64,000 bases of DNA, taken from contig CM020620.1 of NCBI GenBank assembly GCA_009829735.1, positions 1,426,001-1,490,000 on the forward strand. Direction: 5' to 3'. The notes beneath the pieces are model-generated. The model ran no database searches. It had not been told where the DNA came from and saw nothing but the letters and a program-made list of their open reading frames with translations. Below are positions 1-64,000 of this stretch, piece by piece. Every line of letters begins with the position of its first letter. Within the stretch, counting starts at the first letter, position 1. A program made the translations under genes and the position numbers. Source of the stretch: Pyropia yezoensis. Taxonomy: Eukaryota > Rhodophyta > Bangiophyceae > Bangiales > Bangiaceae.

Positions 1-650
1 GTTGAGTCATGCGTCGCCCCCGGACTGGTGCACGCCATCCAACGAAACTTGTAGTCGGAGTCACATATGGCTTGGACATTGAAGGCGTAGAATCCTTTCC
101 TCGAGTAGTAGTCGGCGACACAGGGCACGTCGGTAGCCAAAGGTTGCTCTTGCTCCACCGCAATTCCGTCGAGGGCGCCGCACACGTTGTCAAACGGCGA
201 GTTGCGACGGCTTTGGAAGCCAGATGCGTACGCCAGCCTACGGGCGGGGTTGTCCAGTTGGAAGTCCAGGTCTAGAGAGGGCGTAGCATTTACTGCATCT
301 ACTACGTCCCACAGAGCACGATAGACCGTACACGGGTGAACGCCGAGGGCCGCGCCGATGTCGATGTAGCTCCCACCGCCTAAGTATCGAAGGGCAGTGG
401 CGGTGCGCACCTCAGGGGGAATACCGCGACGGGGGAGGCGGGGCTTCAGGACTTTGGTGAGCTCATGGAACGCGGGTGCCGGCATGCGCATAGCACGAGC
501 AAACTGCTGGCCATACGTTGCCTCTACGTCGTCAAAAGACACCCGGGGGTTGGGGTGCAACGGTGTAGACAGGACACCTCTCTGGCAGTAGACCGCCCCT
601 GCTACAGAGGCAGCAAAGTGACCAAAGTGAAGGAAGGATGGGGGGTCCAT
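1..650 (-). CDS. PIF/Harbinger (HARBI1-like) DDE transposase, partial, 3' part beyond left edge
   Basis: Reading the minus strand from an ATG at 650 gives an uninterrupted 216-codon frame that runs off the window at base 1. It begins MDPPSFLHFGHFAAS. A helix-turn-helix stretch follows (RYLGGGSYIDIGAALGVHP). Then comes the first catalytic aspartate in GALDGIAVE near residue 161, the family block YYSRKGFYAFNVQAICDSDY, and the second aspartate in GATHDS right at the window edge. These blocks, in this order, are diagnostic of the PIF/Harbinger nuclease (DDE_Tnp_4), which cuts and pastes its own element in the nucleus. The third acidic residue should lie to the left of the window. No stop or frame change is visible, so this copy may be intact. 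A stop lies upstream of the chosen ATG with no other ATG between. The partner Myb/SANT-like gene of such elements is not visible here. Confidence 0.88.
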   Translation of the reverse strand, partial: MDPPSFLHFGHFAASVAGAVYCQRGVLSTPLHPNPRVSFDDVEATYGQQFARAMRMPAPAFHELTKVLKPRLPRRGIPPEVRTATALRYLGGGSYIDIGAALGVHPCTVYRALWDVVDAVNATPSLDLDFQLDNPARRLAYASGFQSRRNSPFDNVCGALDGIAVEQEQPLATDVPCVADYYSRKGFYAFNVQAICDSDYKFRWMACTSPGATHDS

Positions 651-3600
651 GATGGTAATGTGCACATCAAGCACAAGGGAGCAGCTGCGCGTCACACCGG
701 GGGCGCCCGGGTGGTCGAGCACCGCCACGCACACCACACAGCACAGGACACGCCAAACCCCTTTTTTTGGTAGTATTGTGCAGGCGAACTGTCAGCAATG
801 TTTCATATAACTACGTAATTGATGCTGTCCACTGTAACGACCATGCGTGCGTCCTTTCGCAGCCCAGAGGGCGTTATAACGGCGTTAGGTTTATACGAAG
901 CGGAACTGCGAAAGGGCCTCAGTGTGCGTTGACACTCGACAGGGGGTTACCTCCCGCCACCCCCCCCACTATCACTATGGATGACCCATCTCATACCCCC
1001 CCCCCCGGCCCATACCCCGCTGGACGACCGCAGATCCACCACTTCTGCAGCTGCTGCCGTACCCTGCCCCTCGTCCTCGGCTGCCTTCCGGCGGGCGGGC
1101 CCTGTGCTGCCACAGCAGCCGCTTGGCTCGACCCGCACGTGCGACGCGGGGCGAGAGCCTGCCGCCTCCCCTCCCCTGCCCCCCCCACTCCACACCACCC
1201 TTGCTACCTTGCTTATCGTATCAGGGGTTCCACGCGGCAGCACCCCTGGCTGTGTGCTTGACGCGTGTCGCTGCGGTGGCCAACCAGCCGCCGGGCCGGT
1301 CGCCTAGCGGCGTGCCCTCTGGCGCGTATTTTACAGTACAGTAGGCACTCGGGTGGGGGCGGTGGTTGGAGGTTGGCATTTACCAATTGGTACAAATTTC
1401 GATACCATTTGCCGAACGGTATACCCCCTCTACCGAACGGAATTCCGATATATACAGATAACGTATCGGTGTAGCCGTACATTAGATTTACTAATAATTC
1501 TCTTTTTCTCACGGCGAACCATAGCGTGGCCACAGAAGGGCTCTCAACGGAGGAGCTGAGGTCCGAGCGTCACCCGGGGTACAAATAGGACGAATCCCGT
1601 GGCCGCGGTGACGAGGGGAAGAGATCGGCAGACCGTTCACTACGTGTTCCGCCCGACACCAGCACCCCGCGGTTACCTCTGCTGGTGTGTCGGTTCTCAA
1701 CATTGGGCAACAAGCTCCGCATGGTTGACAACTTCAGTCTTAGGTACGCCTTCCTCGTCACTATCGCTAGCCGTCACAGTCTCCTGGTCCTGGGTTTACG
1801 CTGTCTCATTGAAGACTGTAGGCCACCCAGTACTTGGACGCACCTCCGAAGCGGTCGCTTGTGCGCCGAAGACACCTTCCACGTGGACAGAGATGTGGCA
1901 TGTATGGTACAGACAGCGCGGGGGTTGTGGCTGGACAGTACAGTATGCTTGAAGACAGGAGGGCACGCAGCCGTGTGCAGTGGGGTGGTATGCCAGTATT
2001 TTTGTGCCTGGTAAGCTGTGGAACGTCTATGTACATAGATATGAGCCAGTTGGCAGTTGGTGCCTGGTGGAACCAGCCTTCCGCTAAGACAGGAGAAGGG
2101 ATGGGGGCTCTCCAACTCTGGGCTACCAACTTCACTACGTTACCGAATGACATCTATCGACTGGGGAGGAAGAAAAGCTACCGTTTACCGACACCCGGGG
2201 CACCGAACTTTTCCTAATTCGTTTACCGACCGACCGACTTGCCAACCTTAGCCGTGGGCGGGGTGCAGAGGGCAGATTGACGACCTCCACAAGGCCGGCG
2301 AGGCGGGGCAGTGAATGGGCACTGACACTGGCGGAGGAAGCCGCTGTCACCACCGGCCGTTTTCGCAAGTCGAACGAGGGCCCCCACTCTCTGCGGCCCC
2401 GCTTCCGCCGCCATCACTCGTGACTACATACCAGACCGCCGGGGGTGTGGCGGCCAGCCAGCTGGTGGTGCGCCCGGCTGGCGGGACGTCGTCCGCGCTC
2501 TTGCGTCCGCCCCGCACCCCCCCCTTCTCTCAACGCCGGCGGCGGCGACGGCGGCGGCGGCGGCGGCAGCGGCAGCGGCCTGCGGTTGGATAGGTCGGTG
2601 CCCCTTGGCAACGGTCCCCCCCCCCCGCCCCCGCCACCACCGTCCCGACCCCCCAGGCGCCCAACCACAGGCAACCAGCCCGCCCGGTCACCCGCTCAAA
2701 CAACGAGACACCAGAGCACAAGCCGATTCGTTCGAAAGGCGGTGGCAAGGAAGGGGGGGGGCGGGGGGGCGGCGCGGCAGCAGGCGGCGGCATTGATGAC
2801 GTGGAGGGTGGGGTAAGGGGTGCGCGGGTCGCAAACCGTCCGCGCCAGTACCCGCATCGTCCGCCACCGCTGCGTCCGTCAGCTGCCCGCTGGGCCGCCC
2901 CAGCCGCCGGCCGGTCGGCCGCTCAACACTCTGTCTGCGACGGCGCCGCTGCCGCTTGGTGGGGGGGGGGATGGTGTGGGGAGTCAGGCCGGCCCGGGGG
3001 GGTTTGGGTGGGGCGGCCGGAGGGGGGGAGGGGGGCGGGAAGCCGGAGGCGGGTTGCTGGGCTCGGTTGCTGCCCCTCCAACCCGCGCGCGCGCGCGGCC
3101 GCCCGCCCGCCCGCCCCTCGTGGCCACAACTTGTCGTTGTGGGCTTTGAAGGCGGGCCCCGCGGCACTTCCGACCCCCGCCCTGCCCGGGCCGGTGGCAT
3201 AGCCAATCCGTTGGGCGGGTGTGGAACCGCCTGCGCCGGGGACGGGGCGCGTGGGGGGGCTGGCGTGTGAGGAGCGCACGCCTCGCCACGGCGCGGTCCC
3301 TCCGACGCCCTCGGGAAATGGGTGGGGAAGAGCTCCCTACGACTCGCCACGAAGCGCCCTCCCCCCCCCCCCACCGCCGCGCACCCGTCTCGCCACCGCG
3401 CGCGAGCCCGCGCGGGCGGTACCCGCGGTCGCTGCGCACCGCCCAACCCCCCCTCGAGGACGTCTGGGGCGGCGGCCGCGGCGGCGGCGGCAGCGGGGGT
3501 GCCCTTCCGCGGCGGCGGCGGCGGAAGGGCACCCCCGCTGCCGCTGCCGCCGGCCGCCGCCAGTGCGCGTGACGAGCCCTCACCAGCGGGTGCAGACGTC

Positions 3601-3866
3601 GTTGCTGTCCCACCGCGCCATCGACGTGGCCGCCATCCTCGTCCTTCCTCTCCTTCCTGCCGCCGTCCTCCTCTCGCCGCCGCCGCCACCGACCCCGTTT
3701 CCGAGCAACGGCGGCCCCACCTTCGACGGGCAGTGTTCCCGTCGCCGCTCTGCCGCGTGGGTCGCAGGTACCACCCCGCGTCGGCCAAGCCCCGCTTCAC
3801 CGTCGCTGCGCGCTGCGTTGGTCTCCGCTCCCCCACCGAGTCCCCACCTGCGGTGATCCTCCAAAA
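651..3866. other. Low-complexity stretch without a supported gene
   Basis: Up to about 2.3 kb the sequence is of ordinary composition, with short AT-richer patches such as the one around 1440-1500. From about 2.3 kb it becomes dense in GGC/CCG triplets and G or C runs. Several long frames are open on both strands, as expected from GC content alone, but none shows a recognisable domain. The only well-defined structure is the inverted repeat at 3481-3550. The part next to 3867 probably includes the promoter of the downstream frame. Confidence 0.5.
3481..3550. repeat. Hairpin-forming inverted repeat, about 30-base arms, 10-base loop
   Basis: CAGCGGGGGTGCCCTTCCGC at 3491-3510 is followed after ten bases (GGCGGCGGCG) by its exact reverse complement at 3521-3540. 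The flanking ten bases on each side pair with one mismatch, giving arms of about 30 bases. This is far longer than the surrounding GGC triplet background explains, because the GGGGGTGCCCTTCC core is not triplet-like. It could extrude as a cruciform or fold in RNA. It lies about 320 bases upstream of the ATG at 3867. Confidence 0.85.
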
Positions 3867-4971
3867 ATGTCGACCGCGACGGCGGACGTTATGCCCCTCG
3901 TACCCGCGCCGCCGCCGCCCCCCGCCCCTGGTTCTCCCACCGCAACCCTTCGCACCGCCCCCACCAGCGGCTCCCCCACCTCAACCTTCCACGCCACCGC
4001 GACCACCACCACCTCCACCACCACCACCACCACCACCCCCGGTTGCCATGACGCCACTTCCCACAGCGCCACCGTCTCCGTCCCCTCCCCCCCCTCCCCG
4101 CCCGACTTCCCCAACGCTGCCCCTCCCACCGGCACCACCACCGGTGGCGGCGGCGTCGGTGGTAGCCACGCACACCTGTCCCTGGGCGCCCCGCGCTCCT
4201 TCACCTTGACCCGGTCCCCCGCTGTCCTCACCGGCGGCATCCACTGTCCGCCCGCCGCGTCCGTGGGGGCCGTCGTTGTTGGAGGGGGGGGGGTGGGGGT
4301 GGCAGGGGGTGCGGATGGTCTCGTCGGCGCCACCGCCATCGCCGCCCCTGCCGCCACCACTGCAGGCGGAGGGCGCGTGTCGTTTGCCGCGGCGGTCGGG
4401 GCGCTCGAAGGGCTCTTTCACTCGCCGCTGCGCCGGCGGTGGTCGCCGGCCGCCGCCGGGGAAGGGGCGCGTGCGCAGCCGCCGCCCATGCTGCCGCCGC
4501 CGCCACCCCCGCCGCTGTCTCCGCGGGCGTCCGCGTCACCAGCCGCCGCAGCGCTGCCGCCGTCGCCGCCGCCGTCGCCGCCACAAGTGTGGGCCAGCGG
4601 GGCTGCCGCGGCGGTGCCGCCGTTGCCGTCGTTGCCGGCGCTCTCTTCCACCGTGTCGCTGCCGCCTTGGACAGTGCCCCAGCGGGCGGGTGTGCCACCC
4701 GCCAGCGCACCGCTGCCGCCGCCGCCGCCATCGCCGCAGACAGCCGTATCACCGGCCAGCGCGACGCTGCCGCCACCATCGTCGCCGCAGGCAGCCGTGT
4801 GTCCGGCCAGCGCAACGTTGCCGCCGTCACCGCCGCCGTCCCAAGCGCCGTCGCGGGCACCCATGTGGCCGGCAGGCGCGACGCTGCTGCCGTCACCGCT
4901 GCAGTCGCCGCTGCTGCTGCAGGCAGTCCTGTCGCCAGCCGCCGACGGACTGCTACCACGGCCACCGCTGT

Positions 4972-5016
<45 letters not shown>

Positions 5017-5421
5017 ACAGCCGGTGGGGCGGTGCGGACGTAGCATCACTCCCGCCGTCGCCGCCGCCGACGCCGCCGCCGCAGCCGCCGCCGCCACGCC
5101 CACTGCCGCAGCTGTCTGTGCTGGCCGGCTCGGGGCCACCCGCCAGCGCCGCGGTGGCGGCGGCGGCGGCAGCCGTTGCCTTGGCGGCGGCACGCCGCCG
5201 CACCCTGTCGCCGAAGACGCCGCCGAGATCGCCACGGCCGCCGGGCGCGTCGGTGGCGGCAGCGGAGGCGGCGACGGCGGCAGCGGCAGCGGCGGCGGCG
5301 ACGGCGACAGCGGCAGCGGCGGCGCCAGCTGGGCTCAGGCGCTCGGAGTCGCAGGCACGCAACATCACACCGCTCACCAGCCTCCTCTACCCGCTGACCG
5401 CGGCAACGCGCGTGGCGGCCA

Positions 5422-5453
<32 letters not shown>

Positions 5454-6557
5454 TCGTCGTCGACAACGGTCACCCCGTCGCCGCTGCCGGCTATCACCGT
5501 GTCGCCCGCGGCGACCATCCCGTCGCAGCAGCCGCCGCGGTCGCCTGCAACCGGGTCGCCCGGGCCGGCCATCCAGTCGGTGCCGCGGCCTGCGACTGGG
5601 GCACCCACGACGGTTAGCCCGCCGCCCGCAGCGGCCAGCCTGCTGCCTCCGCCGGCTGACACCGTGGTGCCCCTAGCCATCGTGAACGGGCCTGCTCGCC
5701 CCGCTCCCTCCCTCCCCGCCACTGGCGGGCGTGGGTCGCCCCCAAACCCGTCACGTCATGTGCAATTGTCGTCGGCGGCATCTCCCCACGCGCCAGTCTT
5801 CCCCCCCCCCCCCCCCTTCCCTGCCCTCCCCGCTGTCGTCTCCCGTCGCACCTCCATCGCGGTCGACGGCCACCCGCCCCGAGGGTCAGGCAACAACAGC
5901 AAGGCACGCCCGGCGGTCGCCGGCATTCCCACTGGGAATTTCTTCCTCCGCCGCCGCCGCGGCCGGGGGGGGGGGGGGGGGGGGGGGGGCGACGACGACT
6001 CGGCCGAGCGGCAGCGGCTGGTCAAGACGTCAATAGACCTGGTCCGGCCGCTGCCGCCGCCCGCGGCGGGGTGGCGCCGGTTTGGTGGCGGAGACGCCCG
6101 TGCGCCATCGCCGCCGGCGCCGCCCACGGCGGCGTGGCGCCGGTTGGGTGGCGCGGACGCCCGGGCGCCGTCGCCGCCGCCGCTGTCGTCGACGTCACCG
6201 CCTCAACCGCCGGTCATCACGGCAGCCGTCGACGACGGCGGAGGCGCGCGGGGAGAGAAGTACAAGGCGCCGCTGCCGTCACCCCTCACGAGGCCACACA
6301 CCTACACCGCCAGGGAAGACGACGACTTATCACCCGGGTCGCTGATGGCAATGACCGGTTCGCTCGCCGCCACCGCCGCCACTGCCGCCGCCACCGAAGC
6401 GGCGGCCGCGGTGCCGCTGCCGGCACCACGATCCGCGGACGAGCTGGATGCCCGCCCGTCCATCGCCGCCGACGTACTGGCGGGGGGGACACCCACCGCC
6501 GCCACCGTGGTGGAGGCGACGACGGCACCGGTCGTGCCCACCGCAGCTGCCGCCGAA

Positions 6558-6610
<53 letters not shown>

Positions 6611-8552
6611 TGCCAGAGGGCGCCACCCCGACCGCCGCCGCCACCCCGACCGCCGCCGCCACCGCCGCCGCCGCACGGGTGCGGCGGGCGCACCGGCAGC
6701 GTCCCCCCCGTCGGCCCGCGCGGCGGCGGCGGCGGCGGCCGTGGCGGCTGCGGCAGCGGAATCTACCCGCAGCGGGGACGCACGGGTGGTCAAGCGGCGG
6801 CGGCAGACGGGGGCGCTCCCCGCGGCGCCGGTTGATGGTGCCCCGTTGGCGGCGGCGGCAGCAGCAGTCGTAGCCGAGGACGACCTCAGCTCCCCCTCCC
6901 CAGGCGCCACATCGGCGGCCGCTGGCGTGGCCACCTCTGACGGGGCGGCGGCGGTGACGGCGGCGGCCGCGGAGCCGGCGCCGGCGCCGTTGGCCCGCAC
7001 CAGCGGCCGCGGGTGGCCCGCCGCGACGGCGGGGGTGCCGCCCCCCTTTTTCCCGCCCCGCTTCCCGTCTGTTTCCGAGGCATCCACCTCCTCCTGCTCC
7101 CTCCCGTCGGTGGCGTCCCTGTCGCTGGGCACGCTCGCCGCCACCGCCGCGACCGCCGTCGCCGCCGCGGCGGCGGTGGCGGCGGCCACCAAGGGACCGC
7201 CGCCGCCGCCGCCGCGCGCCGCCGCTGCCGCCACCGCTGCGCCGGCCGCCTCCCCGCTCTATCGGCGGTCGCTGTCGACAGCGTCGGTGCGTCTCCTCAC
7301 CGAGTACCCCGAGCCGTCCTTTGCGTGGTCCAAGCCACGCCCGCCGTCCTCGCCGCTGCTGTCGCCGACGCCGACGTCGGCGACGACACCGGCACCGACG
7401 CCGACGCCGGCGACGACACCGGCGCCGACGACAGCGACGAGGCTCCCGTCAACATCACGCACCAGCTTCCGGTGGGGCGCGCGCGCCACTCGCTCGACGT
7501 CGCGGTTCCCGTCCACGACCTCCCTGTCTGGCTGGGGCGCCACCTCTGCCGCCACCCCCCGAAGCGCGTCGGTGGTGTCAGCTGCCCCCGTCGGGGGGGA
7601 AGCACCCCCGGCGGCCGCGCCGCCGCCGCCGCCATCCACGTCGCTGGTGAGCGAGGCGGCGTCGCGGCTGCTGCCGTGGACGAGCCGAGGACGCCGCCGT
7701 CGGGCTGTGGCCGAGGCCACAGCCGCCGCCGCCGCCACCGCCGCCGCCGCCGCCACCGTCACGTCCACCGCCCCCACTTCGGGCACCGCCGACACCGGCA
7801 CCGCCGGCGCCACCGCCCCTGCCGCGGCTGGCACACCTGCCGCCTACGCCCTGTCACGCCGCCGTGCCGCCGCCGCGCGGTCGGCGCCACCCCGTGTCAA
7901 TGACTGCGGCAGCGTCCGCCGGAGCGGCAGCGTCCGCCGCAGCGGCAGCGGCGGCTGGCCCCTCGACGCGTCGCCCGTGTCGTCAGAGCGCGGCGAGTCG
8001 GCCGACGGGCAGCCGCCGCCGCCGCCGCCACCACCACCACTACCACCACCACCATCAGCATCAGTTCCTCCGCCTACGCGGACGCCGGCGGCGGCGGCCG
8101 TCCCTACACCGACGCGGACGTCGGCAGTCCGCTGGCGGGACGCGCCGTCTCCGACGGCCTCCTCGTCGGCGGCCATTCGGGGGAGCGCCGCCGTCACTGA
8201 CGGCCGGTCGGGCCTCCTGTGGCGGTCGGGCCCCGTGGCGGCGTCGCCGCGCGCCGACGCGGCGGCCGCCGCGGGGGGGAGAGGGGGAGCGGCGCGGGGG
8301 GCGGGGAGCAGAGGGGAGGGGAGGAGCGGGCCGCAGGGGAGGGGCGGCGAGGGAAGAAGCGAAGCGGGGAGGGGCGGTTGGGGGGGGAGGGGCGGCCAGC
8401 CGAGGGGGGGGGAGGGGGGGGGGGGGGTGGGCGGCCGCCGTCCGCGGCCGCCTGCGGCTGTTTGTCCGCCGGCTGGAGGGGGGTGCGCCAGAAGGGGGGG
8501 GGGCGGCTGGCCTGTGAGACGTGTGGGCGAAGAGGAGGGGGGGGGTGTGTAG
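3867..8552 (+). CDS. Possible 1561-residue Ala/Pro/Thr-rich disordered protein, unrecognised
   Basis: This is the longest open frame of the left quarter and starts at ATG 3867 in a good context (CCAAAAATGTC). I recognise no enzyme domain. The protein is almost entirely low complexity: proline runs, a Thr run near residue 50 coded by ACC repeats, several Ala runs of ten or more, and a Gly run coded by a long G tract near 5965-5989. Islands of ordinary composition argue that this frame rather than its shadows is used. They include RVSFAAAVGALEGLFHSPL, KTSIDLVRPLPPP, TSVRLL-like blocks and SVRRSGSVRRSGSGGWPLD. Short tandem repeats occur inside, for example WRRFGGGDARAPSPP and WRRLGGADARAPSPP. 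The last 100 residues are Gly/Arg/Glu-rich and look like non-coding G-rich DNA read through, so the true end may be earlier or an intron may intervene. Splicing and function are unknown. A chance frame in GC-rich DNA remains possible. Confidence 0.42.
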
Positions 8553-9216
8553 GAGGGGGAGGAGGAGGGGGAGGAGGAGGCGGGGGCGGGGTGCGCGAGA
8601 CGTGCAAAACGAGGGGTCAGTGGCGGGGGTGGCCTCTTGGCTACCCACCGCCGCCCCCATGTACTGAACATGCAAGCGCTGTCGAGGCACTCTCAACCAA
8701 TTGAGGGTTAGGGCAGGGGGGGGGACCACTGGGCGCCACGCCCCTCGACGCGGAAGCACAGAGAGATAAAAGGAAGGGCAGCGCCGTACCATCCAGCGCG
8801 CGGCCGCCGCGCGGCCACCAAAGACCACTGGCGGTGCGGCGGTAGGGGCCGCTTAGCGCGCCCGCGGCGGCGGCCTCGAGCCCAGCGGCGGCCCCACCTG
8901 GGTCGCCGCCGTGCGGTGGTGGGCGCGGTGGGGGGGGGACGGACAGGGAAGGGCGGGAGAGGAGGGGGGGTGAGAAAACGGCCGGCCGTGCCCCGCTGCC
9001 GTCGACAGTGCGGGGCGGGGGCGGGGGGGGGGAGTGGTGGTGGGGGGGGATGGCGGGTGGGAGGTGGGTGATGGGTGGTGGGGGGGGGTACAGTAGCGCT
9101 GCGCGGCGTCACCAACCGTTCCCTGTTGGTGTACGAGCTGTCGAGCGGTTTCCTCGGGGGAAGAAGAGACCGAGAGCAAGACAACCCACCTCACGCGATC
9201 GACCGAGGGGCATCCC
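8553..9216. other. G-rich intergenic region
   Basis: Long G-rich tracts dominate 8.55-8.7 kb and 8.93-9.09 kb. No frame with a recognisable domain is present. It lies between two plus-strand frames, so it should hold the promoter of the pseudouridine synthase gene. No TATA-like box stands out. Confidence 0.4.
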
Positions 9217-11334
9217 ATGAGGGGCGAGAGGCTGGACCACTACATAAGTACCCATTTCTTGTACGTAGATGCATTGAAAGTGTTTGGCTCAATCTTGTCA
9301 GCCTCGGTGGCACATTGGCACAATCTAAGGAAGTACAACACTCTATACTTTACTGTACAGTGCACTGTACAGTACAGGGGATCCCTGCACCTGCAGGGTG
9401 TGTCCACGAGCCTTGGTGATCTTGGCCCTACACACAGTGTCCCTTCCCTCCCCTTCGACACTCTTGAGAGACCCGTGGAGTGGTCTGCTCCTCGGAGTCC
9501 CCCTCCCTTGCCCCTCCTCCGCCGTCGCCGCGGCAGCGGCCGTCTCCCCGCACTTCCCGCCACCGCCACCGCCACCGCCACCGCCGCCGCCACCGCCGCC
9601 GCCATCGCCACCGCCCCCGCCACCGCCGCCGCCACCGCCACCGTCACCGCCGCCGCCACCGTCTCCTCCCCCGCGGTGGGGGCAGCTCTCATGTGCCTCC
9701 TCCTCTTTGGCGCCCCCGCCGCTGCCTCCCCCCGCGCCGTGGCGGTGGTGCGCCTGCCCGCCGCGACCGCCTGCCGCCGGGGGCCCGCGTCATTGACGGC
9801 GGTGGCGGCCACCGCCGTCGTCCGCCGCCACCACCGCCGCCACTGCCGCCGGCCGCCTGCGGTCGCGGCCCGCCGCGGCGGCGGCGTCGGCGTTGGCGGC
9901 GGCGGCGGCAGCGGCGGTGGGGGGCCCGGCCGGGCGCTCGCCCCCCTTCCGCGCCCGTGGCGGCCGCTCCGTGGGGCGCCCCCGCTGTCACCCGCCACTG
10001 CCCCCGCGGGCGCGTGGCGGATGGCGTCGGCGGCGGCAGGCAACGCCCCCCCCCCTCTGCCAACGGCGGCGGGCGCCGCGGATGGGGCGGTGGCGCCCGC
10101 ACCGTCCGCGGGGGGGGTCTCGCCCGCGGCGGCAGCGGCGGCTGCAGCCGGCGCGCCCCCCTCCGCCTCTGCGCCCCCCCCCCCCCCCCCGAGCATCACG
10201 CCGTATATCGGCCTGGACGTGGCGTCCATGACGCAGCTGGAGCGACAGGAGCTCCGCCTCCGCTCCAAAGCCATCCCCCTCGTCGTTGACAATGACCCCG
10301 TGACGGTGCTCTACGAGGACGACCGGCTGGTGGCGGTGGCCAAGCCCGCCTACGTCAAAGTCCACCCCGCCCACCGGTTTATTGGCGGCACGCTCGTCAA
10401 CCGCCTCATTGGGCACCTGGGCGGTGCCGAGCCGTACGTCCTCCACCGGCTCGACATGCACACCACGGGGGTGGTGCTGTTTGGCAAGGCCAAGGGGGTG
10501 GTCGCGCCGCTCGCCGCCGCCTTTCACGACCGCACCATCCACAAGGAGTACCTCGCGTTGGTGGATGGCGACGCTGCCGCCGTCGCGGCAGACACGGCCG
10601 ACCTCCGCTCGCCCGCCGCGGTGGCTGCCGCCACCGCCGCCCCCGACGCTGCTGCGACCGCCGCCGCCGCCACAGCCGCCTCCGCCCCTGCCGCCTCCGC
10701 CGACGCGGCCACGGCGGCGGCGGCCGTCCCCCGCTTTAGCGTTGACGCGCCCATCTGCCGGGACCCAGACGTGTCGATTGCGCGGCGGGTCAACGCCGCC
10801 GACGCGGCCGACGGCAAGGCCGCCCTCACCCATTTTGCTGTCCTTGCCGTCAACCCCTCCCGCACCGTGTCGCTCGTCCACTGCACGCCTGTCAGCGGGC
10901 GGACGCACCAGCTGCGGGTGCACCTCCGGTCGGTGGGCCTGCCCATTGTGGGGGACGACCTCTACGGCCGTGAGCGCGCGCTGTACGCGTCCATTGACGA
11001 GCTCCGCGCCGCGTCGGCAGTGCCGGAGCGCGCGCAGGTGATTGACGGGGTGGCGGTGCGGGCGGGCCTCAAGCTCCACGCCTGGCGGCTGCACGTGCCC
11101 GCCTCGGTGCTGTCAGGGGGGGGGAAGAGTGGCGGTGGCACCGTCGCCGCCACCGCCACCGTGGCCGGCATCGACGCTGCGGCGGGCGCGAACGCCGCGG
11201 CGGGCTCGGACGCCGTGGCGGCGGCGGGGGTGGTCATCACCGCGCCGCCGCCCGCCGAGATGGTGGCGTGCGCGGCGCACTATGGAGTGGCGATGCCTCG
11301 GGTGGAGGGGGGGGAGGCGGCGGGGGAGAGGTGA
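9217..11334 (+). CDS. RluA-family RNA pseudouridine synthase with long N-terminal extension
   Basis: The enzyme isomerises uridine to pseudouridine in rRNA or tRNA. The catalytic domain starts near residue 330 (YIGLDVASMTQLE). It contains the RluA signature HRLDMHTTGVVLF with the catalytic aspartate at about residue 413, then VSGRTHQLRVHLRSVG near 559 and PIVGDDLYG. The VLYEDDRLVAVAKPA strand precedes them. Roughly 60 residues of Ala-rich sequence are inserted between HKEYLALVDGD and the SIARRVNAAD block, inside the catalytic domain. The frame is open from ATG 9217, but the first 150 residues span palindromic, promoter-like DNA and long Ala/Thr runs. The ATG at 9691 is a credible alternative: it gives MCLLLFGAPAAASPRAVAV, which could be an organelle or secretory leader. 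RNA target and compartment cannot be told. It converges with the giant minus-strand gene, whose stop lies about 430 bases away. Confidence 0.88.
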   Translation: MRGERLDHYISTHFLYVDALKVFGSILSASVAHWHNLRKYNTLYFTVQCTVQYRGSLHLQGVSTSLGDLGPTHSVPSLPFDTLERPVEWSAPRSPPPLPLLRRRRGSGRLPALPATATATATAAATAAAIATAPATAAATATVTAAATVSSPAVGAALMCLLLFGAPAAASPRAVAVVRLPAATACRRGPASLTAVAATAVVRRHHRRHCRRPPAVAARRGGGVGVGGGGGSGGGGPGRALAPLPRPWRPLRGAPPLSPATAPAGAWRMASAAAGNAPPPLPTAAGAADGAVAPAPSAGGVSPAAAAAAAAGAPPSASAPPPPPPSITPYIGLDVASMTQLERQELRLRSKAIPLVVDNDPVTVLYEDDRLVAVAKPAYVKVHPAHRFIGGTLVNRLIGHLGGAEPYVLHRLDMHTTGVVLFGKAKGVVAPLAAAFHDRTIHKEYLALVDGDAAAVAADTADLRSPAAVAAATAAPDAAATAAAATAASAPAASADAATAAAAVPRFSVDAPICRDPDVSIARRVNAADAADGKAALTHFAVLAVNPSRTVSLVHCTPVSGRTHQLRVHLRSVGLPIVGDDLYGRERALYASIDELRAASAVPERAQVIDGVAVRAGLKLHAWRLHVPASVLSGGGKSGGGTVAATATVAGIDAAAGANAAAGSDAVAAAGVVITAPPPAEMVACAAHYGVAMPRVEGGEAAGER
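9351..9374. promoter_or_regulatory. 24-base perfect palindrome
   Basis: The sequence reads TACTGTACAGTG followed by its exact reverse complement CACTGTACAGTA. A second inverted pair, CCCTGCA with TGCAGGG and a two-base gap, follows at 9383-9398. Both lie just upstream of the triplet-rich part of the pseudouridine synthase frame. If translation really begins at 9691, they would sit in the promoter or 5' leader. A dimeric regulator could bind such a site, but nothing in the sequence names one. Confidence 0.5.
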
Positions 11335-11761
11335 TGGGGCGCCTACTGTCCGTGGGTGGAGACGAGGGCTGCACGGTGTGGGGGGCATGCGCGTCAAGCT
11401 CCCAGCTGGGCGACGCTGGCGCCACGGGTAGGAGGGTCTGATGGGTTTTGCCCGAGTGGCCTTATGGGCGAGCAGTTGGCGCGATGCGAGGCAGAGAAAT
11501 CATCATCAACAATTCACAGTGTACGAGAGAAAAAGGCAATGCAATACATGCGTGCACAGGCATGCGCCCGCAAAGAGGAGAAAAAAAAATAATAGCACGG
11601 GTCTCACGGACACGGAAAGCAAGTAGGTATAGAATACGCAGTGGGCAGCGGGGAGCCACCCTCGAATAACGCAAAACAGCTGCTAAATGGTGAGCTACTC
11701 AAAGCGTTGCTAGCCGCGCCATGGCGTCTGGTGGGGGCCACAAGGTCTCCGTCGCGCCCAC
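11335..11761. other. Convergent intergenic region
   Basis: This is the shared 3' region of the plus-strand pseudouridine synthase and the minus-strand giant gene. It is less GC-rich than its surroundings and has a short A-run near 11581-11592. No gene or convincing polyadenylation motif is seen. Confidence 0.5.
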
Positions 11762-14700
11762 TCACTTCTCCTCCTCCTCATCGTCGCGCTTAAGGAAGGG
11801 GTTCTCATACGCAGGGGTGTCCTTGAACTTGCGCTCGGCACCCAATGGAGACTTGCCACCTCGCCGGCCACGCCACATGCGCGGGCGCTGCCGGTACTCG
11901 CGGTAGGCCGGCACGTCCTCTTCCGACTTGTTTGCCGCGTCTGCGGCGGCCTCGGCACCAAACGTGGTATCACCCTCTGGTGATGGCTTGTACAAGTCCG
12001 AAACGGTCGACGAAGTGGCGCTGGTGTCGTCGCTGGTGACGTCGGCGCCAGTGGCGTCGGCCTTCACTACCGCCGTAACCGCTTCAGTGTCGACTGACGC
12101 CACACCTGACGCCGGCGCGCCCGAAGCGCTTGGTGCAGATGAAGAACTGGCACCGGTACCGGCAGCTCCCTCAGCGTTGGCAATCGACGCATCTGCGTCA
12201 ACAATCACAGAGGCTGCATCGGCAATCGATGCCTCGACGTCAGCCATCGTCGCCATCGCGTCCACTACAGCGTACGCGGCGTCAGCACCAGCGGAGGTCA
12301 AATCAGAAGACATGGACGACGACACCTCGGTCGAGCCGCCTGACGGGGCCGACTCCGTGTCCTTGGTGTCCTTGCCCTCCAGCGTAGCCGATACATCAGC
12401 AATCGATGATTCGACGTCAGCCATAGCCGCCATCGCATCCACAACGGCATACGCAGCGTCTGCACCGGCAGAGGCCACGTCGGCAGACATGGACGACGAC
12501 ACCTGGGTCGTCCCCCCCTTCGAGGCATCGCCGAAAGGCGAGACTGAAGGAGACGACGGGGCCAGCGTCACACCCCCGGCACCACCGTCGTTGCCGTCCT
12601 GGTTCCCGCCCTTGTTAGCATCAACGTTCGCACCCTTGATCCGTGCGGCCGAATCTGCCGCACCGTTGTTCTGGCCAATGCTGTCGCCTGACCGACCAAT
12701 CCCCACAGACACCGCCGACCCACCGCCAGATGGCACATACAGCGCGCCGGCGGCCGGCGGCGGCCAAGCGGTCCCCGCCGTTGGCGACTCGCCCAAGCCT
12801 GAGCGGGACTCAGGTGTCTTGACAGTAGCCTCGTCGCCGCTGACGAGAGTACCTGCGTCAGAGTCCCCCTCTGCGCGAACCGGATTCAGAGAGGGTTTGG
12901 ACCGCTCCGCTGCTCCAATGGATTCGTCGATGGTGGCCGCCGCAGCAGACGCTTCAGCAGCAAACTCGGCAGATGCGCGGGCGGCGCGCTCAGCCGCGCG
13001 CTCAGTGCTTCCTACAGTCTCTGCGCTCAACGACGACGATTCCGATACATCAGATGCAGTTGACGTTACCGAAGAACCGCTCGACGGCGCTTCGTACAGC
13101 GTCGTCACATCCGTCGCCCCCGCAGGCTCCGCCCCGGGCGCCTCGTACAGCGTCTCAGTCGATGACGACGTCACGGCGTCCGCCACCCCCGGCTCGGCCA
13201 CCACACCACCAGGCACCGCATACAGCGACCCCACAGCGTCCGGCGAACCAGCATCGACCCCAGTCGGTGACTCACCCGACCCAGGCGCAGTGTACAGCGT
13301 CTCCACCGTGGCAGAGTCACCGACAGCGGCACCACCGGTAGCTATACCAGCATCAGACTGTCCGGTCCCCGACGCACCCTTCCACGACGCATTCGGATCC
13401 CCAGACGCGTCGGCCTCGGCTGATGACTTGGAGGCTGCCATCGCGTCAGCTCGCTCTGTTGCACCGACTGAGGAGTCAATGAGCTCCGCCGCAGCAGCAG
13501 CTTCGACCGCCAAGCGAGCAGCTGTCACGGCTGTCCGCTCCGCGGCACCCACGGACTCATCCATGTCAGCGGGCGGGGTCGGCACTGTCCCCGGCGAAAC
13601 ACGGCTTGATCCGCCGCCAGGATACTTGCCTCGCGGCGCGTCGAGAACGCGCTTCAACCAGGACAGCGGTGAGCCAGCCTTGTCCGATTTCGACGACGAC
13701 ACAGCCCCAGTAGCGCCAGACGCCTTGGCAGAGGCCGACCTTGCAGAGCGAGACTTGCGGGTTTTCGAAGAGGCCGGCGAGTTTGTGGCAGCCTCCTTGG
13801 ATCCCGCTGTCCCAGATGACTGGGGCTTGGGCGTGGCTGCAGCACTGACCTTCCGAACCCGGGCTGCAGTGTCCTTTTCCCCTAGCGCTTTGGCCGAAGA
13901 AGCCTTCGCTGCAGCCTCCTTGGCTGCAGCCGCCTCGGCCGCCGCTGCTTCGGTCGCCGCCGCCTTGGCCGCCGCTGCTTCGGTCGCCGCCGCCTCGGCC
14001 GCCGCTGCCTCAGTCTTGGCCTTCGCAGCAGCAGCCTTCGCGGCGGCCGCGGTCGCGGCGTTCATCACGACTGCATCAGCAACAGGTTTGGCGCCAAGAA
14101 CAGTCTGCACCAACGACGGCACGGATGTGCTCCTTGCGGTGGAGCCCGCGCGTGTGCCTGTCTGTGCGGGGGTACCAGACGCAAGCGGGGTGTCAGACTC
14201 TGCCAGAGAGCCAGCAGTGGCGGGAGTGACAACGGGTGCTGATCCTGCGTCCGCAGTAGAAGCATCAGCCTCGAGAGAAGAGACCGGGGCCGAGGCCGCA
14301 ACGGGCACAACCACCTCCGGCACCTTGGGCACGGAAACAACAGGCCCCGTCAAGATCGGCTCCTCCACACCCGGGACGGTATACATGCTCCCACGCGCAG
14401 CAGGAGGCAAGGGGGGGCTGCCACGCGCGACGGGAGCAACCTGGGTGCCTGCTTCAGCAACGCTCACTGGAGGCGCCGCGGTCTGTGGCGCCGCGGCCGC
14501 CGCCACATCGGAAGCAGGCGTCACGATGCCCTTCGCCGCCGAGTCTGCCACGTCACCAACACCCCCAGTTGCGCTGTCACCACCAGCGGACACGGACTCA
14601 ACAGCAGCGACGCTTGCGCCAACAGATGCGTCGCCAACACCGCTCGACGGCGCTTCGTACAGCGTCGTCACATCCGTCGCCCCCGCAGGCTCCGCCCCGG

Positions 14701-17700
14701 GCGCCTCGTACAGCGTCTCAGTCGACGACGACGTCGCGGCATCCGCCACCCCCGGCTCGGCCACCACACCACCAGGCGCCGCATACAGCGACCCCACAGC
14801 GTCCGGCGAACCAGCATCGACCCCAGTCGGTGACTCACCCGACCCAGGCGCAGTGTACAGCGTCTCCACCGTGGCCGTGTCGCCGATAGCCGCATCATCG
14901 CCACCAGCGGAGCCACCCTCCACTGCAGCCGCACCGACATTGATGACGCCACTAGGGGCTACATCTCCGCCTACAGCAGCCGCTGCATCAGCCACATCAG
15001 TCGCTTGTGCCACAGCACCTGATGCGGCAGTGCTCGGCGACACGACATCCTTGAGAGCCGCATTCGCCACATCCGAAACACCACCGCTCCCATCAGTGTC
15101 CACACTGGCTGCAGCGCTGGAGGTACCGCCCAGATTGATCTCGACTTCTGAAGGAGCTGTTGACGCATCCTTCACCGCGCGCGCCCCTGCTACAGTCCCA
15201 GCTTCAGGATCAGTAGCACCGCGGGCCGCACGCGGTCTCGCCGCATCAAACAGCGCTCCACTGGGCAGCGTGGAAGCCGAGCTCAGGTCAGAAGGAACCT
15301 CATACTGAGAGGAAAGAGCGGCGACGCCCGCCACCCCAGCTGCGACGTCCGACGAGACTGCCGCCTCACCAGGCTCGCCAGCATCAGTGCTCGACGCAAC
15401 AGCCGCACCCGCACCAGCATCCGTAGCACCACCAGCCGCAGGCGAGCTCGCCGCATCAAACAGCGCTCCGCTGGGCGGCGTGGACGCCGAGCTCAGGTCA
15501 GAAGGAACCTCATACTGAGAGGAAAGAGCGGCGACGCCCGCCACCCCAGCTGCGACGTCCGACGAGACTGCCGCCTCACCAGGCTCGCCAGCATCAGTGC
15601 TCGACGCAACAGCCGCACCCGCACCAGCATCCGTAGCACCACCAGCCGCAGGCGAGCTCGCCGCATCAAACAGCGCTCCGCTGGGCGGCGTGGAAGCCGA
15701 GCTCAGGTCAGAAGGAACCTCATACTGAGAGGAAAGAGCGGCGACGCCCGCCACCCCAGCTGCGACGTCCGACGAGACTGCCGCCTCACCAGGCTCGCCA
15801 GCATCAGTGCTCGACGCAACAGCCGCACCCGCACCAGCATCCGTAGCACCACCAGCCGCAGGCGAGCTCGCCGCATCAAACAGCGCTCCGCTGGGCGGCG
15901 TGGAAGCCGAGCTCAGGTCAGAAGGAACCTCATACTGAGAGGAAAGAGCGGCGACGCCCGCCACCCCAGCTGCGACGTCCGACGAGACTGCCGCCTCACC
16001 AGGCTCGCCAGCATCAGTGCTCGACGCAACAGCCGCACCCGCACCAGCATCCGTAGCACCACCAGCCGCAGGCGAGCTCGCCGCATCAAACAGCGCTCCA
16101 CTGGGCAGCGTGGAAGCCGAGCTCAGGTCAGAAGGAACCTCATACTGAGAGGAAAGAGCGGCGACGCCCGCCACCCCAGCTGCGACGTCCGACGAGACTG
16201 CCGCCTCACCAGGCTCGCCAGCATCAGTGCTCGACGCAACAGCCGCACCCGCACCAGCATCCGTAGCACCACCAGCCGCAGGCGAGCTCGCCGCATCAAA
16301 CAGCGCTCCACTGGGCAGCGTGGAAGCCGAGCTCAGGTCAGAAGGAACCTCATACTGAGAGGAAAGAGCGGCGACGCCCGCCACCCCAGCTGCGACGTCC
16401 GACGAGACTGCCGCCTCACCAGGCACGCCAGCATCAGTGCTCGACGCAACAGCCGCACCCGCACCAGCATCCGTAGCACCACCAGCCGCAGGCGAGCTCG
16501 CCGCATCAAACAACGCTCCGCTGGGCGGCGTGGACGCCGAGCTCAGGTCAGAAGGAACCTCATACTGAGAGGAAAGAGCGGCGACGCCCGCCACCCCAGC
16601 TGCGACGTCCGACGAGACTGCCGCCTCACCAGGCTCGCCAGCATCAGTGCTCGACGCAACAGCCGCACCCGCACCAGCATCCGTAGCACCACCAGCCGCA
16701 GGCGAGCTCGCCGCATCAAACAGCGCTCCGCTGGGCGGCGTGGACGCCGAGCTCAGGTCAGAAGGAACCTCATACTGAGAGGAAAGAGCGGCGACGCCCG
16801 CCACCCCAGCTGCGACGTCCGACGAGACTGCCGCCTCACCAGGCTCGCCAGCATCAGTGCTCGACGCAACAGCCGCACCCGCACCAGCATCCGTAGCACC
16901 ACCAGCCGCAGGCGAGCTCGCCGCATCAAACAGCGCTCCGCTGGGCGGCGTGGACGCCGAGCTCAGGTCAGAAGGAACCTCATACTGAGAGGAAAGAGCG
17001 GCGACGCCCGCCACCCCAGCTGCGACGTCCGACGAGACTGCCGCCTCACCAGGCTCGCCAGCATCAGTGCTCGACGCAACAGCCGCACCCGCACCAGCAT
17101 CTGTAGCACCACCAGCCGCAGGCGAACTCGCCGCATCAAACAGCGCTCCGCTGGGCGGCGTGGAAGCCGAGCCCAACTCAGCGGGAACGTCATACTGAGA
17201 GGAAAGAGCCGCCGGCGGTGGAGGCGCCACTTCGGTCGGCACCTGAGCCGGGACCGACGCAGCAGCATCCGCTGTCGCCGCTGACGACTGCTGAGGCTCA
17301 ATAACAGTAGCCGTTGAACCGTCTACAGCACCGGCTCCAGCGACTGGGACAGTGGTCACGTCGGCACTGCCCAACGGCGCCTCGTACAGCGTCGTCACAT
17401 CCGTCGCCCCCGCAGGCTCCGCCCCGGGCGCCTCGTACAGCGTCTCAGTCGACGACGACGTCGCGGCATCCGCCACCCCCGGCTCGGCCACCACACCACC
17501 AGGCGCCGCATACAGCGACCCCACAGCGTCCGGCGAACCAGCATCGACCCCAGTCGGTGACTCACCCGACCCAGGCGCAGTGTACAGCGTCTCCACCGTG
17601 GCCGTGTCGCCGATAGCCGCATCATCGCCACCAGCGGAGCCACCCTCCACTGCGGCCGCACCGACATTTGTCACGCTACCGAACTCAACCGCCTTTGTTG

Positions 17701-20700
17701 CAGTAGAATTCTCCGGCGCAGACACACTCACGGTGGAGGCTCCTGCGGAAAGGCCAGAATTGCTCACTTCGCCTGAACCAGCATCTGAGCCAGCGTTCAC
17801 CGATCCCGCGGCAACAGCTGACGCACCAGCCGGGGCTGACATATCCGAGAGTGAGCCGCTCGGTGGCGCAGAAACGGCGGCCACCGCCGAGGGAACCTCA
17901 TACTGGGACGACCGAGCCGGGGGCGGCAGGGGGGCAGCTTCCTTCGGCAGACCAGACAACACTGCGTCGTTGGACACATTCGCCGATGCGAGTGTCGGCC
18001 CACCAGCCACAGTCCCAGGCGGGCTGTCTGCTGAACCATCCTGCACATCAACAGCGACGAAAGCAGGGGCATCTGAAGCGGGATCCGCGCCACCAGCAGC
18101 ATCTGTGGAAGACACCGCGAGAACCGAATCCTTCGCGCTGTCATCACCGAGGACGGGACTCGGCAGAGGGTCTTCAACACTTTGTGCCACGGCTCGCGTT
18201 CCTGCGCTGGCAACGCCCGGCACATCGTACTGGGAGCTCAGGGCTGCGGGCGGCAAGACAACGCCCCCAGGCGTAACGACCGAGCCCGGAACGATTGCCG
18301 GCATTGAGCCGACCACAGTGCCGCCAGCAGTCGCGTCAGCAGAATCATCCATCGCTTGGCTCACCGCATCCGCGAGATCCGTCGCCCGCGCCACTGCGCC
18401 CGCGGCGTCGGTGGCAGGCGTCACGATGCCCTTCGCCGCCGAGTCTGCCACGTCACCAACACCCCCAGTTGCGCTGTCACCACCAGCGGACACGGACTCA
18501 ACAGCAGCGACGCTTGCGCCAACAGATGCGTCGCCAACACCGCTCGACGGCGCTTCGTACAGCGTCGTCACATCCGTCGCCCCCGCAGGCTCCGCCCCGG
18601 GCGCCTCGTACAGCGTCTCAGTCGACGACGACGTCGCGGCATCCGCCACCCCCGGCTCGGCCACCACACCACCAGGCGCCGCATACAGCGACCCCACAGC
18701 GTCCGGCGAACCAGCATCGACCCCAGTCGGTGACTCACCCGACCCAGGCGCAGTGTACAGCGTCTCCACCGTGGCCGTGTCGCCGATAGCCGCATCATCG
18801 CCACCAGCGGAGCCACCCTCCACTGCAGCCGCACCGACATTGATGACGCCACTAGGGGCTACATCTCCGCCTACAGCAGCCGCTGCATCAGCCACATCAG
18901 TCGCTTGTGCCACAGCACCTGATGCGGCAGTGCTCGGCGACACGACATCCTTGAGAGCCGCATTCGCCACATCCGAAACACCACCGCTCCCGCCAGTGTC
19001 CACACTGGCTGCAGCGTTGGAGGTACCACCCAGCTTGGTCCCAATGCCTGCACCATCCACGGATGCACCCGCCTTGGTATCTGATGCAACGCCGGCCGAC
19101 GCTGAGCCCTGGTCCTCATACAGTGTGCCACTGGGTGTCTCCGAAGTCGGGACGGCTTGGGAGGGTACCTCGTACTGGGAAGAACGGGCGGCAACACCCG
19201 CCACACCGGCGGCAAGGCTTGAATCATCGGATCCACCGGCAATTGCGCGTTCACCAGTATCCGACGATTTGGCGCCGGCGTCAGGGGCGCCGTTCGCGGG
19301 TGGCGCGCCCGGCGACTTATATAGAGTCCCAGTCGACGAAGTCAGCGACGAGGCCTTGGAAAGAACTTCATACTGGGACGATCGAGCGGCAGGAGGCGCG
19401 GTCACGCCCGTCGGCGACAGCCCCGATCCGGGCGCTGTGTAAAGAGTCTTGACTGAGGAGGGCGCTACACCGGAGGCACCGCCTGCCGAACTACCCGACA
19501 CTTCATCCAAAGTGTCACCTGTCGCGTCGTCTTCAGCCCCAGCAGGTGCATCGTACAATGTAGACACATCAGAGGCATCAACAGGAACCGTTCCAGGTGC
19601 CTCGTAAAGAGTCTTCGTCGACGACGTCGTCGCAGGGTCCACCACCCGAGGCGCGAGCCGCACTTGCCCGGGCGGACCGTAAAGAGAACCGAGCGCAGCG
19701 GGAGGAGACGAGCTGATACCAGTTGGCGACTCGCCCGACCCGGGTGCTGTGTAGAGTGTCTCAACGGTCGATGGATCTGAGTCCACGGCATCCTCCGTGG
19801 CATCAACAGCGCCACCCGCAGCATCGACCAGGTCCAGCGACTTTCCATCACCACTAGCATCCGCAGCTGCGCCGGCCGACAGGCCGGTCGCTTTCGCTGC
19901 CTGGGCTACCGACTCAGCAACATTAAAGACGGCCCCTGCCGCATTCCCAGCTGAGTCATCGGCTGCAGCAATCGCTTCGGCAACCAATTCAACGGCATCG
20001 GCAGCCGAGCTACCTGCCGTTTCCGCCGCTGCGTTCAATGCCTCCCCAGTCACGTCAGCTGCGTTGCTCGCCGATTCACCAGCCTTACCAGCAGGGTCCC
20101 ATTCGCGGACGTCAGCGGCCACCGACGCGACCTCGTCGGCACCGGCCACAACACCACGGCCAGCAGCTTCAAGCGCAGCGCCTGCTGTCGACGAAACCTT
20201 GTCATCTGCACCTGCAATCGCAGACGCCACGGCTTCAACAGCTCCAGCAGCGGCTGCGCTGAAGTCCACCCGCTGAAGCTTCTCATCAATCGCGTCGGCG
20301 GCATCAGCAGCGCCTGCCGCGGTCGCACCAACAGCCCCGCCAGCACCGGTCAACGCCTCCGTCCCCGCAGCTCCAGCAGCAGACGCGGCTTCAACGGCTG
20401 CCTGACCCGTGACGTTGGCAGCCTGAGCGGCGGCGCTGACGGCGCTCGACGCGCCAGCGGCCAAGCCATCAGACACCACTGCCGCGCCAAGGCCAGCTGC
20501 ATTCAGTGCAGCACCGGCTACATCGCCAGCTGTGTCGGCGGCCCCAGCAACGCGAGCTGCCGCATCTGAAGCCAGGTCACGGACACCTTCGGCAGCGGTC
20601 CCAGCAGCACTGCGAGCCTCCTCAACCGCGTCAGCGGCCGCGTCGTTGACGGTTCGCTCTCGCGGTGTCATGCCACCAGTCAAAATGTCTTGAGCCAACG

Positions 20701-23437
20701 GACGCGTGCCACCGCCGGTCTTGCCTGCCAGGTCATCCCCAATGGAATTAGCTGCCGTTGCCACATCGGCCCCGAACACCTTTGCCGAGCGGCCAGCCGC
20801 GTCCGCCGCATCGCTGAGCTCGCGACCGGCTGCGCGAGCAGCCTCAGCTGAGGCCGCCTCCGCGTCGTTCAGGGCATCGCCAGTCGCGCCAGCAGCACGG
20901 CCTGCCGCGGACACTGCGGCGCGAGCTTCAGCCTCCAGGCGGGCGGCGATACGATCCACAGGGCTGAGTACAGCTTCCGGTGTCGTCGGCACGCTGTCCA
21001 CAGCCCGGTCCACGGCACCGGCTAGGTCCCCGGCAGAACGGTCCAAGGCTCCAGCAGCGTTGTCAGCAGCACGACCCGCCGCTCTGGTCGCGTCGCCCAC
21101 GGCTTGGTCCGCCGCACGTGCCGTCGCTCGGGCATTAGTCTCCACGCGTGTAGCAGCGCGATCCGCAGGGTTCAGCGTATCATTCAGTGCCCCGGTCGCA
21201 CTGCCCACCGCCCGAACCACAGCACTGGCAGCATCGCCCGCAGCGCGGCTCGCTGCCTCGGCAGTACCCTTCACAGCACGTCCCACTGCGTCGACTGCGT
21301 TGCCGGTGGTAGGGGCGTCGCCGGCGGTAGGGCTCGGAGTGGAAGGGCTCGCGGTTTGCGCACCGGCGCGTGCCTCAGCATCCAAACGAGCGGCAACGCG
21401 ATCCACAGGCGCGAGAACATCATCTCCCGAGGGAGCCTCGCCGACGGATGCCTTGTCAACAGCATCAACAGCGTCACTCGCGGCACGTGTCACCGCCCCC
21501 GCCACGTTCCCAGCAGCACGTTCAGCTTTGCTGGCCGCCTTTTCAACCTCCCCGACTGCATCCCCAGCGGCGCGACTCGTCGCACCCGCAGCAGCACGGG
21601 CCTCAGCTTCCAACCGGGCGGCAATCCGCTCCACAGGGCTAAGAGCTTCATAAGCTGAGTCACCCACAGTGGACGCCACATCACCGGCAGTGTTGGCCAC
21701 GCTCCCAGCAACGTTGCCGGCAGTGCGCGCGGCGGCCGAACCTGCGTCCAGTACGTTGCGGCCAACGGTGCCCGCTGCACGACCCGCACCGTCCAGGACG
21801 TCGGCACCGACTTCACCCGCCGACGCCGCCGCCCTGCCAACCGCATCGGCAGCGTCGCGTCCAGCATCAGCCGCAGACCCCACCGCCCGGCTGGTGGCGC
21901 CAGCCGCGTCGCGTAGCGTTACATCCGCCACTTCCGCCGCATCGGCGGCAACACGGCCGGATGCATCCGCCGCGTCTCGTAGCGCCGAGCCCGCCACAGA
22001 GCCTACCGCTCCCGCAACACCCACCGCGCCCGCCGCCGCACGCGCGGCCGCGTCAGCAGCACTGTCGACGGCGCCGTCGACGACGCCTGCAGCGCGGAGT
22101 GCCGCCGCCTCGGCCGCATCGGCAGCCGGCACGGTGGTGTCCGCGGCAGCAACAGCGGCCAATGCCTGATCAACGGCCACCGCGGCAGTGAGCGCCACGC
22201 CCTCGGGGGTGGACGCGTAGGCTCCAGCCTCGGGCGTGTCCTCCGACTCGGTTGAGCCCGCTTTGCGAGCCTTCCTCGCTGGCGCTGCTGCGTCCGCACC
22301 ACCCACAACCCCCCCCCCCACAGCAGGAGCTGAGTACAGGGTACCCGTCGCGGAAGAGGTCGGTGGAGGTACGCCAACGCGCGCACGCGCAGACGCGGTA
22401 GCGGCCAACCCAGTCGGGCCAGAGTTGGTGCCATCAGCCAACGGCTCGTAAAGCGTCTCCACCGACGTGTCCAAAGCGGGATCGACAGCCGGAGGGTCGT
22501 AGAGTGTCTGGGCCGAAGTGTCCAGCGCAGCTGCTAGCTTGTCGTCGACAGGGCCGTCAGTGGTCGCACCCACGCCAGAATCCGATGCGCCGGGCTTGGG
22601 AGGCGTGCCCAAGTAACCAGACGTGCCTGGCCGGGGGGTCTGCCCGGAAACCACGCGCGCGCCGACTGTGGTGTAGGGGCTGTTCTCATCCTCTTTGTTC
22701 ACCAGCTTGCGAGAAAACCACGCCGCGTACGCGACCGTCACCTGGTTACGACCAAGGAGGCGCCAGGACAAAAGAATCAAGAAACAGAAATGCATGGCGA
22801 CGCAGACAGGGATCCCGCACGCCCAGAAGAAGCAACCACAACCATCACAAAAAAGAAAACCGATTAGCAACTCCACGACGAGACACCGCACATCCTCCAC
22901 AGCAGCAAAACGAGACTACGTACCAACTGGTCGAGTCGTCCACCATCCATCCCCGCCCACACTTGACTGTGGACTCCTAGGCATGCTGCCCGCCTCACAT
23001 TTCTCCCCCCCCCTTTCTCCCCAACCACTCATCGTCTCACTCTCACTCCACATGCCCCCCCCAGCTGCCGCGTCATTCAAAACCAAACCCCGTGAACGCA
23101 CCATCTCCAGCCGCTCAGCCAGGGGCCGTGTATCATCCCCCCCCCCGTTCCCCCCCACCCCCCCCCCGCCCGCCGACTGTTCCCCCGCTGCGGTCCATGC
23201 GCTGCGGTTGGGTGGTGGCGCGCCGTCGGCGCCCCCCCCCCCACCCGCGGCGCCGCCACCGCCCGCCGCCGACGGGCCACCCCCCTCGGCAGGTCCCCCT
23301 GCCGCTGCGCGCACCACCACCGCAGGCCGGCCCGTGGCGCGACGCCACGGCGTCGTCGCAGCCGCCCGCCGCCGTGCCGACGGCAGCGGCGGGGGCGTCA
23401 GGAAGGCGGGGCATGGCGGCCGCGGCGGGCCGTCCAT
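11762..23437 (-). CDS. Giant (about 3770-residue) repetitive, probably plastid-targeted scaffold-like protein; two exons
   Basis: Function is unknown. I propose exon 1 at 23437-23102, a phase-0 intron at 23101-22742, and exon 2 at 22741-11762. Exon 1 starts in an ideal context (CACCATGGAC). It encodes a transit-like leader (MDGPPRPPCPAFLTPPP, then Arg-rich, then RPAVVVRAAA) and a Gly-rich linker. Exon 2 opens VTVAYAAWFSRKLVNKEDEN. Residues about 270-1080 are Ala-rich with an 11-residue-like amphipathic pattern (AAGRAAGTVGRNV, ATSRAAGDAVGEVEK). They include four copies of a block like LSPVERIAARLEAEARA. The remainder is disordered and carries about 39 Y-x-x-P motifs (SSQYEVPS, ETLYEAPG, ETLYTAPG, GSLYAAPG), nine of them in a 70-residue tandem array. 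An EAAAK-like helix precedes a basic SR/K patch and the block LSWLKRVLDAPRGKYPGG. The C-terminus is AYENPFLKRDDEEEEK. Without exon 1, the earliest in-frame ATG is 22795. Confidence 0.75.
14514..15137 (-). repeat. Long internal duplication, copy 1 (pair with 18414-19037)
   Basis: About 620 bases here are almost identical to 18414-19037, with no difference that I can see until near the end, where a handful occur. The duplicated block encodes the ETLYTAPG, GSLYAAPG, ETLYEAPG and TTLYEAPS series plus a downstream Ala/Val/Asp-rich linker. It lies inside the giant gene on one side of the 210-base array. Confidence 0.9.
15301..17200 (-). repeat. 210-base coding tandem array, nine near-identical units plus a diverged tenth
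   Basis: The landmark CATACTGAGA recurs at 15301, 15511, 15721, 15931, 16141, 16351, 16561, 16771, 16981 and 17191, exactly 210 bases apart. Each unit encodes 70 residues with one SSQYEVPSDLSSAST motif and an acidic Ala/Gly/Ser linker. Units differ at only a few bases, mostly a Pro/Leu alternation after SSAST. The last unit at 17191 is diverged (SSQYDVPAELGSAS). This points to recent unequal exchange or gene conversion. Copy number could be wrong if the assembly collapsed or expanded the array. Confidence 0.95.
18414..19037 (-). repeat. Long internal duplication, copy 2 (pair with 14514-15137)
   Basis: This is the second copy of the block described at 14514-15137, 3900 bases away on the other side of the 210-base array. 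Shorter copies of its Y-x-x-P cassette (about 240-300 bases) also sit at 13081-13325 and 17370-17665. The cassette therefore occurs four times in the gene at very high nucleotide identity. Confidence 0.9.
22742..23101 (-). other. Proposed intron 1 of the giant repetitive gene
   Basis: On the minus strand the donor reads GAGATG|GTGCGT at 23101 and the acceptor AACCAG|GTGACG at 22742. Both sides are in phase 0, so the open frames join without a shift. About 120 bases upstream of the acceptor contain no AG dinucleotide. They are T-rich and hold a branch-like TTGCTAATC followed by TTTTCTTTTTTG. The hydrophobic peptide that this stretch would encode if translated looks like an artefact of the pyrimidine tract. 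Confidence 0.6.
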
Positions 23438-24545
23438 GGTGCAGCGGGTGGTGGTGGGAGGGAGGGGGGGGGCAGATCGGTGACCAACGGAATAGTGGGG
23501 GGCAACGTTGGGCCACAGGGGATGTAAAGGGAGTGAGCGGGGACAAGCAAGGGGGAAGGAGGGGGGAGCAAGGAGGAAACGCGTTGGGTAGGGAGTTTGG
23601 AAGCCTCCGCGAGGCCAACGTGTCGAGCAGGGTGGCAGCCACACGGGCGAAGCGTCTGACAGACGCGCTCGGGGAGGGCGTGCGGTGGGGGTGTGGGGGG
23701 CAAGCGTCACAGCGGTGACGCGCGCGACGTCGGCTGCAGGACGTGGGAGAGTGCGCGACCGCGCACGCCGCACCGCGCACGCTGACCTGCAAAGACGGCT
23801 CCGGTCCGCCACGGCCAGAGGCACACGAAAAAATACGGGGGGGATTCCAGCCCCAGCCGCCGTTTAACGGTGGGTGGCGGAGTCGGTCACCAGACAGGGA
23901 GGGCCGACGGCGGAGGGGGAGGACGGGTCCCCGGGAGCATTGGCCCAAGGCACAGCTCCAAACCGCTGCCAACACCAAGGCGGAAGCGGTGGGAGTGAGG
24001 TGAGCGCGCTGGGATCGACCTGTCGGGCAGCGGTGGACCCCCCCCCAGAGCGCACGGTGCCGCGGCACACCGCCAGGCCAGGCAGGCGTGCGCATGTGGC
24101 CCGCCGAGATGGGACCCTTCCATGCGTGCAAATACCGCACCAGGCGCGGGATCAATGGACAGGAAGCCCCGCTAGTGGGTGTCAGGTGCAGCACATAGGG
24201 ATCGCCGCGGGGGCGGTGCGGGTTAACTAAATACACGGCGCAGCACGGGTGGTTTGGGGGGGGGGGGTGGTGGTGCACCAGGACTGTCGGGTCCGGAGAT
24301 ATCTGTGAGAGGGGACGAAGGGGGCCACTTGTACACCAGAAGAAGACAGGAGCCTCGCACCCACACGAGATGACAGCATGCGCAGACGCCCCGCCGGGTG
24401 ATCTGCGCGCCGCCCGCGCGAGGATCAGCCGTCCAGATCACGGGCCGCCACAAGAAGTGGGCCAGGCGTGGAGAGGAGAAACGCGGAAAACGACGACCCC
24501 CGCGCGCAGAGGCGCGTCTGTGAGAGTTGTCTGGCGCCGCTGCTG

Positions 24546-24662
24546 TAGTCCCGTAAAAAGTGGACGTGCTCGTGTCGTGATCATGTCAAATGTCGGCCAC
24601 TGGACCAATCAAACCCACACTGCACGACCCGTGCACGTCCACTTTTTACGGGACGCACAATA
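24546..24662 (+). mobile_element. MITE family A, copy 1 (about 117 bases, TA-flanked)
   Basis: The ends are inverted repeats: CCCGTAAAAAGTGGACGTGC at the left and its reverse complement at the right, about 25 bases each. The inside reads ...CATGTCAAATGTCGGCCACTGGACCAATCAAAC.... A TA dinucleotide lies just outside each end. The first few bases of the left end are shortened compared with the copies at 33177 and 33839. There is no coding capacity. The TA flank suggests mobilisation by a Tc1/mariner-type enzyme. Confidence 0.9.
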
Positions 24663-25049
24663 ATGGGTTTTCGGATGTGTCCCCCCGAGCGAGGGCGCAG
24701 CGTCGCGACAGAGGGCCGGCAGCCTTGGCCCTTCGAGCGGGGGCGCTGCGTCGTTGCACAGCGTCTCCATGCTCACTGCATGGGCAGTGCCATTGGGCAT
24801 GCCGCTTGGCCCGTCACTCATCCCCGGTGCCCGAAAAGCTGCGTCACTTGTCTGAGTGACGTTGTTCGCGTCGAGGACCGCCGTGAGGCTGGCGTGCGTG
24901 TATATACATACTGAACGAGGTCCCCCCAGGTCCCGCTGGGGCCCTGTGAGCCAGCAACCGCGACGCCACCCTGCCATGGGTGATAGGCGCTTGCGTCAAG
25001 GCGCAGCCGCAGACTGCATCTTTCCAAGGGTCCCCCGCCGCGGCCATGA

Positions 25050-25700
25050 CTTCTGGCGCTGCCGGGAGCGCCTACATGCGCGGTGGGTCCACCCCCACTA
25101 CCAAATGGATACGGCGGGTCGGACTCAGCCGAGAGGCAAGCTCGTTCCGGCTGATGAACTCAGTACCGTCGCCATACCACTTTCGCATGCGTGACCATCT
25201 CGAACAGCACGCTCGGCACCGTTTCGACCAGCTGCCACGACGCGGCCCTTGCCGACGCTCGGGCCTTTGCACGCGGGACGGGCGGAAGAGTTCAACTACC
25301 GGCAGCAAACGGATCACGCTACGAGACAACAATGCGTACTCAAACAACAGTATTCCCCACCTTGATTGGGCGCACGCTTTGTATTCTTTCACCATACCAT
25401 CTGCCCCGGGATGTACGGCTTCGACAGAAACGCAACCAACGGATCGTCAGGCCTCTGTTGGCATCCATCAGCTTGGCTGCTGCATGGGCGTTCCGTACCG
25501 CGATCGGGCGTGTCCATGAGTCGACATAGGCAACGTCCAGTGTCGCGACCGTCGGTGACGGCTTCAATGGCCTGGCGCTCAGCGAGGTGGTGGACAAGCA
25601 GGCGTGCTCCCGGCCAGCACGGATCGACAGTGTCCCCCGCCGCATTCGCGGAGTATGGACAAGGAAGGCCCTTGGGTGATACCAGTACAGTCAGTATTGG
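25050..25700 (-). mobile_element. Possible decayed Ty1/copia-type integrase fragment (fossil)
   Basis: On the minus strand the block KWYGDGTEFISRNELASRL near 25145-25185 resembles the second-aspartate region of a copia integrase. An upstream stretch (VAYVDSWTRPIAVRNAHAA) resembles the strand before it. The fragment is clearly broken and old, with several interruptions. No LTRs are visible. The match is by eye and weak. Confidence 0.28.
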
Positions 25701-26065
25701 GCATTGTCCCGGGCTGTGGCACGGCTCACAGAACTGTATGACTTGCCGCGGCCTCTGCTACTTTTAGCAACGATCGGCGATTCTCGCAGTGTAGATCCAT
25801 GTGTAAGACCAGGATAGTCGATCGATCGTGACTGAGTATTGTCAGGGAGGTGACAATATCGAGTCAGACAATACCCAATACAGACCGTATGTGAAAGGCG
25901 GCAGTCTCGTCAAATGAGGGGTGGTGAGCATCTCGTGACGAGAGCGTCCTGACGCCCGACTTCCACGTTCACGGCGATTGCGCTGACAAATACTGTATCT
26001 TTGATGGCAGCCTTTAAAACTACTCTTGTATTTCAATTCACAAAGCCATCGATAGAGTACAAGTC

Positions 26066-26180
26066 CAGTTCAGGGACACCCCAGTTCAGGGACAACCCAG
26101 TTCAGGGACAACCCAGTTCAGGGACAACCCAGTTCAGGGACACCCCAGTTCAGGGACCCCAGTTCAGGGACACCCCAGTT
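26066..26180. repeat. 16-base minisatellite, about seven and a half copies
   Basis: The unit CAGTTCAGGGACAMCC is repeated head to tail, with one shortened copy. It lies immediately before a coding-like fragment. Confidence 0.92.
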
Positions 26181-26208
26181 CCCCTCTCCGACGTGACCTT
26201 CAGTGTGG

Positions 26209-26450
26209 GCACCGCCAACGCGATGGACGTCTTCTCGGCGGCCTACCAAGGGTGGGACTGCCTGGGCTCTTTGTTGATGGCCTGGCCGCCCGGGGCTCAG
26301 CGGCGAGGAAGACGAGCTCGACGGCTCTTACTACCGCGACGACCGCGACACGGTGTGGAACGCCTTCATCCGTCACTTCTCGCTTGTTGTGTCTCACCAA
26401 AGCGGCCGTGCGTCTTGGACGGAACAGACTGGACCTCTGATCATATTTAC
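26209..26450 (+). pseudogene. Decayed coding-like fragment, unrecognised
   Basis: Two adjacent plus-strand frames read like protein: VGTANAMDVFSAAYQGWDCL, and then in another frame GEEDELDGSYYRDDRDTVWN followed by AFIRHFSLVVSHQSGRASW. The composition (acidic, aromatic, no runs) is unlike the surrounding DNA. There is at least one frame change between them and no clear start or end. The source could be an old transposon or a host gene. Confidence 0.3.
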
Positions 26451-26574
26451 AGTAATAGTCATTCCTCGGTCCGTACTCAGAGCCATCGTGTTGTTAATGT
26501 TATATATGTATATCTTCAGTTCTTCATCTTACGAGCCCTTTCTCGCGGCGCGAGGGCCACTCCACAGAGCACAC

Positions 26575-27462
26575 TCAGATGCCGGCCGCGTAGCGGTTAG
26601 GGGAGATGACGAAAAAAGTCGGCACGGGCGTCTCCACTACGATTGGGCTGAACGCGTCCCCAGGGCCGAGGACGATCACTGGCAGCGCGCCAACAGGCAC
26701 TTCCTCGACCTCTTCCTCATCCTCTTCCACAGGTTCCTTGGTCGGCGCTGGCTTTGGCGTGGTGGTCGGCGTGGCCGTCGGCGTGGCCGTCGGCGTGGCC
26801 GTCGGCGTGGCCGTCGGCGTGGCCGTCGGTGTCGCCGTCGGCTTGGGCGTCGATGGTGCTACAGTCGAGGCAGCCGGCGGCGGCGTCTCGACAGAGGGCG
26901 CCACGCCCAGTACGCACTGGGCCAGCCGCGGCCCCGCATTGCCCGTCGGCTGCCCCCCATCATCGCGCAGGGCGTGGATGATCAGCCCCCGGCCAACCAC
27001 CTCGGACGTCACAACGAGGTTACTCGTCGCGCCGCGTCGTGCAACGGCAATGCCATCCCGCCCCGCGGGCGCCAGGTTGCCCAGGTCCCCCACGTGGCGG
27101 ACCCCCCGGCGGGTCGGCAGCGCGTGTGGCACCCCCTCTGGGTTGTAGTGGCCACCCGCCCCCGAGCCCGTCGGTGACGACAGGTCCCCAAACTCGTGGA
27201 TGTGCCACCCGTGGATGGAGCCCGCCTCGAGGCCCGATACGGTCGCGCCCAGGGCGGTGGTGCAGTCGCCATTCGCAGCGGTGATAGGCGTCAGCGTCAC
27301 GTTGCCGCCGACCGAGCTGCCAGCCGTGGGGGTGAGCGTGCACACCAGCCGCGGGCCAGTGGGGCACCGCTGCGCCGCCGCGGGCAACGCGCCCACCGCG
27401 GCCGCGGCAGCGGCAGTGACGAGCAGCAGGGCGGCCGAGGCAGGGCCGCGACGGGATGTCAT
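26575..27462 (-). CDS. Secreted Cu/Zn superoxide dismutase with Thr-Pro stalk and acidic C-terminal region
   Basis: The enzyme converts superoxide to oxygen and hydrogen peroxide outside the cell or in a secretory compartment. The 295-residue product starts at ATG 27462 (GACCATGACA). It begins with a signal peptide (MTSRRGPASAALLLVTAAAA, cleavage near ALPAAA-Q). The SOD domain shows HGWHIHEFGD near residues 83-92, GGHYNPEG, HVGDLGN near 123 and IIHALRDDGG near 160. These carry the usual copper and zinc histidines and the zinc aspartate. The cysteine normally found after HEFGD is absent (LSSPTGSGAGG). The C-terminal cysteine sits one residue later than usual (RLAQCVLGV). Other cysteines lie in the N-terminal part (RCPTGPRLVC, NGDCTTAL), so disulfide pairing must differ. 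A Thr-Pro-Ala-Thr stalk, an acidic stretch (EEDEEEVEE) and a moderately hydrophobic tail follow. The stalk could span a cell wall. Confidence 0.9.
   Translation of the reverse strand: MTSRRGPASAALLLVTAAAAAAVGALPAAAQRCPTGPRLVCTLTPTAGSSVGGNVTLTPITAANGDCTTALGATVSGLEAGSIHGWHIHEFGDLSSPTGSGAGGHYNPEGVPHALPTRRGVRHVGDLGNLAPAGRDGIAVARRGATSNLVVTSEVVGRGLIIHALRDDGGQPTGNAGPRLAQCVLGVAPSVETPPPAASTVAPSTPKPTATPTATPTATPTATPTATPTATPTTTPKPAPTKEPVEEDEEEVEEVPVGALPVIVLGPGDAFSPIVVETPVPTFFVISPNRYAAGI
26766..26849 (-). repeat. 12-base coding minisatellite in the SOD stalk
   Basis: GTCGGCGTGGCC is repeated five times exactly and then twice with changes. On the minus strand it encodes the Ala-Thr-Pro-Thr stalk. Such an array can change length without breaking the frame. 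Confidence 0.95.
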
Positions 27463-29885
27463 GGTCGGGGATAATGGGCGGGGGGAACGCGTGGTGGGGG
27501 GGTGAGCGTAAGAGCGTCGGGGGGGGGGAGGGGCGTCAGAGGGTCGGGTTGGGGGTGCGTAACGGGGTCGTATCGGGTGGAAGCGCGTGTGAGGAGAGGT
27601 GAAGGGGGTGGGTTGGGAGATGAGGGGGGAGAGGGGGCCCGAAGTGGAAGCAGCAAGGGTTGTATGTCTAGTACGTGGTGTGGGCGGGGGTAGAGAAGGA
27701 CTGCGCTGAGCCATCGTTCGCGTTTCGGGCGCTCGTGCCGAGCACGAGAAGACGCGAGGCCGCCGGCGACCGCCGCCGCAGGCCGCACGGCAAAGCACAG
27801 CTGATGGGCCGCGCACGCCCACGCTGATTGTGCATCCTGCCCAGGCACGCATCCGCGACTGCCCAGAGACGTACATAGATACAGTATTCACCCTCGCCCC
27901 CCCCGCCGCAGTCCCTTGGCAGCCGGAATGGGGGGCAACGCGACCGGTAACGTCGCGCGGCATCCTCCCGCCGCTCGGCCAAAGGGCACGCGGGAGGGGT
28001 CGATCTTGCGCGGACCGGCATCTGGCATCTGGACCCCGTCGTCGCCCCTCCCCGCGCACCTTTCCGTGCCCGCCCGCTCGCCCCCCTCCGCGCCCCCCCC
28101 CCCAGGCGGCGGTCTCGTGGAGCGTGTCTTAGTCTCCGCTCCCCCGTCCTCTCCCCCCCCGCCCACCACCACAAGTGTTTGAGCTGCGGCCGTACCGCCA
28201 TCATGCGCGCCCATCTCGCCCCATGCCCTCGGCTCCTGGCTCATTGGCGCCACGCGGCGGTGGGTTGGGGAGAAAGAGCGACAAGGGGGGGGGGAGCATC
28301 GCACGTGTCCTGACCCCGAAAACAAATTCAGAGGTCGTCGGCCCGCAATCGCCACCGCGCCTCGTTGGGTGTGCTGTCGACCGCTGAAGAGCCAACACGG
28401 TGGCCGCCGACCGTCAGGGGTTGGGTCACCGCCGTCGGCCGTGGGAGCCGCGGCTCGCTCAACCATCTGGCAATCAAGCTCAATCCTGTGGCCTGGGAGG
28501 GGGGGTGGCAACCATGATGGAATGAAGGGTGGAGGTGGGAGCGGTCCAGGGGGGGGGGTGCGGGCTGGGGGCTGGGGGGGTTGCGGCCCAGGGGACGGCG
28601 TGGCGGCTGACACCTCGGCGCATGACCCGCCCGCTTCTGGTCGGAGGGTACCTGGGGGGGGGGTTGGAGCCCCGTCCGGCTCCCTCCGCGGCTCGCCCCC
28701 GCCGGCCGCCAGCCGTGGCGGTGGCGCGACCGTCGCACACAGGCCCGCGGGGCCAGCCCAGATAGTCGGATCATCCAGAGGCGCGCGGGGGGGAGGGCAG
28801 CCAGAGGTTCCGACAGCGACGCGCCACGCCACCAGTGCCCCGCACCCGACCCCAGCGCCACGGTGGGGGTCTGGATCGCCCGTCGTGATCTGCGCGCGTG
28901 GGCGGCGGAGGGGGCGGGGGGCGGGTGGAGGGAGTGACGGTCTCGCTGAGATGTTGATCTATGGCCGCGGCGTGTGGTAGGGGAAGGCCCGCGCCCCTCC
29001 ACACCCTTCGGCACCATTCGCATTCCCATTCCACTGGTCTGAGCGGACGGGAATGCGGGTGACCGCAAAGTGGCCCCGCATGAACTTGATGCTCTCTCGT
29101 GCCCTTCGTCAGGACCAGGAACGAAGAACGAAAAAACAGCGAACGTGGGCGTCTCCCCTGCCTTCCCGCCTCCGCTGGCGACTGCGAGCCACGGCAACAC
29201 GTGAGAAGCCGACGGCGACGGTGATAGCGGCTGTGGAGGGGACTTTGTAGGCTGGAGGCGTTCTTCATTGCACGACGCCGCCACCACCGTTTTTTTGATG
29301 TTTTCTCGACAGCTGATGAGTCGGTGGCTGGAGCAGCTGCTACCGCAACTGTAGCTGTGGTTGCAACTTGACCTCCTGAGAGCGGTCAGCCGTCGACCAA
29401 AGAGGCGCTGTGCTGGAAGAATCTTGGGCTATCCTCAGGACTCATGTGACGTGTACAGCGTAATGCATTTGGATAGGTGTATTAATTGAATAGTGTACAT
29501 ACTGAAGTCAATGGCAGCTACATATCTATATTGAACGATTGCCCACGGGCTGCGAAATTGATGATTAGGTTTGCTGTGAATATGGGGTGTTTCATCGGCG
29601 GAAGTGACGTATTTTCTATACCGCTCGGATATCGGATCGTCCGTAAGATGCGCGCGCCGGGAAACAGCGATTTTTGTCCCGCGTTTTACGCACTAGGGGT
29701 TCGCGCAAAAGCCGCCAGATCAGCGCATTGGCGTGCAGCTCACGAGGTATGTAGACTCGAGGGCACTCGGGACTGAACAGACCACACGAGCCATCAACAC
29801 GGTGATAGAGTACTTATAATTGCTCGACGAGGTTCGGTATTGGCGGGCCGCGCTGCGGCGCAGCTGATCCGTGGATCCGACCGGC

Positions 29886-30000
29886 TGGCTGCGGGCAGAT
29901 GGGCGGTCGCTGGCTGCGGGCGGGTGGACGTTCACTGGCTGCGGGCGGGTGGACGGTCGCTGGCTGCGGGCGGGTGGACGGTCGCTGGCTGCGCCTTCGT
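29886..30000. repeat. 25-base tandem repeat, about 4.6 copies
   Basis: The unit TGGCTGCGGGCGGGTGGACG plus GTCGC repeats at 29886, 29911, 29936, 29961 and 29986. The first copy is diverged. Related but longer, degenerate repeats follow to about 30430. Confidence 0.92.
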
Positions 30001-30176
30001 CCACGCTGGGCGGCGTGGGGCGGCGTGGGGCTCCATTGCCGAGTGGTCGCTGGCCGCGGCGGGCCTCGCCGCGGCTGGATGCCGTGGAGCTGGCTGCCGG
30101 TAGCCGCATCCGGGTGATCGCTGGTCTCGACGGGGCTGGCCGTGGCTGTCGCCGGCTGCGCGCTCGCCTACGCTGG

Positions 30177-30360
30177 GTGGCGTGGGGCTGGCGGACGCTG
30201 ACCGTTCCCGGGTGGTCGCTGGCCGCGGCGGGTACGGCCGTGCCTGAGGCTGGCTGCGCACTCGCCCACGCGGGGTGGCGTGGGACTGGGTGGCGTGGGG
30301 CTGGCGGTCGCTGACCGTCGCCTGGTGGTCGCTGGCCGCGGCGGGGACGGCCGTGGCTGG
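30177..30360. repeat. Diverged direct repeat pair, about 66 bases, 114 bases apart
   Basis: GGTGGCGTGGGGCTGGCGGA at 30177 and GGTGGCGTGGGGCTGGCGGT at about 30291 each open a copy of roughly 66 bases that ends ...GGTCGCTGGCCGCGGCGGG and then TACGGCCGTG or GACGGCCGTG. They belong to the same repeat field as the 25-base array just upstream. Confidence 0.8.
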
Positions 30361-31503
30361 TTGCCGTGGAGCTGGCCGTCGGTACCCGCAGCTAGGTGGT
30401 TGCCCGCCGCGGCCGGCACTCACTCAGCGTGAGCGGGTGGTCGCAGGCTACGCTGCGTGCTCGAGGCGGGGCCCACCGACCTTCGGTGGCGCCGCAACGG
30501 CGCTACAGACGCCGCCGCCACCGCCGTCGCCGCCGACGAAGATGACGATGACGACGACGAAGGGGGTCGCCGCCGCCAGGAGCAGCCGACCCGCCGACGA
30601 GGCCCACCGCAAGAAAAGGCAAGCACCACAGCAGGCACTGCCTCACGCAGCAGCGCCGCCGCCGCTGCTGACGCCGCCACACCGCCAACCGCGGCGGCAC
30701 CACCGCGCCGCGGGGCGGCCGCAGCGACGGTGACCCCGCTGGCCGGCAGAGGCCTCCGGCCCCCCGCGCCGGGGCGGGACGCTGGGGGCCGCCACCGCCG
30801 CTGGCCGCGGCGGCCGTTGCCGCGGCGGCCGACCGCGTCCCGCCCCGCCGCGGACGGGGTGGTGGCGGCGCCGCGGCTGCCCACGGCGGCAGCAGCGGCG
30901 GCGGCGGCGGTGGCAGCGGCAGCCACGGCAGCAGGAGGGCCGCACGCGGCACCGGCCACGGCGCATCGGCTCCGACGCAGCCACCACAGCAGGCACGGTA
31001 GGCGCGGCAAGCACCGCCGCGGGCAAGCGCCGCCACCGCCACGAGTGCAGCGACGGCGGCGGCGGGGGCGGCGGCGACAGCAGCAGAGTGGCGGCGGCGA
31101 CAGCAGCTGCGGCGGCGGCGACAAAAGCTGCGGCGGCGGCGACAGCGTCTGCGGCGTCCACCGAGGCCGGGAGCACCGCCACGACCGCGGCGGCGACGTC
31201 ATCTGTCGCTGCCGCGGGTGGCTACGCCGGCCGCATCGGTGGGGCCGCCACAGCCGCCGCCGCCACGGCCGCTGCCGCCGCCGCCGCCGCCGCCACCATC
31301 GCCGCCGCAGCGCAGCGCGACACGGCCGACGCGCCCACCCCCAAGCCCAGCCAACCAGACGACTGGACACGCAGGAGGGGGCGCCCGACCTCCAGGGCAG
31401 CGGCGGCGGCGTTCTCCCCGCCCCAGCCCGCGCGGACCGCACTCGCCGCAGCCACACCGCACCCCACCGACGCTCGATCACGGCGGCGGACGACGCCCGC
31501 ATC

Positions 31504-31505
<2 letters not shown>

Positions 31506-31543
<38 letters not shown>

Positions 31544-31555
31544 CCCCCCCCCCCC
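31506..31555. repeat. Homopolymer C tract (37 C, one G, 12 C)
   Basis: This is the longest single-base run in the window. It can form i-motif and G-quadruplex structures, and its length is likely to be unreliable in any assembly. Confidence 0.95.
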
Positions 31556-31869
31556 AGCAGCCAAGGGAGTAGTCCCGGCGGACTCCCACCCCCATCGCCG
31601 CCGCCGCCGACACCGATACGGCCGTCGCGATAGAGGGCCCCCCCCCCGCGTTCGCGGCCGGGGGCACCAGCTCGGCCGCCCAAGCCAGCGCGAGCAGCGG
31701 CGGCGGCCACGCGCCGCCGTCGCTGCCCCCAACGCCACCCCCACCACCGCCACCCCCACCTCCGCTACCACCGCCACCGCAGCCACCGCCGGCGGCGTCG
31801 GCGGTAGCACCCGGCGGCGGCAGCAGCAGCGATAACCGACGGCGGGTGGTGATGGCGTGGCGGACGGCC

Positions 31870-31965
31870 GGTGGTGACGTCACGGGCGGCCGCCAGAGAT
31901 GTCGCGGCGCCCATGTGCGCCGACGCGACGGGGATCGCCGCCGCCGCCACGGCCTCCGCCACCGC

Positions 31966-32031
<66 letters not shown>

Positions 32032-32560
32032 CGGCAGCGGGGGCGACAACCGCCGCGGCGGCGGGGGTGGTGGTGGCGGTGTCGTGGAGGCGGCGGCGGC
32101 GGCGGCGGCGGCAGGAACGACGAAAGCGGCCGGGGCAGCGGCGGCAGCAGCGGCGCGTGGTGGTGACGTGGCGGGCGGCCGCAGGAGAAGTCGCGGCGTC
32201 CATGTGTGCCGACGCGACGGGGACCACCGCCGCGGCGGCGGGGGTGGTGGTGGTGGCGACGGCGGCGGCGGCGGCGGCGGCGGCAGCGGCGGCAGGAACG
32301 ACGAAAGCGGCAGGGGCAGTGGCGGCAGCAGCGGCGGGTGGTGGTCGCGAGGCGGGCGGCCGCCAGAGACGTGGCGGCGCCCATGTGCGCCGACGCGACG
32401 GGGACCGCCGCCGCCGCCGCCGCTGTCGGCAGCGGGGGCGAGCCGCCGCGGCGGCGGGGGTGGTGGTGCCGGGGGCGGCAGCGGCGGCGGCCGGAACGAC
32501 GAGAGTGGCAGGAGCAGCGGCGGCGGCAGCGGCGGCGGTGGCGGTGGCGGCGAGGACAGG
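31870..32560. repeat. Three diverged tandem units with a shared 60-base core
   Basis: A core reading roughly CGGGCGGCCGCCAGAGATGT followed by CGCGGCGCCCATGTGCGCC and GACGCGACGGGG occurs near 31880, 32170 and 32355. GGC-triplet stretches of different length separate the copies. The cores are more alike than the triplet spacers, so this is true duplication and not only shared composition. Confidence 0.8.
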
Positions 32561-33176
32561 GGGCGGGCAGACGACCGCGGCTGTGATGGCCGGGAGGGCC
32601 ACGACCGTGACGGCCGACGCGGCGGCGGTGGTGGCGGCAAAGACGCCGAGCGCGCCTGCCGGGGAGAGCGCCATCAGGCGGTGGGGGGGCGGGGTGGCAC
32701 GAGGAAGTCGGGGCAACAAGGGAGGAAGGCCGGCGAAATGGGGGGTGGGCAGCGGGGTGAGGCGGAGGGGGGAGCACCGCCAAGGCCGGCACGCGCGCCC
32801 CGTGACGGCGGGTGGGGCTCCGCTGTCGGGACACCTGGCCTTGCCACTGCCGGGGCAAGCCCGACCGCCTCAAACTGCGGAACAGCGCGTCAGAAACATC
32901 CTCGCCGGCCTCTTCAAGTCCTTCCTGCCACCGTTTTTATTGCACCCGACTCTCAGGAGGTCCCTCGTGAGCGACGCTCCTCAATTGTCCGGGCTCTGTC
33001 ATTGGCTGTCGCAACACGCCCACAGGACCGAATCGCGTGACGTCTCAGGACCGACTCCAGTCTACTACACGGCGTTTCCCAGTCCTTTATCGATTGGAGT
33101 AGCCAGTCTGGACCTAATGTCGACCGTTCTCGATGAGATCCTTGGTCTCTGTGTACTGCATGAGATGCACGACATA

Positions 33177-33297
33177 TAGTGCGTCCCGTAAAAAGTGGAC
33201 GTGCTCGTGTCGTGATCATGTCAAATATCGGCCACTGGACCAATCAAACCCACACTGCACGACCCGTGCACGTCCACTTTTTACGGGACGCACAATA
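33177..33297 (+). mobile_element. MITE family A, copy 2
   Basis: This is a complete copy bounded by TA on both sides. Its ends GTGCGTCCCGTAAAAAGTGG and the reverse complement are perfect, and the inside matches the 24546 copy at all but one or two bases. It has the same orientation as copy 1. Confidence 0.93.
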
Positions 33298-33838
33298 CCA
33301 CTTTGTAGAGGAGACTGAGGGGAGCCAGATTGTACTTTTTATTTTCTGGGTGCTCTTGTTCTCTCTGAGCTATGAGGAGAGAAGGCAAAAGTAGTGTCAG
33401 TTATCTGCTCACTAATGTCGACAACGTCTTGGGGCCAATGGGGGCACCCGATCTGCTCACCGGCGCGGGCTGCGGTGCGCTGCAAGCGAATCATTCTTGC
33501 TGAGTGTGGCCGGACCACCCCTTTGTTGCCACAAGGGTGCCGAATGTCTCCGAGAATAATACACTCTGTAGCAGAGAAAAAAGCACAGCAAAAAGATAGT
33601 TGAGGCTCAGGTCATGATGCATGACAAGAAAAACAACAACGGCTATGTGTATCCATTTTTGGAAGGCCTGATGCCCAGGCCATGTGTGCTTCTCTTGTTC
33701 TTGACTTGGAAGTAGCAGACAAAAAGAAAAGAAAATACTTCGGTCACGAGTCTGCCTCCTGGGGGCCTCCAGGAGACCCTGGTGTGGTCAACATTTTGGA
33801 CAGTGGTCGACATTGCAAACAGACTGGCTAGGGGTTAC
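33298..33838. other. Spacer between two MITE copies
   Basis: This is ordinary to AT-richer sequence between oppositely oriented MITE copies. No gene, hairpin or repeat was found. Confidence 0.5.
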
Positions 33839-33961
33839 TAGTGTGCGTCCCGCAAAAAGTGGACGTGCACGGGTCGTGCAGTGTGAGTTTGATTGGTCCA
33901 GTGGCCGATATTTGACATGATCACGACACGAGCACGTCCACTTTTTGCGGGACGCACTATA
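33839..33961 (-). mobile_element. MITE family A, copy 3, inverted relative to copies 1 and 2
   Basis: This is a complete copy in the opposite orientation. Its ends read GTGCGTCCCGCAAAAAGTGG, with a matching change in both arms (CGCAAAAAG and CTTTTTGCG), so the arms stayed complementary. It is flanked by TA at both ends. Confidence 0.93.
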
Positions 33962-35351
33962 AAACACTGCGCTCTTTAAGATGTCCGCGAACACGGAGTT
34001 TCATCCACGATTTTAGCCGGCTGTCGATCTTACGGACGATCTGGACGGCGGCGTCGGGGTGGCCCCTACTCACGCCACCCGCTCCCGTGACCGTCGCTAC
34101 CAACGGTGGCGACCCGGCGTGCGGCGGCGGCGGCGGCGGCGGCGGATGAGAGGGAGTGGGAGAGGTGGTGCCCCCCAGCATGCCCTATCCATGCCAGCGT
34201 TCCGTCCTGCTGCCAGTTGGAAAGTGCAGCCGTGGAAGAGAGCAGTGAGAGCCGGCGATTTACTTGGGGACTTTGTCTCTCGCGTCCATCTGTCCTCACA
34301 GGATGACCACCGTCCTCACAGCGCTGGCTGCAAAAACCCTCCGGCTTCAATTACGGGTGTCAGACTGTTGATCAACATGCAGGTTTCCTTTGTGTCGCAC
34401 CCCCTGCTTCCATGCAACTTGATGTTCCTCCCTGTGTTCGCCGTTTAGTCGGACGCTTAGATACATGGCAGCGAGCCGTCAAGGAGAGTACGTTTTGCCG
34501 GAAGAATACAGCGGGGTCGTCTGTGCTTCTCGTGAACATTCGCCCGGCTGCGACAGGTCACCCCTAGTTATGACGGCTGTTGCCGGGCATCCTGGGTTTT
34601 CAGGGCCGCGCCCCTTCCGCATTGGCTGAGCACGTTCAATTCGATCCGGCACTGAAGCAATTCTGGCACCGCATTGGCCCAACCACAGTCCGTCAGGTTT
34701 TTTCCTTTACTTCTGCATCAAGCACCACACAATCATTGAGAAATGCACACGTGGTCGCCATAGCCCTCGTTGCAGCCGTCTGTGGGAGGTCAGATGGGAG
34801 ACATTGGAGAACAGTTCATGCCGGGGAGTCGCGACTCGTCGAAAAATCGCTGCACGGACCACACACTGTCTTCATCGTGTCGCGGTGCAAGCCCCTCCCG
34901 CCTCGCCGCGACCGCCGCCGGCCCACCCCACCCCCTCCATCACTCACACCCCCCGGCCCTATCCCCGTTAGCGCAGTAATCGTTAAAGTAAAAAACCATA
35001 TCACTCGTCACCGCATCCCGTACCAGGAAGGTCAAAAAGGGGGGGGTTTGGTGCTGGCGGTGTCACTGAGCGTCGGGGGGGGGTGCGGTCCCCCCACGAC
35101 GGCCCCCAAGCCACATCCGGTGCCGGTGGAAGCAGGTCAAAGAGGGGGGAGCTCGGCGCTGGGGGGTCAGGTGGAGTGGGGACGGCAGGGTGAGCGGTGA
35201 GGGGGTAGAGATAAAAATAGCGCCGCGGCCGGGGTGGTCGACCACCGGTCGCAGACCCTGGGTGCTATGGGGACGTGGATGCGCAAGAACTGGGCGCGGA
35301 AGACGCCGGTGCGACGCATCCCCCTCTCACGGGCTCTGTGGGGCGGTGACC

Positions 35352-35385
35352 AAGAATTGGGGGCACGAAAGTGCCCCCAATTTTT
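35352..35385 (+). other. Strong GAAA-tetraloop hairpin followed by a T run
   Basis: AATTGGGGGCAC at 35355-35366 and its exact complement GTGCCCCCAATT at 35371-35382 enclose the loop GAAA, a stable GNRA tetraloop. A-T and G-T pairs extend the stem by up to three. A run of T follows the right arm directly. In bacteria this would be called an intrinsic terminator. In a eukaryotic nucleus it may instead end a small RNA or be the heart of a small element. No RNA gene could be named. Confidence 0.7.
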
Positions 35386-36355
35386 GCTCCAGCCAGTGGC
35401 AGCCCTCCACGTCTGCTGAAAAGATTGGTGTAAACAAAAGCCAGGATGCCCACCTTAACTAGGGGTGTGGGTGCGCCAGCTCACAGGCTCTTTAACGATA
35501 AAAAGAAGAAAAAAATAGGTGCTCAGGTGCGCGACTGTAGCCTCACGGGCGGAAAAGAGAGCGCTCTTGCAGAGGTCAAATATGTTCTAATTACCGCCCC
35601 GGAACGCTCATCTGACTGATTGTTGGCCCGATGCCGACTTCTTCGCAACGCATCCTCGGGTCCCGCTCGCCCCACCTGTACCCCGCTGCCCTCTTCCTCC
35701 TCCTATCCCGGGTTTGAGCACCTTGGCAGAGTCACTAGAAGAGCAGAACACGTCTGTGAGCCTGTCCCGGCCTACCAGTACCTCTCTATTTGCTGCAGTG
35801 GGCTTACGGTGGTGCAAGCGCCTTCCCGCATGCCCTCACCCTCCCCACCTCCCCCCCTTTAATCCCCCCGGCTGTTCTGAATAGGGTTTTGACGGGAGCC
35901 AGCGGGCGCGCCCCTCACCGCTGTACAACAGTAGTCTAGCCCACACTCTCCCCAGCCCGGCCACCCCCCCTCATGGACGCGTCGCTGTCAGCGAGGGGCG
36001 AGGGAGGTGCTATCATCAGGCTCATTGACGTGGGAAAAGAGCATCTGTTCCCACTTTCCTTCAGACGCAAAGCGCTACCCGTGGAGCAGGCGAGCATCTC
36101 TACCAGCCGCAAGTACCAGCGAGCTCCGTCGCTGTTGGGGGGCGGGGGGGGGGACGCGTTACCACCCCAGAGGAGGGGGGGTTGCTTTTTGGAGCTCAGG
36201 GGCTGTGATGCCGACGTCACGATCGCGAAGGGGCCATGCTGCTTCAGCTCTCTTCGCTCTCATTGGTCGACGGACGTGAAAAGATGCTCCACGACTACAA
36301 CAAATACAATCAAGTTTTTCCTGCTGTGTCTTTGTAAGAAGTGCCCCAGGTGGCT

Positions 36356-36560
36356 CCCTGATATGTAAACGAGAGTTGTGAAAAACTGGTGTACCCCACC
36401 AAACGAGGGTGCATTTTTTCCTCAGCACCCAGGCATCGCCTGCAGAAACGGGCCAGACGGCCGGACTCCTGAGGTGCTGCCGAGTCCGCCAATATGTTTT
36501 TCGAGAAAAACGCAGCCTGGGAACCTTCCCTCATATGCGAGTTGTGAAAAACTGGTGTCA
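36356..36560. repeat. Pair of 20-base exact direct repeats, 167 bases apart
   Basis: GAGTTGTGAAAAACTGGTGT occurs at 36372 and 36539. A few further matching bases (CCCT..ATATG) lie upstream of each. No terminal structure makes it an LTR or a solo element. Confidence 0.8.
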
Positions 36561-37618
36561 GACGGATATCGTAACGGATCCCGCTCACGCCCGTGGCTGC
36601 TGGTCGGCACACGCTCCGACGTGCCTTGCTGCCGCCCTGCTGGCGCGTTTTTCGCTTGACTACCGCGCGACGGGGGGACGGGGTCCTCCGCGGTCATGAG
36701 GGAGGGGGCGCACTGCCACCGGCTGCGCACCCCACCCCCACAACGTCGCCACGACGGGTGGCATCGGGTGTCAGCGCCAACGGGTCGAAGCGGGCCAATA
36801 TTTTTGGTAGGGTGCGGGGCGAACGAGGAGGACCGACGACGAGACGGGGCGCACGGATACGCCGTCTGTGGGAGAGCACAGGCGGGGGGGGAGTAGACGG
36901 GAGCCAAAATGCCGGCCGCCACTGGTCGACCGAGCAGACGGCGCGCGGAGGCCGCCCACGAAGCCACCGGTGCCACCCACGACGCCGGGGAGTGGCGGCG
37001 GCGGATGCTCGCCCCCTTCCCACCCTTCCCTCTTCCCCCTCCAGCATCGGCTCCACGACACCCGTCCTCCCGCAATGACGTCGTCGTCGACTGGGCCACC
37101 GTCATCGTGTCCCCGCCGCCTCCAAAGCACCCGTCGGCGGTTGCGGCGGCCGCCCACCGACAACCGTCGTCTGTGCCGTCGTGCCCAGACACGGCCAATC
37201 GCGATGGCGTGGTTGGTGGTGGTGGCGGCAGGGGCGGCGGTAGCGGTAGGGCGGCAGCGGCCGTGGCGGCCATCACGGCCGGCCCATGACGGTCGGTCGG
37301 CGTGTGTCGGCTGGTAGTCGTGTCTGCGGCTGCAATCTGCGCGGCGGCGGCGGCCATGATTATGGACGCATCATGGCTGCCGTGGCGGGCCATCATTGAC
37401 AGCCCGCTACGGCAACCACAATGCTGTTTCTTTTTTGGGTGGCCCCTTGACAACAAAGGTCGGTAGGGCCGACGGCCGGCCGCCAGGCGAAGGAGAGAAG
37501 ACAGCGCATGGGGCCGGCCGCCCCTTGCTCACGGCCGGAAAGGGCGGCGTGTCTGCCCCACGGTCGGCAGGTCACCTTCTACCGGGGCGTCTACCCCTCC
37601 CCGTCGCAGTAGGCCAGC

Positions 37619-38615
37619 TCAGGCCTCCTTTACCCGCGTTCCGCCTCCCTCCCCTCTTGCCCCCCCTTCATCCCTAAACGCAGCCACAAACGCGCGGTGC
37701 TCGGCTACCTCTGGGTCCACTCCCCCCTCGGCCGCGACGACCGCCCCCCGCATGGCTGACACCACCCCCGTCACCACCACCGTCCGTGCTGCCGCGTCGA
37801 CCGCGTACGTCACGCGGTAGGGGCCCACGGGGAAAAGCCGGTGCTGCAGCCGGTGCTGCTGCTGTTTCTGCTGCTGCTGGTGCTGGTGTGGGGTCGCCGG
37901 CAATGGAGCGCCGGCGGCGGCGCCCGGCGGCAGAGCCGCTGCCGCGGCTGCCGCGGGCCGCGTGGCCGACGAGGACAGCGGCCAGCGGGAGAGGCTGCCC
38001 ATCACCAGCCGCGGTACGTCGGCGGCGGAGCGGGCGTTGACCCAGGCGAGCCGCTCCGCCGCGGCAGGCAGCACCGTCACCGCATAGGGGGCGCTGTCGG
38101 CAGAGCCGTCGGCCGCAGCAGGCGGCGCACCATCGCCCTCCCCCATCTCCCTCGCCGCGCGCCCTCTGTGCCCCCCCCCACCGCCGTCCCCATCCTCATC
38201 ATAGTAGAGGCCCTGCACGCGGCCCGGGGCGTCGAGCCAGCCCGAGCGAGCTCCCCCTCCAAGCACCCCCCCGCCGCGGCTCCCCCCCTTCTCCTCCCCC
38301 GCTCCTACAACGTCCCCCCGCTCATACAAGCGCACGCCCAGGAGAGGCGTCTCGTCGAGGATGTCCACCCCCGCCAGGGTGATGGCCCGGCGGGCCACGT
38401 CCACCCCCGTTACCGCCGCAAGGGACAGGCCCACTGGCGTCGGCCGGTGGGGGGAGCGTGTCGCAAATAGGCCGACCCGGAAGCCACCCGCCGCGCGGGG
38501 CGGGCGCACCTGTGGCCGCCAGTGGGGGCCGTTGCGGTCAAGCCAGTAGAGCAGCCAAAGGCGGGGCGGTGGGGGGAGGGGGGAGGCTGCAACTGGTGCC
38601 GCCGCCCCAGGCGCG

Positions 38616-38647
<32 letters not shown>

Positions 38648-39679
38648 GGCGGTGGCAGCGCTGCCTGCCGCAGCGGCTGCGAGGCGGGCGGCCAAGCGGT
38701 TGAGAAGGGCATCAACGTCAGCGCCCGCCGCTGACGCCCGAAAGAGCGCCACCGCCGCGCCTGCAACAGGCGTAAACGGTTGCCGCGGGGCCTCGTAGCG
38801 CTTGGTAAACGCGCTGTACAGAATGCCTACGGGCGCGAGGCCATCGCTGCTGGTGCCAATGCCGTCGCCAGCGTCGCGGCCGTCGCGGCCGTCGCTGCCG
38901 TTGCCGGCCGCTCCAACGCCGTCACCTATCTCCCCGCCACCGCCGCCGCCGTTACCGCCACCGCCTCCGCCGACACGGCCCTTGTCCCGCGCCGCCGCCG
39001 CCACCGCCCTGGCCGTGGGTGGTAGTGGCAGCCGCCGGAAGCGTCGCTTGGCGCCCCCCCCACCGCCTGGCGTCCCCGCCCCCCCCACCCCCCCCTCGGC
39101 CGCCGCCACCCCCCCACCGCGCATCCGCACCACCGCCTCTGCCGCAGCGGCAACGCGGAGGGCAACGGCCAGCTGCGCCTCGGCCGCCGCTGTTGCGGCG
39201 GTTGCGTCGGCAAGCGCCGCGGCCAGCGCCGCCGCGGCGGGCGCATGGAACGCCACGTGGTCTTCGAGGCCCCCGTCGGCCCGCCGGCGTGCTGGTGGCT
39301 CTTCGTCTGCGGCGGCGGCGGCGGCGGTGGCCGTGGTGGTGGCGGCGGCGACGGAGGAGGTGGTGGTGACGGCGGGCCGCGTGGCCGCACCGTCGGGCCG
39401 CACCCCCACCACCGCCGAGCCTGGCAGGGGGGGAATGGGGGGAAGGGGGGCCCCGGGGGGGGGGGCCCCCGGCTGAACAGCGGCGGCGGCGGCGGCAGCC
39501 TCAGCGAGGATGCGGGCAACGGCAGCGGTGCCGGCGGCGGCAGCGGCGGCGACGGCGTCGGCGGTCAAGGGAGGGGCGGCGGTGACTCTGCCTGTAAGCG
39601 CTGGGGGAGAGAAAGCGGCGGCGCGGGGGGGCGTGCCCGGGGGGGGCGTCGTCAAGCCAGGTGGCGGTGGGGCTTCCAT
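37619..39679 (-). CDS. TrmO/TsaA-type (UPF0066) tRNA methyltransferase with large low-complexity insertions
   Basis: TrmO enzymes add the N6-methyl group to t6A at position 37 of tRNAs that read ACY codons. The 686-residue frame starts at ATG 39679 (MEAPPPPGLTT). Residues 1-280 are Ala/Gly/Pro-rich with no domain. The catalytic core begins GILYSAFTKRYEAPRQPF near residue 285. After an Ala-rich insertion it continues WLLYWLDRNGPHWRPQV, then the family signature GLFATRSPHRPTPVGLSLA near 405-420 and LDETPLLGVRLYERGD near 440. A second insertion of about 70 residues precedes YAVTVLPAAAERLAWV, and a C-terminal strand pair (FPVGPYRVTYAV near 615) closes the domain. A typical bacterial TrmO has about 235 residues, so insertions account for most of the length. 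The leader could include an organelle signal, but none is clear. Confidence 0.85.
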
Positions 39680-39820
39680 GGGGAAGGCACGAGGAGGCGA
39701 TGGAGTGTGAGGCAGAGGTAGAGAGGGAGATGACCGGCAGACAGTAGCCAAAAGGTAGAGGTGGCAGACAACACGCAGATGGGGTGGTCAAAAGGAGGGG
39801 AAGGCTGGCCGGCGGGGGGC

Positions 39821-39892
39821 AGAACGGCAGACGGAGTGCCAGAACGGCGTACGGAGGGGTAGAACGGCATACGGAGGGGTAGAACGGCCAAC
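39821..39892. repeat. 20-base tandem repeat, about 3.5 copies
   Basis: AGAACGGCATACGGAGGGGT repeats at 39821 (diverged), 39841, 39861 and 39881 (partial). It lies about 140-210 bases upstream of the TrmO-like start codon, so within the likely promoter. Confidence 0.92.
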
Positions 39893-40271
39893 AGGAAAGC
39901 GGGGCTCGGAATAGGCGAGGGCGGGAAGAACATGCGAGCGACGCGATGCCCGCGTACTTAACATAACAGCCGGTTTGCACAGTTCACTTTTGACCCGTCC
40001 TAGCTGCGGCGCTATTGCCCCGTTTGACGCAGATCTCTTTCCTAACGGAAGAGCACCTCAGAGGTCTTCTGCTTCGGTAAAAAAAAAAGAAAAAAAAAGT
40101 TTGCTGTACAAGGCATGCGTGAGAAACATTTCCGCGCGACGAGCCCTGTAAAATTGGACACTATTTCGCACTTAAAGTGCCCTTGCCCGCCTGTAAACAT
40201 ATTTTGACAAGCGGCGCCGCTGCAGAACGTGTCAGAACATGATGAAGTGTCGAGATTCAACATCAGATATT
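39893..40271. other. Promoter-side intergenic region
   Basis: Sequence of ordinary composition upstream of the minus-strand TrmO-like gene. It includes an A-rich run at about 40078-40099. No gene seen. Confidence 0.5.
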
Positions 40272-40728
40272 ACAGTTCTCCCAAAGTTGGCCGATCCGGA
40301 CAAGAACAAGAACAACAGTCCACTGACCAATCACATGCCTCACAGGATGCGTCTCTGACCAATGAGAATTCCGCGTCAGCCTCTAATGTCGTGCAACCAG
40401 CGATCTGCGACTTTCCCGGGACTCCGTGGACATGGAGGGGAAACCCCGAGTGCATCACACGCCCGAGGCGAGCTGGACAACTATCCCGGAGAGGAACGAG
40501 CCGAGGTGGGGGGAATCTCCGGCGATCCCAGCCGAGAGAACAACAGTGATTCGACCAATCAGCGATCGGTAAGGGGCCCACTGTGGCCGCGGCGAAATAT
40601 CAACGTTGGGCGATCGGGCCTCTAGAGCACGCGATTCGCTCGCCCTCAGCTGCCAGCGCGCGATTGGCTCGCGCAGCTGTTCATGAACTGTCGTTCTTGT
40701 CCGGATCGGCAAGAATTGGGAGAACAGC
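40272..40728. mobile_element. Non-autonomous TIR element, family B-like, copy 1 (457 bases)
   Basis: The left end ACAGTTCTCCCAAAGTTGGC continues CGATCCGGACAAGAAC. The right end is its imperfect reverse complement (GTTCTTGTCCGGATCGGCAA, then GAATTGGGAGAACAGC), so the TIRs are about 36 bases. The inside has several CCAAT/ATTGG motifs and no coding capacity. The outer CAGTTCTCC resembles the CAGTTCCCC of the elements at 52675 and 60174, suggesting a distant relative. The target duplication is unclear. Confidence 0.8.
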
Positions 40729-41099
40729 ACTAGTGACCCCCACTGTTCTGCGCTTCAGGGGAGGGCGCGAAAGAAACGGCGTCAGATCAGGGGACGAGTC
40801 GATTCCGACCCGGAGGCAACATTGAATCTGCTCGATGCAGCACTTGCCGGGGCTACTTGATACACAATTCCAGCTTGGATGTGCCCGCCCATTGCCGTGA
40901 TCCCACCTTGATCCAGCCCCGAGTGCCCGCCTCTTTTGATTCTTCGGCTGTGCTGACCAGGCCTGACCATGCTCTTCTCCGGTACCCTGCCACGCTCCCA
41001 TCAGGTACCCTGTCGCGCCCCCGGCAGGCGCTTCCTGGGCACAGGACACCCGTTGCTCGGGAACCTCGCTTAGCGCAATGCCTTCCCCACTGCTCGTGA

Positions 41100-41292
41100 C
41101 GGCGACCGCGAGGGTGAAGGACCGTGCGGTGGGCCGCCTCACGAGGGAGTGCGCCGTAATCATTTCCAACGTTCGCGCTTTTCTCGAGAGAGAGCGCAGG
41201 CCTGGGCGTGCCTCTCTCGGATGCACCGAGTAGTGCAGCCCACGGCACACGTGACGAGGATCAGAGAGCGATCTGTTTGCCTTGTGGCTGAG
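41100..41292 (+). pseudogene. Tc1/mariner-like transposase, N-terminal part, left of the retrotransposon insertion
   Basis: Plus-strand frames read VKDRAVGRLTRECAVIISNV, then LERERRPGRASLG, and after one frame change HRVVQPTAHVTRIRERSVCL and VAEEG. This looks like the DNA-binding region of an IS630/Tc1-type transposase: a helix-turn-helix with VTRIRERSV as the recognition helix. The text stops at the target duplication of the Ty3/gypsy element, and a matching continuation begins on its other side at 50681. It is decayed, with at least one frame change in this part. Confidence 0.55.
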
Positions 41293-41297
41293 GAGGG

Positions 41298-41766
41298 TGT
41301 GGCAAAAACCACCAGCACACACGGCACCCAAGTTGGGGCGGTGTGCTAGGGCTGCCTCTCGTGTCGGGGGAACCGGAAGAAGTGCAAGTCGCACACACTC
41401 TGTCCCTGTTGTGGGGCAAACCCCCCACGGACAAACAAGAGGATGGTGTGTGGTCCAACAGTTTCTTGGTCGGGATGGGGACGCAGGGCCAAGCCCCGCT
41501 GTCCCTCCCCTTATCCCCCCAGGGTCCACTCAGAATCTCGCCACTCAGAATCTCCCACCCCAGCACCTGCCCACCGGGCCACACGAAAATTCAAGACGAT
41601 AAATGCAGAAAACCCTCAAATCCAAGTTGGATTTACTACTAAGCTAACTATCCCAAACTTAGGGAATATGGACCCAAATGCAGGGGGAGGAACGGATCAG
41701 GCTAGTGGCCTGCCGCCCCTTGCATGGCACGTGTTGCCCCCCTACCTGGGGGTCAATACTGCCACA
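41298..41766 (-). repeat. 3' LTR of the chromovirus
   Basis: This is the downstream LTR, preceded on the coding strand by the purine tract. It carries the expected polyadenylation region of the element, though no motif is obvious. Confidence 0.96.
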
Positions 41767-42105
41767 CTCCCCTCTCCTCAGTTCCGACCGACCCGGTCGG
41801 CCCTGTGAGGGGGTGCGTAAACGCACGTCTCGGCGTTGGGGGCGCGACTTGCTGTCCCCCCCTTGAGTACGTAACGCGGATGTGGAGGCGGTCACGTTGA
41901 CCGCCCCTCTCCTCAAGCTTGCCCACTTGGCAGCTTGCTCTCTTCAGTTCACACTTCACCATCACCACCACCTCCCCTTCACCTTCCACTGGGCCGCCCC
42001 ACGCTGGGGAGGCCACCCGTATACCCACGATCCGAGTCCCCCTCAACTCGAGGCGGGTCTCGTGCTGCGATAGCCAGAGCGTCTCTCTCCAACTTGGGGA
42101 GAGCC

Positions 42106-44049
42106 ATGGCGACTCCGGGAGTGGAGACGGACTCTCTTGACGAGCGCATGGAGGACACCTCCTACGGTGCAGCACCCGCCGGGACTTCCGGCGGGGGCTC
42201 CGCGATCGCTCCGGGGGATGGGACTCCCGCGTCACCCGGCTTTGGGTTGACGGCGGGGTCTCCCCCGGAGGCGGGACAAGTTGTCCCGCGTGAGGCCTTG
42301 GGGCGGTGGTTTTACCCCGCTTGGCCTCTCTATGAGGAGGGGCTGACTGTTCTTCGCTGTGGCCGACTTGGCGCAGCGATGGGCCGGGTATGGGACCGCC
42401 TACGGGAGAAGTATCCCCGTAGGGTCGGGTTCCCTGCCGGCTTCAGGACGGACCAGTTTGCCTTCCTGGACGATGAGGAGGTTGAGGACGTTCAGCGGGC
42501 CAAGGCCATGGTGGACCGCGGGGGAACTATCCCGGGTCCCGGCGACTTGCCGACCTTCACGTGGGACGCTGTGGCAACTCGCCCGCCGTACCTCCACGAG
42601 GCCGATCCGCACACTCATCACTTTGATGTGCGGATGGAGAAAGACTTTCGGCGAGGTCCCTACTTGGTGACCTCGGCTCAACTTGAGTTTCCTCAACAGT
42701 CTGCTGCCAGTAAGGAGCAGTACTATCCGAAGAAGCCCGAGTGGTGGCCTCAAGTTGAGGTCCCCTACGGGTTCCCGGCGTTGTTGCCACGGTTGCTTGA
42801 CCACTTCGGCTCCGTCATGTTGACGGCTGCCCCTGATCACCTGGTGTGGGCCATGTTGGCCACCCAGTGGCTCCTCGAGGTCATGTCGACCTGGGTGTCC
42901 TGTGTTCAGCGGCGGGGGATGCTCTGGCATCTCCCCCTCCGGCTCATCCAAGGTTTGGAACAGCTCACCCCTCAGCTAGTTGCTGAGGGGTGCTCATCAG
43001 GACAACTCACTCTACTTGAGGAGATGCTCCGGCTCCATAAGTTTATCGAGTGGGAGAGCATTGAGCACAAGTTGCGCCGCCCCACTCGTGGGCCCAAGGA
43101 CGATGGCGCACTTCGCCAGTTCGTGTGGGTCGCTCGTGAACTTCACGACGGCCGTGTGGTCCTACGAGAGGGGTTGGGCATCGGGGACTACCCGTATGCC
43201 CCGGGGGTGGATCGCCACACTGCGCCACCCCCGGACAAGCCCATAGTTATGGCCGTGCCGTCCTATGATGACCATATGACTCAACCCACTGCGGGGGCCC
43301 CAAGTCGGGGTCGCAGTTACACCCGGGTACCGCCACCTCGGCGGGCCCCTCCGCTTCCTCCTGTTCCTTTCCAACCTCACGGGAACATCCCGATTAGCGT
43401 GGCCGTGGAGTCTTCCACCCCGGTGTCCCCCAACTTGGGGGCCACCCTCCTGACGGTATACCCCAAGTTGGTGTTGCCGCCCGCGCCTCTAACCTCAGAG
43501 ATGATGATCACCACGTTGGTGCGCACCATTTCCTGGTTGGCCGCGTCGACCGCAACCCTACAGAGTTCCGAGATTCCTCAACTTGAGGAGCGCGTTCGTA
43601 CTGCAGTGGCGACCGCGAGTTGCGAGTCGGTGGCGGAGTTTATGACAGCCGAGTTGGCTCGCATTGGGGCTATTATGCCCCAGCCAGCCCCACTTGGGCG
43701 TGGCAAACGTCGCGCGAGCCGGGCATACTCGCCTCCTCGCCGTCGTCGCCGACACTCGCGGCGCTCTCCTTCCGTATCGGAAGACGAGTTGTCTTACTCC
43801 GTTTCGGAGTCCTCTACCCCGTCGGAGACGGAGTCTGTCCAGCGTCTGCGTCGCAAACTTGCGCGCAAGACCAGGCAGAAGAGTGGCCACGGTCGGCGCC
43901 ACTTGCGCGACCGTGAGGGGCGCGACGGTTCCGACTTGGAGCCGCCGCCCCCTCCAACGAGTGGAGACCGTTATCGGCGTGGGTCTCGCCGCTCGCCTCC
44001 ACGTGAGGGCGAGGGCCGTGGAGTGGGAGAGTCTAGCATGCGTGCCTAG
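42106..44049 (+). CDS. Extra antisense ORF of the chromovirus (647 residues), unknown function
   Basis: It lies between the pol end and the 3' LTR on the strand opposite to pol, and starts at ATG 42106 (GAGCCATGGC). The frame is fully open for 647 codons. Residues about 60-380 look like a folded, mainly helical domain rich in W/Y/F/L (LGRWFYPAWPLYEEGLTVLR, LLPRLLDHFGSVMLTAAPDH). A Pro-rich linker follows, and then a basic Arg/Ser tail (RRRRRHSRRSPSVSEDE, RRKLARKTRQKSG). I recognise no known domain and no envelope features (no signal peptide or membrane segment). Antisense extra frames at this place are known in some plant gypsy elements. Transcription from the 3' LTR side or its own promoter is needed. 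Confidence 0.75.
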   Translation: MATPGVETDSLDERMEDTSYGAAPAGTSGGGSAIAPGDGTPASPGFGLTAGSPPEAGQVVPREALGRWFYPAWPLYEEGLTVLRCGRLGAAMGRVWDRLREKYPRRVGFPAGFRTDQFAFLDDEEVEDVQRAKAMVDRGGTIPGPGDLPTFTWDAVATRPPYLHEADPHTHHFDVRMEKDFRRGPYLVTSAQLEFPQQSAASKEQYYPKKPEWWPQVEVPYGFPALLPRLLDHFGSVMLTAAPDHLVWAMLATQWLLEVMSTWVSCVQRRGMLWHLPLRLIQGLEQLTPQLVAEGCSSGQLTLLEEMLRLHKFIEWESIEHKLRRPTRGPKDDGALRQFVWVARELHDGRVVLREGLGIGDYPYAPGVDRHTAPPPDKPIVMAVPSYDDHMTQPTAGAPSRGRSYTRVPPPRRAPPLPPVPFQPHGNIPISVAVESSTPVSPNLGATLLTVYPKLVLPPAPLTSEMMITTLVRTISWLAASTATLQSSEIPQLEERVRTAVATASCESVAEFMTAELARIGAIMPQPAPLGRGKRRASRAYSPPRRRRRHSRRSPSVSEDELSYSVSESSTPSETESVQRLRRKLARKTRQKSGHGRRHLRDREGRDGSDLEPPPPPTSGDRYRRGSRRSPPREGEGRGVGESSMRA

Positions 44050-44160
44050 TTGGCAGCTGCCTTTGTTGTGAGAGTGTGAGGGTTAGGGCTGTAGTTAAAA
44101 GCCACTCTGCGTACCACTTCGACTTGAAGCACTCTCTTGGCACTGTTGCTCGGCCTTCCC

Positions 44161-47100
44161 TCACGTTGAGGGAGGACTGTTAGGGTCTATCTCATTCCGG
44201 GCACAGTACGCCCGGACCTTCTCAGCGGGAAGGTCCTCCACATACTCCCACGTATCATCCTTGGCTTTGTAGCCAAACCAACGCACCCTCAACATGAGGC
44301 GGTCAGTGTCTTCATCCCATCCGTGGTCGATGAACTTATCGAACACGTACTCCTGTGGGCCCTGTTTGGCCGCAGGCAGTGAGGGGAGGCGCCACGATTC
44401 CAACGCACGCGCCCAAGCTGGGTCGCCTGCAGGCGGTGGTGCAACTTTGACCACGTCCTGTCCGTTCACTGTGCGGACCCCATCGTCACTTTCGATGGTG
44501 AAGCGCCGCCCATCAGTACGAAGGACCTGGTACGGTCCCTTCGTCTGGAATACCAGCTTACCCCCAGTTGGGGTGTGCGAGTGTACCAGCACCCAGTCAC
44601 CCTGCTCGGGGACGTGCTTAGCATTGCGCACCTTTTTGTCAAAGGTACGCTTGTAGCGCTTTTGTGCTTTGTCCATCTCAGCCCTGACTTTAGGGATGAG
44701 GTTTTCAAGCCTAGCAGCGAACTCCGCCTTACTCTCAGTAGGAGTAGGCGTACTGCCACCATCCTTTCTAGTTGGGAGCGACCGCCGCACGGCAATAGAC
44801 CGCACACGACGGGGGGTCACAAAAGCGAGGGGTACTTCCCCTGTAGATGAGTGAACCTGCGAATTGTAGGCAGTAGTAAGGATAGAAATGTATTGGTCCC
44901 ACGTCTTCACGTGCTCACTCACATAGTGGCGCAGCTGCCTAACAATAGTTTTGTTGAAGCGCTCCACCTGCCCATTAGTTTGTGGGTGGTAGGGGGTGGC
45001 ATAGTTTGCCTTAACCCCCAACATATCCAGCACTCCCTGAAACAGTACAGACGCAAATTGCGGTCCATTGTCCGATAGTGTACTATCTGGGATGCCATAC
45101 GCGGCAACCCAGTGATCTAGGAAGGCTGACACGACCGACATGGCCGTGATCTCTGCCAGTGGGATCGCTCGCGTAAGTTTCGTGAAGCGGTCACAGATGA
45201 CCAGGAGGTACTGGTTGCCCTCCTCGGTCACTGGCAGTGGCCCAAGGATGTCCATCGCCAACGCGGCGAAGGGCTCCTTGGCCGGGAACAATAACATAGC
45301 CGTACTAGGCCGCCGTTCCATCAGACGGTTCTGTGCACAACTTGTGCAGGCAGCCACCCAATTGTAGATGTCCACCACCATGGACGGCCAGTAGTACCTG
45401 GTCCTCAGGGTCTGGTACAGTTTACTAGACCCCAGGTGTCCACCCGTGGGAGCGTTGTGCTCCCTCTCAAGGATACTGTCCTTGAGGGATGCGGGGACGA
45501 CAAGTTGTTCGGCCCCCTGGAATACCCCCCTCCTCATGAGGAGGCCATCGTCTCCCAGAAAGAAACGCGTCTCTACCACTGTATCCAGTATATCCCTCTG
45601 CGACTTGCAGAAGGGATCCTTGGCCTGGGCCGTCACCACCTCGTCCAGGGACAGGGGCAAGTACTTCTTGTTCCCTGGCGCCTCGGGGTTCAACGCCTGA
45701 CCCGAGCGCGTGACTACCCCCACGATGGGGATGTCCTCATCGACTGGGTTAGTGTCCAGCCCCTCGGTAGGTACCCGAGAGAGGCCGTCGGCAAGGGCAT
45801 GTTGCCTGCCAGGTCGGTACTCAATGTCAAAACTGAAGGGTGCCAGTCGCACCCTCCACCGGTTGAGACGAGTGTTCGTACAGTCCGTCTTAAAGATGAA
45901 CTGCAACGCGCGGTGGTCACAGCGGATGAGGAACTTCTCACCCTCCAGGTAGGGACGAAGTGACGTCACCGCCCACACCACTGCGAGTCCTTCCAACTCG
46001 GTGACTCCGTAGTTCTTCTCGGCCGAGTTCAGCCCCTTACTAAAGTATCCCACCGGCAAGTACTCCTTGCCCGGCTGCTGCTGAAGCAACACACAACCAA
46101 GTTGGTCGTAGCTAGCGTCCACATCCAGGATGTAGTGGCCTCCGAACCTGGGAATAGCCAAGATGGGGGGCTTCAGCAGAAGGTCCCGAAGAGTCTCAAA
46201 GGATTCCTGCTCCACCCGACTTGGGGGAGGCAGGTTCTTCGGTAGCGTTGAGCTCACTAGCTCATTCAACGGCTTCGCCACCTTGGCGAAGCCCTTGGTG
46301 AAACGTCGGTACGCGTTGCACATCCCGAGGAAGCTCCTCATCTGGGTCTGGGTCCGGGGGTACTGAGCCTTACGAATGGCCCTCAAGTTCTTCTCGTTAA
46401 CACTGAGTCGCCCCGGACGGACAACATGTCCCAAGTACTCCACCTCTTGAGTGAAGAGGTGGCACTTACTCGCCTTCAGTGACACACCGGCGTCAGCAAG
46501 TAGCTTGAACACCTGGCCAAGATGGCCAATGTGTTCCTCCGGACTTCGGGAGAACACAATGATATCGTCTAGGTACACAAGACAGATCTGCCACCGTACT
46601 CCGGCCAGAATCATGTCCATAGCGCGCTGGAAAGTTACCGGCGCGTTACACAGACCAAACGGTAGACGCTTGCACTGGTAGGTACCACAGTGACAGGTAA
46701 AGGTAGTTTTGTGCCTGTCCTCCGGGGCAATGGGAATTTGCCAGTACCCCGCGTTACAGTCCAGGGTAGAGAACACGTTTGCCTCCCCCAGAGAGTCCAG
46801 ACAGTCATCCATCCTAGGTAGGGGATAACTGTCCTTCACCGTGCTCTCGTTGAGCTTACGGTAGTCGATACAAAACCGGGGGGTCCCATCAACTTTGGGG
46901 ACGATAACCACCGGACTCGCCCACTCGGCGTTGCTGGCCTCGATCACATCGAGGGCCTCCATGCGAGCAACTTGCTCCTTAACGAGGGCCCTTGAACGAG
47001 GTCCTCCCCTATACGGTTGTTGGCGTATAGGGGGTGCACCGGGCTTCAACTCGATCCGGTGTTGGGTGGCTCTCATGAGTCCCAATTGACCATCCCACAA

Positions 47101-47628
47101 CTTGTGATATTGGTCCAAGAGGCGTTCAACTTGAACCCTCAACCTGGGGGGGACACCCTCCATGTTCACATGGGGTCGAGGAGAGGCGGCCGACTTGGCT
47201 TGATGCTTCTCCTTTCCGGACTTCGGGTCGCTACTTGCGCCCGCGTTGAGGGTGACCGCTACTACCGGTCCCTCGTGTTGGTCGATATAGCCGAACTTGG
47301 CTCCCGACTTGAAGTACTTGGGCGTCGGGCTCAGGTTCATCACCTGGATCCTCCACGGGACTCCGGCTTTGGAGTCCATCGTGCCAAGGACAACATGCAC
47401 TTGGTGCTTGCGAGCAAGACGGGGGTGAGGGTGCACCAACCCGTTCCCCGTAAAATCAGTTACAACATCAACGTGCGCCACCGAGTTGGGGGGCAACGTG
47501 ACTTTGCGGGCTAAACGCAGGGTAGCAGTAAACCCTTCCCTCACCGAACAAACAGGCTTCGACTGTGAGACTGTCACAGGAGCCACAGACTTTCCCTTAC
47601 CAAGGATGGGGATAGTCTCCCCATTCAT
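44161..47628 (-). CDS. pol: Chromovirus pol: RT, RNase H, integrase, chromodomain (1155 residues)
   Basis: From ATG 47628 the domains follow in Ty3/gypsy order. RT comes first (FCIDYRKLNESTVKDSYPLP, catalytic YLDDIIVF near residue 350). RNase H follows (ILDVDASYDQLGCVLLQQQ, ELEGLAVVWA). The integrase has the HHCC finger (HNAPTGGHLGSSKLYQTLR, CTSCAQNR) and the DDE core (ALAMDILGPLP, LSDNGPQFAS, HPQTNGQVERFNK). A C-terminal chromodomain ends the protein (VRWFGYKAKDDTWEYVEDLP). A chromodomain places it among chromoviruses, which often target heterochromatin. All catalytic motifs are present. Confidence 0.95.
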   Translation of the reverse strand: MNGETIPILGKGKSVAPVTVSQSKPVCSVREGFTATLRLARKVTLPPNSVAHVDVVTDFTGNGLVHPHPRLARKHQVHVVLGTMDSKAGVPWRIQVMNLSPTPKYFKSGAKFGYIDQHEGPVVAVTLNAGASSDPKSGKEKHQAKSAASPRPHVNMEGVPPRLRVQVERLLDQYHKLWDGQLGLMRATQHRIELKPGAPPIRQQPYRGGPRSRALVKEQVARMEALDVIEASNAEWASPVVIVPKVDGTPRFCIDYRKLNESTVKDSYPLPRMDDCLDSLGEANVFSTLDCNAGYWQIPIAPEDRHKTTFTCHCGTYQCKRLPFGLCNAPVTFQRAMDMILAGVRWQICLVYLDDIIVFSRSPEEHIGHLGQVFKLLADAGVSLKASKCHLFTQEVEYLGHVVRPGRLSVNEKNLRAIRKAQYPRTQTQMRSFLGMCNAYRRFTKGFAKVAKPLNELVSSTLPKNLPPPSRVEQESFETLRDLLLKPPILAIPRFGGHYILDVDASYDQLGCVLLQQQPGKEYLPVGYFSKGLNSAEKNYGVTELEGLAVVWAVTSLRPYLEGEKFLIRCDHRALQFIFKTDCTNTRLNRWRVRLAPFSFDIEYRPGRQHALADGLSRVPTEGLDTNPVDEDIPIVGVVTRSGQALNPEAPGNKKYLPLSLDEVVTAQAKDPFCKSQRDILDTVVETRFFLGDDGLLMRRGVFQGAEQLVVPASLKDSILEREHNAPTGGHLGSSKLYQTLRTRYYWPSMVVDIYNWVAACTSCAQNRLMERRPSTAMLLFPAKEPFAALAMDILGPLPVTEEGNQYLLVICDRFTKLTRAIPLAEITAMSVVSAFLDHWVAAYGIPDSTLSDNGPQFASVLFQGVLDMLGVKANYATPYHPQTNGQVERFNKTIVRQLRHYVSEHVKTWDQYISILTTAYNSQVHSSTGEVPLAFVTPRRVRSIAVRRSLPTRKDGGSTPTPTESKAEFAARLENLIPKVRAEMDKAQKRYKRTFDKKVRNAKHVPEQGDWVLVHSHTPTGGKLVFQTKGPYQVLRTDGRRFTIESDDGVRTVNGQDVVKVAPPPAGDPAWARALESWRLPSLPAAKQGPQEYVFDKFIDHGWDEDTDRLMLRVRWFGYKAKDDTWEYVEDLPAEKVRAYCARNEIDPNSPPST

Positions 47629-47640
47629 CAACTTGACCCA

Positions 47641-48144
47641 CTACTCAGGGCCACAAATCAAAGGCACTTGTGTAACAACATAAGGGGTACCCAGAAGCAG
47701 GGGTACCGATATATTCTCAACTACGCCATAGGTCACGTCGACCTCATGGGTCCCCAACCTAGTTGGTAGGGTCACGGCACCAACGATGGGAAGTACCCCA
47801 CCATTGATGTCAATCATATGGTCAGCTTTGGACCTCCAGCGTTGGAGCTTCACCTCCTTCGGTAATAGCGACTTGCGTATCAAGGAGGCTCCTGACCCGG
47901 TATCAAGTACGATACGGGCACAACAGGCGCGGCCGGGGGCAAGTTGCACCCGTCCAGCCACCTGGAAGTTCTCACCCGTCAGCACCGCGATGACCCGACG
48001 TGGGTTTACGTTCTTGGGGAGTCCTACCCGAGGTGGGCGGACTCCCTTAGGTCGCCGCAGTATCCGGCACGGTTGGTTCGTCCTCCTGGCCCACTTGGCC
48101 GAGGCTGCCGTTGTGAGCTTCGGACGACCAGCCCCAACGGTCAT
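47641..48144 (-). CDS. Chromovirus aspartic protease (167 residues)
   Basis: A short frame starts at ATG 48144, overlapping the gag end by four bases. The catalytic motif ARIVLDTGSGASLIRKSLLP (DTGS) lies near residue 80, and the flap and substrate strand (VVENISVPLLLGTPYVV) follow. It matures the gag and pol products of the element. The arrangement suggests coupled translation with gag, but that is inference. Confidence 0.85.
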   Translation of the reverse strand: MTVGAGRPKLTTAASAKWARRTNQPCRILRRPKGVRPPRVGLPKNVNPRRVIAVLTGENFQVAGRVQLAPGRACCARIVLDTGSGASLIRKSLLPKEVKLQRWRSKADHMIDINGGVLPIVGAVTLPTRLGTHEVDVTYGVVENISVPLLLGTPYVVTQVPLICGPE

Positions 48145-50087
48145 TCGTTTCCCGCCGACTTGGCGTCCGAATCTGAGGGCGGGGAGGAAGACGACGAGTC
48201 CGAGGACGACGTGTCCGCCTCCTCCACCGAGGGTGTGGCGACCGCAACGACCGGTCGAGACCCACCCTCGCGGCGTGAACGTACTTCGTTCGTAGCCGAC
48301 TTTTTACTCGCATTCCTAACAAGTTGTTGGATGCGTTTACTCAACTTGGGGCAATCATATGCCCAGTGACCATCGGAGTTGCAGTTCCAACACCGATGGT
48401 CCGTTCCGGGGGGGGTCTTCCCAACTGGGGAAGACGAAGGGATACCTTGGGAAGTTCCCACGGCAGCTACCACCCTCTCCTTGCGGATTCGGCGTGCCTC
48501 TCTCAACTCTCTGGCCTGGCGCGCCTCCTGACGTTCCTTGGCCAACTCGGCCTGACGCTCCTGGCGTTGTTCCTCCCGCAACTTGCCGTAGGCCTCGCCT
48601 CTGCGATAGGCGAACCTGGCCAACTCGGCCAGGGTCGCCCAGGCAGTGTTATGCTCCCGGGTCTCCATCCGGACTGACCAATGGAGTCCCTCCACAAACC
48701 GACTCTTCACCACAGCTTGTGGATGAAGAAACCCACAAAGATTGTTGAGCTTACGGACTCGCTCCGCAAAGGACAACTCGTCCTCCGCCTCTTCCTGATG
48801 GGCTTGCGTAAACTCCTCGACTTGAGATGCCAACGCTGCCTCATCAACCATGGCTCTCAACAACCAGTTGACGAGCTCCAAATAGGACGTCACCTCCCCA
48901 GCGCCTCCACTTGAGGAGCTGGGCATGACGGACATAAGCTCTGTCCGTAGGTCGCCCTTCGTAAACTCCTGTAGCATGTAAAAAGCCATGCCTTCACTTA
49001 TGGCATTGTCGTCACAGGCTTTTGTGAAACGACGTAGGAACTCAAAGACACGGAGGGGGGGAGTTCCGTCCCACTCCGCTTTGTGCCCAAAAGAATGAAG
49101 TGCATTCTTCTTGGCACGGCCCATGGCTCGGGCCTGGTCAGGACCATACGCCACCGACTTGTCGTGGAGGGGGTAGGTCTCACAGTCAAAGATGCTCTGG
49201 TAGACCGGGTTGGCTACCTGGATCTTGGGCGGCACCTCACGTTGAGGGAACAGCCGCTGTGGCACTGGGGTAAGTTCACTCTCAGTGCCTGTTGTCTGCC
49301 GCGGCGAGCTTGGTGTAGCCACCGGCGTTTCCGAGGGGAGCTCCCCCGTAAAGGGCGTGTGCCCCACCGAGAATGGTGTGGCTCCCTCGTTGGGAGTCAC
49401 AGGGGTCGCCCCCGGTGCGGGGCGACCCGAGACAGGCGTAGGGAGGGATTCCACCTGCGTCTGATGGCTCGAAAGCCCCAATCCGGTCTGGACATTGAGA
49501 CCATCTGGCAAACTCGCCACAATCTGATTCAAAATAGTATTCGTCATCGTGACCACCAGGTCCTGCAAAGTCTGCCGCAACACATTGGTCGCCTCCCGAC
49601 GGACAGTTTCCGCGAGGAGGGGATTGACGACTCCAGTTGAGTCTCGGTCCGCCTCCGGGAGTCCACCTGAGGGGTAACCACGTTCCTCAGGGGTCTCAAC
49701 CGGGGGCATGGGCGCGAGCCCATCGCCGACCAACGGAGGTCCGCCGTCCTCCGTAAGCCTAGTTGGCGACGGCTCCAAGCCAAAGTTGGCTCCAACCCGA
49801 GTGGAACCCGCGGGGACAGTCCTCACCCCTTGGGACGTTCCCGTTGAGTATACCACACGGTGGCCAGATTTCCGCCCACCCACATCAGAAGTGTCACCCG
49901 AGTGAACTCCCGACTGAGTCGGGGTGGCCTGTTGCCCGCCCGTACTTCCAGTCCTGCTGGCTTGAGGGACCTCTAGTCCCTCTGCGACCCCAGGTAAACC
50001 CACCTGTGTCTCACCAGTATTCAAAGGCACTGAAGTACGTGCGTCACCCGTGTACTCCCCGGACGACGGGGGGTCCGAACTAGCCAT
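48141..50087 (-). CDS. gag: Chromovirus gag (648 residues)
   Basis: The frame starts at ATG 50087, about 120 bases inside the 5' LTR. The N-terminal half is a Ser/Thr/Pro/Gly-rich region. A helical capsid-like domain follows (PLRVFEFLRRFTKACDDNAI, ... SFAERVRKLNNLCGFLHPQA, ... TAWATLAELARFAYRRGE). A CCHC zinc knuckle CWNCNSDGHWAYDCP lies near residues 565-580. The acidic/serine-rich tail ends the protein. It should form the particle that packages element RNA. The gag end and the next frame's start overlap by four bases. Confidence 0.9.
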   Translation of the reverse strand: MASSDPPSSGEYTGDARTSVPLNTGETQVGLPGVAEGLEVPQASRTGSTGGQQATPTQSGVHSGDTSDVGGRKSGHRVVYSTGTSQGVRTVPAGSTRVGANFGLEPSPTRLTEDGGPPLVGDGLAPMPPVETPEERGYPSGGLPEADRDSTGVVNPLLAETVRREATNVLRQTLQDLVVTMTNTILNQIVASLPDGLNVQTGLGLSSHQTQVESLPTPVSGRPAPGATPVTPNEGATPFSVGHTPFTGELPSETPVATPSSPRQTTGTESELTPVPQRLFPQREVPPKIQVANPVYQSIFDCETYPLHDKSVAYGPDQARAMGRAKKNALHSFGHKAEWDGTPPLRVFEFLRRFTKACDDNAISEGMAFYMLQEFTKGDLRTELMSVMPSSSSGGAGEVTSYLELVNWLLRAMVDEAALASQVEEFTQAHQEEAEDELSFAERVRKLNNLCGFLHPQAVVKSRFVEGLHWSVRMETREHNTAWATLAELARFAYRRGEAYGKLREEQRQERQAELAKERQEARQARELREARRIRKERVVAAVGTSQGIPSSSPVGKTPPGTDHRCWNCNSDGHWAYDCPKLSKRIQQLVRNASKKSATNEVRSRREGGSRPVVAVATPSVEEADTSSSDSSSSSPPSDSDAKSAGNE

Positions 50088-50206
50088 GTTGGCTGACGAT
50101 CCGTATGACACGGTCCAAGTCCACCGTTCCTCTGAGACAGAGGGCCCCCTACACCCGGGCGCACCCGGAGGTAAAGTTTACCTCTGTCCCCTGCTGCTCC
50201 ACCAAA

Positions 50207-50675
50207 TGTGGCAAAAACCACCAGCACACACGGCACCCAAGTTGGGGCGGTGTGCTAGGGCTGCCTCCCGTGTCGGGGGAACCGGAAGAAGTGCAAGTCG
50301 CACACACTCTGTCCCTGTTGTGGGGCAAACCCCCCACGGACAAACAAGAGGATGGTGTGTGGTCCAACAGTTTCTTGGTCGGGACGGGGACGCAGGGCCA
50401 AGCCCCGCTGTCCCTCCCCTTATCCCCCCAGGGTCCACTCAGAATCTCGCCACTCAGAATCTCCCACTCCAGCACCTGCCCACCGGGCCACACGAAAATT
50501 CAAGACGATAAATGCAGAAAACCCTCAAATCCAAGTTGGATTTACTACTAAGCTAACTATCCCAAACTTAGGGAATATGGACCCAAATGCAGGGGGAGGA
50601 ACGGATCAGGCTAGTGGCCTGCCGCCCCTTGCATGGCACGTGTTGCCCCCCTACCTGGGGGTCAATACTGCCACA
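50207..50675 (-). repeat. 5' LTR of the chromovirus
   Basis: This is the upstream LTR relative to the coding strand and should contain the element's promoter. It starts and ends with the short inverted repeat TGTGGC/GCCACA. It matches the other LTR at about 99.4 percent. Confidence 0.96.
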
Positions 50676-50680
50676 GAGGG

Positions 50681-51917
50681 GTACGCACACAATCTATCTG
50701 ATGGAGGAGAGGCGCCATTGCGGACGTCGCGCCGATGCATCCCGCCGGAGGAGCTCGCTCGCGTGACGGCAGCGGTGTACGCCCAGTAAGAGAACCGCTC
50801 AATTCCCACACTGAACTCTAGACTCGCGTACCTCCGTACGGAGGCTGTTGTCATTGTCCTGGACCCCCTCTCCCTCCGCTTACACATGGACACGCACTGC
50901 ACTACTCCGAGCTCTACAAGACATTGGACTCAGCTTCACACGTGGCCCCAATCACAATGAGGTGGCCCGTGAAAAACTCTCAATCGTCGCCAACCGAGAA
51001 TCCTACCTCGCCTTGATCAAGCAGTACCGGGACAGCGACCGTATTATCGCCTTCACGGACGAAACATGGGCAAACAAGAATATGTCGATTTACAGAATTT
51101 GCAGACGACGACGGGACCCATGTACCCGTCCCATCAGGCAAGGGCGGACGTCTGATTGTGGCCCATATGGGCTCACGAGAGACCGGCCTCGTCCAAAACG
51201 CGGCGCTTTTGGTCGTTGGCATGAAGGGCCAGCGGGACCACCACCAGGTAATGTGTTCGGACGTGTCGCGGAACTGGCTTACGGAGTCGGTACTCCCAAG
51301 GATCTCTGGTGGAGTTTTGGTCGTCGACCGGACCCCCTACCATCTTGTACGCACACCCGATTCTACCCCGGTGGGCTACAAGCTGCGGAGAGCCGAATTG
51401 GCACAGTGGCTCGTGTTGCACGACGTGGTTCCGGAGGAAGCGGGCTGGCAGCAGTCTCGGACAAAAGCTGAAATGAAAGCTACGGCCGACGCGAATAAGC
51501 CTGCTCCTCGATTTCTGGTTCAGGAACTGGCCGCTACATTTGGGGCTTCTGTTCTCTTCTCCCCCGTAGCCCACCCCGATCTGAACCCAATTGAAACGGT
51601 ATGGGGGACAGTTCAGAGGGCCCTGAAGCGCGGCACAGTGAGCTTTACACTGACGACTCGGAAAGAGCTCATGGCTAAGAAGTTCGACAAGATAACGCCT
51701 CAGGCTTGGGCGAAGCACGAGCACCACGTCATCAAGAAGGAGGATTCTTACCGTGATCTGGATGCAGAAAGGGATGTTGTGGAGGGCGAGCTTGAGGGGC
51801 GTGAGCGGGAGCTAGCTTGTGTGGAGGCGGACGACCTGACCTCTAACTCTTGAGGGCTCAGAGGGCGAAGATGATGAGCCTAGCGATGGGGGCTCTGAGG
51901 ATATGGATGATGAGTAG
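50681..51917 (+). pseudogene. Tc1/mariner-like (IS630 group) transposase, main part, right of the retrotransposon insertion
   Basis: Plus-strand frames give an N-terminal helical part (RRCIPPEELARVTAAVYAQ; LRALQDIGLSFTRGPN), then the catalytic core. The first aspartate is in FTDETWANKNMSIYR (51058). SGKGGRLIVAHMGSRETGLV follows after a frame change. The second aspartate is in GVLVVDRTPYHLV (51326), and the glutamate is in HPDLNPIETVWG (51593). The core after 51158 is open to 51853, and an alternative frame adds an acidic tail ending at 51917. The second Asp to Glu spacing is about 88 residues, far longer than in classical Tc1/mariner. The Asn normally after the second Asp is Arg. At least three frame changes, including one near 51090, plus a stop near 50788 make it a pseudogene. 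Confidence 0.82.
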
Positions 51918-52674
51918 GAGGGCTGGGGGAACCGTCAGGGTCGCATTTTTTTTGTTTGAAGGGGAGCAGGGAGCTGCAGGTGTTGCCCCTCCGGACTGTT
52001 TCCGTTCCCGCCACAGATCGCCTCAGGAACACCGCGACCGCCCCCCCCCGACCCCCTGCCCCCCCCCCCCCCAACAGCTGGCATCGCCGCGAGATCCCGC
52101 ATGCTCCTCCCCCCCCCGTTCGAATGACAAAAGTAGCATATGCCATTTATTAGTAGTCCCCCCCGGTGTATGTCTTAGATAATATCAATGCCATGCGACG
52201 CTGAGGCGGAAGATCGCCTTCCGAGCAGCTGCAACGAGAGATTGCACGCAAAGCACATTAAGCCTGTCATACCAACGCTTCTCACAACTTTCAGGAGCCG
52301 TCTTCCACAGCATGGTTCCGAGGCGCGCTGAGGAGTTTCCACTAAAAAGATTGAGCTCGAGCAAAACATTTGCGACAATTTTATGCCTCTTTTTTTACCG
52401 GCCTCGCAATGTGGAATCCACCCTCAACCTGCACGCCCCGGACGGATTAGGCGTGTTTTCGGGACTGCCTTGAGCGAATCTGAATAGTGCCCGTGCACCC
52501 ACAAGACACATGCAGCAATTCCGTGCATGCCAGAGCTGTGATTTAAATCAAATTTCCCTTAGGATAAATGTTCTTTAAGTCATCCAAAGATTCTTAATCG
52601 TATATAGCAAATTTTCATATTAATTAATTCCCCCCTGAACAGGTTTTGCGAGATCGTGATTTTTGTTCGCTGCA
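51918..52674. other. Intergenic, C-runs then AT-rich
   Basis: C-runs lie at 52.04-52.12 kb. An AT-rich stretch at 52.38-52.65 kb has nothing recognisable apart from the coding-like fragment at 52185-52388. Confidence 0.5.
52185..52388 (-). pseudogene. Short coding-like fragment, unrecognised
   Basis: A minus-strand frame without its own ATG reads KIVANVLLELNLFSGNSSAR, then LGTMLWKTAPESCEKRWYDR and LNVLCVQSLVAAARKAIFRL, and ends VAWH before a stop at 52185-52187. The composition (Trp, Cys, Leu, charged residues, no runs) looks like a folded protein and not GC-rich filler. It may be the C-terminus of a decayed gene or transposon. A stop lies shortly upstream. Confidence 0.35.
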
Positions 52675-53132
52675 GTATTGCAGTTCCCCGAGTTTTGTTT
52701 CATGGAGACAAGAGCAACAGCGTGACAACAAGGCCATGAGCGAACCGCGTGCTGGGAGCTCGCAGCGAACCAACAGCGTGCTATGGAGCTTTCCGTTTGA
52801 TCAGGCGATGATTGGCTGCAGTCGCGGCGGATCTGGTACCGAACGCTTGTTGGTCAGATCGTTGTTGCTTTCTATCACGTTCTCCGCGGGTTTCCCTCTA
52901 TCTCGGCCCGATCCACTCAAGAGCACTGGGAGAGGTCGCAGCCGGTTCCCGGGATGCCTGTCCCCTCTTCGATGTGGGCGGAATTCTCGAGAAAGTATCA
53001 GATCGCACTGTTTCCACACTCACGCAGAGCACTCATTGGCCAGTGGTGGGCCATCTGAGGCATGCCATTGGCCTGTTTTGGGTCCGTTTTTGTTATTGTC
53101 GCCATGAGACCGAATTTGGGGTACTGCAATAC
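52675..53132. mobile_element. Non-autonomous TIR element, family B, copy 2 (458 bases)
   Basis: The left end GTATTGCAGTTCCCCGAGTT pairs with the right end ...AATTTGGGGTACTGCAATAC. The TIRs extend imperfectly to about 45 bases (CATGGAGACAAGAGCAACA against TTGTTATTGTCGCCATG). The interior aligns along its whole length with the element at 60174, including TTGGTCAGA and GATCCACTC...GTGGGAGAGGTCGCA-like blocks. It carries several CCAAT motifs and no coding capacity. Confidence 0.88.
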
Positions 53133-53749
53133 GAAAAACACTCGACTATTAATTTTTAGCACGACTCCAGAGGGCACTTCAAATCATCCAAAGCAAAGAG
53201 GCTGGGTGTGTGAGAACTACTCTGAGTGACCATGGGTACCCCAAAAGACATGTTACAGAACGCGGGGGGCGAGGCGCAACGGCCACGATCCCACAGACAG
53301 GGTTGGGCACGTACCGTAGGGAAGCACGCCAATTCGTGGAAAACAGAGACGGCTGCTCGTCGGACCGGGTGGACACGAAGCGCCTTGCGGTCGCCAAAGG
53401 GTGCTCATGGGTGGGCGTGCATTTGCCGGCCGTGTCGTCGACTCCTCGTATCTGAGCCTGGTGCACGAGGCAGGCCCCTACCAGGAGTTCCAATCGCGCG
53501 CCGTGCCGCAGTCAATACACTAAAGGACTCAATGACCTGAATGATTGCGGGACATTATTGCATTTCCGGGCACGTGGCATGTGATTTAAATAAGAGTGCC
53601 TGCGATTTTCTAAGGTTCAAATAGTAAAAAAAATCGAGGTGATTTGAAGTTCATCGAATTCACCGTGCACCTCTGCTGTTGGTCCATGGCGCCGATGGCG
53701 GAGATCATGCCTGCCTGTTCGTCCACAGACATGAGGATATGGATGTGCT
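53133..53749. other. Intergenic region
   Basis: A plus-strand frame of about 100 codons from ATG 53232 (MGTPKDMLQNAGG) has no recognisable domain and is not called. The rest shows nothing. Confidence 0.4.
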
Positions 53750-54290
53750 TTGGGGCTTAGCTTTTTTTCGGGGTGATCAAGGCGTCCGATGCCCCGCCAG
53801 CGCGCAGCGCTTGCTTGGCGCACGTTAGGCGCTGGAGCATCTGGCGCGTATTGAACTTGGCTTTTCGGGGTACGAGCATCTTCACGTACGGCGACATGCA
53901 CATTGCCACGCATGAGCCCAACATCTTTCACAGATGTCCGCAGCAATGCCGTCGCTGCAATCGATTGAAGGTGGGGCATGTTGATGTCACTCCAGTAGTT
54001 GCCCGCAGTCAGTTCTTGTAGGAATTGAATGACCTTGCCAGAAGAACTGTTATCCATTTTTTCGCTCGCCAACCTGATCACGTCGACCCCTGTGGGAGGC
54101 ACAGCATATGGCGCTCTCCCTATGGGAATGTCTGCCTGCACACGCTCCGACGACGCCTGGCTCTCAAGGGAGGCCACGTCCTCTTGCAGTGCTTCGACGA
54201 GACTCGCGGAGCGCGCGCACTCAGAGCACGGCGCGGGATCGGGGCGTGAATGGGGAGGCGCGAGGGGGGGGAAGATGGGTGCTCAGGCGG
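53750..54290 (-). pseudogene. Decayed helical protein gene, unrecognised
   Basis: The minus strand reads SLVEALQEDVASLESQASSE, then DVIRLASEKMDNSSSGKVIQ and FLQELTAGNYWSDINMPHLQ, then SIAATALLRTSVKDVGLMRG. After one frame change it continues RQMLQRLTCAKQALRAGGAS and ends DALITPKKS. The first part is coiled-coil-like. The sequence has the texture of a real, mostly helical protein with a DNA-binding or structural role, but I recognise no family. An ATG at 54057 lies within it, and the true start is unclear. It could be an accessory gene of a transposon or a host pseudogene. Confidence 0.42.
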
Positions 54291-56768
54291 GGAAAGAAAA
54301 CGAGGGGGCAATGGTCCGTCGAGAGGCGTGGTAGCTTTTGTCACACGCCCAGGCGGGCATTCCGTTCACATATGTCCCCGTGTTCGTTTTGCATTGTTTA
54401 ACTGGGAGAGCGGCCACGCCCGCTGAAGAAACAAAAAATCGTGAGGACAGCGCAAGAGATGACACGTACATGTTCCGCGAAGGTCAAGCTGTACACAAAA
54501 AAGCGAGAAATTTCGTGACTCTTCATGTCAGCATCAACCTCTGCAACGAGAACACCCCCACACAAAAAATGAGCACCTCTCAGAACACGAGCGACACTAA
54601 ATACCCAACTTGACCGGCGGGGCGGGGAGGTGGCTGGAGAGCCATGCTCCATTCACCGGGCTCAATGTGTGCTGGGCTGAAGGGACGGCGGATATTAGGG
54701 GAGAGAGTTCTGTGGCGGAGGAGGGGACGGGAAGAGTGATGGAGGAGAGGACGGGAGGCGTGGTGGTGGAGAGGACGGGACGTGTGGTGAAGGATGGGAT
54801 GGAAGCGTATCCGTGACGAGCGCACGGCACTGGGCGCAGAGGCCACGGACTTCAGTGCGCGAGACCTCGGTGCGAGAAGCGCCGCTGCGCCCACCGCCTC
54901 TGATGGGCCTTGGGGCGTAGGCACACATTAAGGGACTTGACTTTTTGTCCCCAATTCGTGTTGAGCCAGTGACAGAGCTCCCCGTTTCGCGGAAAAAGGT
55001 GAAAGGACCTAACGCAGACCTTAGTATTTAAATTGATGTGAAGCAGAGTCACTGCCCGGTCGGAGGCGCGGAGATTGGTCGATAGAATGCAGCCTGCTTT
55101 GCTTGCACAGCTGCTGCGACCTGCTTGGGCTGCTGTGACCTGCTTTGAGCGGCCAAAGCAGAGGATTCTGGCCATTAAGGCTCTGTCTTAACGCCTGTGT
55201 GAACGTGAGTCATCGTGATCACGCACGTCCAACAAATTCCGTGGTTGACTCACGTTGTGTCCAAACGCCATTCAAGTTCACACCGGTCACACACGTGATT
55301 GCTATATAGGAAGTTAATGATAAACGGGCCACTGATTAAGAAGTCGAAGAAATGCGAGGAGGGCCACCCGAGGCCGCACGGCGCGCCATGGATGGAGAAA
55401 AAGGGGATTCTTCACATTCCACGTAGATTCATCTATTGATTAATCTACTTCATCTCGATTATTATCAATCTATTGTTTTTTGCTGGACTGGGCCTGACCT
55501 CGCAGCCGCGATGCCGTGGAGCGCGCCTCTTCAATTGTTCGCCCAGACACTGCCCTATACACCTGCTCGCTCCTCGTACTCTCGTTGCCAACCTTCTTGC
55601 CGCCCAGGACGGTGCTGAAGGCTGCGATGGGTCGGTTGCGACCCTGGGCGTTACAGCAATGGCGACAGAGCCAGCATCCAAAGCAATCTCGGCACTAGTC
55701 ACGTTTGTGGATGTGCAAGAACATGCAGATAAATGCAAGCCAACGCAACGCACATGCTGGTTACTACAAGCCTATCCAACGCGTGACATGGAACTGTGCA
55801 TGTCTGGCACCCCTATCTGTACCGTCCTCCTCCCGCCACCACCACAGGAACCGGCACGCTCTCACACGCCTTCTCGCACCACCGAGGGAGCAGCCACGCG
55901 CGCGCGCGCCCGCATGCATCACCACAGCGGCTGCGTCCCGCCGATACACCCACATGCACCACGCACGGCATCCTCCACACTTACCTGAGGTGCGCACAAA
56001 AACGAGTACGGGAAAAACGAAGAACGTGGGTGCGGGGAAGTGGGAGAGGAGATGGAGGGGAGCGGGGGGGACGCGGGGGGTGGGGAAGGGGGGAGGCGGG
56101 GGGGGGGCAAAGGGAGAGTGGAAGACGACACCGTGAAAGAAAGAGCAGAGTGGGAACACTGCACCAAGTCGATAGTCGTCTGACTTGGGCCCAAAAGCGA
56201 CCGTACCCCTCCCCATTGATGATTCTCGGGAGGTGCTTTGTGTGGTACTGTGGGAGGGGTGCGAGCCGGGAACTGGGCCATCACTCTTGGAGGATCGTGG
56301 TGCGACTTGAGACACGCTCAGTCCAGAATCAGCTCACTGGCGTCGGCTGTGTGGTCAATCAGCTGTCGTGAAATGTCCCGACCGTGCCATCTGGCCATGT
56401 CGGAGATATTGTTGGACTCTCCAGTGATGTATTTTGAACGAAGATGACACTGAACGCCGGGCGTACAGGTGTGGAGAACGACCGGTCGGGGCACCGTCGT
56501 CCGTGGACCGCCCAGCTTGGCCGGCGCCACTGTTGGATTCGCGACGGCCAGTGTGTGAGGAGCGGTGATGTCCACGTGGGATCTGTGTTGCAGTGAAGTG
56601 CAAGAAGATGCGGCGTCACACAGGTCGCGACATTTATTGCAGTGGTGTTCTCTTTTTAGGAGTGGACGGTCTTCGCGAGATGTTGCAGTAAGTTGCAGTG
56701 TAAACTTGTGACATACAACGCCATGCAGCGTGTATGCATTGAGTTGCATGTGGTTCCGGTCGCCGACG
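54291..56768. other. Gene-poor region
   Basis: Frames up to about 190 codons are open on both strands in 55.4-56.4 kb without domains. A 24-base repeat lies at 54725-54796 and G-runs at 56.04-56.11 kb. No gene is supported. Confidence 0.45.
54725..54796. repeat. 24-base tandem repeat, three diverged copies
   Basis: Units starting GGACGGGA at 54725, 54749 and 54773 share about two thirds of their bases (GGACGGGAGGCGTGGTGGTG for the middle copy). Confidence 0.7.
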
Positions 56769-57793
56769 ATGGAGAGGGAGGACTTCCACGCCCTGCCGGC
56801 ACTCCTGCGCGATAGTACTTCCAAAATGAGGAAATGGCCTCAGTCACCGCCGGAGCGCCCATCCCTGCCGAGTGCCGCTTGGCTATGACTGCGCGGATCC
56901 TAGCAGGGGCCTCATAGTTGTACTGTACGCTGGCGTTTGGAGTGGAACCCAGCACTGTGTTTGGCACCTTTCACGACGTCAGCATTGACGCCGCACTCTT
57001 GCGTTGCGCCTACTGCAATAACGCCCGGGTACTATGAGGCCTCTAGGACACCGCGCGGGTGAGCATGCACGTTGTGCCACATGCTAAATGGCCGTTTTCT
57101 GCGCATCTCCACTCGGTTCGGACGTGCTCAGTTGTGAATGCGATTGACAGCTGCCCTGAGAGTTTCCCACCGAGCAGGACGAGCTAGACGCGCAGAGGGC
57201 GCTATTCTCGCGTGACGGCCTGAACCCTCTCCGCGGCTGCGCTTCATAGACGGCATTGCAATGAGAATCCAGCGCCCGACTGCAATTGATGCCCCCAGTC
57301 CCGTCTCGGTCTACAACCGCAAAGGGTTTTTCGCCCTGAACATGCCGGCGGCAGTCAGAGCTCACTTTAAGTTGCAGTTCTTATCCTCCGGGACTGCTGG
57401 CTGGCGCCATGACAGCACGGCCTCTTCGGCATGCGGTTTGTCTGCCCACCTCGCCGCGGATGCATCATTGCCAGATGAGCTCTGGGCCGCTGCCGATGAT
57501 GCTTATGTTGCGGGTAAAAGATTGCTGACTCCGCGCCCTGGCCGAAGGTTGTCTTAGGAGAAGGACTCCTTCAATTTCTGTTCATCCTCGTGCCGTATCT
57601 TCGTTGAGCAGACCTTTTGTCAGCTCGTCGCGCGGTGAGGTATAATGTGCAATCCCCTGTGTCTGTCTCTTTCGACAGCGACTCGCGTCGTAATTGTGGG
57701 CGTGAGACTGCGCAACTTTTTGATCGATCGTAAGAGCCCTGAGGCGGTAGGGCTGTGGGGGGGCGACATCTTCGGTGGGCCGCGTGAAGTGGA
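56769..57793 (+). pseudogene. PIF/Harbinger transposase, decayed copy
   Basis: From ATG 56769 (MEREDFHALPALLRDSTSK) the plus strand follows the whole Harbinger transposase in three frames. The N-terminal block is PAECRLAMTARILAGAS with LAFGVEPSTVFGTFHDVS. The catalytic part from 57261 has DGIAM, VYNRKGFFALNMPAAV, the second aspartate in AGWRHDSTASS, a DDAYVAGKRLLTP block, and KDSFNFCSSSCRIFVEQTFC with the acidic residue of VEQ. It ends VVIVGVRLRNFLIDRKS. In-frame stops interrupt it at three places that I can see, near 56923, 57556 and 57637. Frames also change in the 57.0-57.25 kb part. It cannot make a full enzyme. It is less similar to the copy at the left edge than two recent copies would be. 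Convergent minus-strand frames at 58396-59760 may belong to the same element. Confidence 0.85.
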
Positions 57794-58395
57794 CTGGTAA
57801 GACCATTGCGATGTGGACACCCGGCAGCGCTATCGTCGACAGGACGGGGAGAGGTGCTCCCCGCGTGTGGCCATGACAAGGGCGCTCAAGGCCCATCAGA
57901 TTCGTCGCCCTCGGTCGAGATGTGCCAAGACGCGCCTTACTCACGCGACACGGCTCTCGTGGTAGTTGCTCATTTACCTCATCAAGAACCATCAACTACA
58001 GCTATTCGTGAGGCCTCTCTTGTGGTTTCCCACATGTTCACGCGGACGCCGTGGAGATATGGACTATATAAGGATGACAAGCTCTGTGCGGACCGCGGCC
58101 CTGAGGGGACGCAGGGGAAGAAGAAGCGGAGGTTTCAGCTCTGTACTGTATGGAAGAACGGGAAGGCGTGCTGCTCGTTCTGCTGCTGCAGCGATGCGTG
58201 GGCCTGCTTAATAAGCGCTACTTCTCTGTCTGCCGCTGCCGGCGGCACCCCTGCGGTCCAACACAGGAAAACGGCTGTGGTCGCCTTAGTGGCCACGCGT
58301 GTAGTTTGCAGCTGACAAACCAGTGTTGGCAATTAGTCGACTGCGTGCCATTTGAGAGGGAAACAAAAAAGGCAGCAATAGCGAAAATGCAACTC
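57794..58395. other. Region between the decayed transposase and convergent frames
   Basis: An open plus-strand frame of 169 codons (57806-58315) has no recognisable domain and is probably not a gene. Confidence 0.4.
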
Positions 58396-59160
58396 TCACT
58401 GGACTAGCTTGTGGAGCTGACCCTCAAGGTGCTTTACGACGGCTTCAATGGACCGGTCCGATGCGAAGGCTTCCAGCGCCAGTCTTGCAGCGCCCAGTTG
58501 CTTCATTACGGCACCGATGGACTCCGCGATGTCATAAATATCGCCCGCAGCTCTACCTGCCGTGCTTGCCCTGGACTGGGACACAAGAGACAAAGCGCTG
58601 GTCAGTCCATCAAGCACTTGGATTGATGCCTCAGCGACCTGGGCCCGCTTGCGCTGCCCCCGGCCGGGGGCGCCTACGTCCGAGCTGCCGGGCAATTCAA
58701 GCTCCAACTGAGCTGCCGTGGGGATGGTGTGCAGCACAAAGTCGAGCGCCTTATTTCCATGTAGCGAACAATGAATGTGACGCAGGCGATGGTCCTCATG
58801 CACATGCTCATTAAGCACCGGCTCGTTTTGTAAGGACTGTTTGTAGATCGTCAACACAACTGTGTAGGCGGACCATATCGCCCGGTAGTGCGTCTTCAAC
58901 TTGGAGGGCTCCCGCGGCCTGAAGTATCGATTAGGGTCCGAACCCCGTATATCGGAGTCCACGATGAGCCCCTTGAGCATCACTTTCGCCGGCCAATAGA
59001 CGGGATCGTTGAACTTTGGTCCGAGCGTCGTGACCCGCAGTGAAGCTTGCTCTTTGTCGAGCTTCGTACACAACGGCTGCCGATTGGCCTTACGCAGGCC
59101 ATCAAATTGATGCGCGTCCGCGACCACGTAAAAATGCCGAGCGACTTCATTGGCCGACAT
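58396..59160 (-). CDS. Hypothetical transposon-type protein with Myb/SANT-like helical pattern (254 residues)
   Basis: The frame starts at ATG 59160 (MSANEVARHFYVVADAHQFD) and is open to the stop at 58396. The middle part, with spaced aromatics (PNRYFRPREPSKLKTHYRAI, then WSAYTVVLTIYKQS), resembles a trihelix/SANT-type DNA-binding fold by pattern only. A helical segment (DFVLHTIPTAAQLELELPG) and a coiled-coil-like C-terminus (EAVVKHLEGQLHKL) follow. PIF/Harbinger elements normally encode a Myb/SANT-like partner that carries the transposase into the nucleus and to DNA. Here the gene faces a decayed Harbinger transposase 600 bases away, so that role is possible. The open frame continues upstream of the ATG for some residues, so the start is uncertain. 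It may also be a fragment. Confidence 0.5.
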   Translation of the reverse strand: MSANEVARHFYVVADAHQFDGLRKANRQPLCTKLDKEQASLRVTTLGPKFNDPVYWPAKVMLKGLIVDSDIRGSDPNRYFRPREPSKLKTHYRAIWSAYTVVLTIYKQSLQNEPVLNEHVHEDHRLRHIHCSLHGNKALDFVLHTIPTAAQLELELPGSSDVGAPGRGQRKRAQVAEASIQVLDGLTSALSLVSQSRASTAGRAAGDIYDIAESIGAVMKQLGAARLALEAFASDRSIEAVVKHLEGQLHKLVQ

Positions 59161-59316
59161 TCGCGGGTCCCGCGCAGGGGACAAAGCCCACGACCGAGGC
59201 GCAAGGGGGAAAGTACAGCTGGCACCGACTTGCGCTGATCCGGCACCTGATGCAGAAAGCTAATTTCCCTCGTCGATTGAGACATCTCCAGACGACATAC
59301 CAGCGGACGCGCCGGC

Positions 59317-59760
59317 TCATTGAGCTCCGATAGCGGCCACAGCGTCTCCCCCATGCTCCGGAGATGATGTATGCTCTTGCACTCTGCTGGCCTTCATGGC
59401 CTTGTCATCAAGCATGGCCTCCATGGCAACGTCGCGCAGGTTGCTCCGCTTTACGACGTCCATCAACGCCAGGCGATTGCTCGTGTTCTTGGCTTGCATC
59501 CTGCCCTTCACGCCCAGTGCGTAGAGGGCCATCCTCAAGTCGGTTGATGACTGCTGCGCGAGAAAAGCAGCCGCCATCCCAGCGTTCATGCCATACTCAT
59601 CCCGTGGCATCTGTCCAGATGCATTGGAGGGGGGGGGGAGAGAACTTGCCACCAGGCCCTCAGTTAATTGGTCCCTGGGCGTGGGTGGAAATGCTAAGTC
59701 AGGCGTGGTGGTGCGAGGGGCGAGAGCGACCGCTTCTTCGACGACATGAGCGCACGGCAT
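59317..59760 (-). CDS. Hypothetical protein upstream of the SANT-like frame
   Basis: From ATG 59760 (MPCAHVVEEAVALAPRTTTP) the frame runs 147 codons to 59317. The C-terminal half looks like a folded helical segment (NAGMAAAFLAQQSSTDLRMA, ALYALGVKGRMQAKNTSNRL, LMDVVKRSNLRDVAMEAMLD). It lies just upstream of the 58396-59160 frame on the same strand, in a different frame. The two could be exons of one gene, one gene with a frame change, or separate genes. I see no clear splice pair that decides it. No family recognised. Confidence 0.4.
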   Translation of the reverse strand: MPCAHVVEEAVALAPRTTTPDLAFPPTPRDQLTEGLVASSLPPPSNASGQMPRDEYGMNAGMAAAFLAQQSSTDLRMALYALGVKGRMQAKNTSNRLALMDVVKRSNLRDVAMEAMLDDKAMKASRVQEHTSSPEHGGDAVAAIGAQ

Positions 59761-60173
59761 CGCGTACACGGATAGCTCGTAGAAAGCGCCGACGTGGCGG
59801 GTGTTCGCAGGGGACCGCGCCGCTGGGATGCGAGCCGCTCTTTGTCGTGTTGCTGTGGCCTGCCGACTGCAGGTTGGAGAATCGCAGTGAGCCTGCAAAT
59901 ATTGGGAGATCTGAATTCCCGGAGAAGGCTTCCACGGCGTCGAATGCACGTGAATGCCTGAGCGGGAAAAATCCAAAAGAAAAACGCCCACGTCTGGCGT
60001 GCTCCAAGAAACTCGTTTTGCTTAGAATGTGAACTGTCAAGCACACATGAGCGGGCGTCGTCCCATCAGCCGTCGAATCTGTGTCGGGCCGCACGCCAAA
60101 CACGTCGCCGCCCGATGGCCAATTAGATCTCTGGAGACATAAACTCACTCACGTTCATGTGGGCGCTAAATAT

Positions 60174-60604
60174 ATTGCAGTTCCCTGGATTTTGCCTCAA
60201 GGCGACGACAGCAACAGGCCACAATAGACCATGAGCCAATGGCGTGCTGGTAGATGAGAGCCCACCAATAGTGTGCTGTGGCACGGCGATCTAGAGAAAG
60301 CGGTGATTGGCTTCAGTCACAGCGGATCCTTTACCGAACGCTAGTTGGTCAGAGCACTATTGTTATCTCGGGCGATCTCGACCGCTTTCCCACTACCTTA
60401 GCGTGATCCACTCACCGACAGTGGGAGAGGTCGCAACTGGGCCTCCTCCCCATTCGATGCTGCCAGAAATCTCGAGATAATCTCATATCGCACTGTTTGC
60501 ACAGCAACGCGGAGCAGGCATTGGTGAGGGGTGTGTCGTCTGGGGCATGCCATTGGTCTATTCGTGTTGTTGTCCCCATGAGACAATATTCGTGTCACTG
60601 CAAT
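60174..60604. mobile_element. Non-autonomous TIR element, family B, copy 3 (431 bases)
   Basis: The left end ATTGCAGTTCCCTGGATTTT and the right end ...GTCACTGCAAT are imperfect inverted repeats. The interior aligns with the copy at 52675 throughout, at roughly three quarters identity, for example GGGAGAGGTCGCAACTGG against GGGAGAGGTCGCAGCCGG. It has no coding capacity. It lies just right of the Harbinger-related frames. Confidence 0.88.
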
Positions 60605-62128
60605 GCAAGAATGGTCGTTTAAGTAGTGGAGACTACCAAGGCTCTCGGGCCAGAGACCGGCACAGCCGTCAGAAGTGGAAACGAAGGGGGTCATGGGAAA
60701 AGCGACAAATCAGAGGAAACGCGTTTATGTGATGCATGCTGCTGCCTTTTCCCGTGCAATCGGGGAAGGCAAGAGGCGGGCGAGAGTTATGGGTACTTTG
60801 GCGGAGATACGCGGTGACGTGCTTGGGGCTCGACCCGCGTCTCATCTGTTTTTTCTCACACGGGCCGTACTTCCGGCTTCCAGGCGATCTCTTGCCTCGA
60901 ATTGTATACGAAACCTTCATGGTGATCAACTATTTGGGCTCTGCTCTTGTATCCGGTGGCTACTGCCGGAAAGATCGTTGCCCCAGAGATCTCCTCCCAG
61001 TGAAGACGGAGGTGGGGTGCGTCGGTGGCCAGACGGCCTGCCCGATTGGGGCGAGGGAGCCTGATCGAGGGTGTGCTTCCAGGTCGGCCGCTCCCCAATC
61101 ACCGCCGCAACGGCTCCCTGCCGTTTCAACAGTCCGCACCGCGACCAGTATGTAGGTACATGCATACATACAGCAGGTTGGGGGGTCTCTTGGGCCGCCC
61201 GTACGTGTGGGGTGGGCCCCACAACGGCGGGAAGACAGGGAGGCATTGTGCTTGCGTGTGGGCGGTCGGCCGGCCGGCCGGCCCGCCGGCCGGCCAGTCG
61301 GCGTGTGGGAGCGTGCGCCTGTGTACCTGCAAGGCTGGGCGAGACGCGCCGCAGACGATGGGTGTCAGGCGGGGGCACCGCCCCCCGTGTCGCCAGCTCT
61401 GCGAGCAGCGTGGGACGGAAGCGGCGGCGGGGGCGCGCGGGCGGAAGCACGTCGCCGTCCCCCCCCCCTTTTGCCCCTCCCCCCCCCTCTACGGCCGCTA
61501 TACCCGGCGTGCCTCCACGCTATGGTCGTCTAGGATGATGCACGCGCCTGGCTGATGTAGAGGGGGGGGGGGGGGGGGTGGGGTGACGCGGCCCGGGTCC
61601 TCGCGCTGCCCCTCCCCCCCCGGGGAGGGGATGGGGTGACGCGGCGCGGGTCCTCGCGCTGCCCCTTCCCCCTCCCCCCAGCTGCCAGACCGCCCTCCCC
61701 CCCCCCCACGCGAGGCGCTTGCCGCCTCGGCGCTGACTGGCTGGCAGGCTGGCTAGCTGGCCAGGTGCCACCCGCCGGCTGCTCGACCAACCCCCCCCCC
61801 CCCCCCCCCCCCCGCCCCGCTGCCCCCCCAACCCCTCCTCCTCTTCCACCCCGCCGTCCCGCCCACTTTCCATGCCTCCCCCCCCCCGCGCCCACCGCGT
61901 CCCCACCGTGCGGAACGTGCCACGGCGAACGGCCGCTGTGGGGCACCGCATTCGTCTTGGTTTTTTTTGCAAGCCACGCCCGCCCGCCCGCCCACCCCCC
62001 GCTCCCCCCTTGCATCCCCTGTCAACGACAAGGCCAATGCCCGAGGACACACTAGCGGCGAGGGGCGTGCGGCAGCCGGGACGCGCCGACGAGCCGCGGC
62101 GGCGGCCGACCCCCGTCTGTGGCACGGG

Positions 62129-62150
62129 ACACACACACACACACACACAC
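62129..62150. repeat. (AC)n microsatellite, 11 units
   Basis: A perfect dinucleotide run inside GC-rich DNA. Confidence 0.97.
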
Positions 62151-63100
62151 CGCCAAGGCGGTTTCTGCGGGGGGGGGGGGCGGGGTGTGACACTGGTGGT
62201 GGTGGTGGTGGCAGATAGCGGTGGTGACGGTGGTTGTTGGGGGGGGGGGGGAGGGGGGGTGCGGAGGGGGGGGGCGGGGAGGGAGCGTGCGCGACTGCGC
62301 CACTACCCGCGACCGCGACGCAACACGCACCCACTGTGGGGGGGGGGGAGGGAGGGGGGGTGGAGGGGGGAGAGAGAGGGGCGGGTGGGGGGGGAAGAGG
62401 GGTGTGTCGGCAGGGGGAGCCGCCCCACCCCCCGCGGCGGTGGCAGGCGCATGGCGTGCCGGCTGCTGGCGGCGGCGGTGGCGCCGCCCCGACCGCCGCC
62501 GGCCGGCGGCACACCCCCCACCCACGGCGGCACGGCACACCCCCCCCCGCCGCCACCGCCCCGCCGGCCGGCCGGCCGACCGCCTGCCGCGGCGGCTGCT
62601 GGTGCGCCACGGCGCCACGGCGCCACGGCCGGCGACCGCACGCTCGCTGCCGCTGCGGGCTGGCGGTTGGGGGAGAGAGGGGGGGGGGCGTGCGCCGGGG
62701 GGGGGGAGGCGGAGGGACGCTCGCGGCGCCACCGCAGCGGCGGCGGGCGCACTGGGGCTCCCGCCCTCGTCGTCGCCCCCTCCCCCCCTCGCTCTCCTCC
62801 TTCCCCCCCTCCTCCTGTCCATCTAGTGGGCGGGGCGGGAGTGATAAGAGACCCTCCCCCCCCCCCTCGCGGCGCGCTGCCACGCTAGCCGCCCCCCCCC
62901 CCCCCCCCCCCCGCTTCGTCCCCTCTCCACTCGCCGTGGGGACTCGCGCGCTCACCCTCTACGTGCGGGCGGGCAGACAGGTGGCCGCTCTGACCGTCGC
63001 CGGCGGCCCCCCGCCCTCTTCCCGCCCCTCTGCTGTGCGACGCCGACCGCGGCTCTGCCGGGCGCGCCCCTGCGGCTGTTGGCTTACCGACGCACGGCTT

Positions 63101-63123
63101 CACACACACACACACACACACAC
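63101..63123. repeat. (CA)n microsatellite, about 11 units
   Basis: A perfect dinucleotide run about 400 bases upstream of the ATG at 63516. Confidence 0.97.
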
Positions 63124-63515
63124 CACCCCACAACCCCCTCCCCTCCCCTCCCCTTTCCCCCCCTCCCCTCCCCCCCCCCTCCCCGCACCGCGCGCGCCTG
63201 CGTGTACGCACGGGCGTTTCTTTCCTTTCCTTTTCTCTTTTTTTTTCTATTGTTGCCGGGCCGTCGTCACCCCCAACCCCCGTCAGCTCCCAACTCCATT
63301 CTCACCCTCGCCCCCCATCCTCACCCGCACCCCTTCCCTGCCGCCCCCCCCCCCACCCCCCCCCCCCTCTCCGCCGTCGCGCCTCCCCCCGCCTTTCCCC
63401 TCCTCTGCCAGCCGGCGGCGTCGGGTCGGCGGCCTGCCGGCGCGACCACCCACACCCCCCCCCCCCCCCCCTCCTCCCCCCCCCCAACCCCCCTTGGCCC
63501 CCCTTTTCTCTGACC

Positions 63516-64000
63516 ATGGACGGGGGCCCACCCACCCCCCGCCACACCTTCCTCTCCCGCTTCCGCCGGGCGGTGACGCCCGGGGCGGGGCGGCCCAAGG
63601 TGTTTTCTCGTACCAACTCGTTGCGGACGCTGCGGCCACGCCGGTGGACGACAGCGGGCGGGAGGGGGGGCGAGGGGGGGGCGCCACACGGCGGGCGGGG
63701 GGGGGGTGGCGGCGGCGCCGACAGCAGCAGCCGTCAGGGCGGCCTGGGCGCGGCCGCCGGCGGCGGCAGCGACGGAGGCGGCGGCGGCGGCGGCGGCGGG
63801 GGTCGGGGTGCCGCCTCTGGGGAGGAGGACCACGACACCCCTTTTGGGGGCATCAAGGGGGAGCACACGCCCACGCTCGCCGGCACGCGGGTGCTGTCGG
63901 CGGGGCAGCTGGGGCTGGGCGACGGCGGCAGCAGCGGCGGCGGCTCGCCCGTGGCGTTTGGCCGTGCCGACGGGGGCGCGGCGGCGGCTGCCGCGGCGGC
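63516..64000 (+). CDS. N-terminal part of an unrecognised Gly/Ala-rich protein, runs off right edge
   Basis: The ATG at 63516 has an ideal context (GACCATGGAC) and opens 161 codons to the window edge without a stop. The start MDGGPPTPRHTFLSRFRRAV, then TPGAGRPKVFSRTNSLRTLR, is basic and of ordinary composition. Gly-rich linkers follow, and then an island EEDHDTPFGGIKGEHTPTLA with GTRVLSAGQLGLGD. The alternation of conserved-looking islands and Gly runs resembles other proteins of this window. Arg/Ser/Thr islands such as FSRTNSLRTLRPRR could be phosphorylation or targeting sites, but nothing identifies a function. Confidence 0.6.
   Translation, partial: MDGGPPTPRHTFLSRFRRAVTPGAGRPKVFSRTNSLRTLRPRRWTTAGGRGGEGGAPHGGRGGGGGGADSSSRQGGLGAAAGGGSDGGGGGGGGGGRGAASGEEDHDTPFGGIKGEHTPTLAGTRVLSAGQLGLGDGGSSGGGSPVAFGRADGGAAAAAAA

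Follow-up and report, generated by a model that had tools for sequence, protein, structure and literature searches.

The window analyzed here, a stretch of 64,000 nucleotides from the red alga Pyropia yezoensis (contig CM020620.1), carries a giant gene whose product we tentatively read as a nucleus-encoded, mostly disordered, acidic, membrane-anchored sticker-and-spacer scaffold, possibly of the plastid (probability roughly 0.35). In the mechanism we propose, the leader would direct plastid import, and an 845-residue amphipathic region would lie on a lipid surface such as the thylakoid, from which the long acidic chain would reach out. Motifs of the form [TS][LQ]Yx[AV]P[GS] would act as weak multivalent stickers, either for each other or for one client protein, and many such chains could form a condensate or a dense layer at the membrane. 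Rubisco is one candidate client. Pyropia yezoensis has a pyrenoid, and a link of the giant protein to it is only a guess. We think it quite unlikely that the protein is a red algal scaffold of a plastid condensate, the first of its kind: a thylakoid-anchored, acidic polymer with Tyr stickers, organizing the matrix of the pyrenoid or fastening that matrix to its membranes. The protein is a concrete candidate scaffold in a farmed seaweed.

Gene structure and coding status

Positions below are those of the window unless residues are named, and all features of the giant gene lie on the minus strand. A stop-free frame of 3717 codons runs from 22915 to 11765, with the stop at 11762–11764. We infer a two-exon structure, with the splice read from the sequence. 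Exon 1 (23102–23437; 112 codons) starts with an ATG at 23437 in CACCATGG context and encodes an Arg-rich leader followed by a Gly/Ala-rich stretch; its end at 23102 was likewise read from the letters. Exon 2 (11762–22741) is open down to the TGA at 11762–11764. Between them lies a putative phase 0, GT-AG intron of 360 bp (22742–23101), proposed because its retention brings an in-frame TAG into the reading frame and because it is T-rich (30% T vs. 8% in exon 1 and 18% at the start of exon 2, with 40% in its final 60 bases). An ATG inside the open frame (22795), which leads into a weak signal-like stretch, was set aside as intron sequence, by judgement. The two-exon model gives a protein of 3771 residues, 350 kDa and pI 4.05, confirming both the coordinates and the frame of about 3770 residues of the preliminary description.

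The genome searched comprised 11 contigs with a combined length of 107.48 Mb, including three of 43.59, 34.33, and 29.39 Mb; the part of the published P. yezoensis genome paper that we draw on gives 65% GC and scaffolds of 43.6, 34.3, and 29.4 Mbp (PMC7423979). Convergent with the giant gene is a pseudouridine synthase gene (9217–11334; PF00849). Elsewhere the window holds a TrmO-like tRNA methyltransferase domain (37619–39751) and a GC-rich open frame of 1561 codons without a Pfam match (3867–8552), a possible gene. An LTR-retrotransposon-like pair occupies 44161–50111 on the minus strand: a single ORF encodes integrase and reverse transcriptase together with RNase H and also carries a chromo-domain match that falls short of its cut-off; an ORF with a zinc knuckle lies beside it. 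Rfam gave no match in the window.

Comparison with simulated sequence and among repeat copies supports the giant frame as a real coding gene. First-order Markov sequences simulated for the region (60 runs, all six frames) yielded no open frame longer than 612 codons, vs. 3717 observed, and each of the six distinct repeat spacings reported is divisible by 3. When two of the repeat modules described below (E and B1) were compared without gaps over 72 codons, the sense frame had the lowest dN of the six (0.24) and was the sole frame free of stops; the other five had dN of 0.29–0.56, with stops in every one. The accompanying sense-frame dS of 1.46 is large and the figure therefore rough. An antisense reading was also considered: the plus strand has frames of 1133, 706, and 715 codons, none open throughout, with 53, 28, and 62 stops in its three frames across 11762–22741. 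One antisense frame is also low in dN (0.29, dS 1.06) and contains stops, a low value being expected because its third positions are shared with the sense frame. Because the plus-strand frames contain stops and the module comparison favors the sense strand, the antisense reading was rejected.

A tyrosine motif array in an acidic chain

The protein contains 39 Y-x-x-P sites among its 54 tyrosines, the number of Tyr-centered motifs originally counted. At 80% identity over 27 residues the sites collapse to 21 classes and thus do not represent 39 independent events. Collapsing all tyrosines likewise leaves 35 classes, of which 21 have proline at +3, against a proline frequency of 0.065 (binomial p ~1e-16). 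The commonest form, [TS][LQ]Yx[AV]P[GS], comes in two flavors, TLYxAPG and SSQYEVPS.

Five modules of four motifs each recur along exon 2, all with motif gaps of 24, 25, and 17. Module E (19526–19873), with TLYTAPG, SLYGPPG, TLYEAPG, and TLYDAPA, is the most diverged; the others are B1 (18530–18877), B2 (17357–17704), B3 (14630–14977; the same as B1 across 348 bp), and B4 (13067–13414). A 210-bp (70-residue) tandem array at 15205–17209, of 9.5 copies with 98% matches, carries one SSQYEVPS per unit. It accounts for the ten consecutive motifs that stand exactly 70 residues apart (nine gaps), a regularity pointed out earlier and borne out here. Over the whole protein, 28 of 38 motif gaps fall between 20 and 120 residues. 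The charged C-terminal tail (11765–11911) includes RMWRGRRGG and the final motif, AYENP.

The protein as a whole is rich in Ala, Ser, Gly, and Asp, and its single cysteine is located in the leader. The acidic linkers of the preliminary description proved extreme: besides the pI of 4.05, residues 1796–2613 (818 residues) contain no Lys, Arg, or His. A basic island at residues 3001–3200 (pI 9.9; 13478–14077 by two-exon numbering), Ala/Lys-rich and then Lys/Arg/Ser-rich, interrupts this otherwise acidic chain. AlphaFold2, run on five internal modules (5 rows), gave a low-confidence module model with a mean pLDDT of 54.3, no residue at or above 70, and no secondary structure; such low confidence is as expected of disorder, and equally of a thin alignment. 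Sticker-and-spacer architecture with disordered linkers, as first proposed, is thus upheld as to the repeats, and the disorder is predicted from composition together with the low-confidence model. Two practical consequences follow from this composition. Tryptic peptides of 7–35 residues would cover 5 of the 39 motifs (the longest tryptic peptide has 821 residues), leaving most of the array out of reach of ordinary proteomics, and any search that demands a basic protein would skip this one.

A rival account is mere expansion. On that account the gene would be a recently expanded low-complexity sequence without a specific sticker function, and duplication alone would have set the motif count, as the collapse of the 39 sites into 21 classes and the identity of B1 and B3 over 348 bp would suggest. 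The synonymous sites point the same way. Four-fold-site GC is 0.60 (T 0.29) in the giant gene vs. 0.87 pooled from 30 kinase segments, and 44 kinase and light-harvesting complex (LHC) segments of the same genome range from 0.70 to 0.99; this low synonymous GC is an oddity for an ordinary gene, for which turnover of the repeats and weak translational selection are possible reasons. Against this stands the preservation of motif codons despite highly diverged synonymous sites. In the 24 codons of the three complete motifs shared by modules E and B1, 21 residues are unchanged, and third positions account for 17 of the 20 nucleotide differences. In the remaining 48 codons of the comparison, with the truncated fourth motif assigned to the linkers, 26 residues are unchanged and third positions take 25 of 52 changes (Fisher p 0.007 for 17/20 vs. 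25/52). Motif codons retained in this way, with changes at third positions, argue that the motif is under selection more than the linker. Selection thus appears to maintain the motif in the one sufficiently diverged module pair on which the test rests (E/B1), B1–B4 being near copies, and we regard mere expansion as highly improbable.

Amphipathic region and leader

Upstream of most of the motif array, residues 251–1095 (19793–22327) form an 845-residue amphipathic region with four LSPVDRIAARLEAEARA-type subrepeats, a feature new to this analysis. At 100 degrees its hydrophobic moment reaches 0.258 vs. 0.146 when shuffled (z 13.9), the spectrum peaks at 3.62–3.64 residues, and identity peaks occur at lags of 4, 7, 11, 15, 18, and 22. 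For comparison, the moment is 0.164 in the repetitive array (z 6.0, also above shuffles) and 0.191 in the C-terminal part (z 2.7). On a helical wheel, 81% of the 47 Arg of the region lie on the polar side, as do Asn and Gln; Val, and to a mild degree Thr, tends toward the nonpolar side. This display is partly circular, because the axis is set by hydrophobic residues, and the wheel gave polarized residues in the repetitive array too.

Group 3 LEA proteins, perilipins, and alpha-synuclein have amphipathic repeats of 11 residues whose Val/Ala/Thr face is weakly hydrophobic, and their helices bind membranes or lipid surfaces. We take the pattern of residues 251–1095 to be of this 11/3 type. The likeness is one of sequence periodicity, and the giant protein differs from these families in being fused to a sticker array; none of its nine pieces searched gave a Pfam match above cut-off. 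The region suggests a role at membranes or one of LEA-like kind, and a desiccation protein is a serious rival to the scaffold reading. A giant amphipathic disordered protein of that kind would coat membranes and buffer the loss of water when the tide is out, and its Tyr motifs would be secondary. Its 11-residue ladder recalls group 3 LEA proteins, as does a composition rich in Ala, Ser, Gly, and Asp and free of Cys beyond the leader.

The habitat also fits such a role, the leafy stage of P. yezoensis being described as intertidal in the part of the genome paper used here (PMC7423979). However, nine pieces of the protein searched against Pfam at E 5 (all but 14003–14638 and 15539–18745 of the window) gave no LEA match; the only matches were LPD38 (E 0.53) and ISG65-75 (E 1.6), both below cut-offs and taken as chance. 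The Neoporphyra haitanensis genome paper, in the part covered, also reports that LEA proteins were not found, and a protectant would leave the selection on the motif unexplained. We therefore hold this alternative to be somewhat unlikely.

Plastid targeting is read from the leader. The first 60 residues of the protein have AFL at 11–13, no acidic residue at 3–45, and a total of 8 basic ones. The genome gave 14 LHC matches, and for three of these a leader could be read in the same exon. Each of the three leaders shows AF close to its start, 7–11 basic residues, and 1–2 acidic residues, so that 0/3 pass all three leader thresholds. Among kinase controls, 13 of 30 loci had a usable start, and 0/13 passed all thresholds (one has an F motif); of 14114 open cases among exon 1 shuffles, 23 passed all three. 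These thresholds were set after the leader had been viewed, and the targeting control is therefore suggestive only. The transit-like leader of the preliminary description thus stands insofar as it shares AF and basic residues with three LHC leaders, and is weakened in that the control is small and post hoc; the resemblance to LHC leaders, and hence plastid targeting, is suggestive only.

Because the leader evidence is weak, a scaffold outside the plastid has to be weighed, located in the cytosol, at the cell cortex, in pit plugs or in the wall, with the leader a GC-rich accident. Dense Y-x-x-P arrays are characteristic of the substrate domain of p130Cas-type proteins, which are cytosolic scaffolds, and the giant protein resembles them in its array. 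Pfam matched neither SH3 nor Cas domains in the nine pieces, and the analogy to Cas scaffolds drawn at the outset gained no support from them. An SH2 search had no match in the genome, and as the control genomes gave none either, it carries no weight either way. A start at the alternative ATG within the ORF would read the T-rich end of the intron as a weak signal-like stretch, which also tells against a site elsewhere in the cell. On balance we find a non-plastid location rather doubtful.

Relatives and comparison with known systems

Three parts of the protein, namely its C-terminal 667 residues, the opening 333 residues of exon 2, and 919 residues from the middle, were used to query the same genome (that is, the protein outside exon 1, ~650 residues of the helical region at 19793–21741, and 13766–17035), and all matched only this gene. 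A pattern search for the LY form found 24 matches in the genome (9 in the giant gene, 13 in an identical 20-mer, and 2 others; controls 9), and a second pattern 44 (15 in the giant gene, 13 in the same 20-mer, and 16 others; controls 29). For the SSQY form, 13 of 15 matches lie in the giant gene (controls 6). With these three patterns no second motif array was seen in the genome. The identical 20-mer, ACTCTGTATGCTGCGCCCGG, occurs at 13 places on all three large contigs and is perhaps part of a mobile element.

The preliminary description had proposed seeking red algal orthologues that keep the repeat. The neighboring pseudouridine synthase matches a Pyropia vietnamensis protein (76% of the query aligned at 72% identity), so the protein database includes a close relative; the giant protein itself had no homologue at E 0.01 among the best 1696 candidates (2044–6505 aa) or at E 0.1 among 8000 candidates of about 527–1676 aa. 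An orthologue could be missing, or be hidden by fragmented annotation, fast divergence, or a word-limited search. Prokaryote and viral contigs were not matched by a 500-residue query, NCBIfam gave no match in five pieces of the protein, and the first 1000 residues of exon 2 had one match in the PDB (E 0.28), taken as chance. The RuBisCO large subunit had no match in the assembly, from which the plastid genome is thus presumably absent.

The known systems closest in architecture are the Rubisco linkers of pyrenoids, and the literature behind our linker, pyrenoid, and LEA comparisons was used in the parts available (PMC10473226, PMC13159521, PMC11570498, PMC8752119, PMC11649565, PMC11740840, PMC10154280). 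PYCO1, from the red-type pyrenoid of the diatom Phaeodactylum, is described in the relevant sections of one report as disordered, with a predicted transit peptide, six repeats of ~80 aa and a pI of 10.03; its Tyr-containing GTGYNP motif is repeated, with the Tyr needed for condensation, and its KWSP stickers bind the Rubisco small subunit (PMC10288592). EPYC1 of Chlamydomonas is given there five helical stickers and a positive charge (PMC10288592). According to the consulted part of a review, EPYC1, PYCO1, and CsLinker share no mutual sequence homology. FLIPPer, as far as its description extends in the sections used, hunts Rubisco linkers by 20–120-residue spacing and structured repeats (PMC11570498).

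Could the giant protein be a linker of this EPYC1/PYCO1/CsLinker kind, its motif binding and condensing red-type Rubisco? Like EPYC1 and CsLinker (Chlorella), it is a disordered chain with spaced stickers; the spacing is workable, the leader LHC-like, and the Tyr-Pro sticker recalls GTGYNP of PYCO1. Nor is a red algal linker named in the pyrenoid reviews, as far as covered, or in literature listings; a study of C. merolae, also a red alga, likewise names none in its covered part, and reports no EPYC1-type homologue, a result it calls uninformative. Among the features of Rubisco linkers, the protein has disordered, repeated stickers and 20–120-residue spacing, but it has no net positive charge (pI 4.05 vs. 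10.03 for PYCO1, EPYC1 being positive too), and KWSP occurs in none of its eight Trp contexts. Its sticker, moreover, shows no structure in the low-confidence model, whereas FLIPPer sought structured repeats. Departing from the linker class in charge and KWSP lowers the case for a Rubisco linker and leaves that for a sticker scaffold as it was. We judge a linker of this kind very doubtful.

For the preferred reading, a membrane-anchored scaffold, the proteins SAGA1 and MITH1 of Chlamydomonas provide a precedent of function, as the sections consulted indicate that dedicated proteins can link membrane and matrix; this is the kind of role proposed here for the giant protein. PYCO1 is the closest analogue found, by likeness of design: both would be disordered chains with repeated short aromatic-sticker motifs, Tyr-Pro in each case. 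Unlike PYCO1 with its KWSP stickers, the giant protein has 39 motifs in 3771 aa and a long amphipathic region in addition. From EPYC1 it differs in Tyr motifs without predicted structure and in its strongly negative charge (the charge comparison covers EPYC1 and PYCO1). If the reading is right, P. yezoensis would have a scaffold of opposite charge to both EPYC1 and PYCO1.
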